Shown here in pieces: positions 1 to 64,000 of a stretch of 64,000 nt of DNA (its first letter is position 1; each line of letters opens with the position of its first letter). The notes under the pieces are model-generated. The model saw only the letters and a program-made list of their open reading frames with translations, made no database searches and had not been told where the DNA came from. This stretch comes from Isoetes taiwanensis. Its lineage: Eukaryota > Streptophyta > Lycopodiopsida > Isoetales > Isoetaceae. Position numbers and translations under genes: made by a program. Location: assembly GCA_021234155.1 (NCBI GenBank), contig JAJEKV010000503.1, forward strand, positions 102,640 through 166,639, written 5' to 3'.

Positions 1-1291
1 AATACTCGGGAGATACCTGTCAAAGAGACAATTCAATACTGCACCGGGGGACACAGCTGAGTCCGTGTATCTATAAACTCATGAAGGTATGATCCCAATA
101 AGCGTACGGAGGTTGGTCAGGTATAACTAACTGAACATATCGTGCCCCGATATGATCGAATGCTGGGCAGGTCTGAAAGGTGTGGCATTCATCCTCAATG
201 GCACCCTGTTGGCAACATTGAGTGATCATGTCCTCAACAAATAGGTACGCAAAAAGTGTTGTGGGCTTCGTGTGAGCCTGGGATTGACTTGCCGCCGATA
301 GTGTGCCATCTTGACATGCGTCAGAGCATCTGCATCAAAGAGCTTGCCAAGGAAGCAAGCATCAAGGTACTGCCTCAATGCATCATAGTCTTTCTCTATC
401 TATACCTTCACACATTTGTGTGCCTGTACATTCCATCGTGAGAACCCCTGAGCTTGCTTGTCCTTTCAGCAGGCTTTGAGGCACTCTGGACCCATTGCTA
501 GGATCAAAGCAAGATTGGGCAAGAAGAGGCTTAATGATAGCCTTATGAAATGGAAGGCACAAAGGGTTTGCTCATATGAACAGGAAAAATCTGAGTTGGG
601 TTTTTCGTTATCAATGATGATGATGTCACTGAAGGAAATGCTTCTTTTGAGTTCCAATCCACAATGCTAGAAGAAAAATCTTCTTTTTTAATTTGGGAGC
701 GTGTTGGGTTCCGTGCCAAGGGAACGCCGCATCTTACGCCGCATGCGGCGTTCCCTTCCCCTCTCGCGGGACGCGCGTTTCCAGCATTGAATGCCCAAGT
801 TTTCGAACTTGCCTGAAGACTTTCTGCTACCTAGGAATTTTGGATACGAATTCTTACCCTGCTGGGTGCTCTTCTATTTGGTCGCTCAGGCTTGAGCTGG
901 GTCGTGTACCTGGGTCGTGTACCTCGGTGAGCATTCGAAATGGTAAAGCCGTGATAGAATGATGAATCTTTATGCAAAATACCCAAGTCCTCTTACAACA
1001 TAAGCTTCTGCCAGGATCAGCGTCTGGATCAACACTTCTGTGGTTTTTCGCTGATCAGACACAGGTGATCCAACTCTTTCTCGATATTTCTTAAGACCTG
1101 GTTTTGCATTGCTTAGTGCGCTCCAGTTCTTTCTACCATAGCAAAAACAATGCACACTCATTGAATACTGAGGTACTGGTTTTCCCTTAAATCCTCCCCT
1201 TCAATACTGTGTAAAAGGTATATCTATTTTTTAGAACCAGTGTTAGAACTCACCCAGAAGTATAGATTCTTATCTGTTTATGCTATGGCAG
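1..1291. other. Region without a clear gene; possible retroelement 3' remnant
   Basis: No complete gene is visible. On the + strand around 470-700 an open stretch contains a segment reading SGPIARIKARLG, like the basic 'SGPITRAxA' ends of some Ty3-type polyproteins. It is followed by a purine-rich stretch and TGTTGGGTTCC at 702, which resembles an LTR start. No matching LTR end, primer-binding site or target duplication was found. The retroelement reading is therefore only a suggestion; the rest is unassigned intergenic or intronic DNA. Confidence 0.2.
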
Positions 1292-1745
1292 GTGTTAAGG
1301 TTGTTGGATGATACAAATGGCAGCGTGAGAGATGCAGCTATGCTATGTCTAGAGGTATAATGCAATTGAATTATGCATTTACTTTATATTGGCATCTCAT
1401 TCTCTAGAACTGTCATTTGTAAAGGAAATGCACCGCCAAGAAGGATCACAATTTAAAGATGAGCTGCAGAGACATCCCATACATCCTGCACGGGTATTGT
1501 ACACTTATCATTTGCCTTTAAGGAGAGCATCTTGATGCTTCCGATTAGTTAGTTTCTTCTCCCACAGTTGGCAGAGATTATGGCCAAATTTGAAAAGCTA
1601 GATTCCAAACCCCATTCCTTTCAAGGACTTTCACGTCAGTTTGGAGGATCAGAAGTCAAGTCTTTAAACACCTCAAATAGCGGACATACCAAACGTTCCA
1701 GTCCAAGGAGCAAACCAGCGATTGTTGACATTGCAAGTGTTGGAG
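1292..1745 (+). CDS. CLASP: Partial CLASP-like microtubule-associated protein, three exons of the TOG region
   Basis: Three exons in the same phase read through without a stop: 1292-1354 (VLRLLDDTNGSVRDAAMLC and onward), 1425-1493 (containing EGSQFKDELQRH) and 1568-1745 (containing KRSSPRSKPA). Each is bounded by AG and GT. The order and motifs match the end of the first TOG/HEAT array of plant CLASP and the following Ser/Pro/Arg-rich linker. CLASP binds microtubule plus ends and cortical arrays and stabilises microtubules. I found neither upstream TOG exons nor the next TOG exon before the Helitron at 3921. This is either a small part of a gene with very long introns or an isolated fragment. 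The second exon is somewhat diverged (EMHRQ where EEMYMQ-like sequence is expected). The family assignment is solid; functionality is unknown. Confidence 0.7.
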
Positions 1746-3742
1746 GTTTGTTTTTCATTCTATGAGCTTGAATTGTTTTACTTTTTCTTTTGGATTGCAA
1801 GCACACGATAGCCTTATATTTTCTATGTATAGTTATGATAAAACTCAAACAGCAATCTAGACTAGAATTGCTCCGGAGGGATTTGCATGTTGTGCTGGAG
1901 ACTACTTTAGCATGTGATGTCCTTCCTGCCAGAATGGCAGGCCTGCTAATGCACTTTTTAGTTATTGATTTTGCTCTTGGTCTGTGCCTTTGTTGCCAAC
2001 TTCAACTTCTAACTGATCCCAGCAGTGCAACCAATTCTCAGATCATGTGAGAGATTGTTTAGGCTGCTAGCCTGACAATTCCAGCAGAAGGAAATGCATT
2101 ACCATACTTTTTCCTTTAACTTACCCAATATTTGATTTCCAGTCATGTTCACCCAAACTGCTCATTATTGTGAACGAGGCAAATGCTTGGCGAGGATGAT
2201 TTGTGCATGACGGGGAATCAGAATTACATTATTGAAATCTATTTCAAGAAGATGCCATATCCGTTGTTACATTAATGGGCCTTAAAGTGTAGTTCCAAGT
2301 GTTTTCATGAGAGAAATTACGTTGTTTCAAATGGCGTCTATGCCTTCACAAAGTACTATTGCAGTGCAATTTGGCATTTGAATGAATGGAATATGCTTAT
2401 TGCAGAAACTTTTCAAGTCCGGCAGTCTGCAACTTAATTTTAAGGTTGTTCTTTCCTACATCGTTACCTTTGCCATATTTTCCAGGAGGTAAGTTACTCT
2501 TATGCATCCCAGAGGCATAGCTTCGTTCCTTGAGGAGTAAGGCTTTGCCAGCGGTATTCAATCTCTTCCCACATCTTTGGAGGCCGAAATGTGCATATTG
2601 TGACTCCAGCATCTCCCATAATTATTCTGGACCAACAGAGACGATTAGAAGCAGCATGCTTTTGCAAAGTTCACGAAGTTTTATGATGCGACCTGGTATC
2701 CATGGTCATATGCAGTTCTGTCCGACCTGCTCCTGTGAGCTTTGATTGCCAAATTTCGTTCGTGCTCTGTAGAGGCTAAGTTACAGGTTCGCTTATCCAT
2801 CATTCAGTTGTAACCTGGAGCATATTATAAGTCATGGCCACTTCTGGTGTGATTATTTTACGTGCCTATTGGTGTCAATGTGTTTGTGATTTATGAAATT
2901 CAGAGGAGACCTCAGTTCCAAAGAGAAATATCCTATAGATGCTGTATAAAAATGCAAAAAACTACAGACAATCATGTTCTAAGTAGCATCACAAGATTCT
3001 TTTGTTGGTTTGTTGTTTTGTTGTCCTAAACTATGATCAGTTACTGCATTGACTTTGGCCAGTATTGGCAAACTTTAATATTTCAGATATTATGGACTGC
3101 CATAAGGAAGGGGATATAAGGCTGCTTAGGTGAGAATTCTACAAGGTAATAGGGATGGCGGCTGCTGATATTATTGATCTATAGCTTCTGCCTTTATTCA
3201 TTGTATAACAATTCGTATATAGGAACACACATTGCAATGCCACACCATTTTATGATCCCCTCATGATACAATTTTTGGGACTATACAAACAATAGATAGA
3301 TGTTTCTAAGATGTTTTGCTGGGATGTGAAGAGATTCAGTATGCCATCCTATCCTTTATGTTTTTTACTGCGAAGCCAAGGCATAAATGAAACCCTGGTG
3401 ATTCAGATGATTTATTTGGGTGATCGCTTTGTATAAATAAGGTAGTTGGGTGGATTATAAATTGAATTGGTGTTTCTATCTTTTTATTCAGTTTTACTTC
3501 ATTGTTGTGACAAAGGCGAGGAATAGAATGAAAAGGAAAACTTTTTTGACAATCTTGAACATCCAATGGAGCGCCAAGAAAAGCACGAGTTGCGTCAGCA
3601 GTGTTGCTATTGCACTTGAACAGAATGAAAGTTATGCTTCCAGGAGTTTCATCTGTTGGGCATTATACAAATATTCTGCTATTATACAAATTCAGATCTT
3701 TTAAACGACTTTTCATAGTTGTATAGCGTTGATATTTCTAAG
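1746..3742. other. Intronic or intergenic stretch, no supported gene
   Basis: AT-rich sequence with only short ORFs and no recognisable domain. The next expected CLASP exon was looked for and not found. If the CLASP fragment belongs to a live gene, this would be its intron. Confidence 0.4.
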
Positions 3743-3850
3743 GTGAGATGCAACAATGATGCATCTAATTACTATGGCCATCTCTCGACATATCGCCAAG
3801 TGGCATTAGGTTTTGGATGGGCTACGGACAACAAATTTAAAGTTTCAAAG
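3743..3850 (+). other. Exon-like open stretch of 36 codons, protein not recognised
   Basis: An AG-preceded, GTGAGT-followed open segment reads VRCNNDASNYYGHLSTYRQ and continues to KFKVSK. The composition looks protein-like and the donor site is strong. I do not recognise the family, and no partner exon was identified before the Helitron that starts 70 bp downstream. It could be an exon of a host gene cut by that Helitron, or chance. Confidence 0.3.
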
Positions 3851-3920
3851 GTGAGTAACTGAAAATTCTTTTTCTATATACACTATACAGCGCACAATAA
3901 TTAACCATTAATTTCTACCA

Positions 3921-6910
3921 TCCTATATTATAATGTTTTGGTGTGTTCAATCACGCCCTAGATCGGGCGGCCAAGATTGACCTAACCAGATCCAACGGTT
4001 CCCACTCCAAAAACCTTTTTTAGGTTATCGAAGGGCAAAGATGCTATGGCATGCGCATTCGACAGCATCTTGGAGGAGTGGAGCATACGTTCGACTAAGC
4101 CTCGGCCGAATTTGAAGCGCTGTCCTTCCTGAGGTAAGCTAGGCTTTCTTATTTTTCTTCTTTCTTTGTTTTCTATTCCATCTATTCCCCTCTTACGGAA
4201 GAAAACTTCTGAGTTGTTGCTTGCATCTAAGAAGCTGGAGTTTACAGAAGATGAGAGATTTGCAAAAGAACCGAGAAGACGGTTTATCCACAATTTTTGC
4301 ATTTTAGAATAGGGCTCTTAAGCTCTGCTCCTTCATCTATTTTTGCAAGATCACTGCCATATTCAAGCCCTTAGCAGCCGGATTGAAGCCCATCAGCAGC
4401 CGCAATAGCAGCAACGAGATGTCTTCTGCTTCAAGCCTATTAACATATGGATTGAAGCTCATTAGTAACTGGATCTAGCCCTCATTTTTTTGGGATCCAT
4501 CTTTGTTTGTGGAAGGTATGGAAGGCATGATTTCCACTAGCGAATTAGAGAAAATGTTTGATATTCCGGTGGAGACTTCTGGATCACTCAAAATAAGGAA
4601 AATTAATTTGAGTTCCAAATGGGTCATCCAATAGAAGCTATCTGATTAGGTCTACTTCTGGCCCTCTTCCAACAGGGTTCTAACTGGGGTTCCATGCAAT
4701 TATCTATATCAAACTCTGTGAATAATAAGCACTCTGTTGCGCCATAGGGATCAAGTCCAGAACCTACTGTGGATTTCATTGTAAATTTGGCACTTTTGCT
4801 GGCGTAATTCTTTAATCTTTAGGATCTAAAGAAGGCTTTTCTAGATCCCATCATCTCTTGCTGTTAATGATTTATGCTTCGTTGAAAATTATTCTTTCAA
4901 AAAAAGGGCATTGAGGATGGTTCTTTGTGCTATTATCCCTCTTTCATTAATGTGATTTAATGTTGGGGGTTTTGTTCTTGCTATTGTAGAGAGTCCAATT
5001 GTCCTGGTCCTGATCGGAGCAATGCAATTGTTGTTTGCATGGAACACGTGTTGGCAAAGAAGATCTGCACTTAATTCATTACAGAATTTGGTAGCAAACT
5101 TTTGAATCATGTCAAGGACAGGCAGTATATGAAGGTTACAGGAGTAAGCATATTAAGTTACCATATGATAATCAAGTTGCTGAATAGGATATGGAATAAT
5201 CTGACAATTTTATGCAGGCATGTAGGAACTAAGGTCTGGTAGAATCCTCATGTGATCATATCCATATGGACTCTAGACTCTTCCTCCACAGGCTTTCGCC
5301 AATTTTTATCTCTTTTTGCAGCTTGCTCATAAGCTGTTGAATCTGCATGGCCCAAAGCTTTTGCCATGAGTGCCAAATATGCGCAAATCTTCTCGAAGAA
5401 GTTGTGTTGTCCTCATGGAGTTGTCTCTGTTCAAGTGCAGGAAAGGATGAAGAAAAGGTGGACTGAAATAGATCTGGCATGTATATCATAATAATTTGGA
5501 CATTATATCATTGTCAGAAACAGAAGCATGTTCTTGCAGTTCTCCAACTCTGTTACCTAATATGATACCCGTTACCTGATGTGATACTTTAACTGATCGA
5601 TACTCTGTTGCCTACTACTTTGATGCTCTGTTAAACTTGCTGCTACTGTAGAGTTAAAGATATTTTCGAACAAGTCTCCATTAAATTCTAATAACTGGCA
5701 TGGTCTGTGCTAACATGCATTTCCACGTACCCATAGGCACTCATATCTTTGGAAGTGTTGGGATATTGTTGCCCTTACAGTTGACAACTCTGGTATTGTC
5801 AAATATGGCTGGTATACAAATTCAAAGATCTTCAATAACATCCATAATTAGGACAACAGATCACGAAAAAGGCAGTATACAAATTATGAAAGCCCATGTT
5901 CTGACTATATTGCCTATGCTGAAGCTCATGTTCTGCATATGTTGCCGGTGCTGCACATTTTTAACTTTTTGACTCCCATCTTATAAACAAGACAAGATGT
6001 CCATGTTTGACAAGTTCATTTGAACTATTTTTAAATATTGTAGATATCCTATTGAAAAGATTTATGCTCGAGAAGTACATACACTTACAACAAATATATC
6101 TCCAATTGCAGCCACAACTATTATTTCTTTATCTCAGTCGATCAAAACTGTATAATTCAAAATTGGTTCAAGCATCAATGTCTCTCCAACCATCTGCCCT
6201 AGATCCAACTTGCACAATACCCTAAGAACTATAACCTCATCATATTCTAGAAACTCTTCAAATCTTTGATTTGATCCAAATTTACATTATTTAATGGTAG
6301 CTCCTATTATCCGACAAGGAAAATTGAGCACATCATTATGGCATAAACCACTAGCAACCTGTATATGAACCTTCCATTCTCCCCATAATGCCATCATTCC
6401 AGACTCTCTTCACATCTCAATTTCGTTTATGGACCATTTCATCATGTAATGGTTTTGTAAGTATGTCCCACAATCGTTCTTTTGTTATCAAATAACACAT
6501 TTGAATGTACAAAATGCTATGCAATTTTCACATACTTTTTTATTGACGTAGCATTTTTTCGTTATCGCTATACATACAGCTAGAATTCACAACAGTGGAT
6601 CTGGATTTTTAGTTCTTTAACTTAAATTAATCAACGTACAATGAGCATCATTCACTATGTCTAAAGTGTGTTAAATTCATATGTTATTGTCATTATATAT
6701 CGTTATTATTTTGTAAGAGTTTAAAGACTGGAGCAGAAGAAAAGAGCTTAGTAGAACACACTATGTTTTTGAAAACTATCTTAGAATTTCAGGTGTTAGA
6801 GGTTCTTAAATACTGAGCTGGGACCAATCCCTTAGGATGTCTCATCCTTCTCTTGAACATCATTTACACATTCTTAACTTATGCCCAGCAACGCTGGGCA
6901 CCGTTACTAG
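3921..6910 (+). mobile_element. Non-autonomous Helitron, copy 1 (2,990 bp)
   Basis: The 5' end is A|TCCTATATTATAATG. The 3' end has a 7-bp stem hairpin (GCCCAGC-AAC-GCTGGGC, 6883-6899), then 11 nt ending in CTAG|T. This is the canonical Helitron architecture: TC start, CTRR end, A^T insertion, no target duplication. A second copy lies inverted at 57771-60749, where the same ends are confirmed by an empty site. No Rep/helicase ORF is present, so it depends on an enzyme in trans. Short ORFs and exon-like pieces (for example around 5250-5490) may be captured gene fragments, but I could not identify a source. Confidence 0.92.
3982..4302 (-). CDS. 106-codon ORF near the 5' end of the Helitron, unknown
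   Basis: This ORF runs antisense to the Helitron and starts MQKLWINRLLGSFANL. The copy at 60368-60688 encodes the same 106 residues, while other parts of the two Helitrons carry substitutions and indels. No domain is recognised; the protein is basic in its middle (KERRKIRKP). It could be a captured exon or an accidental ORF in a well-conserved 5' segment. Confidence 0.3.
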   Translation of the reverse strand: MQKLWINRLLGSFANLSSSVNSSFLDASNNSEVFFRKRGIDGIENKERRKIRKPSLPQEGQRFKFGRGLVERMLHSSKMLSNAHAIASLPFDNLKKVFGVGTVGSG

Positions 6911-7898
6911 TTAATATATGATGCTCCCGGGGGGTTCACTTATAGTAAGGGGGGTATGCCATGTGCGTGCATAGGGTGATCAAAAACACCCCCGTATACG
7001 ATTTCTTGAAAGGCAAATTCGACCCCTTCCGTACAAAGTTTACCCCAAGTAGTGGCAAAAAACCCCCCTACCTCTTACGTATACGTATGGAAATGGGTCG
7101 AAAAAACCCCCCTACAAGTCACTCAGGCACATTGTATGGCACTTACAGTGAATCCCCCTTGATGATGCTATCCATTTCAATGTCTATGATTGGTTCCTAT
7201 ATGGTGCACATGAGCTTTCATTTTATCATACGATACTATTGTCAAATGAGGTGTCTCATGTGGTTGATAGTTGTAACCCCGTTTTGGCAGTTCGACTGAA
7301 TGACTACCCCACATATTTCACTTTTACATTGGGTATAATATTCTCCAAAGGAGGATTGAGGATCCCATGAAAGTCTTTGTACATATTTAACATTAGGTCA
7401 TTCGTGCATTCGGCTATGTGGAGATGCATTGTTGAGCACCCGTTACCATGAAATACTATGAAGTCACACACAAACACAACCCCCAAACCAAAAAGAAAGA
7501 AAAAAACCTCCGTCCCCAACACACGCATACCTTTCACCTCCCATTTCACATAGACACATGCACACACTATCCAATTTTCTACCTCCAAGCCCAACTGTAT
7601 TGACTACACATTCGATCTACGACTTTTGTAACAATATACTACCACAAGCACGAAACAATACCCTAAATTCCATGCATTCCATTATGTCTACCATTTTGTT
7701 CAACACTATGTTACTATCCATTCTATATGCATATGGTTAATGCAATGCACCCGTTAAACCCTTTACACTTGGGCACCACATTACATTTACAAACAGAACT
7801 ACATTTATAGCTTATTATTTTATCTACAAACTCCACCACTTCTACTCATTCCAAACGTCCATGACTAATGCCCGGCATCGCTGGGCACACGTTTCTAG
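6911..7898 (+). mobile_element. Segment ending in a second Helitron-type 3' terminus
   Basis: The segment ends with hairpin GCCCGGC-ATC-GCTGGGC (7870-7886) and then ACACGTTTCTAG|T, a variant of the terminus at 6883-6910. Its start is either a separate unrecognised Helitron or DNA added to the upstream Helitron by read-through of the first terminator. The interior is unusual for its runs of C and G (for example 6935-7110) and has no convincing gene. Confidence 0.55.
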
Positions 7899-8945
7899 TA
7901 TGAATAATCAAGTCAAGATGTCATGGTAGATTCACTATGTGCACTACTGCCATATATGTCTAGCATGCCTTCTATGTCACGATTATGTGCACTCCACTCT
8001 AAAGGAGGGTCAACCTTTGCTTGAGGTTTTTTTCTCACTGCAATTTGACCTGATGACTTCAACTTTAAGCTCCCAATCTTGTCTGTACAAAGCATGCCAA
8101 CCTCGTAATTCCATTCCTCTCTCTCTCCAGCATGCTCGATTGCTGATTTTTTAAAATGTGCTAGTGTGAAAAGGGCATATGTAGTAACTTGCTCATTGTA
8201 AACCAATAATGTTTGAATCTAAGGTTGACCATCTGAAACACTGCCCATCTAAAATAAAAGCTTTGCAACTCCTACCATGTTAGAGAAAAATACTGGTTTG
8301 GCCCTTACACTATAACAAGAAAATATGTCAAGTGTTTCAAAGAAAGATCCTTCTACCCATCTTACATCAAAAGACCAGCATGTGTCTCTGCAAACCAGAA
8401 AACACCAATCACAATGCTCAGGCTCGCTACTCTTTTACAGGCGCCATGCCACACCTACATTCAAGAGCCGAATATACTCAACTTCTGCATGCATGCGAGG
8501 CCTACTCCCACTCACTTTAAAAATCTTGCATGAAAACCAGCTTTCAAATGTGTCCTTAGTTCCTACTGCATCTCACCCTTCCATTCGTTCTTCTGCCATA
8601 ATCTACATCATTTGGTTAGAATATTTCGAGCATATGCCTTCTCCACTACATCCATCCCTAGGGATTGCCCTACGGGCAACCCAAAAAAGTCTCAACCTAT
8701 ACTTATAAGGAATTTTTTTCATGCTGCCTTGTTTTTACAAATGTTCGTGACAAGGAAGGGGTTGGTGATTTTCCATCGAATTCATGAAAACTTCTTCAGC
8801 AAAATTGATTTCTGTTGGGCAAACTAAGAATCCACAAAACAAGGTTCAAATAAGTCTATGTCCTAACTTTCTTGTGAATATTTCGTATCAAAAAAGTTCT
8901 CAATTTAAAGGAACTTGGTCCTTTTGCTTAAAAAATTATAAAAAA

Positions 8946-8975
8946 TCCGACTTGCCAGATTCGAACCAGCGACCT
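8946..8975 (-). pseudogene. tRNA-Tyr 3' fragment (T arm and acceptor only)
   Basis: The minus strand reads the T arm with GGTTCGAATC and the acceptor 3' strand. It is truncated at AGGTC, where it joins unrelated sequence through a shared GACCT. It lacks the anticodon and D arms, so it is not a functional tRNA. Confidence 0.8.
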
Positions 8976-9245
8976 GATGACTTTAACTTTAAGCTCCCAA
9001 TCCTGTCTGTACAAAGCATGCCAACCTCGTAATTCCATCCATCTCTCTCCAGCATGCTCGATTGCTGATTTTCCACCGAATTCATGAAAACTTCTTCAGC
9101 AAAATTGATTCTGTTGGGCAAACTAAGAATCCACAAAACAAGGTTCAAATAAGTCTATGTCGTAACTTTCTCGTGAATATTTCGTATCAAAAAAGGTTCT
9201 CAATTTAAAGGAACTTGGTCCTTTTGCTTAAAGAATTATAAAAAA

Positions 9246-9310
9246 TCCAACTTGCCGGATTCGAACCAGCGACCTAAGGATATCTGAAGAGCACTACAGT
9301 TGCCAACTGA
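9246..9310 (-). pseudogene. tRNA-Tyr pseudogene with internal deletion and lost 5' end
   Basis: It matches the intact tRNA at 10323-10407 from the 3' end through the intron and anticodon. It then lacks about 9-10 nt of the anticodon/D-arm junction, and it breaks off after GCCAACTGA (+ strand) without the acceptor 5' strand. The D arm and acceptor stem cannot form. Confidence 0.8.
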
Positions 9311-10322
9311 CATGGTAGACTCACTATGTGCACTACTGCCATATATGTCTAGCATGCCTTCTATGTCACGATTATGTGCACTCCAATCTAAAGGAGGGTC
9401 AACCTTTGCTTGAGGTTTTTTCTCACTGCAATTTGACCTGATGACTTTAACTTTAATCCTGTCTGTACAAAGCATGCCAACCTCGTAATTCCATCCCTCT
9501 CTCTCTGTCCAGCATGCTCGATTGCTGATTTTTTAAAATGTGCTAGTGTGAAAAGGGCATATGTAGTAAACTTGCTCATTGTAAACCAATAATGTTTGAA
9601 TCTAAGGTTGACCATCTGAAGCACTGCCCATCTAAAATAAAAGCTTTGCAACTCCTACCATGTTAGAGAAAAATACTGGTTTGGCCCTTTCACTATAACA
9701 AGAAAATATGTCAAGTGTTTCAAAGAAAGATCCTTCTACCCATCTTACATCAAAAGACCAACATGTATCTCTGCAAACCAGAAAACACCAATCACAATGC
9801 TCAGGCTCGCTACTCTTTTACAGGCGCCATGCCACACCTACATTCAAGATCCGAATATACTCAACTTCTGCATGCATGTGAGGCCTACTCCCACTCAATT
9901 TAAAAATCTTGCAGCTTTCAAATGTGTCCTTAGTTGCTACTGCATCTCACCCTTCCATTCGTTCTTCTGCCATAATCTACATCATTCGGTTAGAATATTT
10001 CGAGCATATGCCTTCTCCACTACATCCGTCCCTAGGGATTGCCCTACGGCCAACCCAAAAAAGTCTCAACCTATACTTATAAGGAATTTTTTTCATGCTG
10101 CCTTGTTTTTACAAATGTTCGTGACAAGGAAGGGGTTGGTGATTTTCCACCGAATTCATGAAAACTTCTTCAGCAAAATTGATTTGTTGGGCAAACTAAG
10201 AATCCACAAAACAAGGTTCAAATAAGTCTATGTCGTAACTTTCTCGTGAATATTTCGTATCAAAAAAGTTCTCAATTTAATTTAAGGGAACTTAGTCCTT
10301 TTGCTTAAAGAATTATAAAAAT

Positions 10323-10407
10323 TCCGACTTGCCGGATTCGAACCAGCGACCTAAGGATATCTGAAGAGCACTACAGTCCTCCGCTCTGCCAACTGAGCTA
10401 AAGTCGG
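10323..10407 (-). tRNA. tRNA-Tyr (GTA anticodon) with short intron
   Basis: The minus strand starts CCGACTTTAGCTCAGTTGG (A box) and ends with AAGTCGG plus discriminator A; the acceptor stem CCGACTT/AAGTCGG pairs fully. The B box GGTTCGAATCC is perfect. The anticodon context CTGTAG is followed by a roughly 12-nt insertion at the canonical intron position, as in plant nuclear tRNA-Tyr genes. A T-run follows the 3' end directly, which fits Pol III termination. Confidence 0.93.
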
Positions 10408-10468
10408 GCTGTATTTCAATAATTCAACAGTTTTAAGATTTCATATGAACTGATTCCTCGATCTGAAC

Positions 10469-12088
10469 ATGGTGTCATTTAATTTCAGACGGCATGTTCT
10501 GACTTCCACTAGGCAAGATTATCTCAACAACGCCATTGATTCCACGCTCTGTCTTATGGTATATGCAAAGGAGCCTGGATCTCTGAAACGTGTAGTAATT
10601 CCTCAATGGATAAGTTTTCGGGTCTATTTCTCTACAATTCAAGGGGAACTATCCAGGGAAGATTTAAACGTGCAGAACCTTACAGCTATATTAAGAAAAT
10701 GTGCAAAGGACAAGGCTCTCGAACAAGGTAAGCGGATTCATGATTTAATTCTAAAGAATAGGTTAGAAAGACATACTCTCTTAGGCAATTTTCTTGTGCA
10801 TATGTATGGTAAATGTGGGGCAACAGAACAGGCAAGGGAAGTGTTTGAAAATATTGTCAACAAGAACTTTTTCTCGTGGAATATTATGATTACAGCATAT
10901 ATCCAATACGGTCAGATAGAAGAGGCACTTCGGGTCTGGGAAAGAATGCCTCTGAAAGATGTGGTTTCATGGAATGCAATGATTGCTGCATATGCACAAC
11001 AGGGCAATCTAAAGGGTGCTCTTCAACTCTTCCAACAAATGCCTAACAGAAATGTGATTTCATGGAATTCCATGATTGCTGCTTTTGTAGGCCAGGGTTT
11101 CCTAAAAGAGGCTTTGCACCTTTTTTGCCAAATGCCTGAGAGGAATGTTGTCTCATGGAATACTATGATAACAGCATATGCAGATCTAGGAAAGATAAAA
11201 GAAGCCACTAATCTCTTTGAACAGATGCCCGAACGGAATATTGTCTCATGGAATGCCATGATTGCAGCATATGCTCAAAGGGGACAATTGGATGAAGCAA
11301 TGCAACTTTTCGAGGATATGCCTTATCGGAATGTAGTTTCATGGACTACGATTCTGACAGCCTATGCTCAACAAGGATTGGTCAGTAAATGCCTTGCACT
11401 CTTTCAAGCAATGCCTCAGCGCAATGTAGTCTCTTGGAATGCCATGCTTGCAGCCTATATGCATCAGGGGAGCCTCAAGGAAGCGTTGAATCTTTTCCAG
11501 CAAATGCCACAGCGAGATATATTCTCATGGAACTCGATGATAGCTGGATATGGAAGGCATGGGCATCTTGATCAGGCATGCCAACTTTTTGAACAAATGC
11601 CTGAACAAGATGTGGTATCCATGAATGTAATGATTGCAACATATGCACAACATGGGCTTGGGAAAGAGGCACTTGACATGTTTCTAATGTTTCACATTAA
11701 AGGAATATTGCCTAATGTAGTGAGCTATGGTAGCATCCTTTTTGCTTGTATTCATGACTTTCTAGTAGATGAGGGCTTCCACATTTTCTCTATGATGTCT
11801 CAGTTTCATCCAGTTGTGCCTACAGTAGAACATTACAATTGCTTGATGGATCTTCTTGGGCGTACGGGATGGGTAGATCACGCAGAGACTTTGGTCAATA
11901 ACATGACACATCCCCCCGACGCCATGTCCTGGACAAGTTTATTAGGTTCCTGCACCACATATCATGCAGTAGACATGGCAACTCGTGCGGCCCAAAATGC
12001 ATATGAGGCAGATCCAGGAAATGGTGCTCTGTATGCATGCTTATCAAATGTCTATGCTGCAGCTGGTTGGTCATACGATAAAACATAA
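10469..12088 (+). CDS. PLS/SS-type pentatricopeptide repeat protein, truncated near E motif
   Basis: This 539-residue ORF has an N-terminal extension of about 65 residues without repeats, possibly an organelle targeting region. It then has a run of 31-residue SS-type PPR motifs with the signature VVSWNAMIAAYAQxG (nine W/M-containing 'VSWN'-type cores), followed by longer L- and S-type repeats. The C-terminus reaches ALYACLSNVYAAAGW, the opening of the E motif, then runs into a stop after SYDKT. Family members bind organellar RNA, one base per repeat, and usually act in C-to-U editing or splicing. No E+ or DYW domain is encoded in frame. The sequence around 12150 (RMYSEDMVELGI) could be a displaced remainder after an intron or insertion. 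The protein may need a DYW partner or be non-functional. Confidence 0.88.
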   Translation: MVSFNFRRHVLTSTRQDYLNNAIDSTLCLMVYAKEPGSLKRVVIPQWISFRVYFSTIQGELSREDLNVQNLTAILRKCAKDKALEQGKRIHDLILKNRLERHTLLGNFLVHMYGKCGATEQAREVFENIVNKNFFSWNIMITAYIQYGQIEEALRVWERMPLKDVVSWNAMIAAYAQQGNLKGALQLFQQMPNRNVISWNSMIAAFVGQGFLKEALHLFCQMPERNVVSWNTMITAYADLGKIKEATNLFEQMPERNIVSWNAMIAAYAQRGQLDEAMQLFEDMPYRNVVSWTTILTAYAQQGLVSKCLALFQAMPQRNVVSWNAMLAAYMHQGSLKEALNLFQQMPQRDIFSWNSMIAGYGRHGHLDQACQLFEQMPEQDVVSMNVMIATYAQHGLGKEALDMFLMFHIKGILPNVVSYGSILFACIHDFLVDEGFHIFSMMSQFHPVVPTVEHYNCLMDLLGRTGWVDHAETLVNNMTHPPDAMSWTSLLGSCTTYHAVDMATRAAQNAYEADPGNGALYACLSNVYAAAGWSYDKT

Positions 12089-12189
12089 TTTCATCATTTT
12101 ACATATCAGAAAGGCTGCCATGTTAATTTATCATATTTCTTCCATAAGCAGGATGTATTCAGAGGACATGGTGGAGCTTGGCATTATCA

Positions 12190-12420
12190 GCGTTTCACTA
12201 GAAAAAAAATAACATTCTCCCCCCTATCTCCACGCATTCTCCACGTGGAGAATATAGGGTAAAAGGTGGAGAATAAGGGGAACGTTAATTGCGGCCGATG
12301 ACGGATTGACGCCTGGGCGGCCGATGACGGATTGACGCCGAAGCGGCGACGGATTGGGAAGCTGCGCCTGACGGGTTTGGCGACTGCCGCTCGCTCTGAA
12401 CAGGTCAAGAGCTCATACAT
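12190..12420. repeat. Short inverted repeat and GC-rich tandem repeat after the PPR gene
   Basis: Around 12228-12275 the sequence contains complementary CTCCAC...GTGGAG segments. From 12291 a GC-rich unit, GCGGCCGATGACGGATTG, is repeated twice and then degenerates. The composition contrasts with the AT-rich surroundings. No gene is seen here. Confidence 0.6.
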
Positions 12421-12709
12421 TCATGCAATAGGATATATCCTCTAGATTCGTAGATTCAAATCATGAAATTAGAGCGATCTGCATAGTTCCGGAAGAGCCT
12501 TTACATTATGTTTGAGTCTTGCAGGATTACTTGTCTTGTAAATCCCCCTGTTACAAGAAAACGTCTAATTCCCAGCATTCAAACAACAGGAACTTGATCG
12601 AAAACAACAGGATGGCCTTGTTGATAACTCCGTCAAGGCTAATTTGAAGAAGCTGCTGTGGCATGGAGGCTCTGTTTATGATGCCTGGTTCAGCTGTGCC
12701 TCTAACCAG

Positions 12710-13133
12710 GTGATTACTCTTTTCAAATCAACCAGAATAGAAATGTAGGTACTTGTTAGACCTTATAAACATGCCTCTTGCTTCAGATCAGCCATATTCT
12801 TCAGATTAGTCTTGCCTTTATCAGATTTGAGCTTATTTTGCCACCAATTTGCCGAACTTGCTTCCAGCTTTTACCATTTGTCATACTGAACATGTTGATG
12901 GTTGTTAATCCTTAACAATGACTTCCTGCCTTACCCGGATTCCTTTGATTTCGCAGATACGTCCCTTGAAAAGATAATTAGAGAATAAAATACTTAAGAC
13001 AGTAGAGTTAACTGTAGGTTGCAGGATTAAACAAAGTATTGTAACATATGTGAGATTTGTCATATTTGCATCTGCATCATGGGCCACATTATTAAAGTAT
13101 TAATTATCATATTTGCCCTTTGTATGAATCCAG
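12710..13133 (+). other. Intron of the AUX1/LAX pseudogene
   Basis: AT-rich sequence between a GT donor at 12710 and the CAG acceptor ending at 13133. No separate gene is visible. Confidence 0.7.
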
Positions 13134-13992
13134 GTGGCCCAGGTGCTCTAGACGCTTCCATACTCGTTTTCACAGCTTGGAATAGTATGGAGAGTGACCT
13201 TTCAAATATTATATGATTTGTTAGGCTCCTGGACTGCGTATCTCGTTAGCTGGCTCTACATAGAATATAGAACCCGCAAGGTAAAGGAGAATGTCAACTT
13301 CAAAAACCATGTCATTCAGGTGCACACTTATTTCTTCTGTTCTGCATTTTCTAGCACTTTTGAATAGGATTTTTGAAGTTCTGCTGGTTGCAGTGGTTTG
13401 AAGTTTTAGATGGACTCCTTGGGTCATATTGGAAAGCAGCTGGTTTTACGTTTAACTGTACATTCCTGCTATTTGGCTCTATAACTCAGCTCATTGCATG
13501 TGCCAGGTTGATCTTTTCACTTGTATATGCTTACATTTATGATCACCAAATGTAGAAAATTGTAACTAATTTATTTCTGGAACTGCAGCAACATATATTA
13601 TAGAAGTGACCAATTTGACAAGCGCACCTGGACCTACATATTTGGCGCATGTTGCATGATGACTGTATTTGTGCCTTCCTTCCACAACTACAGGATCTGG
13701 TCTTTTATGGGTGTTGGAATGACAACATACACGGCATGGTATATGACGATTGGTGTTCTCATTCATGGACGGGTATGGCTTATGTTTCTAGCTTCCTAAA
13801 CTGCAGGCCTCAAAATTTTAATCTGAATTTTGTGGTTGCAGCATGAAGGAGTCAGACACACTGCCCCTGAAAGTTTAGTTCTATATTTTACTGGAGCAAC
13901 CAAAATATTATACACCTTTGGTGGTCATGCTGTTACAGTGTACGTTATCATGCTTAATAATTTCCAACTAGAACCTCTAGCATTTATTTACT

Positions 13993-14081
13993 CTTCTTCT
14001 TATGTATTACGTTGAAACAGGGAAATAATGCATGCAATGTGGAAGCCTCAGAAATTCAAATCTGTTCTTCTTATGTATTAC
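13993..14081 (+). repeat. 71-bp tandem duplication in AUX1/LAX pseudogene
   Basis: The block TTCTTCTTATGTATTAC plus the acceptor and exon start is followed by another TTCTTCTTATGTATTAC, where the Copia element sits. The rest of the second unit continues after the element at 19057. The first exon copy keeps the conserved MWKPQKFK; the second reads MWEPQKFK. Confidence 0.8.
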
Positions 14082-14239
14082 TGTGAAAGTGAAACAAGAA
14101 GAAGAGAAGAAGACGCTCTATTGAAGTAACGAAAAAGGAGAACAAGCCTAGCTATATAGTAGATGGCATAGATGGGCCACCACGTCATAGGTTAGGGTTA
14201 GGTCATAGGTTAGGGTTAGGTCAGTTTCTAACTCTAATA
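14082..14239 (-). repeat. Copia 3' LTR (158 bp)
   Basis: Identical by eye to 18899-19056. It contains two copies of a TAGGTTAGGGTTAGG block, resembling plant telomere repeats. Confidence 0.95.
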
Positions 14240-14305
14240 CCCCTCCTGAAACTGAACCCTAACACACAGAACAAAAATTGTAAAGAGAGAACAAATAAAG
14301 CACAC

Positions 14306-17300
14306 TTAAGTGCCTAGCTGCAGTCTTAGAGCCTGCTTCATCTGCTTGAGTTTGATTCCAACCAAAGGCTTAGTCATCCCATCAGCCAATTGTTTTCGTG
14401 TAGCACAAAATTGCAGATTGATCATGGTAGTGTCAAGCTGCTCTCTCATGAAACATAGCTGAGTATCCAAATGCTTTGTTAAGGGATGATACTTCTGGTC
14501 TTTTGTCAATGCTATAGCACCAGAGTTATCCACTAATAGTGTGGCTGCCTTTATTGACACTCCCAAGTCTTGAAAGAGATTGAGCATCCATAAAATTTCT
14601 TGAAATCCAGTGCACATGGCTTTCAATTCTGCTTCTGTGGTGCTGAGGCTGACAGTGGTTTGCTTTTTCGATGACCACATTATTGGACTCTGTCCAAAAA
14701 ATGAAAGAAACCCTGTAGTAGACTTTCTAGTCTCATAATCATGAGATGCAAAGTCTGCATCTGTGTAAAAGGACAGCATGGGAGATTGATTTGAAAATAA
14801 GAAATCCCCTCAAACATTGTACCTTTCAAGTATGCTAGAATCCTCTTGGCTGCCATCCAATGAGTCCTCTTAGGATGTTGCATGTATTTGCTAACCTGCC
14901 CAACTGCAAATACAATATCAGGCCTTGTAATAGTGGAGTAAATGAGAGAACCAACCAATTGGCGAAATAAAGTGGTGTCACACGGTTCTCCATCAAGATC
15001 TAAGGTAAGTCTGATGCCTGGTTCATATGGAGCAGGAACTGGCTTGGAGTCTTCCATATGAAATCTGTTCAAGACTTCCTTAATGTATTTGGTTTTGACT
15101 GATCATGATAGATGTATCTTTTTGCCATACCTCAACTCCTAGGCAGTAGTGCAAAAGTCCTAGGTCTGTGATTTCAAACGACTTGTTGAGTTGCACTTTC
15201 AAATCAGAAATAAGATGAGCTGCATCCCCTGTTATGATGGAATCATCCACATATAGAACAAGAATGCATATCTTGTCATGAGCTTGCTTATAATAGAGAC
15301 TAGGATCTGCCCTAGATCTTTTGAAGCCTAATTTCAGTAAAAATCCATTGATTTTCTTATGCCAAAGACCGTGGTGCTTGTCTTAGCCCATACAAACTCT
15401 TACGGAGTTTACAAACAAGTGTTTGCTCACCTGGTTTGATAAAGCCATGTGGCTGCTCCATAAAAATGGTTTCCTGCAGGTCACCATTGAGGAAAGCACT
15501 TTTAAAATCTAGCTGATAAATGGGCCATCCTCTGCTAGCAGCTAATGCAATAACGGCCCCGATTGTTGGCATTCTTGCCACAGGAGCAAAGACATCAGTA
15601 TAGTCAATGCCAAATTCTTGGGCATATCCCTTAGCCACAAGTCTGGCCTTATGCTTGGCTATGTTTCCATCAGAGTTATATTTGGTCCTAAAGACCCATT
15701 TATTCCCAATGACATGTTGATGTACTGTTTTGGGAACAAGCTGCCACGTACCTTGTTTAATGAGCATGTCATATTCGTCTTTCATGGCTTTTTGCCACTG
15801 GGCTTTTGCTGCCTCCTGGTATGTGGCAGGATCTGTGGTATCCATAATTTGAGTCATGAGAGCATAGTTGCAATGGGCTGGTTGGTTGTAAACATGTGCT
15901 TGTTTGGACTGCAGCCTTGCTGATCTTCTGAGCACAGGAGCAGGAGCAGTGCTTTCTAATATGGTGTTAGCATCAACTTCATGCGCAATGTCAGGTTCAT
16001 GAAGGTCATATGTCTCCCATAATCTGTAAGCATCATCTAATGAGGCATTCTCCACATTAGAATGATCACGCAGGTGACTGTAATTCTGCTTCTCCATCAG
16101 CTGAAACAGAATCTGTATCAGACATTGTTTCTTCATGAGCACTTGTGATGGTTGATGTTGGATCCGTGTCCAAATGATTCCTGTGTTGAAAGAGGTGTTG
16201 AAGCATTTTCAGATTGAAGGCAGCTCCCTCAATTGGTTCCTCATCATAATAGGAGGCACTTTCGACAAAGTCAACACTTCTAGAAATGAAGACTTGCTTT
16301 GTTTTTGGATTATACAACTTCCATCCTTTTTGACTTATAGGATACCCTATGAAAATGCATTTAACAGCCCTGTTTGCTAACTTTCCAAGCTTTTGAAGCT
16401 TTTCTTGTGGAATGGCAGCATATGCCAAGCTGCCAAAAACCCGTAGATTATCTACATTTGGTTTCCTCCCATAGGCGAGTTCATAAGGAGTTCCATGAGG
16501 GTTGGCTAGTGTAGGAGCCCTGTTAGCCAAATAGGCTCTTTGTAACCACGGCCTCTCCCCAAAAATATGCTGGTAATTCTTTATGAATGAGCATGGATCT
16601 AACAAGGTTTTGTAATCTTGCGATTCTTTCTTTCGCCACCCCATTTTGGGCATGAGCATAGGGGACTGTTAGCTCTCTTCGATCTTATGACTAAGTAAAT
16701 AGTCATTGAACTGTTTATTGACAAATTCGGTTCCATTATCGTCCCGACAGCCTTAAGGCATGTGTGAAATTCTGCCTCAACATAGACATGAAATTCTTTG
16801 AACTTGAGAAATGCTTGATCCTTTGTTTTGACACAAAGAACCCAAGTGAACCTGCTATAGTCATCCACAATAGTGAAGAACCGGTGAGCTCCTCCCATAG
16901 AAAGTGTGGGCATGTAACAAAGATCCATGTGGAGTAATTCTAGAACTGTGGTAGCTCGAAATTCAGCTTGTGGAGGATATGGTTCTTGAGGTTGCTTACC
17001 TAAATGACATGCATGACACGCTAAGGATGTACTCTTCAATTTGGGTAAGCCATGCACCATTCCCAAAGCGTGATAATTCACCAATGGCCCCGCCTCCAAC
17101 ATGTCCAAAGCGTGCATGCCATAAGGTTTCCAAGTTGGAGTCGGCTGCCAAATAGGTGTAAGAGTGGACTTGTGGTCTGCCATCAACCGTGTATAGACCA
17201 CCCGCATTCATGTGGCCTGTAATTCTTACTCCAAGTTGCTTTCGGGCTTTATTAGCGTCCATGGACTAATATCGATAAGATACATTTGCCCATTACCAAA

Positions 17301-17540
17301 TATAACATGCTTACCTTGCTTATCAAAAGTAGAGACTGATAGTAAGTTTGCTGCCACATCCTGGAACATGAAATACTTCTGTAATTGGGCAGGTTCCATG
17401 TGCTTGTTCAAGATGAATAATGCCTTTAGCTTGCGATTGACACTTTGCTCCATTTCCAACTGTCACGCCGCGGTGAGGTATCATCTCGAGCATTGACAAG
17501 AAGTGCTGGAGATGTGACAAGTATGTTGAGAAGCCCCGAG
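14306..17540 (-). pseudogene. pol: Copia pol: protease, integrase, reverse transcriptase, RNase H (frameshifted)
   Basis: The minus strand carries, in order: a protease-like DSG near 17540; a GAG-pre-integrase segment (LWHARFGHV) followed by CHACHLGK; an integrase core with MDLCYMP, IVDDYSRFTW and DNGTEF; then RVFGSLAYAAIP. RT follows with KWVFRTKYNSDG, DYTDVFAPV, QLDFKSAFLNG, SLYGLRQAPR and YVDDS (about 15250). RNase H ends the series with DADFASHD, STTEAELKA and the C-terminal basic tail near 14310. The polyprotein is split among at least five frames (breaks near 17000, 16640, 15357 and 14770, among others). It could not make one active protein as read, although the LTRs look fresh. Confidence 0.93.
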
Positions 17541-17556
17541 TCCATGAGAAGATATT

Positions 17557-18386
17557 TCAAACTAGGAGATAGATGCTGATCTGAAGCCACATTAAGGTAT
17601 TCGTCCACTGAATGCTCCGATAAAGCAACTCCCGAGATGCCTGAACGCGTGGCGGTTCACTCCTACTAGAAGGTTCACTCCTGCTAGAAGCCGCAGGCCT
17701 ATCTTTCAACTGTTTATAGGCTTTGCATTGGATTCTATAGTGCCCTTGTAACCCACAATGCCAGCAAGTAACCTGAGCTCTTTCTCGGGCGTATGATAAA
17801 AGCTGGATTTGGTGTCTGCATTCAGACTTTCCCTTTATCTTGATTGGCTTTAGCATAATTAATTTGTACTTGCTTAGAATTTCTTGATTGTTGAAGTTCA
17901 AAGCATCAAGGAGCACAGTTTGAAGATCATGGAAGGTCCAGGCCACTCCCTTTTGAGTTTGAATACTAACCACTTGTTGAGAATAGGAGGTCTCCATGGC
18001 AGATAACAGAATAAGAATCATATCGTCTTCCTCCATTTTTCCTCCTGCTGCAACTACTTGCTGTTTAAGGGCTCTTAACTGTTGAAGATAATCTGCAGCT
18101 CCAAAGCGGGGCTTCAATGGTCGGGTTGGTCCATTTGTTTCTTGAAGTGCTTGACTCTTCCAAGCCCTTTTAAAGCATATGTATCTTCAAGATATTTCCA
18201 CGCTTCTCCAAATGTTGTGAAAGCAGCTATTTGACACCTTATATCAGGAATACAGAGAATTAACAGATGATCCAAAGCAGATTCATCAATACTTGCAGAC
18301 TTAGCATCTGCTGTGGGAGACCAGCCAGGCTTAAGAACAGCCTTTAGTTTCATTAAGCCAAGAAAGAGTTTAAAAACTCCCGCCAT
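17557..18386 (-). pseudogene. gag: Copia gag with CCHC zinc knuckle (frameshifted)
   Basis: Two overlapping minus-strand frames (18386-18114 and 18117-17557) make a UBN2/gag-like capsid with LKAVLKPGWS, ALDHLLILCIPD and TFGEAWKYLEDTYA. A knuckle CWHCGLQGHYRIQC follows, then an Arg/Ser-rich tail. The frame changes near 18114, at the MKPRF segment. The role would be nucleocapsid formation and RNA packaging. Confidence 0.88.
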
Positions 18387-18886
18387 CCTTGAAAGTTTGA
18401 CCCATCCAACGTGGATTAGGGTCTAATTTCCATGGGTCCAACATTCATTTGTAATATGACAGAGATCTTGTTAGAAAAGGAAAAGATCTTGCAGATCTAT
18501 CAAATTTACCTCTCCTCAAGGTAAAATACTAGAAATCTAGGCTAATTGAAGCAAATCCAGCCCCAATCCAAGAGAAATTTGATAAAATCTAGCTGAGATT
18601 TATCAAATTTGACCTCCTTACTCTTGATTCAACATGAATCCGACTTGGTTGAGTAGATCTAATGCCTATTAGATGAATTCAACACCATGCAATCAATAAT
18701 TTACCTTGTTGTAAGGCAAATCTGACTTCTCCAGAATTTTCTTTTTCAAGAACTAGAGTGATAATCCTCTGATGACAGTGAAATTTTCTGTGGTAGCAAC
18801 TCCTATGAATCCGATCTTGATGCTGGAATGCTGGCAAAAAATTTCACTCTTGAAAAAAAACGTCCATTCTCTCTCCTCTCAAGCTT

Positions 18887-18898
18887 GCTCTGATACCA
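18887..18898 (-). other. Copia primer-binding site (initiator tRNA-Met)
   Basis: The minus strand reads TGGTATCAGAGC, complementary to the 3' end of initiator tRNA-Met, and abuts the 5' LTR directly. Confidence 0.93.
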
Positions 18899-19056
18899 TG
18901 TGAAAGTGAAACAAGAAGAAGAGAAGAAGACGCTCTATTGAAGTAACGAAAAAGGAGAACAAGCCTAGCTATATAGTAGATGGCATAGATGGGCCACCAC
19001 GTCATAGGTTAGGGTTAGGTCATAGGTTAGGGTTAGGTCAGTTTCTAACTCTAATA
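18899..19056 (-). repeat. Copia 5' LTR (158 bp)
   Basis: Identical by eye to the 3' LTR. The downstream border matches the TSD ATTAC at 19057-19061. Confidence 0.95.
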
Positions 19057-19240
19057 ATTACGTTGAAACAGGGAAATAATGCATGCAATGTGGGAGCCTC
19101 AGAAATTTAAATCTGTTTGCTTCTTCTCCTCCATGTATGTCCTTACTTTGACTTTGCCCTCTGCGACTGCGGTGTATTGGGCATATGGAGATGAACTATT
19201 GCATAATTCAAATGCTCTTGCCCTACTTCAAAAAAACGTC

Positions 19241-19721
19241 AAAAAAAAAATGATCACGTTGCACTCAGAGGATTATATGGGATCTCTTATAAGGCTATTG
19301 TAAATTTTGGTATACATCTTACGCATCTCAGATACCGTCATATTATCTGTCTTATTATCTGATACTTTGCTGGCCCCAAATGGAGTGTTCACAATTATCT
19401 GGATGATTATCCAGCTGCAACAAGCATCTCGTCTAAGGTTGATATCAAGTCCTCAAGTCTTCTTTTCCCGTTAAACGAAGTGCTGGAATTTGTGGACCTC
19501 TGGATAATAGAGTTTTCCTTGGCTTATAATGGTCCTCATAACGTGCTTTCTACACCTGAGAAATTAGATGAGCTCATTAAGTCTTTCAAATTGTGTTATA
19601 TGAGTTGGAACTTCTCTCTTTGTCAACATGTTTCCATCTTCAAAAATATCCATCGGCAGACCATCAAGATACACATTATGAATCGAATACAAGCTTGCCT
19701 CTTATTGCGGCATTTTCTGAA
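19241..19721. other. No supported gene downstream of the AUX1/LAX remnant
   Basis: AT-rich sequence without recognisable coding similarity. The missing 3' exons of the auxin carrier were looked for here and not found. Confidence 0.4.
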
Positions 19722-19972
19722 GGGAACTGAATGAATTGTTTACAGCTTGCATTTCCAATTTTAGATGCATTGCAGGTGGGATCTTGATATATGTTCATGT
19801 CTTTTGGGAACCGAATGAACTGTTTACAGCTTGCATTTCCAATTTTAGATGCATTGCAGGTGGGCTCTTGATATATGTTCATGTCTTTTGGGAACCAAAT
19901 GAACTGTACAGCTTGCATTTCCAATTCTAGATGCATGCAGGTGGGCTCTTGATATATGTTCGTGTCTTTCTT
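19722..19972 (+). repeat. Tandem repeat, three units of about 84 bp
   Basis: Units starting near 19722, 19806 and 19890 each begin GGGAAC and contain CAGCTTGCATTTCCAATT and GGTGGGxTCTTGATATATG. The first two are nearly identical. The third has small deletions. Not coding. Confidence 0.9.
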
Positions 19973-20655
19973 TTGGATATATGTTCCGTGTTTGCTGCAA
20001 GGTACTTAAATCCTGACATCCTGACAGGCACCCTGATTAATTGCGTAAAGAACATTACATCCTTTTCTGGTACAATGTCCATCTTAACACTGTTGTTTCT
20101 TGGTGCTAAGGTTACTGAAAATTTGAGTCCGTGCCAACGATTCTTTGACGTGCAATTGCTAGGTTCCCAAGTGTGGTCAGCATTACCATCATTTGTTCAT
20201 TGGAAAGATACGCATCTCTCTAATATCTCTAGATAAAGCCACACAAGTGGGGAAATAATCAATTACATGGTCGTGAACGTTACAAGAATTGGATATACAT
20301 TATACATGCATTTATCCTGGTGCCTACCTTTGTGGATCACTCTGGTACTATTTTCTCTTAAAAAATATGGGCTTAACAGCAATATGGAACCTTGATTGCC
20401 ACTATTATCATTGTTGCTGCAAACATTGCACTTGCGAGCGCCTCCATCTACAAGAAATATTTTTAAGCACGGTCAACTTGATGCACAGGCTGGCACAAAG
20501 TATTTTAAGGTATATTTCGCATTATTTAAGATGTTCTATGAGAGATTTATTGTGAAGCTATTTGTTGTGGATAGGAATGCATTCTTAAAGTTTTGGCATA
20601 CAGGCAGTAGTATTTGAATATGGACAGGATAATGTGAATTTTGTCCAACACTAAA
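19973..20655. other. No supported gene
   Basis: Only short ORFs without domains. No repeat or RNA gene is recognised. Confidence 0.4.
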
Positions 20656-21150
20656 CTATGTGTTCAGGAGGATGGTAAAGCTCAGGCAATTGGACCTCAG
20701 AGCTGCTTTGAAGACCCAGCTTGCCATGTCTATGCCACTAGTATCACGTACAATTAGATCACAAACATTACCTTTTGCTTCTGATTGTTCAACCTCTATG
20801 TCTGAAACTTGAGTCTTAGCCTTGGCATCCAATGTAAGAAGTGTTATTTCTATCTGAGATATCATTTTCTAGGATTTAACTTTTTTGCTCCCAATTCATT
20901 AAGTGTACATCATTCTACTGCTTTGAGCGTCTCTACGACCTTTGATAATTGCGCCTACAACTCCATTTCTTTTTCAGCAGTATAAGCTTTTGTTGAAGAG
21001 TCGCTTAGCAGAGCCTTCAGGAAAAAACTCCTGCTCTTGGCTTCACTGAATTTGCTCTGATTAGTTTTGCATGAAAAAAAGGAGAACGACATATTTCTGA
21101 CCAAGTTTGAGGTAGATGCTGTTTTTGTCTCTGCTTTTGCAACGTCCAAC
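20656..21150 (-). pseudogene. Coiled-coil-like coding debris
   Basis: Two minus-strand segments (21149-20955 and 20865-20656) have Lys/Glu/Ala/Leu-rich composition (for example SDIEVEQSEAKGNV and AQLSKVVETLKAVE between stops). Together they suggest a decayed coiled-coil protein. Frameshifts and stops separate the parts. I do not recognise the family. Confidence 0.25.
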
Positions 21151-21929
21151 TTCTAAGCATGTTATTTTGGAATGTAGACCATGCTGGGAACAATCCTTCA
21201 GATGAACGAGCAGGTTGAAAACAAACAGGTTTGTGGGCCTACAATCCCTTCCACAGTCCCTACTTCAGGAAATCTTAAGCCAGGTTTGTCAAAGGTGGAT
21301 GCTTCTAATGAAAGCTGGCCCAGCAGTGTAACCAATTTTAGATGTACACCACCAAGAACCAGGAATTTGAGTGAAGGTTTCGATATTCTGAAGATAATTT
21401 AAATAAAGGTTCTAAATTCAATGCAGTTTTAACAGAGAGCCTGGAGCAACTATTTATATCATGGCACAAGTCTAAATTTTGGTGGAGGGGCCTGCTGCTC
21501 CAAAAAGTGCAGATAAACCCCTACTTAATGTTGGGAACTTTAAAGATGAATTTGTTCTAAGAGGGAATGGGATTAAGGTCCCAAATGGACTTGCTCCAGT
21601 TCTTAGAGAAATGTCAACGACATGGCAAATGGCAAAAATTCAAAAGATTCTTATATGAAAGGTAGAATTATGACTGGAGGTAGTTTTACAAGAATTGCAA
21701 AGCCTGTTTTACAAGTACATGTAAAGTAGAGGCATGTTTATAATTTTAAATATTACAAAAAGAAAACAATTCGTCTTTAAAATATAACTAAAGGTTGCAA
21801 TCATGTTGTAAAAATAAGACGGGCTCGTTATAAACTGCATAACAAAAAGATATAAAGCATGTTATAAGAAAGTTACAAATATGAAGCAATGGATGTGAAC
21901 CTATCCAAAAATAAGAATGCCAATATAGT
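21151..21929. other. No supported gene
   Basis: One short + ORF (21181-21402) begins MLGTILQMNEQVENKQ before a GT and may be an isolated exon, but no partner was found. The rest is AT-rich and unassigned. Confidence 0.3.
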
Positions 21930-22428
21930 GAAACAATTTAATTGCATAGTCGAGACTAGAATAATATAAATACGACGCAATTAGTGAATTCGACATAAGT
22001 TGTGACACAAATATATCATGTTGTTGCCACAAATGTAGTCATTGTGTCAAGACTAATATGATAGAAAATAGGATGCAATTATTAAACAACTTGGATATAA
22101 GCTCAACGCAAACGTGATATGCAATTGCCACAAATGTAGTCATTGTGTCGAGACTAATATGACAGAAAATATGACGCAATTATTGTATAACTTCGATATA
22201 AGTTCGACACAAACATGCCATGTAATTGCCATAAATATAGTCGTTATGTCATTTTTGCGTTATGTAACCGTGACACAATACTTGACGCAAAAAATGACGC
22301 CCATGCGACATCAAAGTATAGCACTTTTAGCGTCAATCTCGTGACATTTAGTGGGCCTTTGAGGACACGCATAGCGTCACTTTGTTCGACGCTATACCCG
22401 ACGGAAAACACCCTATTCTGTTGTAGTG
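21930..22428 (-). mobile_element. CACTA-type transposon terminus with subterminal repeats
   Basis: The segment ends TTCTGTTGTAGTG at 22428, the reverse complement of CACTACAACAGAA, a typical CACTA terminal inverted repeat. Upstream are about three copies of a 100-105-bp unit (GCCACAAATGTAGTCATTGTGTC) and many GACGCAA/TAGCGTC motifs, as in CACTA subterminal regions. The following GGT could be one copy of a 3-bp target duplication. The other terminus was not found, so the element is either truncated or not fully recognised. Confidence 0.6.
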
Positions 22429-24664
22429 GGTGCACAAAACATATCAAACAGCTGCGTAATTTATCCTTTTAATGCTCAAAATGCCCTAAAATGCTTCACA
22501 AAACTTCGCGTACGCGAAAGAGTAGAAACCGCGTACGCAAAACTGCCTTCGCATACGCGAAACAGTCAAAACAACGTACGTGAAAAGTTTGCCTATTTCG
22601 CGTATGTTGTTTCAACTGCTTTGTGTACGCGAAACTATCTTCGCATACGCGAAATAGTTAAAACAGCGTACGCAAAATAGGCGGATTTTTGCGTACACTA
22701 GTTTAACTGTTTCGCGTACGCGAAGGCAGTTTCACGTACGCAGTTTCTACTCTTTCGCGTACGCGAAATTTTTTCGGTGCCGATTTGTTTTTTGCCATAT
22801 TTTTAACATATTATACTTCAAAAATATGTCGTATCATACTTATCATACGTATTGCATATAAAACGTATGAAGTATTGAACCTATCCCTACTGAGTACTCA
22901 CACCATGCGTGAGAACACCTTTCGACCAAGTCTGGAGCATGATGTGAGTACTGGATCAAACTGGAACCATGTTGACCAAGTTATGTTGTGAATTTGGCCA
23001 ATCTATTGGTCAAATCCGACTCCTTGGACCCCAATTAGGTAGGGTTGCTATATAGAACTTGCTAAAAATGAGTAAAAAGAACAAAACAGTAGTCACTTCT
23101 AGTCGAGTACTCACACCATGTGTGAGAACACCTACTGACCAAGTCAGAACCCTTCCTGGCGCATGCTGTGAGTAGTGGGATTGAAACCTCCCAATAAGAC
23201 TAGAATGTTTAGACCCTACTTATCTAATTGATTCTAATAGTTAGACAACATGAAAATCCCCCTAAGAAACCCTAGAAAATGGTAAACCTATGAATAGGGA
23301 CTGTGATGGGCCTAGCCAGTTAACCTTCTTAGGTAACTGGAGATCCCATCATTCTTGACTATTGGTATTACTTAAGCCTAGAAACTTAAGATACTAGTTC
23401 ATGCATAACTTAAAACAAAACCTTGACATATAGGTAAAGAATTTAATCTTTATTCGGTAATAACCCAAGATCCCAAAAAATACTTCCCACAATTATTATG
23501 AAGGTATATTAATATATCACACATCAAATTTACTATTATTGTTTCAAATCGGTTCTTCTATTGCCAAAGCCTAAATGATGTTAACTCTGCCTCAAACACT
23601 ACTCGCGTCTCTTCGTAGCTCAGCTACACTCCGGAGCCTCTTTCTCATTTGCTTACACCATTAACAATGGGGTTAGTCACAAGGACTAAGTGGGGGTCAG
23701 GCACTAGCGAATGTCTAAGCATCAAAGATAAACAATGCACAATGCAAGAATCAAAAGAGCAATTCTTGTCAATCTTACCATAGGCTCAGCCCTACAATCC
23801 AAGTTAATGAAATAATCCAGCCATGCCAAAATAATATCCATGATCCTTTACATTATAAAACAAACCATTGCGAATCAACTCAGAGACACTAAAAACACTA
23901 ACAAAGCAAAGCAATCATAACAACATAGAATTACAACCAATATTCCTCTGGGTCTGAGCATTGGCCAACTCGGTTGATCGGGGGCGGCATAGAAGCGGGG
24001 GTAACCTCGTGTGTACACACCCTTCCAGCTTGCGTCCGGCATTGGAGGACCACTTATCTTTGTGCAATAACGTTATACCCAAGGGTGTCACGCCCAATGT
24101 CCAAGTATACACTACCATTAACATGTCAACTATGCAATAACCGTGAGTCTAGACCATCGCACCTAGACTCCGGCCCCAAAGGACTATATCACAGAGCATT
24201 TCAAATACTTAAAAAAATAGAGCATATTCCATAATATTCTACCATGGAATCCCAATGTCAACCAAGGTTAATAACAAGCCACCATGCTAAGTCAAAGAAT
24301 TCACAATCCAATGTTGCAATCCTAACATGACAATAGTAAATATAATCCGGAGCCATTAAATCACCAAAATGCTATGACTTTAAGGTCAAACAATGTTTTC
24401 AATTAATTTCTTGGCTAAAGTTGCTAATATTTTATTATGTGGTCTCTTTGGCTTTATCATGCAACCGTGGGTTAACACATAGCTAACACTCTCGAGCCTA
24501 ACTCACCCATACCCCTCGCCTTTATCTATATAGGTTAATAATGGTTCTTTTATGTTACTTATAGAATGTAATTTAAACTAAGAAGAGGAAAGATCATAAA
24601 TTTCATTTAAGTAAAAAAAAAAAGCAACGATGTATTTTATAGCAGACTTCAAAAAAACGTGGAA
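22429..24664 (-). repeat. Palindrome left arm (unit 0, P arm)
   Basis: This arm is the reverse complement of 24792-27040 over about 2.24 kb, with scattered substitutions and small indels. It ends at the CACTA terminus. Only short ORFs are present. It includes the motif CCCACTTAGTCCTTGTG in inverse orientation and, at the outer end, the CGTACG-rich block. Confidence 0.95.
22496..22770. repeat. CGTACG-rich nested palindrome (unit 0)
   Basis: About a dozen variants of TTTCGCGTACGCGAAA spaced by short AT-rich segments. The whole block is itself an imperfect palindrome, with AGAGTAGAAAC at one end and its complement GTTTCTACTCT at the other. CpG density is far above the surroundings. Confidence 0.9.
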
Positions 24665-24791
24665 GCTTCTCGGAATTGGATGGATGGAATTTGTGAGCTC
24701 AATCTAAACCCTGAACCATCGATCTAACTATGACAAAGCTCCAGCAATCACAAGAATTACTATAAACTCAGATCTCAAGCTTAAATCACGT
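24665..24791. other. 127-bp spacer of the long palindrome
   Basis: Non-repeated sequence between the two arms. It carries no gene. Confidence 0.85.
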
Positions 24792-26699
24792 TTCCACGTT
24801 TTTTTGAAGTCTGCTATAAAATACATCGTTGCTTTTTTTTTTTTTACTTAAATGAAATTTATGTTCTTTCCTCTTCTTAGTTTAAATTACATTCTATAAG
24901 TAACATAAAAGAACCATTATTAACCTATATAGATAAAGGCGAGGGGTATGGGTGAGTTAGGCTCGAGAGTGTTAGCTATGTGTTAACCCACGGTTGCATG
25001 ATAAAGCCAAAGAGACCACATAATAAAATATTAGCAACTTTAGCCAAGAAATTAATTGAAAACATTGTTTGACCTTAAAGTCATAGCATTTTGGTGATTT
25101 AATGGCTCCGGATTATATTTACTATTGTCATGTTAGGATTGCAACATTGGATTGTGAATTCTTTGACTTAGCATGGTGGCTTGTTATTAACCTTGGTTGA
25201 CATTGGGATTCCATGGTAGAATATTATGGAATATGCTCTATTTTTTTAAGTATTTGAAATGCTCGTGATATAGTCCTTTTAAATGGAGTCTAGGTGCGAT
25301 GGTCTAGACTCACGGTTATTGCATAGTTGACATGTTAATGGTAGTGTATACTTGGACATTGGGCGCTGACACCCTTTGGGTATAACGTTATTGCACAAAG
25401 TATAAGTGGTCCTCCAATGTTGGACGAGCGTGGAAGGGGTGTGTACACACGAGGTTACCCCGCTTCTATGTCACCTGGCCCCGATCAACCGAAGTTGGCC
25501 AATGCTCGCACCAGAGGAATATTGGTTGTAATTCTATGTTGTTATGATTGCTTTGCTTTGTTAGTGTTTTTAGTGTCTCTGAGTTGATTCGCAATGGTTT
25601 GTTTTATAATGTAAAGGATCATGGATATTATTTTGGCATGGCTGGATTATTTCATTAACTTGGATTGTAGGGCTGAGCCTATGGTAAGATTGACAAGAAT
25701 TGCTCTTTTGATTCTTGCATTGTGCATTGTTTATCTTTGATGCTTAGACATTCGCTAGTGCCTGACCCCCACTTAGTCCTTGTGACTAACCCCATTGTTA
25801 ATGGTGTAAGCAAATGAGAAAGAGGCTCCGGAGTGTAGCTGAGCTACGAAGAGACGCGAGTAGTGTTTGAGGCAGAGTTAACATCATTTAGGCTTTGGCA
25901 ATAGAAGAACCGATTTGAAACAATAATAGTAAATTTGATGTGTGATATATTAATATACCTTCATAATAATTGTGGGAAGTATTTTTTGGGATCTTGGGTT
26001 ATTACCGAATAAAGATTAAATTCTTTACCTATATGTCAAGGTTTTGTTTTAAGTTATGCATGAACTAGTATCTTAAGTTTCTAGGCTTAAGTAATACCAA
26101 TAGTCAAGAATGATGGGATCTCCAGTTACCTAAGAAGGTTAACTGGCTAGGCCCATCACAGTCCCTATTTATAGGTTTACCATTTTCTAGGGTTTCTTAG
26201 GGGGATTTTCATGTTGTCTAACTATTAGAATCAATTAGATAAGTAGGGTCTAAACATTCTAGTCATTGGGAGGTTTCAATCTCACTACTCACAGCATGCG
26301 CCAGGAAGGGTTCTGACTTGGTCAGCAGGTGTTCTCACACATGGTGTGAGTACTCGACTAGAAATGACTACTGTTTTGTTCTTTTTACTCATTTTTAGCA
26401 AGTTCTATATAGCAACCCTACCTAATTGGGGTCCAAGGAGTCGGATTTGACCAATAGATTGGCCAAATTCACAACATAACTTGGTCAACATGGTTCCAGT
26501 TTGATCCAGTACTCACATCATGCTCCAGGAAGGGTTTTGACTTGGTCGAAAGGTGTTCTCACGCATGGTGTGAGTATCAAAGAGGGATAGGTTCAATACT
26601 TCTGACGTTTTATATGCAATACGTATGATAAGTATGATACGGCATATTTTTGAAGTATAAAACGTCAAAAATACGGCAAAAAAGAAATCGGCGCCGAAA

Positions 26700-26972
26700 A
26701 AATTTCGCGTACGCGAAAGAGTAGAAACTGCGTACGTGAAACTGCCTTCGCGTACGCGAAACAGTTAAAATAGCGTACGCAAAAATCCGCCTATTTTGCG
26801 TACACTGTTTTAACTATTTCGCGTATGCGAAGATAGTTTCGCGTACACAAAACAGTTGAAACAACATACGCGAAACAGGCAAACTTTTCACGTATGTTGT
26901 TTTGACTGTTTCGCGTATGCGAAGGCAGTTTTGCGTACGCGGTTTCTACTCTTTCGCGTACGCGAAATTTTG
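26700..26972. repeat. CGTACG-rich nested palindrome (unit 1)
   Basis: Inverted counterpart of 22496-22770 and direct counterpart of 36979-37250. Confidence 0.9.
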
Positions 26973-27419
26973 TGAAGCATTTTAAGGTGGTTTAAGCATT
27001 AAAAAGGTAAATTGCGCAGCTATTTGATCTTTTTTGTGCAGCTGCAATATAATATATAAGGAAAACTCGTTTAACCTAATTTTCACCTCGAACGTTGACC
27101 ACCTGGCTGAGTCAAATATACTCCCTGGAAAACGATCTTCCTTTGAGGTGTGGGATATTGTGTCCGGGCTTGACGTCAGATTCTGCAAAGTGAGTTTTCT
27201 CCTTTCCAGTGTTTCCTGACCTCGGGTTCCCACCCTGCCTCATCCTTAGAGACCTATAGGTTCTTATCCCCCCGCCTCATTGACTCGAACGGAACGTCGA
27301 CGTAACATATGCGTAGTGAGCTTGCTCCTTCCCACATAAACACGTCTTCCTTTAGTTCGTGCAATTGAGGAGTCTGTTGGAGCAGTAGTAGCCGATGGCG
27401 ACAAGCAACCAATGACAAC

Positions 27420-29460
27420 CGCTCATGCATCCACATCAAGGGCTGGTGGCGGTAATGCAAGATCTGCTAAAGGCAGTGGTGCCATGCATGGTCGCAGTCG
27501 GTCGTCCACGAGGGCTACAGGACCATGCAGCGGTCGTTCTCGAAACTTGGGCGGTCGGCAAAGAGGCCCGGAGTGGGAGTTTGTGAAGAGTTTGGTGAGA
27601 ATGAGTGGGAATGTATTTTTTGCGAATACTCGTCTATAAATGGATTTGCCACACGAATACGAGCTCATTTTTTACGAGAAACCTCAGTCGGTGTCCAAAC
27701 TTGTTTTGCATCTCCTGATTTATGAAAAGATGCAGTGGAAAGGTTGTCTCCACTAAATGCGATGCGCAAAACGAAGAACACTAGCGTAAGAACTCATGCA
27801 AGAGACGGAGAAGAGCAAGTCGAAGACGAAACCAATTACATCACCCCTCCTGGCCATTTCTTTGCTGCCCCTTGTACCAAGCGAGGGTGGATTAGGGTCA
27901 GTTGGTGTACGCACGGGTGAGAAAAGAGTGGTTGAAACAATTGAAATAGTGGGAAGACAGACCAAGCAATAAAGGGTCGATCAATGTTTAACGTCAGAGC
28001 AATTAAAAAAGGCACAGCTGAAAGTCGTGGAGGCATTCTTGTATGTCGGACTCTCTCCACATGTATTGGAGCACAAAGCAATGAAAGAAGTTTTCCAAGA
28101 AGTTTCCAAAGCAGGACCAACGTTCAGGTTGCCTTCTTACAAGCATGCAACAACAAGATGGTCGATGAAATACATGGGAAAATGGTCGAGAGGGTAGAGA
28201 TGAAGTTGTGCCGAGTGACTGAAAGTAGGCCAGGATCACTAGTAACCGAAGGTTGGAGCAACGTAAATAAGGACCACCTCATAAACTACATGATTGTATA
28301 TCCAGGTGGCGAAGTGTTCTTGAAAATTGTGGAAACCAAAACTGAGCAACTTCGGACCAAAGAGAAATTTTCAGGTCGTAATGGATAACGCATCTAATTG
28401 TAAGCTGGCAGGTGCATTGTTAGAGTCAGAATTCCCAGGGTTGCATGCCACCAACTGTCAGTGCTATGGTCTGAACCTGGTTCAAAGAGCCTATTCAAAA
28501 AGTGCGGCGTCTAGTGAAGTTCATCACCACAAAGCCGGCAGTATATGCCATCTACAAGTCTTTGCGTTTGAAATCCCTGGCACTCATGAATCCTGGGCAA
28601 ACCCGCTTTGGAACCAATTACATTTGTCTTGAAAGAGTGCTAAGGTGTCGTGATTGGATTATCTCCACCTTTAATCACACTGAAGTTTTTGAGTGGGAGA
28701 GAAGACAACGGGGCAAGAATGCATTTAAACACCGCCAATGAGTCAGTGCCCTCAGGGATATGATTGGGTAGGAGACATTTTGGAGAGGCGTACAAAATGT
28801 TGTGAGGTGCATGCAACCTATCTGTCGTGCCATCAAAACCTTAGATTCTTTGAAGGCAAGCACCGGCAAGGTTTGGAGATGCTGGCACGCAATTCAATCT
28901 TTCTTGCAGCGTGATGGGCCCAATGCACCATTTGATAACGCGAAACACACATTACTCCTGAAGGACCTTGCTGCACGGTGGAAGAAGTCATACAATGACC
29001 TTCATGGCGCTGCTCATGCATTAGACCCGCACAACCATGACATGGACCAGCATACAGACAAGGAAGTAATGGGTTTGTTGAAGAAAGTTGCAAAATTGTA
29101 CTATCCTAATGGGTCAGACTACAAGATGTTCATTGCCGAGCTAACTGAGTATCAAAACCTAAGTGGAAGATGGGCAGATGAAGAACTTCACGATGCATTA
29201 GAGAGTCACAAGAAAGAGGCCCAATATGGAGTCCTATGCATGGTGGCAAGCCCATGGGCAAGTGACCGATATGTTATAGGCCCTAGCAATGACAATCCTC
29301 TCCTTGGTATCGTCAAATATGATGCGGAGAGGAATTGGAGTTCTTATAAGTACATACACAATGTCACTCGAAATTGTGCATTTACATAAGAAAGTTGACA
29401 AACTTGTGTATAGCTTCTCAAATTGGTGACTCTTGAATCGCGAATAATGGGGCAGCAGCA
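27420..29460 (+). pseudogene. hAT-superfamily transposase, decayed (unit 1)
   Basis: Frameshifted reading segments line up in hAT order. First is a BED-type zinc finger (27525-27725, WECIFCEY...RIRAHF...C). Next is a DUF659-like stretch (27984-28388, LVTEGWSNVNKDHLINYM) and VVMDNASNCKLAGALLE (about 28375), then LRLKSLALMNPGQTRFGTNY. The dimerisation end follows with ERNWSSYKYIHNVTRN (about 29320) and the LVYSFSNW remnant. The protein would bind element ends and perform cut-and-paste transposition. Stops and frameshifts between each segment make it inactive as read. No terminal repeats or 8-bp target duplication of a simple hAT element were identified. Confidence 0.85.
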
Positions 29461-30060
29461 GATAAGCTACAATTTCCTTTCTTGGATGTAGATTCCGGCG
29501 GACGAGGAGGTGTAGATTCTCGGTGGGACGATGCCGCAATTCATGCCGACGAGGATATCCGGCGCACCCATTTCATTGACGCATTTAAGATGACGCCGAA
29601 GAACTCATATTCACCGATGACTCGGATGACAATACGTAAGAGGAACCGACCACGAGAGAGCAGGTCCCGGCCACGAGAATGCCGGTGGAGGACTTAACTA
29701 CACGAGAATGAAGTGTTCGACTCTTCATTACTACTGACAGTACCAAACAGATAACGTGGAAAAAGAAACACGTCGAGCGGACGAGGCACTAAGGGAAGGG
29801 GTCATAGGAGGTTGAACCTAGGCGACACTACAGAGGAGGTCGAAACAGATGATGATGATGCAGACACTGAGAACGATGATGAATGAGCATCTATCTACCT
29901 GTAATTTCATTGTTTTGTTAAATGGAATATAAGTTTTACTATTTCAAGAAGTCTCTCATTGTTTGTTTTGTTGTTATTCGTGTTTTTTACTATGTTCATT
30001 TGTCAATCTTTGTGCCCTGAGAACCCTCCCTCTGTCATCATGATCTCGACTTCTGTTTCA
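29461..30060 (+). other. Acidic ORF remnant and AT-rich tail (unit 1)
   Basis: In unit 3 the matching region (39802-40068) keeps an acidic open frame. Here the frame is broken by differences in the same stretch. Nothing else is recognised. Confidence 0.35.
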
Positions 30061-31240
30061 TGTCTGCCCCTTCGCATGGTATAGAATCTTGCCTAGAAGT
30101 AATCTTTGCACGTGAAGGGGCCAAACAGGCACGGACCATTCAAGAGGATGATGAATAGGAGGAGGGTTCACAGGGCACACGATGGACTTTTAAATTCTGA
30201 ACCTTGCTTTCTCCTAGGGGACCATCTCAGGTTTCAAGTTGTGGCAGGGTCGCTGTTTGGTGTGAAATGGCACAGCGGCACCATTTCACACTCAAATGGC
30301 ACAGCTGCGCCATTTCACATCAAATAGCTACCATGTCACAACTTCGAAATAGAGGTTGTCAACTAATTCCAAGTTGTAGTGCCTCTTAAACGTCTACATC
30401 AATTGCGGTAGTTCTATGTGTATCAAAAATACGGCAGACATCCACAAATGATGGAGACGCTCAAGAAGTATTACAGCTTACAATTAGATGACAAACTTCA
30501 TTTCAAAGTTGTGGCAGGACATGTTTGGTGTGAAATGGCATTTCACAGGGCACACGATGGACTTTTAAATATCCGGGTCACTTCTGACTTTGTCTCAACT
30601 GGGTGCTTATTTTTGTCATAGAAATGCTTAATCTTTGGCCATCGGTTGCAGTCAGAGTGTGATGTGCAGCACAACTCCAATGTATTGAACTGATATACAG
30701 TCCTATATATCAGAGTTACACATCATTACACTGCAATGAATGGTCAAAGATTAAGCATCTCTATGAGCTTGAACAAGCACCCAAAAAGGAAAATGCTCAT
30801 GTGCGGCAGTTTGGTTTCCTGAGATGTGTCTAGCATATCAGTTTCCAAATGGAAGCCTCTCATTAGTGTCTCTCATTGTTTGTTTTGTTGTTATTCGTGT
30901 TTTTTACTCAGTTCATTTATCAACCTCATTGCCCTGAGAACCATCCCCCTGTCATCACCGTCTCGACTTCCATTTTCTGTTTGTCCCTTCGCGTGCTATA
31001 GAGTCTTGCTGAGAAGTGATCTTTGCACGTGAAGGGGCCAAACAGGCACGGACCATTCAAGACGACGATGATCAAGACGAGGGTTCACAGGGCACACGAT
31101 CCATGATGGCAAGGTAATTCGAGTAGACTATGAATCGGAATAGGGTTCATCGACCTCAGTGCCCTGAGAACCCTCCCCTACCTTCGCCGTCTCGAATTCC
31201 GTTTCCTGTTTGTCCCTTCGCGTGCTATACATTAGAGGTT
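30060..31240 (+). repeat. Dispersed units of a 230-bp repeat family (unit 1)
   Basis: Blocks with GAAGTAATCTTTGCACGTG, GGCCAAACAGGCACGGACC and GTCCCTTCGCGTGCTATAG occur near 30090, 31005 and 31215. They are related to the tandem array at 45780-46850. Confidence 0.8.
30596..30786. repeat. Hairpin-forming inverted repeat, about 190 bp (unit 1)
   Basis: GGGTGCTTATTTTTG...ATGCTTAATCTTTGGCC pairs with GGTCAAAGATTAAGCAT...CAAGCACCC. The stem is imperfect and long. A copy lies at 40869-41059. It may be a MITE or a small-RNA precursor-like fold. Confidence 0.75.
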
Positions 31241-31488
31241 TGATGGGATCACATAAGGGCCCTAACTCGATGCCAGCTCAAAAAACGCGTAGCCAATACC
31301 TAATTCGGCATGTACAGGCTTTTTTAGCCAGGCCTGGAACTATGGGGGCAGGTGTCGTTCACTCGCAGGTTCGGAAAGATCCGAACGTTTTTTAGTTTCA
31401 GGGTTGGTGGGTTGGTGGGTTGGGGGGAATTATTGCAACTCCATCCCGCCCTCTTTTACCGCCGAAACTTTTGTATTTTTCCCCTGTC

Positions 31489-31496
31489 TATAAAAA
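31489..31496 (+). promoter_or_regulatory. TATA box candidate (unit 1)
   Basis: TATAAAAA in a pyrimidine-rich context, about 140 bp upstream of the ATG that opens the exon-like ORF near 31630. It is conserved in unit 3 at 41762-41769. Confidence 0.4.
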
Positions 31497-31628
31497 CTCT
31501 GTCTTCCTCTCTCGTGCTTTTTGTTATCGCCATTCGCAACTTGTTCGAACTCTACGCCCATGTATTCTTCACAAGCTCGTGATCATTTAGCATTTGATGT
31601 TTTTCTAACCTCTTTTTTTTCCTTTCGG

Positions 31629-32429
31629 ATGTCAATTAGTTCAATCGCGAATTGAAAACGATTGGGGATGCTTCAATGTTTTCATTGGTAGATTCGTTAC
31701 TCTCCAACCTGCTACACGGGTGATTTTTGAGTGAAGCAAAGTAGGAGGAATGATATTTCTACGCATTGGAGGGCCATAGTCGTCAGATCAAATTTCACTG
31801 AACTTTTTCTGAACTGCAGGTGAATTGTGGATAAATTTATTGTCTTTCCTTTCTTTATTGTAATTTCCATTGCTCTAATTGGTACTTTTTTGCTTCCAGG
31901 GCTTTGTATTTCAGATGTGCAGGATATGGAGCCATCGAGCTCCATAATGAGCAGGTTTCATTCTTTTCATTATGATATTGGTTCTCTACTCTTTGAAGGT
32001 CATATAGTTGTGTAACTCAGAAAGAGTGGGGTGTGGTTCTTGTGCTATGAATATTATCACCGGAAGAGCAAGATAGTCGAACTACCTCTGCCTCCTCTCT
32101 ATCAGCTTTACTCGCACGCTATGGATAATACAACAATTATTTTGGCGAAAACGAAGCTGATCCAAGAAATATCTACTGCAATGAGAGACAATGGTGGAGT
32201 ATGTGGGCATGTTAAGGTAAATTTAGCTATAAACATGTTCATTGCATTATTTAAGGATATTGAGGATGTGAAGAAGACTTCGAAGATGTATACAGTGAAT
32301 GATTCTGACATTTGTTTGGACAGGATTTTCTGTGCTGGTTGGTCCAGTAGATTGCATGATGGAAGAGGCTATTTCGCACCATGGCCACGGTGCAAAATTG
32401 GCTCTTTCACAATTGCTGGGAGGCCCTAA
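31629..32429 (+). pseudogene. Unknown multi-exon ORF of the repeat unit (unit 1, 3' end lost)
   Basis: An exon-like ATG segment (about 31629-31722), a short segment (ALYFRCAGYGAIELHNEQ followed by GT) and a longer ORF (32031 onward, WFLCYEYYHRKSKIVELP) are shared with unit 3 and, inverted, with unit 2. The function is not recognised. Here the ORF runs into the hairpin array at 32359, and the first exon has a 1-bp insertion relative to unit 3. Confidence 0.4.
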
Positions 32430-32491
32430 TTCGCACCGTAGCCACGGTGCAATTTTATTTTATTTTATTTTTTCTGCACCTGGCTATGGTG

Positions 32492-32523
<32 letters not shown>

Positions 32524-33086
32524 GAAGGCTAGAACTAGGTAGATATATATTAACTAATTATAAAATGTACAAATAAAAGGCCCCTAAGGAGCATGAGCTA
32601 CAAAGCTCCCGTCTTGAGCTCTAGGCTCTCTTACTAATGCTCACGATTACACCTACTACCTACTGCTCATCCATTGGTGGAGTGATAAAGCCTCCATCTC
32701 CCCTCATCCAGGAGCATTTGAAGTATGCATAGAATCCTTGAACTGCTCCTAGCCGATCAAAGGCTTTGTCATAGGCCCGGCCTGAACTCCTGATGTGTGA
32801 GATAGCCATTAAGGCCACGGCATGGTTAAAGACATTTCTGATTTTGGCCACTGAGATATCTTGAGCATCCAGAGCGACTGAACACCTATGCTTCCAAACC
32901 GCCCAAAGACCAATGCATGTGATGGTGCAATTTAGGGCCTCCCAACAAGTGTGGAAGAGCCAATTTCGCATTGTGGCCACGGTGCGATTTTTTTTTTATT
33001 ATTTTTGCACCGTAGCCACGGTGCAAAATTGGCACTTCCAGAATTTATGGAAGTGCCTATTTCGCACCGCGGGCCACCTGCAATTG

Positions 33087-33118
<32 letters not shown>

Positions 33119-33900
33119 GGATTTTTTTTTTTGCGAAAAAAAAATCAAAAAAAAAATTAAAAAAATTGCACCATGGCTATGGTGCGAAATAGGCACTTTC
33201 ACACTTGTTGGGAGGTCCTAATTTGCACCGTAGCCACTGGGAAAAAAACATTGCACCGTGGCTACGGTGCGAAATTGGCTCTTCCACAATTTATGGAAGT
33301 GTCTATTTCGCACCGTGGCCACGGTGCGAAATAGGCACTTCTATAAATTATGGAAGTGCCTATTTCGCACTGTGGCCACGGTGCGAAATAGGCACTTCCA
33401 TAAGTTGTGGAAGAGTCAATTTCGCGACCGGGCACTTCTGCAAAGTAGGGCCTCCCAAAGCAATTGTGGAAGAGCCAATTTCACACCATAGCCACAATGC
33501 GAAATAGGCACGTCTATAAATTGTTGTAGAGCTGATTTCGCACCGTAGCCACGGTGTGAAATAGGCACCTGCATAAATTGTGCAAGAGCCAATTTTGCAT
33601 CATCCAGTAGGGGACCTTATACAATAACCGGAGGGAAGTCAATGGAACTGAAGAAGAGCTGACCAATATCCACAAAAGACATGTAATGGAGTTGTAAAGA
33701 TCGGTGATCTTCTCTAATTTGCACCGTGGCTACGGTGCGAAAATAACACTTTCATATTTTATGATCTTCACAATTTCGCACCGTGGCGACGGTGCAAAAA
33801 TAACACTTTCATATGTTCTACGCTAATTTGCACAATGGCTACGGTGAAAAACAACACTTTCTTATTTTAGGAACTACACTAATTCGCACTGTGGTGACGC
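32360..33900. repeat. Hairpin array of GCACCGTGGCCACGGTGC palindromes (unit 2)
   Basis: Close to twenty variants of an 18-bp palindrome alternate with a second inverted motif (GGCACTTCCATAAATT and its complement), so the array can fold at several scales. Poly-T and poly-A runs occur at 32495-32523 and 33089-33165. Short ORFs here are repeat translations, not genes. Confidence 0.92.
32498..32921 (-). mobile_element. 5'-truncated LINE-like retrotransposon insertion
   Basis: A 29-nt poly-T run (poly-A on the minus strand) and a 12-bp target duplication ATGGTGCAATTT (32486-32497 and 32922-32933) bound the insert. The minus-strand ORF reads CWEALNCTITCIGLWAVWKHRC, like the region after the reverse transcriptase of plant non-LTR elements. 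The paralogous array at 44130-44160 keeps the uninterrupted site. Confidence 0.85.
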
Positions 33901-34187
33901 TGAGAAATTCAGACTTTATAGACATTCAAGTTACTATGGGATTTGAATCCAGTAAATCCAAGTGTTTTTTTGCACATTATCAAATACAGAAAGAACTATT
34001 GGTGGTAAACAATGTTTTGTCTTATATAGATCTTTCCATCATTTTCTGACTTTTACACCATTTAATAAAAAAGTAAAAAACATTCAGCAGGGCACATTCT
34101 GCCTCAAGTCCACTTAGTTTCTTCCTTGACCTACCTCCATCTTCTGTACTTGAAAGTGATGTAGATAGTTTGTTTTTTAATGCAGTA

Positions 34188-34384
34188 GGGCAAAAGTATG
34201 CTGGTGGAGTGCAAAAGCACGCGTCCGGACGCATGCTTTTAGCACCCCCTATTTGGAAAGTGCTAAAACTTTTGGAAAGTCTTTGGGTGCAAAGTCTTTG
34301 GAAAGTCTTTGAGTGCCGGAAAGTGCCGGTGTCCGGGTGTCTTTGCGTCGCGTTTATTTGTAACCCACCAGCATACTTTTGCCC
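34188..34384. mobile_element. MITE with 20-bp terminal inverted repeats (unit 2 copy)
   Basis: Ends are GGGCAAAAGTATGCTGGTGG and its complement, flanked by AGTA on both sides (34184-34187, 34385-34388). The interior is a minisatellite built on GGAAAGTCTTTG-like words. The counterpart at 42691-42880 has the same ends but a different interior. Confidence 0.85.
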
Positions 34385-34439
34385 AGTACCTAATTCGTGT
34401 GCTCTCTTTCTTTATCCTGCATTCAACGCGTTCTCGTGA

Positions 34440-34980
34440 TTCATGCAATCCATTGGACCAACCAAAGACGAGAAAATCCCTGTCCAAACAAATGTCAGAA
34501 TCATTCACTGTATACATCTTCGAAGTCTTCTTCACATCCTCAATATCCTTAAATAATGCAATGAACATGTTTATAGCTAAATTTACCTTAACATGCCCAC
34601 ATACTCCACCATTGTCTCTCATTGCAGTAGATATTTCTTGGATCAGCTTCGTTTTCGCCAAAATAATTGTTGTATTATCCATAGCGTGCGAGTAAAGCTG
34701 ATAGAGAGGAGGCAGAGGTAGTTCGACTATCTTGCTCTTCCGGTGATAATATTCATAGCACAAGAACCACACCCCACTCTTTCTGAGTTACACAACTATA
34801 TGACCTTCAAAGAGTAGAGAACCAATATCATAATGAAAAGAATGAAACCTGCTCATTATGGAGCTCGATGGCTCCATATCCTGCACATCTGAAATACAAA
34901 GCCCTGGAAGCAAAAAAGTACCAATTAGAGCAATGGAAATTACAATAAAGAAAGGAAAGACAATAAATTTATCCACAATA
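34440..34980 (-). pseudogene. Unknown ORF of the repeat unit (unit 2 copy)
   Basis: Minus-strand copy of the WFLCYEYYHRKSKIVELP ORF, with the short upstream exon-like segment. The MITE follows in the coding direction. The function is unknown. Confidence 0.4.
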
Positions 34981-36978
34981 ACACATAGCTAACACTCTCG
35001 AGCCTAACTCACCCATACCCCTCGCCTTTATCTATATAGGTTAATAATGGTTCTTTTATGTTACTTATAGAATACATAATTGCTTTGAAGTCTGCTATAA
35101 AATACATCGTTGCTTTTTTTTTTTTTACTTAAATGAAATTTATGTTCTTTCCTCTTCTTAGTTTAAATTACATTCTATAAGTAACATAAAAGAACCATTA
35201 TTAACCTATATAGATAAAGGCGAGGGGTATGGGTGAGTTAGGCTCGAGAGTGTTAGCTATGTGTTAACCCACGGTTGCATGATAAAGCCAAAGAGACCAC
35301 ATAATAAAATATTAGCAACTTTAGCCAAGAAATTAATTGAAAACATTGTTTGACCTTAAAGTCATAGCATTTTGGTGATTTAATGGCTCCGGATTATATT
35401 TACTATTGTCATGTTAGGATTGCAACATTGGATTGTGAATTCTTTGACTTAGCATGGTGGCTTGTTATTAACCTTGGTTGACATTGGGATTCCATGGTAG
35501 AATATTATGGAATATGCTCTATTTTTTTAAGTATTTGAAATGCTCTGTGATATAGTCCTTTGGGGCCGGAGTCTAGGTGCGATGGTCTAGACTCACGGTT
35601 ATTGCATAGTTGACATGTTAATGGTAGTGTATACTTGGACATTGGGCGTTGACACCCTTGGGTATAACGTTATTGCACAGTATAAGTGGTCCTCCAATGT
35701 TGGACGCAGCGTGGAAGGGTGTGTACACACGAGGTTACCCCGCTTCTATGCCGCTGGCCTGATCAACCGAGTTGGCCAATGCTCAGACCCAGAGGAATAT
35801 TGGTTGTAATTCTATGTTGTTATGATTGCTTTGCTTTGTTAGTGTTTTTAGTGTCTCTGAGTTGATTCGCAATGGTTTGTTTTATAATGTAAAGGATCAT
35901 GGATATTATTTTGGCATGGCTGGATTATTTCATTAACTTGGATTGTAGGGCTGAGCCTATGGTAAGATTGACAAGAATTGCTCTTTTGATTCTTGCATTG
36001 TGCATTGTTTATCTTTGATGCTTAGACATTCGCTAGTGCCTGACCCCCACTTAGTCCTTGTGACTAACCCCATTGTTAATGGTGTAAGCAAATGAGAAAG
36101 AGGCTCCGGAGTGTAGCTGAGCTACGAAGAGACGCGAGTAGTGTTTGAGGCAGAGTTAACATCATTTAGGCTTTGGCAATAGAAGAACCGATTTGAAACA
36201 ATAATAGTAAATTTGATGTGTGATATATTAATATACCTTCATAATAATTGTGGGAAGTATTTTTTGGGATCTTGGGTTATTACCGAATAAAGATTAAATT
36301 CTTTACCTATATGTCAAGGTTTTGTTTTAAGTTATGCATGAACTAGTATCTTAAGTTTCTAGGCTTAAGTAATACCAATAGTCAAGAATGATGGGATCTC
36401 CAGTTACCTAAGAAGGTTAACTGGCTAGGCCCATCACAGTCCCTATTTATAGGTTTACCATTTTCTAGGGTTTCTTAGGGGGATTTTCATGTTGTCTAAC
36501 TATTAGAATCAATTAGATAAGTAGGGTCTAAACATTCTAGTCATTGGGAGGTTTCAATCTCACTACTCACAGCATGCGCCAGGAAGGGTTCTGACTTGGT
36601 CAGCAGGTGTTCTCACACATGGTGTGAGTACTCGACTAGAAATGACTACTGTTTTGTTCTTTTTACTCATTTTTAGCAAGTTCTATATAGCAACCCTACC
36701 TAATTGGGGTCCAAGGAGTCGGATTTGACCAATAGATTGGCCAAATTCACAACATAACTTGGTCAACATGGTTCCAGTTTGATCCAGTACTCACATCATG
36801 CTCCAGGAAGGGTTTTGACTTGGTCGAAAGGTGTTCTCACGCATGGTGTGAGTACTCAGTAGGGATAGGTTCAATACTTCATACGTTTTATATGCAATAC
36901 GTATGATAAGTATGATACGACATATTTTTGAAGTATAATATGTTAAAAATACGGCAAAAAACAAATCGGCACCGAAAA

Positions 36979-37250
36979 AATTTCACGTACGCGAAAGAGT
37001 AGAAACTGCGTACGTGAAACTGCCTTCGCGTACGCGAAACAGTTAAAATAGCGTACGCAAAAATCCGCCTATTTTGCGTACACTGTTTTAACTATTTCGC
37101 GTATGCGAAGATAGTTTCGCGTACACAAAACAGTTGAAACAACATACGCGAAACAGGCAAACTTTTCACGTATGTTGTTTTGACTGTTTCGCGTATGCGA
37201 AGGCAGTTTTGCGTACGCGGTTTCTACTCTTTCGCGTACGCGAAGTTTTG
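36979..37250. repeat. CGTACG-rich nested palindrome (unit 3)
   Basis: Almost identical to 26700-26972. It holds many TTCGCGTACGCGAA variants arranged as an imperfect palindrome. Confidence 0.9.
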
Positions 37251-37699
37251 TGAAGCATTTTAGGGCATTTTGAGCATTAAAAAGATAAATTGCGTAGCTG
37301 TTTGATATGTTTTGTGCACCTGCAATATAATATATAAGAAAAACTCATTTAACCTAATTTTCACCTCGAACGTCGACCACCTGGTTGAGTTAAATATACT
37401 CCCTGGGAAACGGTCTTCCTTTGAGGTGTGGGATATTGTGTCCGGTCTTGACGTCAAATTCTGCAAAGCGAGTTTTCTCCTTCCCAGTGTTTTCTGACCT
37501 CGGGTTCCCACCCTGCCTCATCCTTAGAGACCTATAGGTTCTTGTCCCCCCACCTCATTGACTCGAATGAAACGTCGACGTAACATATGCGTAGTGAGCT
37601 TGCTCCTTCGCACATAAACACGTCTTCCTTTAGTTCGTGCAATTGAGGAGTCTGTTGGAACAGAAGTAGTAGCCAGTGGCAGCAAGCAACCAATGACAA

Positions 37700-39706
37700 C
37701 CGCTCATGCATCCACATCAAGGGCTGGTGGCGGTAATGCAAGATCTGCTAAAGGCAGTGGTGCCATGCATGGTCGCAGTCGGTCGTCCACGAGGGCTACA
37801 GGACCATGCAGCGGTCGTTCTCGAAACTTGGGCGGTCGGCAAAGAGGCCCGGAGTGGGAGTTTGTGAAGAGTTTGGTGAGAATGAGTGGGAATGTATTTT
37901 TTGCGAATACTCGTCTATAAATGGATTTGCCACACGAATACGAGCTCATTTTTTACGAGAAACCTCAGTCGGTGTCCAAACTTGTTTTGCATCTCCTGAT
38001 TTATGAAAAGATGCAGTGGAAAGGTTGTCTCCACTAAATGCGATGCGCAAAACGAAGAACACTAGCAGAAGAACTCATGCAAGAGACGGAGAAGAGCAAG
38101 TCGAAGACGAAACCAATTACATCACCCCTCCTGCTGTTGCTGCTCCCTTGTACCAAGCAGAGGGTGGATTAGGGTCAGTTGGTGTACGCACGGGTGAGAA
38201 AAGAGTGGTTGAAACAATTGAAATAGTGGGAAGACAGACCAAGCAATAAAGGGTCGATCAATGTTTAACGTCAGAGCAATTAAAAAAGGCACAGCTGAAA
38301 GTCGTGGAGGCATTCTTGTATGTCGGACTCTCTCCACATGTATTGGAGCACAAAGCAATGAAAGAAGTTTTCCAAGAAGTTTCCAAAGCAGGACCAACGT
38401 TCAGGTTGCCTTCTTACAAGCATGCAACAACAAGATGGTCGATGAAATACATGGGAAAATGGTCGAGAGGGTAGAGATGAAGTTGTGCCGAGTGACTGAA
38501 AGTAGGCCAGGATCACTAGTAACCGAAGGTTGGAGCAACGTAAATAAGGACCACCTCATAAACTACATGATTGTATATCCAGGTGGCGAAGTGTTCTTGA
38601 AAATTGTGGAAACCAAAACTGAGCAACTTCGGACCAAAGAGAAATTTTCAGGTCGTAATGGATAACGCATCTAATTTTAAGCTGGCAGGTGCAATGTTAG
38701 AGTTAGAATTCCCAGGGTTGCATGCCACCAACTGTCAGTGCTATGGTCTGAACCTGGTTCAAAGAGCCTATTCAGAAAGCGCGGTGTTTGGTGAAGTTCA
38801 TCACCACAAAGCTGGCAGTATATGCCATCTACAAGTCTTTGCGTTTCAAATCCCTAGCACTCATGAATCCTGGGCAAACCACGCTTTGGAACCAATTACA
38901 TTTGTCTTGAAAGAGTGCTAAGGTGTCGTGATTGGATTATCTCCATCTTTAATCACACTGAAGTTTTTGAATGGGAGAGAAGACAAAAGGGCAAGAATGC
39001 ATTCAAACACCGTCAACAAGCCAGTGCCCTCGAGGATATGATTGGGCGGGAGACATTTTGGAGAGGCATACAGAATGTTGTGAGATGCATGTAACCTATA
39101 TGTCATGCCATCAAAACCCTAGATTCTTCGGAGGCAAGCACTGGCAAGGTTTGGAGATGCTGGCACTCAATTCAATCTTTCTTGCAACGTGATGGGCCCA
39201 ATGCACCCTTAAATAATGCGAAGCGCACATTACTCCTGAAGGAACTTACTGCACGGTGGAAGAAGCCATACAATAACCTTCATGGCGCTGCTCATGCATT
39301 ACACCCGCACAACCATGACATGGACCAGCATACAAACAAGGAAGTAATGGGTTCGTTGAAGAAAGTTGCAAAACTCTACTATCCTAATGGGTCAGACTAC
39401 AAGATGTTTATTGCCAAGCTAACTGAGTATCAAAACCTAAGTGGAAGATGGGCAGATGAAGAACTTCATGATGCATTGGAGAGTCATAAGAAAGAGCACA
39501 ATATGGAGTCCTATGCATGGTGGCAAGCCCATGGGCAAGTGACCGATATGTTATAGGCCCTAGCAATGACAATCCTCTCCTTGGTATCGTCAAATAGTGC
39601 GAGCGAGAGGAATTGGAGTTCTTATAAGTACATACACAATGTCACTCGAAATTGTCTGTTACATAAGAAAGTTGACAAACTTGTGTATAGCTTCTCAAAT
39701 TGGTGA
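37700..39706 (+). pseudogene. hAT-superfamily transposase, decayed (unit 3)
   Basis: Same order as in unit 1: BED-type zinc finger 37806-38006 (identical in translation), DUF659-like 38261-38665, VVMDNASN about 38655, RWKKPYNNLHGAAHAL about 39250. The C-terminal hAT dimerisation region is SYAWWQAHGQVTDM, then ERNWSSYKYIHNVTRN, then LVYSFSNW (39510-39706). This copy keeps the WWQAHG motif that is frameshifted in unit 1. Frameshifts and a stop after TDML still prevent a full protein. Confidence 0.87.
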
Positions 39707-39801
39707 CTCTTGAATCGCAACAGTGGGGCAGCAGCAGATAAGCTACAATTTCCTTTCTTGGATGTAGATTCTGAAGTGGACGAGGAGGTGTAGATTCTGA
39801 A

Positions 39802-40068
39802 GTGGACGATGCCGCAATTCATGCCGACGAGGATATCCGGCGCACCCATTTCATTGACGACGAAGATGACGTCGAAGAACTCATATTCACTGATGACTCA
39901 GATGACAATACAGAAGAGGAATCCGACACAGAGAGAGCAGGTCCCGTCAATACGAGAATGCCAGTGGAGGACTTAACTACACAGAATGAAGTGTTCCTCT
40001 TCATTACTACTGACAGTACCAAACAGATAACGTGGAAAAAGAAACACGTCGAGCGGACGAGGCACTAA
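39802..40068 (+). CDS. Acidic C-terminal ORF following the transposase
   Basis: The open frame is rich in Asp/Glu (DDEDDVEELIFTDDSDD) and ends in a basic stretch (TWKKKHVERTRH). It may be the former acidic tail of the hAT protein, detached by a stop near 39790. Unit 1 has the same DNA with frame-breaking differences. Confidence 0.35.
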   Translation: MDDAAIHADEDIRRTHFIDDEDDVEELIFTDDSDDNTEEESDTERAGPVNTRMPVEDLTTQNEVFLFITTDSTKQITWKKKHVERTRH

Positions 40069-40339
40069 GGGAAGGGGTCATAGGAGGTTGAACCTAGGCG
40101 ACACTACAGAGGAGGTCGAAACAGATGATGATGATGCAGACACTGAGAACGATGATGAATGAGCATCTATCTACCTGTAATTTCATTGTTTTGTTAAATG
40201 GAATATAAGTTTTACTATTTCAAGAAGTCTCTCATTGTTTGTTTTGTTGTTATTCGTGTTTTTTACTATGTTCATTTGTCAATCTTTGTGCCCTGAGAAC
40301 CCTCCCTCTGTCATCATGATCTCGACTTCTGTTTCATGT

Positions 40340-41510
40340 CTGCCCCTTCGCATGGTATAGAATCTTGCCTAGAAGTAATCTTTGCACGTGAAGTGGCCAA
40401 ACAGGCACGGACCATTCAAGAGGATGATGAATAGGAGGAGGGTTCACAGGGCACACGATGGACTTTTAAATTCTGAACCTTGCTTTCTCCTAGGGGACCA
40501 TCTCAGGTTTCAAGTTGTGGCAGGGTCGCTGTTTGGTGTGAAATGGCACAGCGGCACCATTTCACACTCAAATGGCACAGCTGCGCCATTTCACATCAAA
40601 TAGCTACCATGTCACAACTTCGAAATAGAGGTTGTCAACTAATTCCAAGTTGTAGTGCCTCTTAAACGTCTACATCAATTGCGGTAGTTCTATGTGTATC
40701 AAAAATACGGCAGACATCCACAAATGATGGAGACGCTCAAGAAGTATTACAGCTTACAATTAGATGACAAACTTCATTTCAAAGTTGTGGCAGGACATGT
40801 TTGGTGTGAAATGGCATTTCACAGGGCACACGATGGACTTTTAAATATCGGGTCACCGACTTTTGTCTCAACTGGGTGCTTATTTTTGTCATAGAAATGC
40901 TTAATCTTTGGCCATCGGTTGCAGTCAGAGTGTGATGTGCAGCACAACTCCAATGTATTGAACTGATATACAGTCCTATATATCAGAGTTACACATCATT
41001 ACACTGCAATGAATGGTCAAAGATTAAGCATCTCTATGAGCTTGAACAAGCACCCAAAAAGGAAAATGCTCATGTGCGGCAGTTTGGTTTCCTGAGATGT
41101 GTCTAGCATATCAGTTTCCAAATGGAAGCCTCTCATTAGTGTCTCTCATTGTTTGTTTTGTTGTTATTCGTGTTTTTTACTCAGTTCATTTATCAACCTC
41201 ATTGCCCTGAGAACCATCCCCCTGTCATCACCGTCTCGACTTCCATTTTCTGTTTGTCCCTTCGCGTGCTATAGAGTCTTGCTGAGAAGTGATCTTTGCA
41301 CGTGAAGGGGCCAAACAGGCACGGACCATTCAAGACGACGATGATCAAGACGAGGGTTCACAGGGCACACGATCCATGATGGCAAGGTAATTCGAGTAGA
41401 CTATGAATCGGAATAGGGTTCATCGACCTCAGTGCCCTGAGAACCCTCCCCTACCTTCGCCGTCTCGAATTCCGTTTCCTGTTTGTCCCTTCGCGTGCTA
41501 TACATTAGAG
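40340..41510 (+). repeat. Dispersed 230-bp repeat family units (unit 3)
   Basis: Direct counterpart of 30060-31240, nearly identical. It includes the 190-bp hairpin at 40869-41059. Confidence 0.8.
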
Positions 41511-41761
41511 GTTTGATGGGATCACATAAGGGCCCTAACTCGATGCCAGCTCAAAAAACGCGTAGCCAATACCTAATTCGGCATGTACAGGCTTTTTTAG
41601 CCAGGCCTGGAACTATGGGGGCAGGTGTCGTTCACTCGCAGGTTCGGAAAGATCCGAACGTTTTTTAGTTTCAGGGTTGGTGGGTTGGTGGGTTGGGGGG
41701 AATTATTGCAACTCCATCCCGCCCTCTTTTACCGCCGAAACTTTTGTATTTTTCCCCTATC

Positions 41762-41769
41762 TATAAAAA
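41762..41769 (+). promoter_or_regulatory. TATA box candidate (unit 3)
   Basis: TATAAAAA upstream of the ATG at 41905. Same context as at 31489. Confidence 0.4.
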
Positions 41770-41904
41770 CTCTGTCTTCCTCTCTCGTGCTTTTTGTTAT
41801 CGCCATTCGCAACTTGTTCGAACTCTACGCCCATGTATTCTTCACAAGCTCCGTGATCATTTAGCATTTGATGTTTTTCTAACCTCTTCTTTTTTTCCTT
41901 TCAG

Positions 41905-43046
41905 ATGTCAATTAGTTCAATCGCAATTGAAAACGATTGGGGATGCTTCAATGTTTTCATTGGTAGATTCGTTACTCTCCAACCTGCTACACGGGTGATT
42001 TTTGAGTGAAGCAAAGTAGGAGGAATGATATTTCTGCGCATTGGAGGGCCATAGTCGTCAGATCAAATTTCACTGAACTTTTTCTGAACTGCAGGTGAAT
42101 TGTGGATAAATTTATTGTCTTTCCTTTCTTTATTGTAATTTCCATTGCTCTAATTGGTACTTTTTTGCTTCCAGGGCTTTGTATTTCAGATGTGCAGGAT
42201 ATGGAGCCATCGAGCTCCATAATGAGCAGGTTTCATTCTTTTCATTATGATATTGGTTCTCTACTCTTTGAAGGTCATATAGTTGTGTAACTCAGAAAGA
42301 GTGGGGTGTGGTTCTTGTGCTATGAATATTATCACCGGAAGAGCAAGATAGTCGAACTACCTCTGCCTCCTCTCTATCAGCTTTACTCGCACGCTATGGA
42401 TAATACAACAATTATTTTGGCGAAAACGAAGCTGATCCAAGAAATATCTACTGCAATGAGAGACAATGGTGGAGTATGTGGGCATGTTAAGGTAAATTTA
42501 GCTATAAACATGTTCATTGCATTATTTAAGGATATTGAGGATGTGAAGAAGACTTCGAAGATGTATACAGTGAATGATTCTGACATTTGTTTGGACAGGA
42601 TTTTCTGTGCTGGTTGGTCCAGTAGATTGCATGAATCTGTCGAGAACGTTGAATGCAGGATAAAGAAAGAGAGCACACGAATTAGGTACTGGGCAAAAGT
42701 ATGCTGGTGGGTTACAAATAAACGCGACGCAGCACCCAGCACCCAGCACTTTCCAGCACCCAGCACTTTCCAGCACTTTGCACCCAACACTTTCCAGCAG
42801 TTTTTAGCACTTTCCAGCAGGGGTGCTAAAAGCATGCGTCCGGACGCGTGCTTTTGCACTCCACCAGCATACTTTTGCCCTACTGCATTAAAAAACAAAC
42901 TATCTACATCACTTTCAAGTACAGAAGATGGAGGTAGGTCAAGGAAGAAACTAAGTGGACTTGAGGCAGAATGTGCCCTGCTGAATGTTTTTTACTTTTT
43001 TATTAAATGGTGTAAAAGTCAGAAAATGATGGAAAGATCTATATAA
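41905..43046 (+). CDS. Unknown multi-exon gene of the repeat unit (fullest copy)
   Basis: The ATG at 41905, directly after TTCAG, opens MSISSIAIENDWGCF up to a GT at 41995. A short exon-like piece ALYFRCAGYGAIELHNEQ lies near 42175-42230, and a 246-codon ORF starts before 42306 (WFLCYEYYHRKSKIVELP, TKLIQEISTAM, VNLAINMFIALFKDIED). The phase between the pieces is not settled. A 190-bp MITE (42691-42880) is inserted in the last ORF and is read through in frame. No known domain was recognised. Three copies in the window share it, which argues that it belonged to the amplified unit. Confidence 0.4.
42691..42880. mobile_element. MITE with 20-bp terminal inverted repeats (unit 3 copy)
   Basis: Same 20-bp ends as at 34188-34384, flanked by TACT on both sides. 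The interior is built of CAGCACTTTCC/CAGCACCC words, unlike the other copy. Confidence 0.85.
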
Positions 43047-43139
43047 GACAAAACATTGTTTACCACCAATAGTTCTTTCTGTATTTGATAATGTGCAAAA
43101 AAACACTTGGATTTACTGGATTCAAATCCCATAGTAACT

Positions 43140-44450
43140 TGAATGTCTATAAAGTCTGAATTTCTCAGCGTCACCACAGTGCGAATTAGTGTAGTTCCTA
43201 AAATAAGAAAGTGTTGTTTTTCACCGTAGCCATTGTGCAAATTAGCGTAGAACATATGAAAGTGTTATTTTTGCACCGTCGCCACGGTGCGAAATTGTGA
43301 AGATCATAAAATATGAAAGTGTTATTTTCGCACCGTAGCCACGGTGCAAATTAGAGAAGATCACCGATCTTTACAACTCCATTACATGTCTTTTGTGGAT
43401 ATTGGTCAGCTCTTCTTCAGTTCCATTGACTTCCCTCCGGTTATTGTATAAGGTCCCCTACTGGATGATGCAAAATTGGCTCTTGCACAATTTATGCAGG
43501 TGCCTATTTCACACCGTGGCTACGGTGCGAAATCAGCTCTACAACAATTTATAGACGTGCCTATTTCGCATTGTGGCTATGGTGTGAAATTGGCTCTTCC
43601 ACAATTGCTGGGAGGCCCTACTTTGCACCGTGGCCACGGTGCGAAATTGACTCTTCCACAACTTATGGAAGTGCCTATTTTCAAGACCGTGGGTAATGAT
43701 CTTAGCCAGGCACTTCCATAATTTATAGAAGTGCCTATTTCGCACCGTGGCCACGGTGCGAAATAGACACTTCCATAAATTGTGGAAGAGCCAATTTCGC
43801 ACCGTAGCCACGGTGCAATGTTTTTTTCCCAGTGGCTACGGTGCAAATTAGGACCTCCCAACAAGTGTGAAAGTGCCTATTTCGCACCATAGCCATGGTG
43901 CAATTTTTTTAATTTTTTTTTTGATTTTTTTTTCGCAAAAAAAAAAATCCAAAAAAAAAAAAAAATAAAAATAAAAAAAAATTGCACCGTGGCCACGGGT
44001 GAAATAGGCACTTCCATAAATTCTGGAAGTGCCAATTTTGCACCGTGGCTACGGTGCAAAAATAATAAAAAAAAAATCGCACCGTGGCCACAATGCGAAA
44101 TTGGCTCTTCCACACTTGTTGGGAGGCCCTAAATTGCACCATAGCCAGGTGCAGAAAAAATAAAATAAAATAAAATTGCACCGTGGCTACGGTGCGAATT
44201 AGGGCCTCCCAGCAATTGTGAAAGAGCCAATTTTGCACCGTGGCCATGGTGCGAAATAGCCTCTTCCATAGATCGTGGAAGTGCCTATTTCGCACTCGAA
44301 ATAGGCACTTCCACGATCTATGGAAGAGGCTATTTCGCACCATGGCCACGGTGCAAAATTGGCTCTTTCACAATTGCTGGGAGGCCCTAATTCGCACCGT
44401 AGCCATAGTGCGGTAAAAAAATCATGGCCATGGTGCGAAATTGGGTTGTT
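43140..44450. repeat. Hairpin array of GCACCGTGGCCACGGTGC palindromes (unit 3)
   Basis: Reverse complement of the unit 2 array without the LINE-like insert. Near 44160-44440 the array is itself folded back around GCACTCGAAATAGGC. Not coding. Confidence 0.92.
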
Positions 44451-44764
44451 ATCCTTCGGTATTCCATATTCCCAAATACCCGTCCTCATGTGCAAACCAA
44501 AGACCATGGACTTGAAGTATATGGATGTAATAAGTAACATTACATTCTCCCCATTCTTCTATAAATGACTTAGTGAAATCAATAACTATTGATACCAACA
44601 TTATCACACAACTTTTGCATGCCCTCGAGACTTTGATTCTTTCCTAATTCACTTAGAACCTGATCGATTACAGTTTTCCTTAAGCGATTGGCCCATGGAA
44701 GCTTCAACATTTCTATAACATCATCCTTAGTAACTAATTTCTTCAATTCTCTTCTTCTTCTCGG
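44451..44764 (-). pseudogene. Possible 3' continuation of the coiled-coil gene
   Basis: The frame of the upstream ORF continues after its stop as RRRRELKKLVTKDDVIEML, then LPWANRLRKTVIDQVL, ending near 44573. Either the stop at 44765-44767 is a disabling mutation or an intron starts at the nearby GTATGA. The rest, to 44451, is unassigned. Confidence 0.35.
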
Positions 44765-45469
44765 TCATACTTGGATCCACGAGTTTTTTTTTATGGCTGT
44801 GATCTTTCTTTGTGAGCCACCTCCTCCCGGAGCAAGGACATTTACATCCTTCAAATTCATTTTCCTCTCCCTAACACCCAATGGTGTCATCTTCAATCTC
44901 TTCAATCTCTTTTGAAGATTATTGTTATCTTCTAAAACTATCTTCAATCCACGCTTTAGTCCATCCACCTCCATAAGCAATTTCTGGTTTGATGCCTCTA
45001 ATTCTTCTGCACGCTTACTTCTTGTGGACAAGTAACTATTATAATGATGAAGATAATTACAACCATTTAACACTTTGCAATGAAATCCATACAACTTATT
45101 GTACATTGCTTGCAAATTCTGATTAGAATTATCAGAAATCATATTGTTACAATATCCAAGTAAGTCTTGCTGGCCTTTACAAGCAAAATGAATAAGCCCT
45201 GATGCTAAGCGAAATTCAGGTGTTTTTTTTGTAATACGATCAACAGGATACAATTTTCCACGAGCCCAAATATCTATGTTCATAGCTCCTAAACTACGGA
45301 GAGCATTCTCGTCAATGTCCTCCTTCCGATTGAATCTATTCTTGTAAGGTAAGCAATTCTTTGGCACCTCCACTCGGAATTGTCCAACCTTGCCTTGAAA
45401 TGTAAGAAAACAATGAGAAAAAATTATGAAATCTTCCCCATTTGAATGAAGCTTCTTACCTCAGCCATG
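44765..45469 (-). CDS. Coiled-coil protein of unknown function (two exons)
   Basis: Exon 1 is only MAE (45469-45461) before GTAAG. Exon 2 starts at 45388 after an AG and runs in phase as VGQFRVEVPKNCLPYKNRF. Near its C-terminal half is a heptad-rich stretch (EELEASNQKLLMEVDGLKRG to LQKRLKRLK), followed by a Lys-rich tail and GGGG. The first half contains SGLIHFACKGQQDLLGY. I do not recognise the family. It shares strand with the RING-like and kinase-like pieces further right. The three might be parts of one acquired element, but the sequence does not prove it. Confidence 0.5.
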
Positions 45470-45779
45470 GTTCTACAAGTTTCTCACTTCCGACAATTTC
45501 GGCGACCAAACTGATGTGATTCTTTGCCAAAATCAGAGGTAAAATGGAGCTTTGCGCTCGGATTGTGGCAAAGAAATGTATCAAATCAGATTTAAACATC
45601 GTCCCCCAAATTTTGGCACTCGATTTGAAGTTTCTTTGACAAATCCCGCCCTGAAGCTAGTCGCACGAACCTAAAGCGGTCGTGAGATACTACAATCTTA
45701 AAAATGATTACATGCCTAACCTACCCAACCACCTGCCATAATTAGGTTTACCAGCTTTGGGGGGCACTTTTTGCCCAAG
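45470..45779. other. No gene seen; possible upstream region of the coiled-coil gene
   Basis: Lies 5' of the minus-strand gene. No clear TATA element or ORF. Confidence 0.35.
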
Positions 45780-46850
45780 CCTGTAGGCTCGGCATAGGTT
45801 TGGAATCAAATTTGGGAATGGCTTGGAGGGCCCTTAGCTGATCCCAGCAAACCTCTAATGGAATCTTGCTGAGAAGTAATCTTTGTACGTGAAGGGGCCA
45901 AACAGGCACGGACCATTCAAGAAGATGAAGAGTAGGAAGAGGGTTCATAGGGCACACGATCCATGATGGCAAGGTAATTTGAGAAGACTATGAATCGGAA
46001 TAGGGTTCATCGACCTCAGTGCCCTGAGAACCTTCCCCCTACCTTCACCGCCTCGAATTTCGTTTCTTGTTTGTCCCTTCGCGTGCTATAGAATCTTGTT
46101 GAGAAGTAATCTTTGTGCGTGAAGGGCCAGACAGGGATAGACCATTCAAGAAGATGAAGAGTAGGAGGAAGGTTCACAAGGCACCCAATCCACGATGGCA
46201 AGGTAATTCAAGAAGACTACGAATCGGAATAGGGTTCATTGACCTCAGTGCCCTGAGAACCTTCCCCCTACCTTCACCATCTCGAATTCTGTTTCCTGTT
46301 TGTCCCTTCGCGTGCTATAGAACTGAGAAGTAATCTTTGCATACGAAGGGGCCAAACAGGGATGGACCATTTAAGAAGATGAAGAGTAGGAGGAAGGTTC
46401 ACAGGGCACATGATCCATGATGGCAAGGTAATTCGAGAAGACTATGAATCGGAATAGGGTTCGTCGACCACAATGCCTTGAGAACTCTCCCCCTCTCATC
46501 ACCGTCTCGACTTCTGTTTCCTGTTTGTCCCTTCGCGTGCTTCAGAATCTTGCTGGGAAGTAATCTTTGCACGTGAAGGGGTCAAACAGGCACGAACCAT
46601 TCAAGAAGATGATGAACTTGAGAAGAGTTCACAAGGCATGTGATCCACAGATAGGGGGTTGATCAAGAACATTGATCTTGGTGTCTCGAGAACCCTCAGC
46701 CTATCATCACCATGTTGACTTCCATTATTGTTCGTCCCTTCGCGTGCTACAAAAGTGAAGGGTCCAAACAGGGACGGACCATTCAAAATGATGATGAGAG
46801 ATAAAGAGTTCACGAGGCAGATGATCCATGTCTCGAGAGGCTGTTGAGTG
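45780..46850 (+). repeat. Tandem array of about five 230-bp units
   Basis: Units recur near 45866, 46091, 46321, 46546 and, partly, 46741. Each carries GAGAAGTAATCTTTG, a CAAACAGG-ACGGACCATT block, GATGGCAAGGTAATTCGAG and GTCCCTTCGCGTGCTA. Related single units lie in units 1 and 3. Translations in any frame are repeat shadows. Confidence 0.88.
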
Positions 46851-47931
46851 AAAGGATTGCAAATTCACAATCTTTTCTTCTCCGCTTCTCTGAGCGATGA
46901 TGCCTACGAAAGTGACTAGACAACATCAACTCAGAGAGGCGGGGAAGAAAAGATTGGGAATTCGCAATCCTTGTACCCGTAGAATGACAGGGTAGAATAG
47001 AGTGCCAGAAGAACAGAGTGGTAGAAGAATTTGTTACCTTCGTGTGAAGCCTGACGACAACTTGAAGAGTGACGTGTCCCCCGATTTCAAGTCATAGTGA
47101 TGCTAGAGTTTCTCCATCAATTGCTGATGTAAGTCTTTGCTCTTACGCAAGAATGAAGGCTTACAACATTCGTTGATGGAGAAGCTCATGCAACACTCTG
47201 GCTTGAAATTGCGGAACGTCATCACCCTTCAAGTTATAGCAAAATCCACATGGAACTTCCACCCTCAGATGGATCAAGATTTCCAGTGCCTCGATATTGG
47301 CATCTCAGCATGCCATGGAACCTGACATATGTTCAGGCGACACCGACATGGAGGGACGGCCAATATAGAGGCGTTGGAAAACTCAATTCATGAAGGGAGG
47401 TAACATGATTTTCTAGTTCTGTTCACTCACCGCTCTAATAATGAGTGCGTGGACATCCCTTGATTTGGAGTCATAGTGCTGCTAGATTGTCTCCCTCAGT
47501 CACGCGATTGACAAAGATGCTCACACATGCACGCATTCCTCCAATTAAGAGTCATAGTGCTGTTGCTAGAGTGTCCAAATTGACCATGTCCAAATTGGGA
47601 GACGTCAACGCACTTGTGGTTGTAGCAGCCTCGACATGGAAAACTTCTACCTTTAGAAGGAACAAGGTCTCCCCCGCCTTGATTACAGTGTCTCTCTATG
47701 TAATGCAGCTTATCAAATAACTAAGCAACATTGACCTAGAGAGAGCACTTAAAGGAGGTTGTGGAAAGCTCGCTCTTTCTAAAGGTGGTAACAAGACTTT
47801 CTGGAGCTCTCAATCCCTACCTCGTAAAAATGTAGACTAGTCAATTGATTGAGACAACAAACAAGGTTCGCTATAATTTAAATCTGGTAGTCATATTCCT
47901 TTCATTCAATGCAATTAAAATCTCTCTTTCA
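46851..47931. other. No supported gene; weak internal repeats
   Basis: The phrases GAGTCATAGTGCTG(C/T)TAG and a CACATGGAA/GACATGGAA block recur at 47090-47640, suggesting degraded tandem duplication. No ORF with a domain. Confidence 0.4.
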
Positions 47932-48525
47932 TTAAACAATATCATCGTCATTGCCCGTGTTATGACCAAAAACATTTGCAAGGTCATCCTCAAAAACACT
48001 TTTGGTGGCTGGTGCCATGCCTTCATTAATGTCCAAGTCATTATTCCTCCAGTAATCCATCTCTGTTAAGTTTCGAAACGTGTGAGCAAACCCATCATGC
48101 CTGCGGGCAACCAATTTTGGTAATGGAGGCATGAGTCTAGTCATGTTGAATATGGCGTATTGCAGGTCAGGCATAATATATCCGTCCGATGTTGGACACA
48201 ACCTACTTTGTTGCATACTCTCTAGCAAGCATTTCATGTGGATTCGATGGCCACACCCTAAAGTGTACCAGCCAGACTGGGTCAGGTCGTCACTACAAAA
48301 TGCACAAAGTCTATAGGCCATCGATCTCAATGAGTCCCATTGACGCTCATACATGCAGGGCACCGGGATAGGGTGACAGGTGCTCTCATCCATCATCCTG
48401 AATGAATCTGTGTCCAATGATCTTGTCAGACAAATTAGGTGCTCGTTGTTTATGATCATTGCATGCAATTCCCGATCCCTTCCCTGCAATTGCTGTTTAA
48501 TGTTATCCAGCTCTGCTGCCATCAA
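47932..48525 (-). pseudogene. RING-like zinc-binding C-terminal part of a disrupted gene
   Basis: The 197-codon frame begins with a coiled-coil end (MMAAELDNIKQQLQGRDREL). From about residue 73 it carries CAFC, then 13 residues, then CGHRIHMKC and, 10 residues on, CPTS. This follows the RING-H2 spacing C-x2-C...C-x-H-x2-H-x2-C...C-x2-C except that the eighth ligand is Ser. RING proteins usually act as ubiquitin E3 ligases. Immediately upstream the frame meets TGA and TAA codons (48545-48556), so the link to the preceding coiled coil is broken. The C-terminus is acidic (NTGNDDDIV). Confidence 0.6.
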
Positions 48526-48552
48526 GTCATAACCATTTGCCTTTTACTTCTG

Positions 48553-48698
48553 TCAAACGTTCTCCTCAGTCAAAGCAATGTTTCGCCCTCTTTCATTCTC
48601 TAATTGGGCTTTCAGTGCCGTCATTTCATCGACGAGACCAGCAGAAGCTACTCCTGCCACTTCCAACAACTGAATTGCATTCGGCAATAGGTATGTGA
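48553..48698 (-). pseudogene. Coiled-coil segment of the disrupted RING-like gene
   Basis: The frame reads YLLPNAIQLLEVAGVASAG, then VDEMTALKAQLENERGRN up to TEENV. Its upstream end is the Helitron border at 48699; open frame beyond that is Helitron sequence. The continuation lies, by inference, at 54330. Confidence 0.55.
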
Positions 48699-49530
48699 CT
48701 AGTAACGGTGCCCAGCGTTGCTGGGAGAAGTTGATAACTTGTAAATGATAACCTTGTGGATTCACTTTAGAAAGATGACGTCATTGATTTGTTTACATTT
48801 AATCTTAATGCATGGTAGCATATTGGTCTTTCGAAGCAATGTTATATGCAACTCCCACTCTTTAATGTCTTCTCACTGGCATGTTAGACCAATAGGCAAT
48901 ATCTCATGGCCAAGACATAAGGCAAGGCTATAAGGAATTTATGCGCATAGGAATTCCTCACTATCGCATAAGTTCAATTGTTTAAAGGTGGTAGCTCTAA
49001 GTTTAGTTGTTTAAAGGTGGTTGCAGAGCTATAGGCAGTTGTTGACTATTGCAATATTCTAGAACTTGGTTCCATATTAGGGCATGACATAAAGATTGAA
49101 TAAACCCCATTGAGTTATGCCTTGAATTAGAATTACTTTCTAGGAGAAATAATAATCAAATTTACTTTGAAACTTTCAGAAAGAATATTGAACCCATTAA
49201 TTCGAATTGAGCTTGATAATCTATGGAAATTTATGGGATTTTAAACTTACAATTGCCAAAGGAGCAATGCTCCACAATATTGCTTGAGCTAAAGAAAGAC
49301 TATAACACATTTGTTTGATCTAAAGATACATTGCACTTAAGCTCTTTTCATATGAGTGCAATATGAAAGTCCTTGTAGACATGGGAGGAAAGATGAAGCA
49401 TATTTAATTACATTTCAACATTCAATGTGGTAAATTGATCAATGTGGTAAATATAATCATCAACGTGCAAATAAGTAAATGGGTATTTATTTAATCTTCG
49501 GTCACAACATTGGTAATTGAGAATTATATG

Positions 49531-50195
49531 GAGCAAAACCGTGGTGGATTCCACTATGCTACTGGTTAAATATATAATGGCAGCGCATGTTTTGCACTTG
49601 CCAGATCATTTTATCTTCTGTTTTGTGCCCACAATAAAATTAGGAGCCCAACAAATCAGGATCTCTTAGAATAGAGAATAGTCATAATATCTCTATAATC
49701 AACAAATGTCCTGCGTACCTAGAATAGGAAGCAAGCTTCTATCATCCTTGCAACATCAACAAATAACAGCACTTACAACAACCTAGAAAGCAAGCTTCTA
49801 TCATCCTTGCAATAAATAACAGCACTTGCAACAACGTTTAAAGTTAGAAATTGAGGATTGATTCAGGGATTTAGCTTTTGCAGCATGGCTTGGAGCAAAA
49901 TCGTGGTGGATTCCACTATGCTACTAGTTAAATGGATAATGGCACCGTATGTTTTGCACTTGCCAAACCAGTTTATCTTCTATTTTGTGCCCACAATAAA
50001 ATTAGGAGTCCAACAAATCAGGATCTCTTAGAATAGAGAATAGTCATAATAGCTCCATAATCAATAAATGTCCTGCGTACCTAGAATAGGAAGCAAGGTT
50101 CTATCATCCTTGCAACAACAACAAATAACAACACTTACAAAATTGTACAAAGTTGAAAATGAGGATTGATTCAGGGATTTAGCTTTTGCAACATG
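49531..50195 (+). repeat. Two direct repeats of about 330-360 bp inside the Helitron
   Basis: Units start GGAGCAAAACCGTGGTGG (49531) and GGAGCAAAATCGTGGTGG (49892) and run to TTTAGCTTTTGCA. The first has an extra inner duplication of AAGCAAGCTTCTATCATCC. Confidence 0.85.
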
Positions 50196-50336
50196 GTCGT
50201 CATATCTAAAAAACGAACGATCATCAAATATAATATCTATAGAATAAAAAAACAAACAAACAAAAAAGGAAACAAACAAAAAACAAACAAAAAATGGCTC
50301 CATACTGATTCATTTGCAGGAGATTTGCTCAATCAA

Positions 50337-50820
50337 GCTTCTTTACAATAGAAGGGAATGTTCTAGACAGAGGGAAGGATTTTACTCCAAGCTTCTTTAC
50401 AATAGAAGGGAATGTTCTAGACAGAGGGAAGGATTTTACTCAGAAGACGGATCAAACTCTTATTGTCTTAAAATTTTGAGAGCTTTAAGCTTTAAATCAC
50501 GCATCTGCTAATACATTAAATTAACATGCTTTGAAAACTAAAAAAAAAAGGGGAAGAAAAAGGAACTTACTGCTCAGTAGAAGCAAGATATCAAGCTTGG
50601 GTTAACAATATGAATATACAGAGCCCATATTCGAATAGCCCTGCAAATCGGTGTGCTAATACAGCAAATTAACATGCTTTGAAAACTAAAAAAAAGGGGG
50701 AAGGAAAAGGGACTTACTGCTCAGTAGAAGCAAGATATCAAGCTTGGTTTAACAATATGAATATACAGAGCCCACATTCGAAGAGCCCTGCAAATCGGTG
50801 GAGCACAATAGCAAATCGGT
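50337..50820 (+). repeat. 57-bp tandem pair and a 180-bp direct pair inside the Helitron
   Basis: AAGCTTCTTTACAATAGAAG units follow each other at about 50337 and 50388. A block starting AACATGCTTTGAAAAC repeats at about 50524 and 50670. Confidence 0.85.
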
Positions 50821-51159
50821 GGAGCATAACAACAAATAAAATATCAATAACGTACCTAAGAAACCAGCGTTATGGTAGGACACAGCTTCAAAATTTTCGA
50901 CTGCCTCAGTTTTGCTGCCCCAGTCCCACTCGCTCCAGACCTGATGCTCCAGACCCGCTGCTGCTGCTGACCACACACCCTACCCTGCACTATGATTCAG
51001 CAGAAGTCTAGTGCTCTGCTTTGATGCTCACGGCATAGGGTTGCTGTTTCTTTTTTGCCCTAATCCCTTCTTTTCAAGCTTTTCTTCATTTCCCTTTTTA
51101 TACATTTTCTGAATCCGGCAGATCCTTTGTTACCATCTCAGGCAATGAGAAAGGTGTGC

Positions 51160-51188
51160 AATAATAACGATGCTCAGCATTGTTGAGC
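51160..51188 (-). other. Decayed Helitron 3' terminus inside the longer Helitron
   Basis: The minus strand reads GCTCAAC-AAT-GCTGAGC followed by ATCGTTATTAT. This is a mutated form of the hairpin plus ACCGTTACTAG, with similar subterminal DNA (AAACTTGTAGATGATA). The CTAG end is lost. Confidence 0.6.
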
Positions 51189-51189
51189 T

Positions 51190-52380
51190 TTACTTAGAAA
51201 CTTGTAGATGATACGCATGCATGAATTGTTGCGCTTTACTTAGAAACATGTAGATAATACACACACATGCACCTACTGTCTACATCGCACACACCTAAAA
51301 CTGCAGCAAATCTAAACCTTAAGCCTAACATCATCAAAGTTTGACCATTGGGTCACTTTCATTGAAAACACGCACAGTCAAACATTTCTTGAAAAAAAAA
51401 TATGAGAAATAGAGAATTCCTTCTTTTAATTTCGATCATTCTAAGAAAATCCGATATGGAAGATGGGGCATGATCGTCCAGGGGATAGCAGTTGCACATT
51501 GTGGCATACATAGGCTGTGTGTCAATATTGACTTTTGATTTATGTAGGAGCATGTGTCAATGCCTTTGGCCTAATGTAGGGCATAGGCAGTTGTCTACGT
51601 TCAAGACAAAGGAAATAATTACATATATCAACCCTAACGACGCCTTTTTATTCATATCATTTTTTCGTTATTCTTATATTATGTAATGCATATTCCATTG
51701 AGACTTTCAAGGGAATAATAGGTATTAGACACCTAATAGTTGTTTGTGTGTTAATGGGGTTCCAAAAAAGCAGAGTGAAACAATTTATATCACAACCTTG
51801 AATTGTGCGTGAGGAAATTGGGATTTGCTTGCGGTTGATTACTGTGCATTATCATTCTAAAATTGTTGGAATGGTAGAAAAGGTAGGCATTGTAGCCTTC
51901 TTGTTAGCCTTTTTCGCAGAGCATTATGATGTGCGTTAACATACATAGCTAAGCATCAGTAAGAGTACTTCGGATCAGACGCACCTAGCATTTGAAGCCT
52001 CATTTTCAAGACTTTCTTCTACAAAACTACACTTCAATGTGATTCCGCAATATGAAAGCAATTTTCGTGTATGAAAATGGTCCAAATAAAAGCTAGAATA
52101 TTGTACAACACTATAGGGAGAAACAAAGACGGGGCCATTTAATTCTTCATATGAGTTGGGCCTTCAACAACTGTAACACAGCTTCACATCAAAGATTGTA
52201 TGAAACATGTGTTTGTGCTTGCCAGCTTTCCAAATGAGGGGCCTTGCAAACTTATTACCTTGCCAAAAGGCTAGAAAAATGAGGGTGCAGTAGGTTGTTA
52301 TTATGTAATACAACCTTTTCCCCTAGAATAAGTAATGGACATGTCCCATTTTCCTTCAAGAATAATCTAATTAGAACTGC
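51190..52380. other. No supported gene (Helitron interior)
   Basis: AT-rich with short ORFs only. A second partial copy of the subterminal sequence lies at 51226-51260. Confidence 0.4.
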
Positions 52381-52424
52381 CAATTGTACTTGTGTTTGAA
52401 TTGAAAAATATGATCTGGCACACA

Positions 52425-52570
52425 TCAGGGTTATATTGCCCAACAGAAATTGTTTGCTCTCACCATATATCATATATATTGCCCAGCAAAAATTGTTTGC
52501 TCATATTGCACCATATATTACAATATTGCCTAACAGAAAGTGTTTGCTCGTATAGCACCACATATCAAGA
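52425..52570 (+). repeat. Three degenerate units of about 50 bp
   Basis: ATATTGCCCAACAGAAATTGTTTGCTC-like phrases recur at about 52434, 52479 and 52523. Confidence 0.8.
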
Positions 52571-52914
52571 GAGTATCCCCTTATGAACACGTTTTAAACT
52601 TCTTCATATGCAAGGTATCGAAGTTATTATAGGCAACAACTTCAGGTATGCATCCATTTCACCACACCACAGTAAATCTCACAAAATTCATTGAACATGC
52701 GAATCATATCCTTGCTCAACCATTTACATAAAAAGATCATGTGCCGTATCAGTTTCATTCATTTTGCATCGTAATGACATCATAATAGAGTCCAGTTTTA
52801 GTAGAGGTTTAAATGCTTCAAAAGCTAACCCTTTTTTCCCGCTATACAAAACTCAACTGGACAATCAATAACATGAGGGTTAAGGCCCTTACTACTTATT
52901 TCAAGGATTTCAAG

Positions 52915-54200
52915 ATAACGTGAAAAGCCAAGTCAGATTCCACAGGAAGAGCCCAACATATTTGAATGCATATTTACCTCCAAAGCTATGGAATCCACAA
53001 CTCAACTTTTCTAAGTAGATTATAGGACCCTTATACAGGTTCCTCGGGGCTTTGCAAAAGCATGCCTCATGCTAGTCTGAAGCCTATAGAGATAAAAAAA
53101 TTGTATGAACAATCTCATAAATCTACTCATGTACATTACTTATAGAAAAAATTTAGCCTAAGTTCTGCATCTTACCTGTTGGCTATGGCACAGGAACGCA
53201 CCCTGGTTGATCCGAAGAATATGGGTAAAGATGAACCTAAGCGCCTCAGGGAAAACACGTACTTTTTGGCTTGGAGACTATTTTTTGCAAAGGAATGCCA
53301 TTCTGCACTGTTTATAACGATGCTTAGGAGCTTTTGATTTGCCGCTTTATATTTATTGCAACAAAATCAGCTCCAAGTTCTGCGTCTTACCTGTTGTCTC
53401 TGGCACAGGAACACATCTTGTTGATCCGAAGAATATGGTAAAGATGAACCTAAGCCCCTCAAGGGAAACATGTCCTTTCTGGTTTGGAGACAATTTTTTG
53501 CAAAGGAATGCCATTCTGCACTGTTTACAAAGATGACAACGTGAAAAGCCAAGTCAGATTCCATAGGAACATTCCAACAAATTTGGATACATATTTGATT
53601 CCAAAGCTATGATATCCACAACTCAACTTTTCTAAGTATTAGAAACCCTTGCACAGGTTCCTCGGGTTTTGCAAAGCATTTCTCATGCCAGTTTGAAGCC
53701 TATAGCGATCAAAAATTTGTATGAACAATCTCATAAATCTACTCATGTACATTACTTACAGAGAAATTTTAGCCTAAATTTTGCATCTTACCTGTTGGAT
53801 CTGGCACAGAAACGCATCTTGTTGATCCAAAGAATATGGTAAAGATGAACCTAAGCCCCTCAGGGGAAACATATCCTTTCTGGCTTGGAGACAATTTTTT
53901 GCAAAGGAATGCCATTCTGCACTGTTTGCAACGATGCTTGGGAGCTTCTGATCTGCCGCTTTATTTCTATTGCAACAAAATCAGATGCAAGTTTTGCATC
54001 TTACCTGTTGGCTATGGCACAGGAATATAGTAAAGATGAACCTAAGCCCCTCAGGGAAAACATGTCCTTTCTGGCTTGGAGACAATTATTTGCAAAGGAA
54101 TGCCATTCTGCACTATTTACAACGATGCTTGGGAGCTTCTGATTTGCCGCTTTATATCTATTGCAACAAAATCAGATGCAACTTGTATTTTGTAGAAGCG
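52915..54200 (+). repeat. Higher-order tandem repeat (about 210-bp subunits in a 610-bp unit)
   Basis: Four subunits starting near 53163, 53376, 53780 and 53992 contain CTTACCTGTTGG, AAGATGAACCTAAGC and GGAATGCCATTCTGCACT. A 240-bp leader (AAAAGCCAAGTCAGATTCC) repeats at 52922 and 53541. ORFs here are repeat translations. Confidence 0.88.
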
Positions 54201-54329
54201 CCATCTCCATTCACACATTGCTTACGGGCCGATCCTCTACCAATTTTCAGTTAGGTCTTTAAATCCAATCAAATCCTCGCCCTCCGATTTAGGGCTTGAT
54301 ACAACATATCAAAACATTATAATATAGGA

Positions 54330-54427
54330 TAATATAAGATAGTGGGTGGTTCGTCACCCACAACGCTTTCGACATCCTCTGCGTGCTTCACCCATTTGCT
54401 ACTGCCGCTGCCACTACCTGTAACGAA
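54330..54427 (-). pseudogene. Middle piece of the disrupted RING-like gene
   Basis: Between the Helitron and the LTR element the minus strand reads GSGSSKWVKHAEDVESVVGD and then EPPTIL. It continues in phase from the frame that ends KWKRGS at the LTR border (62218). Toward the Helitron side a one-base shift is needed to join the frame at 48698. Confidence 0.6.
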
Positions 54428-54432
54428 CCTAG

Positions 54433-56330
54433 TGGCTTACTTTGTCTCAATATAGGATGGTGTAGATTATCTAACGACCTTGTTGATATGCGTCCACGGG
54501 TTATGCTAGTGGTGGCATTTAAAACTATAGAAATATATTAGCAAAGGTTACATAAGCAGAAGGTGTTAGATTAATGTGTATTGGACTTGTAAAATATGAT
54601 AAGCATGCATTAGATTGCATGCATGTACATGCACATGTGCATGCATGCATGTGATTGCATGCACAACACTTGTCTAGCATGCATATGCATTGAGATTTAC
54701 TATATATATTAGATGTGAACAAAGGAGAGGGTGTCTTGGTTTGGTGAAGGATCTTGTTTATTGTTCTCCTCTACCTATTCTCTAGAGAAGGAGAGGCTGG
54801 CCGAATTGTAGAACAATAGCAGAAATCGGAAGGCGCTTGCAGATGAGAAGGCGAGGAAATAGAAGCAAGGAAGGCAGATCCAGTCGATAGGAAGCAGAAT
54901 CAATCCGAGAAACTGAGGTGGGGATTTGACGCGTTCTTGGGGATTTGATGAGTGCTTGGTCTATTGTATTGCTTGGTTATGCTTCCAGTAGAATATGTGA
55001 ATTATCTCTAGGACGTTAGGGTAATTATGGTATTACCTGGAAGTTATGGTTGTTTATATGTTAAGGAAGTCATGTTCTTGAGATGTGGCGATGAGATGTT
55101 GTCACTGGGTTATGAAATATCTTGGTATGAACCTTATTGTGTTGCATTGCTCTATGGTTGTTCTTGGAAGTAAGATGCATGAGGATTCTATGATATCTCG
55201 TATTGGATCAACCTGTAAGGTTATTGGTGATATTCTATCTTGTGAAGTCATGATGGATGATGTTGCATCTTGCAAACGGCCCACCTTCGGAGGGGTGGGG
55301 TGGCCGTGAGACTCCGCATCCGTTCTAGGTGTCTAGACGGATGGCATGTTGCATTTACGGCCCACCTTCGGAGGGGTGGGGTGGTGGTAAACTCGGCTCC
55401 GCGATCGGCCAGATGGCCCTGTTGGATGAGTTGAACCTGTACGTACAGATGGAGAGAGTGGTCTCCTTGGGGTCGCAACCCAGGGATTACGCTTGGCATA
55501 TGTGCATACATACAGAAGGTTGGTGTGAATGTAAACCTGCTTGTAGTCTGAGTTCTAACTAATGTAGGGTCTAGAGGAGCAGGTAAATCTATTGTCTTCT
55601 TATCTTGGATGTTATATGCTAGATTGCTTTGTGGTTGATGTTGTGAATGCTCCCAAAATGTTTCCTCCCCACTTAGTCCTTGTGGACTAACCCCCTTGTA
55701 TTGTCTGTGTATGTTTAAGAGGGTATGTCCTGAGCTGAGAATGCGGTATTCAGAGGGAGAGACTGGGCATGAAGTTGCGCGAGCAGAGCGTTTTTCCGAG
55801 TCATCCTCAGTGACCTATAAGGAGGAGAATTCGGAGTGACCTGTTGAGCTATAGGAGGAGAATTCGGAGTGACCTGTTGAGCTATAGGAGGAGATCCTTG
55901 AGTGACCGTTGAGCTATAGGAGTTGTAGTATGCCAAGACTGGGAGGAGTTTGGTCTTGTATTAAATTATCTTATGAATGAGAGTATTAATATTGGGATGT
56001 ATCTATAAGTCTTATGAAGAATGCGGTATTCAGAGGGAGAGACTGGGCATGAAGTTGCGCGAGCAGAGCGTTTTCCCGAGTCATCCTCAGTGACCTATAA
56101 GGAGGAGAATTCGGAGTGACCTGTTGAGCTATAGGAGGAGAATTCGGAGTGACCTGTTGAGCTATAGGAGTTGTAGTATGCCAAGACTCAGAGGAGTTTG
56201 GTCTTGTATGTAATTATCTGATCAATGGGACTATACTTTATTGAGCAAGTATACGAGTATCTTGGATGTTTAACTTAGATGTTAAACGTGTCGGTGCAAC
56301 GACCTAGGCCAAGGGGCTAGGTCCGTTTCA
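54433..56330 (+). repeat. 5' LTR (1,898 bp)
   Basis: It contains a RY/CATGCA cluster and TATA-like site, two GGCCCACCTTCGGAGGGGTG blocks, and short tandem units with GGAGTGACCTGTTGAGCTAT. A roughly 290-bp internal tandem duplication (about 55735-56020 repeated from 56018) is absent from the 3' LTR. The clean empty site GAAATA|TATTAGC for the nested Helitron is near 54532. Confidence 0.95.
54603..54710 (+). promoter_or_regulatory. LTR promoter region: RY (CATGCA) cluster and TATA-like site
   Basis: At least six CATGCA motifs lie within 90 bp (54603-54690), followed at 54701 by TATATATATT. CATGCA is the RY element bound by plant B3 factors of the ABI3/FUS3/LEC2 type. The arrangement is kept in the 3' LTR (60817-60924). 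The promoter role is inferred. Confidence 0.5.
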
Positions 56331-56331
56331 G

Positions 56332-56343
56332 TGGTATCAGAGC
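56332..56343 (+). other. LTR-element primer-binding site (initiator tRNA-Met)
   Basis: TGGTATCAGAGC lies one base after the 5' LTR end, complementary to the 3' end of initiator tRNA-Met. Confidence 0.93.
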
Positions 56344-57132
56344 GGAAAGTTCCGACACCTTCGAGCTGTGGGAATTAGGGGCTAAGAGTTCAAGAGGTTC
56401 TACTATAAAGTAGAATGGTTTGGTGATTGGTAAATGCACCAGCCAAGATGAGTTAAGAGGAACAAGAAACGAGCATGGGTCTAAGAAATTGATAGTATCT
56501 TAAGTTTTGATTTTGTTCTGTGCTATGTAAGCTAGAAAAGCTAATGGAATGCAGTTCATCAAGGAGCTAAACTTGGTTAAAAGTTACCGAAAATAGGATC
56601 AAATGTTAAGACGGATGTTTTCATGCAAGGCATGGACAGCGGGCCATGATAATTGTGAAGGTACGTTCCTACAAATTTCGATAACTAGTAGATTGTCTAA
56701 TGGTGGACCACGTTGCCGTGTTACTTTAAAGTAGACCATGTGTAGGGAGTTGTAGTGCTTTAACAAAATCAGTGCTAGGGTTGTGAGGGCCCATGAACAG
56801 TGCTTAAAGAGGTAAACTCAAGGGTTAGGAAGTTGTTAGCTATGTTGAGTAGGTTCTTTTTGTGAGAAGTCATAGTAAATTATGTTCATAATCTTTTAGG
56901 TTCCCTTGAATTTACTTGTGTGGGTTGTATAGCCATAAGATACACAGATGGGAGATGTGATTATGTTTTATTTGTCACTCTTGGATTTGGCCACCCAAGA
57001 TGTGTCATATGAATACATATCTAGTCCGAGCTAATGTAAGGTGGTTGGGGGCAGGGCCCAACCAAGCAATGTAGTGTGGTGTGTGGTCACATGTCCAGTT
57101 GGATGCTGCCTAGTGGCGTGACGTTAAAACTA

Positions 57133-57169
<37 letters not shown>

Positions 57170-57641
57170 CATGGTGGGCTTAGTATTTTATAGTGAGCTA
57201 TTTTATGCTTAGTAGGAAAAAGTACATTAACCCTATAATGCAGATGTTTGCTACGTTAGCTTGGACATGTATAGAAAATAATTTATTTGAATTTCATTAT
57301 AAGTTTAGTTCCAAACTTTATACATGCTAGTGGCAAGGTTGATGCACTTAGATGTATTTAGAGTATGTGGTAAAGTAGAGCTTAAGCCATATGTAGGTTA
57401 ATGAGGAAGTTGTTGTATAATATGGAAGAGTATTGGGAATACCCATGTTCTATTGCTATTGTGGCACAAATGTGCAATTGAGAAGACTGCATCAGAACAT
57501 AGCAGTGGCTCTGAGTCGCAATAAGAGATGCCCTAGTTGGCTAAAGCTTAGTCTTTTGCATTTAAAAGTAATACAAGAAGTGTTAGACCGCATTCAAGCT
57601 GTTGCACCTCAAGTAACTCATGAGGACATGAGTTGAATTTT
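56344..57641 (+). other. Internal region of the LTR element, no coding capacity
   Basis: Only short ORFs; no gag, protease, RT, RNase H or integrase motifs. It contains a (CTAT)n microsatellite at 57133-57166. Replication would need proteins in trans. Confidence 0.75.
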
Positions 57642-57653
57642 ACAAGGGGAGAA
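57642..57653 (+). other. Polypurine tract
   Basis: ACAAGGGGAGAA directly precedes the 3' LTR start and would prime plus-strand synthesis. Confidence 0.85.
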
Positions 57654-57770
57654 TGTAACGAACCTAGTGGCTTACTTTGTCTCAATATAGGATGGTGTAG
57701 ATTATCTAACGACCTTGTTGATATGCGTCCACGGGTTACGCTAGTGGTGGCATTTAAAACTATAGAAATA

Positions 57771-60749
57771 CTAGTAACGGTGCCCAGCGTTGCTGGGCAT
57801 AAGTTAAGAATGTGTAAATGATGTTCAAGAGAAGGATGAGACATCCTAAGGGATTGGTCCCAGCTCAGTATTTAAGAACCTCTAACACCTGAAATTCTAA
57901 GATAGTTTTCAAAAACATAGTGTGTTCTACTAAGCTCTTTTCTTCTGCTCCAGTCTTTAAACTCTTACAAAATAATAACGATATATAATGACAATAACAT
58001 ATGAATTTAACACACTTTAGACATAGTGAATGATGCTCATTGTACGTTGATTAATTTAAGTTAAAGAACTAAAAATCCAGATCCATTTGTAGAATTCTAG
58101 TCTGTATGTATAGCGATAACGAAAAAATGCTACGTCAATAAAAAAGTATGTGAAAATTGCATAGCATTTTGTACATTCAAATGTGTTATTTGATAACAAA
58201 AGAACGATTGTGGGACATACTTACAAAACCATTACATGATGAAATGGTCCATAAACGAAATTGAGATGTGAAGAGAGTCTGGAATGATGGCATTATGGGG
58301 AGAATGGAAGGTTCATATACAAAGGTTGCTAGTGGTTTATGCCATAATGATGTGCTCAATTTTCCTTTGTCGGATAATAGGAGCTACCATTAAATAATGT
58401 AATTTGGATCAAATCAAAGATTTGAAGAGTTTCTAGAATATGATGAGGTTATAGTTCTTAGGGTATTGTGCAAGTTGGATCTAGGGCAGATGGTTGGAGA
58501 GACATTGATGCTTGAACCAATTTTGAATTATACTGATTTTGATCGACCGAGATAAAGAAATAATAGTTGTGGCTGCAATTGGAGATATATTTGTTGTAAG
58601 TGTATGTACTTCTCGAGCATAAATCTTTTCAATAGGATATCTACAATATTTAAAAAATAGTTCAAATGAACTTGTCAAACATGGACATCTTGTCTTGTTT
58701 ATAAGATGGGAGTCAAAAAGTTAAAATGTGCAAAGACCGCAACATATGCAGAACATGAGCTTCAAAGATAGGCAATATAGTCGAACATGGGCTTTCATAA
58801 TTTGTATAACGCCTTTTTTCGTGATCCGTTGTCCTAATTATGGATGTTATTGAAGATCTTTGAATTTGTATACCAGCCATATTTGACAATACCGGAGTTG
58901 TCAACCTGTAAGGGCAACAATATCCCAACACTTCCAAAGATATGAGTGCCTATGGGTACGCGTGGAAATGCATGTTAGCAATGCACCATGCCAATTATTA
59001 GAATTTAATGGAGACTTGTTCGAAAATATCTTTAACTCTACAAGAGCAGCAAGTTTAACAGAGCATCAAAGTAGTAGGCAAGTGAGTATCGATCGGTTAA
59101 AGTATCACATCGTAACGGGTATCATATTAGGTAACAGAGTTGGAGAACCGCAAGAACATGCTTCGCTTTTCGACAATGATATAATGTCCAAATTATTATG
59201 ATATACATGCCGATCTATTTCAGTCCACCTTTTCTTCATCCTTTCCTCGCACTTGAACAGAGAACTCCATGAGGACAACACAACTTCTTCGAGAAGATTT
59301 GGCGCGATATTTGGCACTCATGGCAAAAGCTTTGGGCCATGCAGATTCAATGACTTATGAGCAAGCTGCAAAAGAGATAAAAATTGGCTAAAGCCCTCGT
59401 GGAGGAAGAGTCTAGAGTCCATATGGATATTATCACATGAGGATTCTACCGGACCTTAGTTCCTACATGCCCCGCATAAAATTGTCAGATTATTCCATAT
59501 CCTATTCAGCAACTTGATTATCATATGGTAACTTAATATGCTTACTCCTGTAACCTTCATATACTGCCTGTCCTTGACATGATTCAAAAGTTTGCTACCA
59601 AATTCTGTAATGAATTAAGTGCAGATCTTCTTTGCCAACAACAATTGCATTGTCCGTCTCGGACCCAGGACAATTGGACTCTCTACAATAGCAAGAACAA
59701 AACCTCCAGCATTAAATCACATTAATGAAAGAGGGATAATAGCACAAAGAACCATCCTCAATGCCCTTTTTTTGAAAGAATAATTTTCAACGAAGCATAA
59801 ATCATTAACAGCAAGAGATGATGGGATCTAGAAAAGCCTTCTTTAGATCCTAAAGATTAAAGAATTACGCCAGAAAAGTGCCAAATTTACAATGAAATCC
59901 ACAGTAGGTTCTGGACTTGATCCCTATAGCAGCAGAGTGCTTATTATTCACAGAGTTTGATATAGATAATTGCATGGAACCCCAGTTAGAACCCTGTTGG
60001 AAGAGGGCCAGAAGTAGACCTAATCAGATAGCTTCTATTGGATGACCCATTTGGAACTCAAATTAATTTTCCTTATTTTGAGTGATCCAGAAGTCTCCAC
60101 TGGAATATCAAACATTTTCTCTAATTCGCTAGTGGAAATCATGCCTTCCATACCTTCCACAAACAAAGATGGATCCCAAAAAAATGAGGGCTAGATCCAG
60201 TTACTAATGAGCTTCAATCCATATGTTAATAGGCTTGAAGCAGAAGACATCTCTCGTTCTTTGCTATTGCGGTGCGATGGGCTTCAATCCGGCTGCTAAG
60301 GGCTTGAATATGGCAGTGATCTTGCAAAAATAGATGAAGGAGCAGAGCTTAAGAGCCCTATTCTAAAATGCAAAAATTGTGGATAAACCGTCTTCTCGGT
60401 TCTTTTGCAAATCTCTCATCTTCTGTAAACTCCAGCTTCTTAGATGCAAGCAACAACTCAGAAGTTTTCTTCCGTAAGAGGGGAATAGATGGAATAGAAA
60501 ACAAAGAAAGAAGAAAAATAAGAAAGCCTAGCTTACCTCAGGAAGGACAGCGCTTCAAATTCGGCCGAGGCTTAGTCGAACGTATGCTCCACTCCTCCAA
60601 GATGCTGTCGAATGCGCATGCCATAGCATCTTTGCCCTTCGATAACCTAAAAAAGGTTTTTGGAGTGGGAACCGTTGGATCTGGTTAGGTCAATCTTGGC
60701 CGCCCGATCTAGGGCGTGATTGAACACACCAAAACATTATAATATAGGA
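57771..60749 (-). mobile_element. Non-autonomous Helitron, copy 2 (2,979 bp)
   Basis: Inverted copy of 3921-6910. It starts CTAGTAACGGT (reverse of the 3' end) at 57771 and ends ...ATATAGGA at 60749. The flanks GAAATA and TATTAGC are contiguous in the 5' LTR at about 54532, proving both ends and an A^T insertion without target duplication. Confidence 0.97.
60368..60688 (+). CDS. 106-codon ORF in Helitron copy 2, unknown
   Basis: Same 106-residue translation as 3982-4302. No recognised domain. Confidence 0.3.
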   Translation: MQKLWINRLLGSFANLSSSVNSSFLDASNNSEVFFRKRGIDGIENKERRKIRKPSLPQEGQRFKFGRGLVERMLHSSKMLSNAHAIASLPFDNLKKVFGVGTVGSG

Positions 60750-62217
60750 TATTAGCAAAGGTTACATAAGCAGAAGGTGTTAGATTAATGTGTATTGGAC
60801 TTGTAAAATATGATAAGCATGCATTAGATTGCATGCATGTACATGCACATGTGCATGCATGCATGTGATTGCATGCACAACACTTGTCTAGCATGCATAT
60901 GCATTGAGATTTACTATATATATTAGATGTGAACAAAGGAGAGGGTGTCTTGGTTTGGTGAAGGATCTTGTTTATTGTTCTCCTCTACCTATTCTCTAGA
61001 GAAGGAGAGGCTGGCCGAATTGTAGAACAATAGCAGAAATCGGAAGGCGCTTGCAGATGAGAAGGCGAGGAAATAGAAGCAAGGAAGGCAGATCCAGTCG
61101 ATAGGAAGCAGAATCAATCCGAGAAACTGAGGTGGGGATTTGACGCGTGCTTGGGGATTTGATGAGTGCTTCCAGTAGAATATGTGAATTATCTCTAGGA
61201 CGTTAGGGTAATTATGGTATTACCTGGAAGTTATGGTTGTTTATATGTTAAGGAAGTCATGTTCTTGCTTTGAGATGTGGCGATGAGATGTTGTCACTGG
61301 GTTATGAAATATCTTGGTATGAACCTTATTGTGTTGCATTGCTCTATGGTTGTTCTTGGAAGTAAGATGCATGAGGATTCTATGATATCTCGTATTGGAT
61401 CAACCTGTAAGGTTATTGGTGATATTCTATCTTGTGAAGTCATGATGGATGATGTTGCATCTTGCAAACGGCCCACCTTCGGAGGGGTGGGGTGGCCGTG
61501 AGACTCCGCATCCGTTCTAGGTGGCTAGACAGATGGCATGTTGCATTTACGGCCCACCTTCGGAGGGGTGGGGTGGCCGTGTAACTCCGCATCCGGCCAG
61601 ATGGCCTGTTGGATGAGTTGAACCCTGTACGTACAGATGGAGAGAGTGGTCTCCTTGGGGTCGCAACCCAGGGATTACGCTTGGCATATGTGCATACATA
61701 CAGAAGGTTGGTGTGAATGTAAACCTGCTTGTAGTCTGAGTTCTAACTAATGCAGGGTCTAGAGGAGCAGGTAAATCTATTGTCTTCTTATCTTGGATGT
61801 TATATGCCAGATTGCTTTGTGGTTGATGTTGTGAATGCTCCCGAAATGTTTCCTCCCCACTTAGTCCTTGTGGACTAACCCCCTTGTATTGTCTGTGTAT
61901 GTTTAAGAGGGTATGTCCTGAGCTGAGAATGCAGTATTCAGAGGGAGAGACTGGGCATGAAGTTGCGCGGAGCGGCGTTTTTTCCGAGTCATCCTCAGTG
62001 ACCTATAAGGAGGAGAATTCGGAGTGACCTGTTGAGCTATAGGAGGAGAATTCGGAGTGACCTGTTGAGCTATAGGAGTTGTAGTATGCCAAGACTCAGA
62101 GGAGTTTGGTCTTGTACAAAATTATCTTATGAATGAGAGTATTAATATTGGGATGTATCTATAAGTCTTATGAATGTGCAACAGCCTAGTCTAAGGGGCT
62201 AGGTCCGTTTCACTACC

Positions 62218-62776
62218 CCGTTTCCACTTGCGGCTGTCGTAATTCACACTCTTACCTTGGACGATCTCATAATATACCTGTTTTGCAAACGTTTTAGGGA
62301 ACTCGTTATTCTTTGGTAAGTGACCCTTCACCTCTACCCACCTTTCTAGGGCTTTGGCTCGTACAGCTACAATCTTGCATTCAACTGCTTTGAACTTGCC
62401 TCTCTTGTTCCGCCAATCCCTCTCAAATTGTCTCACATCTAATTCCAACTCCACCTCCTCAAATTCTACCCCGCCAGGACAATAGCCGGGTTTAGTTTCA
62501 CAGGCAACTCCATGGACCTCTGTCATTGTCACATGCTCTTTCTTCAAGGCCTCTAGCATTTCTCTCAATCTTATTAATTCCTTCGTACGAATCTCATTTT
62601 GTTGAGCGTGTTCGCTTGCCTTCGTGATTTGGTCGAGATAAAAAAACTACCATGAAGGCATAGTGCTCCTTAGGCTTTCAAAATTGCTAAGGTACGGTAC
62701 GCTTTGTTGATCAACTGGTGGTGTAGGAGGAGGTCTGCTATGTGATCCTTGGCTCCGGTCACTACTCTCACCCATA
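62218..62776 (-). pseudogene. N-terminal part of the disrupted RING-like gene
   Basis: An ATG at 62776 opens MGESSDRSQGSHSRPPPTPP. A TAG near 62644 interrupts the frame or marks an intron. The frame then continues as QNEIRTKELIRLREMLEALK with an acidic segment FEEVELELDVRQFERDW and PKTFAKQVYYEIVQGK. It stops being native at KWKRGS, where the LTR element starts. No known domain beyond coiled-coil tendency. Confidence 0.5.
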
Positions 62777-63193
62777 TTTTGTTACTAAATTAGGTTGTTT
62801 GTTCGGTTCGTTGGTCACACAATTTACGATAGCTGCTGTAAAACACAAAGAAACACAACATAAGCAATGAATAATAACACAAAAGAAAAGTCCAAATTAT
62901 ACGCAATTACAAATTCATTTGAAAATTTTATTTGAATGTCCTTGTTCAAAAGAATAAATTCAACAAATATGAATGTCACACAAACAATAATATCATTGTT
63001 TTATAATGGCTATGATCACTGTCCTCGACAACGAAACTGACTTGAGGAATCCAATCTGATTCCAACTGAGGCCTGGTGCAGGAAATGGGAGAGCAATTGA
63101 AAGAGCTCCTCAGGGTGTCCAGTAGCTGGGTCAAATCAAACTTTCATGTCTTGTCCCTCATTGGAGATTCGACAACGTGCTTCAAATAGTTGC
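62777..63193. other. Intergenic stretch between two minus-strand coding regions
   Basis: AT-rich, with only short ORFs and no recognised signal. Confidence 0.4.
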
Positions 63194-64000
63194 TCACAGA
63201 CCTGACCTTGTTACGTACTTCAAGAATACCCAAAGAATCCAAGAAGGATACTTTAGGTGCAAAATTAGCCAGGTAAAGAATATAATGGGCTGCCCCCCCC
63301 ACAAGTCAAAATCAACTCTTGTAGGCACCATTCTCATGCCATCTCTGTTAGGACCAAAATACAAATCATCATGGATCCACGGCTGTTGCAATCTCTCATT
63401 CTTGATGGCTTTCTTGCCTGCACCATCCATACATTTGTATGCGACCCGCTTCACTTCCACTTGCTCGCATATTAACCTTACTTCCTCCCAATCACAAATG
63501 TCAATGTAGATAGATTGTGGCTTTGTGCAACCCTTCCCCTTCCCAAAGTCGAAATGAAGCAACACATTGCCCGGATGCAAGTCCATGTGCAAGTGGCGTT
63601 CCTGGTGCAACTTTCGCAAGGCACTGCAAAATGTTACAACGATATCACCAACCCTTCTTGCAATGAATAACTCTTTCTTCTTGAGTCCTTCGAGCTTCAT
63701 CAAATCAACTTCGACAAATGGTCTAGCTCCACATCTGTTGAAGCCATGCGTTGCAAAGGCATTATTCCCATGATTCAAAAGAAAGTTGGCAAAAGAGCCA
63801 CCATTCCAATAAGGAAAAATCATGCCCATTCTCTCCAAGCCGATTGTGCAGCCAATACATCGTATTATACAACCGTGCCTGACCTGCATTGAAGTCTCCC
63901 TCATGTTCTTCGTCATTGCCCTTACTATCCCATCCAGGCTTGCTGTGCACAGACGAACATCATCACTTTGAAATTTAACACAGTAGGGTTCATCTTTCAT
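63194..64000 (-). CDS. Atypical protein-kinase-like protein, partial at window edge
   Basis: The 268-codon frame runs off the window edge; the first Met coincides with the edge and may be internal. Kinase-fold features in order are IFPYWNGGSFANFLLNH (hinge-like), FCSALRKLHQERHLHMDLHPGNVLL (catalytic loop HMDLHPGN with Asp and Asn at the usual spacing), IDICDWEEV in place of DFG, and VDFDLWGGQPIIFFTWLI like subdomain IX. The glycine loop and VAIK lysine are not in the window. Without a normal DFG glycine it may be a pseudokinase or a divergent kinase. It ends TRSGL at 63194 and lies upstream of the RING-like gene on the same strand. Confidence 0.6.
   Translation of the reverse strand: MKDEPYCVKFQSDDVRLCTASLDGIVRAMTKNMRETSMQVRHGCIIRCIGCTIGLERMGMIFPYWNGGSFANFLLNHGNNAFATHGFNRCGARPFVEVDLMKLEGLKKKELFIARRVGDIVVTFCSALRKLHQERHLHMDLHPGNVLLHFDFGKGKGCTKPQSIYIDICDWEEVRLICEQVEVKRVAYKCMDGAGKKAIKNERLQQPWIHDDLYFGPNRDGMRMVPTRVDFDLWGGQPIIFFTWLILHLKYPSWILWVFLKYVTRSGL

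What the first reader, a model, noticed from the sequence alone, without database searches (positions are those of the whole stretch)
22429..44450. Two head-to-head dimers of a large hAT-containing unit
Read as P-A-B units, the region is unit 0(-)/unit 1(+) and unit 2(-)/unit 3(+), each pair joined at the P ends. Unit 0 is cut at a CACTA terminus, unit 1 lacks B, unit 2 lacks most of P and A, and unit 3 is nearly whole. This suggests a mobile or amplifying inverted dimer of about 19 kb that later duplicated in tandem and lost parts. I know of no named element with this layout, though I could not search.
Basis: partly seen in the sequence, partly recalled or inferred. Interest (0 to 1): 0.75.

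Follow-up and report, generated by a model that had tools for sequence, protein, structure and literature searches.

The report
Local inverted duplications of nested transposons
A stretch of plant-like DNA holding a large cut-and-paste transposon and its neighbouring DNA was copied several times in alternating orientation at one place; it looks like a scar of local DNA breakage and repair rather than a new kind of mobile element.

Summary
The layout is real: four partial copies in order -,+,-,+, joined head-to-head (about 24.7 and 35.08 kb) and tail-to-tail (32,359/32,360). The reading as a mobile inverted dimer is not supported. "P" is about 1.78 kb of flank, found only in this contig, plus the first ~460 bp of a large hAT element. 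The P|A "boundary" is only where a CACTA end truncates copy 0. "A" is the hAT body. "B" is part of a second dispersed element (J), nested in the hAT. These families also occur elsewhere apart from one another. The junctions are not at hAT ends; they look like fold-back and end-joining scars: a 127-bp spacer found once, 1-bp microhomologies, a 10-bp filler, and a breakpoint 26 bp from the centre of a 234-bp palindrome. A repeated head-to-head junction in a -,+,-,+ series is what two rounds of fold-back/breakage-fusion-bridge would leave (inference). A LINE-like insert with a 12-bp target duplication in copy 2 alone argues that this copy is physical DNA. Differences between copies are tightly clustered, partly consensus-error-like and partly conversion-like. 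The window ends where a 166.6-kb contig ends, so assembly error is not excluded.

The parts
22130..22428 (-). terminal part of a CACTA-type element that truncates unit 0
   Evidence: of 39 other scored copies 38 stop at query 297-304 (window 22426-22433) and one at 324; CACTACAACAG terminus; its other end was not found in the window plus the 10 kb to the left; class name recalled from the terminus
22429..24664 (-). unit 0: flank plus first ~460 bp of hAT, inverted
24665..24791 (.). spacer of head-to-head junction H1, 127 bp, found once in the genome
24792..32359 (+). unit 1: flank, hAT 5' part, start of nested J
25193..26162 (+). LTR-like stretch inside the flank (also in units 0 and 3)
   Evidence: dispersed at about 72%; one relative has two direct copies about 4 kb apart
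26582..31229 (+). hAT element 5' part in unit 1, with transposase remnants and part of the ~229-bp repeat array
32360..35073 (-). unit 2: inverted part of J (reverse of 44268 to 42099), then flank piece 35266 to 35172; 6.8 kb between them missing
32498..32921 (-). LINE-like insert with T-run and 12-bp target duplication (32486-32497 and 32922-32933)
   Evidence: two other copies at 100% over query 56-486 and 61-486; class recalled, no Pfam family above cut-off
35074..35083 (.). 10-bp filler at head-to-head junction H2
35084..64000 (+). unit 3: flank 35084-36859, then hAT from 36860 to beyond the contig end, with nested J and further insertions
   Evidence: a C1059 copy carries both halves in order
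42690..42881 (.). MITE inside J (approximate limits)
44178..44411 (.). palindrome centred at 44294.5, 26 bp from the copy-2 breakpoint 44268

Best explanation
A local inverted-duplication complex, not a mobile element. One locus (flank, then a large hAT carrying nested element J) was broken in the flank; the end folded back and was copied, giving a head-to-head dimer around a 127-bp spacer (inferred). A second fusion joined two such arms tail-to-tail inside J, beside a 234-bp palindrome, giving -,+,-,+ with the head junction repeated, as two breakage-fusion-bridge-type rounds would (inferred). What the sequence shows directly are differences between copies that point to later changes: copy 2 lacks 6.8 kb and carries a LINE-like insert, the second head junction lacks the spacer and has a 10-bp filler, and copy 0 ends at a CACTA terminus. 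Gene conversion between copies probably homogenised parts of them (inferred).
For: Order -,+,-,+. H1 and H2 begin within 11 bp of the same flank base on the units 1 and 3 side. Spacer found once. 1-bp microhomologies at T and at the copy-2 deletion, 10-bp filler at H2. T breakpoint 26 bp from the palindrome centre. No junction at the hAT terminus, which units 1 and 3 both cross. Flank only here. LINE-like insert with 12-bp target duplication in copy 2, site empty in unit 3. Fold-back duplications with single-copy spacers: PMC3907307 (abstract and passages).
Against: Spacer of 127 bp is shorter than the 766-70,466 bp reported for human fold-back cases. H2 is not identical to H1 and could be an independent event. 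No A or J of unit 0 is found in C222, so the left arm is unseen. No unrearranged allele is available. Small contig ending at the window edge and consensus-error-like clusters leave assembly error open.
Confidence: 0.6

Rival explanations
1. Replication-based inverted triplication (ODIRA, or MMBIR/FoSTeS template switching): units 1(+), 2(-), 3(+) arose in one replication accident at short inverted repeats; unit 0 in another.
For: +,-,+ with junctions at or near inverted repeats; loss of a palindrome arm after such events is described in PMC4689423 (abstract, section 9); microhomology and filler.
Against: Does not by itself give unit 0 with nearly the same head junction; arm loss in that paper used short repeats, here 1 bp.
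Confidence: 0.17
2. Assembly or consensus artefact: one or more copies are misjoined or duplicated by the assembler.
For: Contig of 166,639 bp ends at the window edge; clustered, partly indel-rich differences; copy-2 MITE differs from unit 3 and 4 of 4 other copies in a repeated pattern.
Against: LINE-like insert with target duplication in copy 2 only, CACTA end and 11-bp deletion in copy 0 only, 127-bp asymmetric spacer at H1.
Confidence: 0.15
3. Alternative transposition of hAT ends (sister-chromatid or reversed-ends type) made the inverted copies.
For: A hAT lies in every full copy; Ac/Ds alternative transposition makes duplications, and sister-chromatid transposition flanking inverted duplications (PMC3744419, abstract and passages).
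Against: Breakpoints are 1.78 kb outside the hAT 5' end or inside J, without 8-bp duplications.
Confidence: 0.05
4. A mobile or amplifying inverted dimer of a P-A-B unit.
For: Two head-to-head pairs in tandem.
Against: Flank, centre and full-length P found only in C222; components dispersed apart; the P end is a CACTA truncation.
Confidence: 0.02

Closest known systems
Fold-back inverted duplications / breakage-fusion-bridge products (PMC3907307)
   Same: Inverted copies around a single-copy spacer; serial inverted copies expected from bridge cycles
   Different: Kilobase scale and a 127-bp spacer against 766-70,466 bp; built of nested transposons
ODIRA / DUP-TRP-INV-DUP inverted triplications (PMC4689423)
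   Same: +,-,+ copies and a shortened palindrome arm
   Different: A fourth, inverted copy shares the head junction; no origin or plasmid stage tested
Ac/Ds (hAT) alternative-transposition duplications (PMC3744419)
   Same: Duplicated DNA beside a hAT element in a plant
   Different: Breakpoints here are not at hAT ends and show no 8-bp duplication

Membership tests
hAT superfamily (the A part) | terminal inverted repeat shared by dispersed copies | tested here: met
   CAGGGATAGGTTCAATA-type start; both ends in C908 and L017 copies; window copy has its left end only (TAGGG)
hAT superfamily (the A part) | 8-bp target-site duplication | tested here: met
   2 of 2 relatives whose both ends were compared: ACTCTATA, GAGGAGGG; not testable for the window copy, right end off the contig
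hAT superfamily (the A part) | hAT transposase domains | tested here: met
   DUF659 in two relatives, 3.3e-27 and 2.8e-24; in the window ORF only 0.00022, below the cut-off; DUF659-hAT link recalled; no hAT dimerisation domain was seen
Mobile inverted dimer | whole unit at more than one locus | tested here: not met
Mobile inverted dimer | target-site duplication around the unit | tested here: not met
   left limit is a CACTA end, unit 3 continues to the contig end: no unit ends to flank
Breakage-fusion-bridge / fold-back | inverted copies with repeated head-to-head junction | tested here: met
   H2 lacks the spacer
Breakage-fusion-bridge / fold-back | dicentric bridge and terminal loss | not testable with these tools
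   needs the chromosome and relatives
Ac/Ds-type alternative transposition | breakpoints at transposon ends with 8-bp duplication | tested here: not met
[quoted passage not shown]
   palindrome near T; ancestral flank at H1/H2 unknown

The most novel reading that the evidence does not exclude
A kilobase-scale fossil of plant breakage-fusion-bridge amplification, seeded by a palindrome carried inside a nested transposon and then kept alike by gene conversion between inverted arms, so that hairpin-rich elements act as triggers of local inverted amplification in this genome.
Probability: 0.15. Interest if true: 0.5.

Novelty: new member of a known kind. Interest (0 to 1): 0.3.

Why it matters
It shows how nested transposons plus local inverted duplication can imitate a composite mobile element, and it gives base-level junctions of a multi-step inverted rearrangement in a plant-like genome. 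If the palindrome in J seeded the break, one could ask genome-wide whether such hairpin-rich elements mark inverted duplications.

Tried and rejected
P as a palindromic or foldback transposon: first favoured because matches of the A query began at its bases 3-8, but that query was cut at 27041, so the edge was my own artefact. The query runs up to that edge and its main matches start at 404-414, i.e. near 26583; C1082 carries both sides side by side.

The outer inverted pair 3912-6911 / 57770-60758, centred near the T junction, as a mirror arm: rejected. They are two ~3.0-kb Helitron-like copies (TC start, hairpin, CTAGT end; features recalled) in different flanks.

Import of the diverged copy-1/copy-3 patch 28400-29100 from another hAT: rows covering it outside C222 are 71-78% (40 of 786 candidates scored; short rows up to 85% lie outside the patch), so no donor was seen. 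In that patch copy 1 keeps the family state at 23 sites, copy 3 at 23, 6 undecided (six relatives).

Clustering tests dropped sites within 8 columns of an indel and, in the three-copy test, sites with three states. Neighbouring differences may be single events, which inflates the clustering. They cannot tell gene conversion from mixed consensus.

Nanopore/methylation error as the cause of the copy-2 MITE pattern: a paper search with five terms returned 0 papers, so it stays a suspicion.

Element J: no target duplication seen at its window ends; no right inverted end was recognised in the three extended relatives; class unresolved; no Pfam family above cut-off.

Full report
WHAT IS THERE. Self-alignment confirms the layout. 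Unit 0(-) 22429-24664; spacer 24665-24791 (127 bp); unit 1(+) 24792-32359; unit 2(-) 32360-35073; 10-bp filler 35074-35083; unit 3(+) from 35084. Copy 2 is the reverse of 44268 (or 44269; one base is ambiguous) to 42099, then jumps over 35267-42098 to flank bases 35266-35172, and carries an insert at 32498-32921.

WHAT P, A AND B ARE. The window is G000:C222:102640-166639, the last 64 kb of a 166,639-bp contig in a 1.66-Gb genome. The flank start with the P-P centre (24640-25185) matches C222 only: 4 rows, 2 of 2 candidates scored. Full-length P is matched in 3 rows, all C222; most other rows are an LTR-like stretch (query 391-1360, about 72%; 40 of 2666 candidates scored). One relative has two direct copies of that stretch about 4 kb apart. 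The last ~460 bp of P are the 5' end of a hAT: the main matches outside C222 start at query 404-414 of 26170-27042 (40 of 1540 candidates scored). Two relatives whose both ends were compared have inverted ends and 8-bp target duplications: 9,883 bp in C908 (ACTCTATA) and 714 bp in L017 (GAGGAGGG). Relatives' ORFs carry DUF659 at 3.3e-27 and 2.8e-24; the window ORF scores below the cut-off. The A region has long matches at 71-78% elsewhere (57 rows, 40 of 786 candidates scored). The unit-3 hAT begins at 36860 and is still matched at 63042-64000 (69%), so its right end is off the contig.

B is the middle of a second dispersed element, J, nested in the hAT's ~229-bp array at about 41503-45860. 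A C1059 copy carries both halves in order. Its inverted ends CATTAGAGGTTTG are seen in the window. J contains a MITE (other copies 81-98%) and a core of GCACCGTGGCCACGGTGC hairpin repeats with a 234-bp palindrome centred at 44294.5 (107 of 109 inner pairs).

The left limit 22428 is a CACTA terminus: of 39 other scored copies 38 stop at query 297-304, one at 324. So the P|A boundary is only where copy 0 is truncated.

JUNCTIONS. H1: inverted arms around a 127-bp spacer found once. T: 42634(+) to 44268(-), 1-bp microhomology, 26 bp from the palindrome centre; because of the palindrome a plus-strand match at 44321 also exists, but copy 2 continues on the reverse strand to 42099. Copy-2 deletion: 1-bp microhomology. 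H2: 10-bp filler; on the unit-3 side it begins 11 bp from the H1 arm start. None of these is at the hAT terminus, which units 1 and 3 both cross.

HISTORY (inference). Head junctions at nearly the same base in a -,+,-,+ series suggest one head-to-head event later repeated by a tail-to-tail join, as two breakage-fusion-bridge-type rounds or a repeated fold-back dimer would give. Fold-back copies around single-copy spacers are described in PMC3907307 (abstract and passages; spacers there 766-70,466 bp, longer than here). Loss of a palindrome arm after inverted amplification is described in PMC4689423 (abstract, section 9). Ac/Ds alternative transposition can also make duplications, with breakpoints at element ends and 8-bp duplications (PMC3744419, abstract and passages), not seen here.

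IS IT REAL DNA? For: the LINE-like insert in copy 2 has a 12-bp target duplication, the unit-3 site is empty, and two other copies match at 100%; copy 0 alone has the CACTA end and an 11-bp deletion. Against: the contig is small and ends here; the copy-2 MITE departs from unit 3 and from 4 of 4 other copies in a repeated pattern; each of copies 0, 1 and 3 has private differences in one patch at 35562-35786; copy 1 has several indels against the family at 29100-29700. So percent identities understate the likeness in places.

MOSAIC. Copies 1 and 3 share tracts without substitutions (longest gap 1,142 columns) beside dense patches. Of 133 substitutions away from indels 97 are transitions; empty 100-bp windows: 46 observed, 12.3 expected, at most 23 in 2,000 simulations; longest simulated gap 640. 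Over the P copies 47 two-state sites (28 with copy 1 odd, 16 with copy 0 odd, 3 with copy 3 odd) fall in 16 runs, shuffled mean 25.7, P 0.0012. In the J overlap copies 1 and 3 do not differ at all over 536 bases, while copy 2 differs at 12 columns, all within columns 501-528. Gene conversion is the simplest biological cause; mixed consensus is the technical one.

VERDICT. This is a local rearrangement of ordinary nested transposons. I do not claim that such structures are absent from print; papers were looked for (listings), and three were opened.

Noticed in passing
3912-6911 and 57770-60758: Two ~3.0-kb Helitron-like copies, 96.5% identical, in opposite orientation; elsewhere the two halves of the query mostly match separately, split near base 1742.
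   Followed up: partly
54535-56018 and 60749-62174: Direct repeat of about 1.45 kb (93.7%); the second copy has a Helitron-like element at its left edge, where the first copy shows the uninterrupted site.
   Followed up: partly
7919-8975 and 9308-10352: Direct repeats of about 1.05 kb at 95%, with an inner period of about 300 bp.
   Followed up: no
L004:1186-1980: The 9.9-kb hAT relative in C908 holds, on the strand opposite to the transposase, a 265-aa open frame with a RING-finger-like end (zf-RING_2 1.1e-4, below its cut-off); the region has a weak match near 48046-48300 of the window.
   Followed up: no
34185-34405: The MITE in copy 2 differs from unit 3 and four other genome copies in a repeated CAG-to-AAAG-like way, perhaps a consensus error.
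   Followed up: partly
6929-7111: Piece similar to the 3' part of the C908 hAT (72%), just right of a Helitron-like copy.
   Followed up: no
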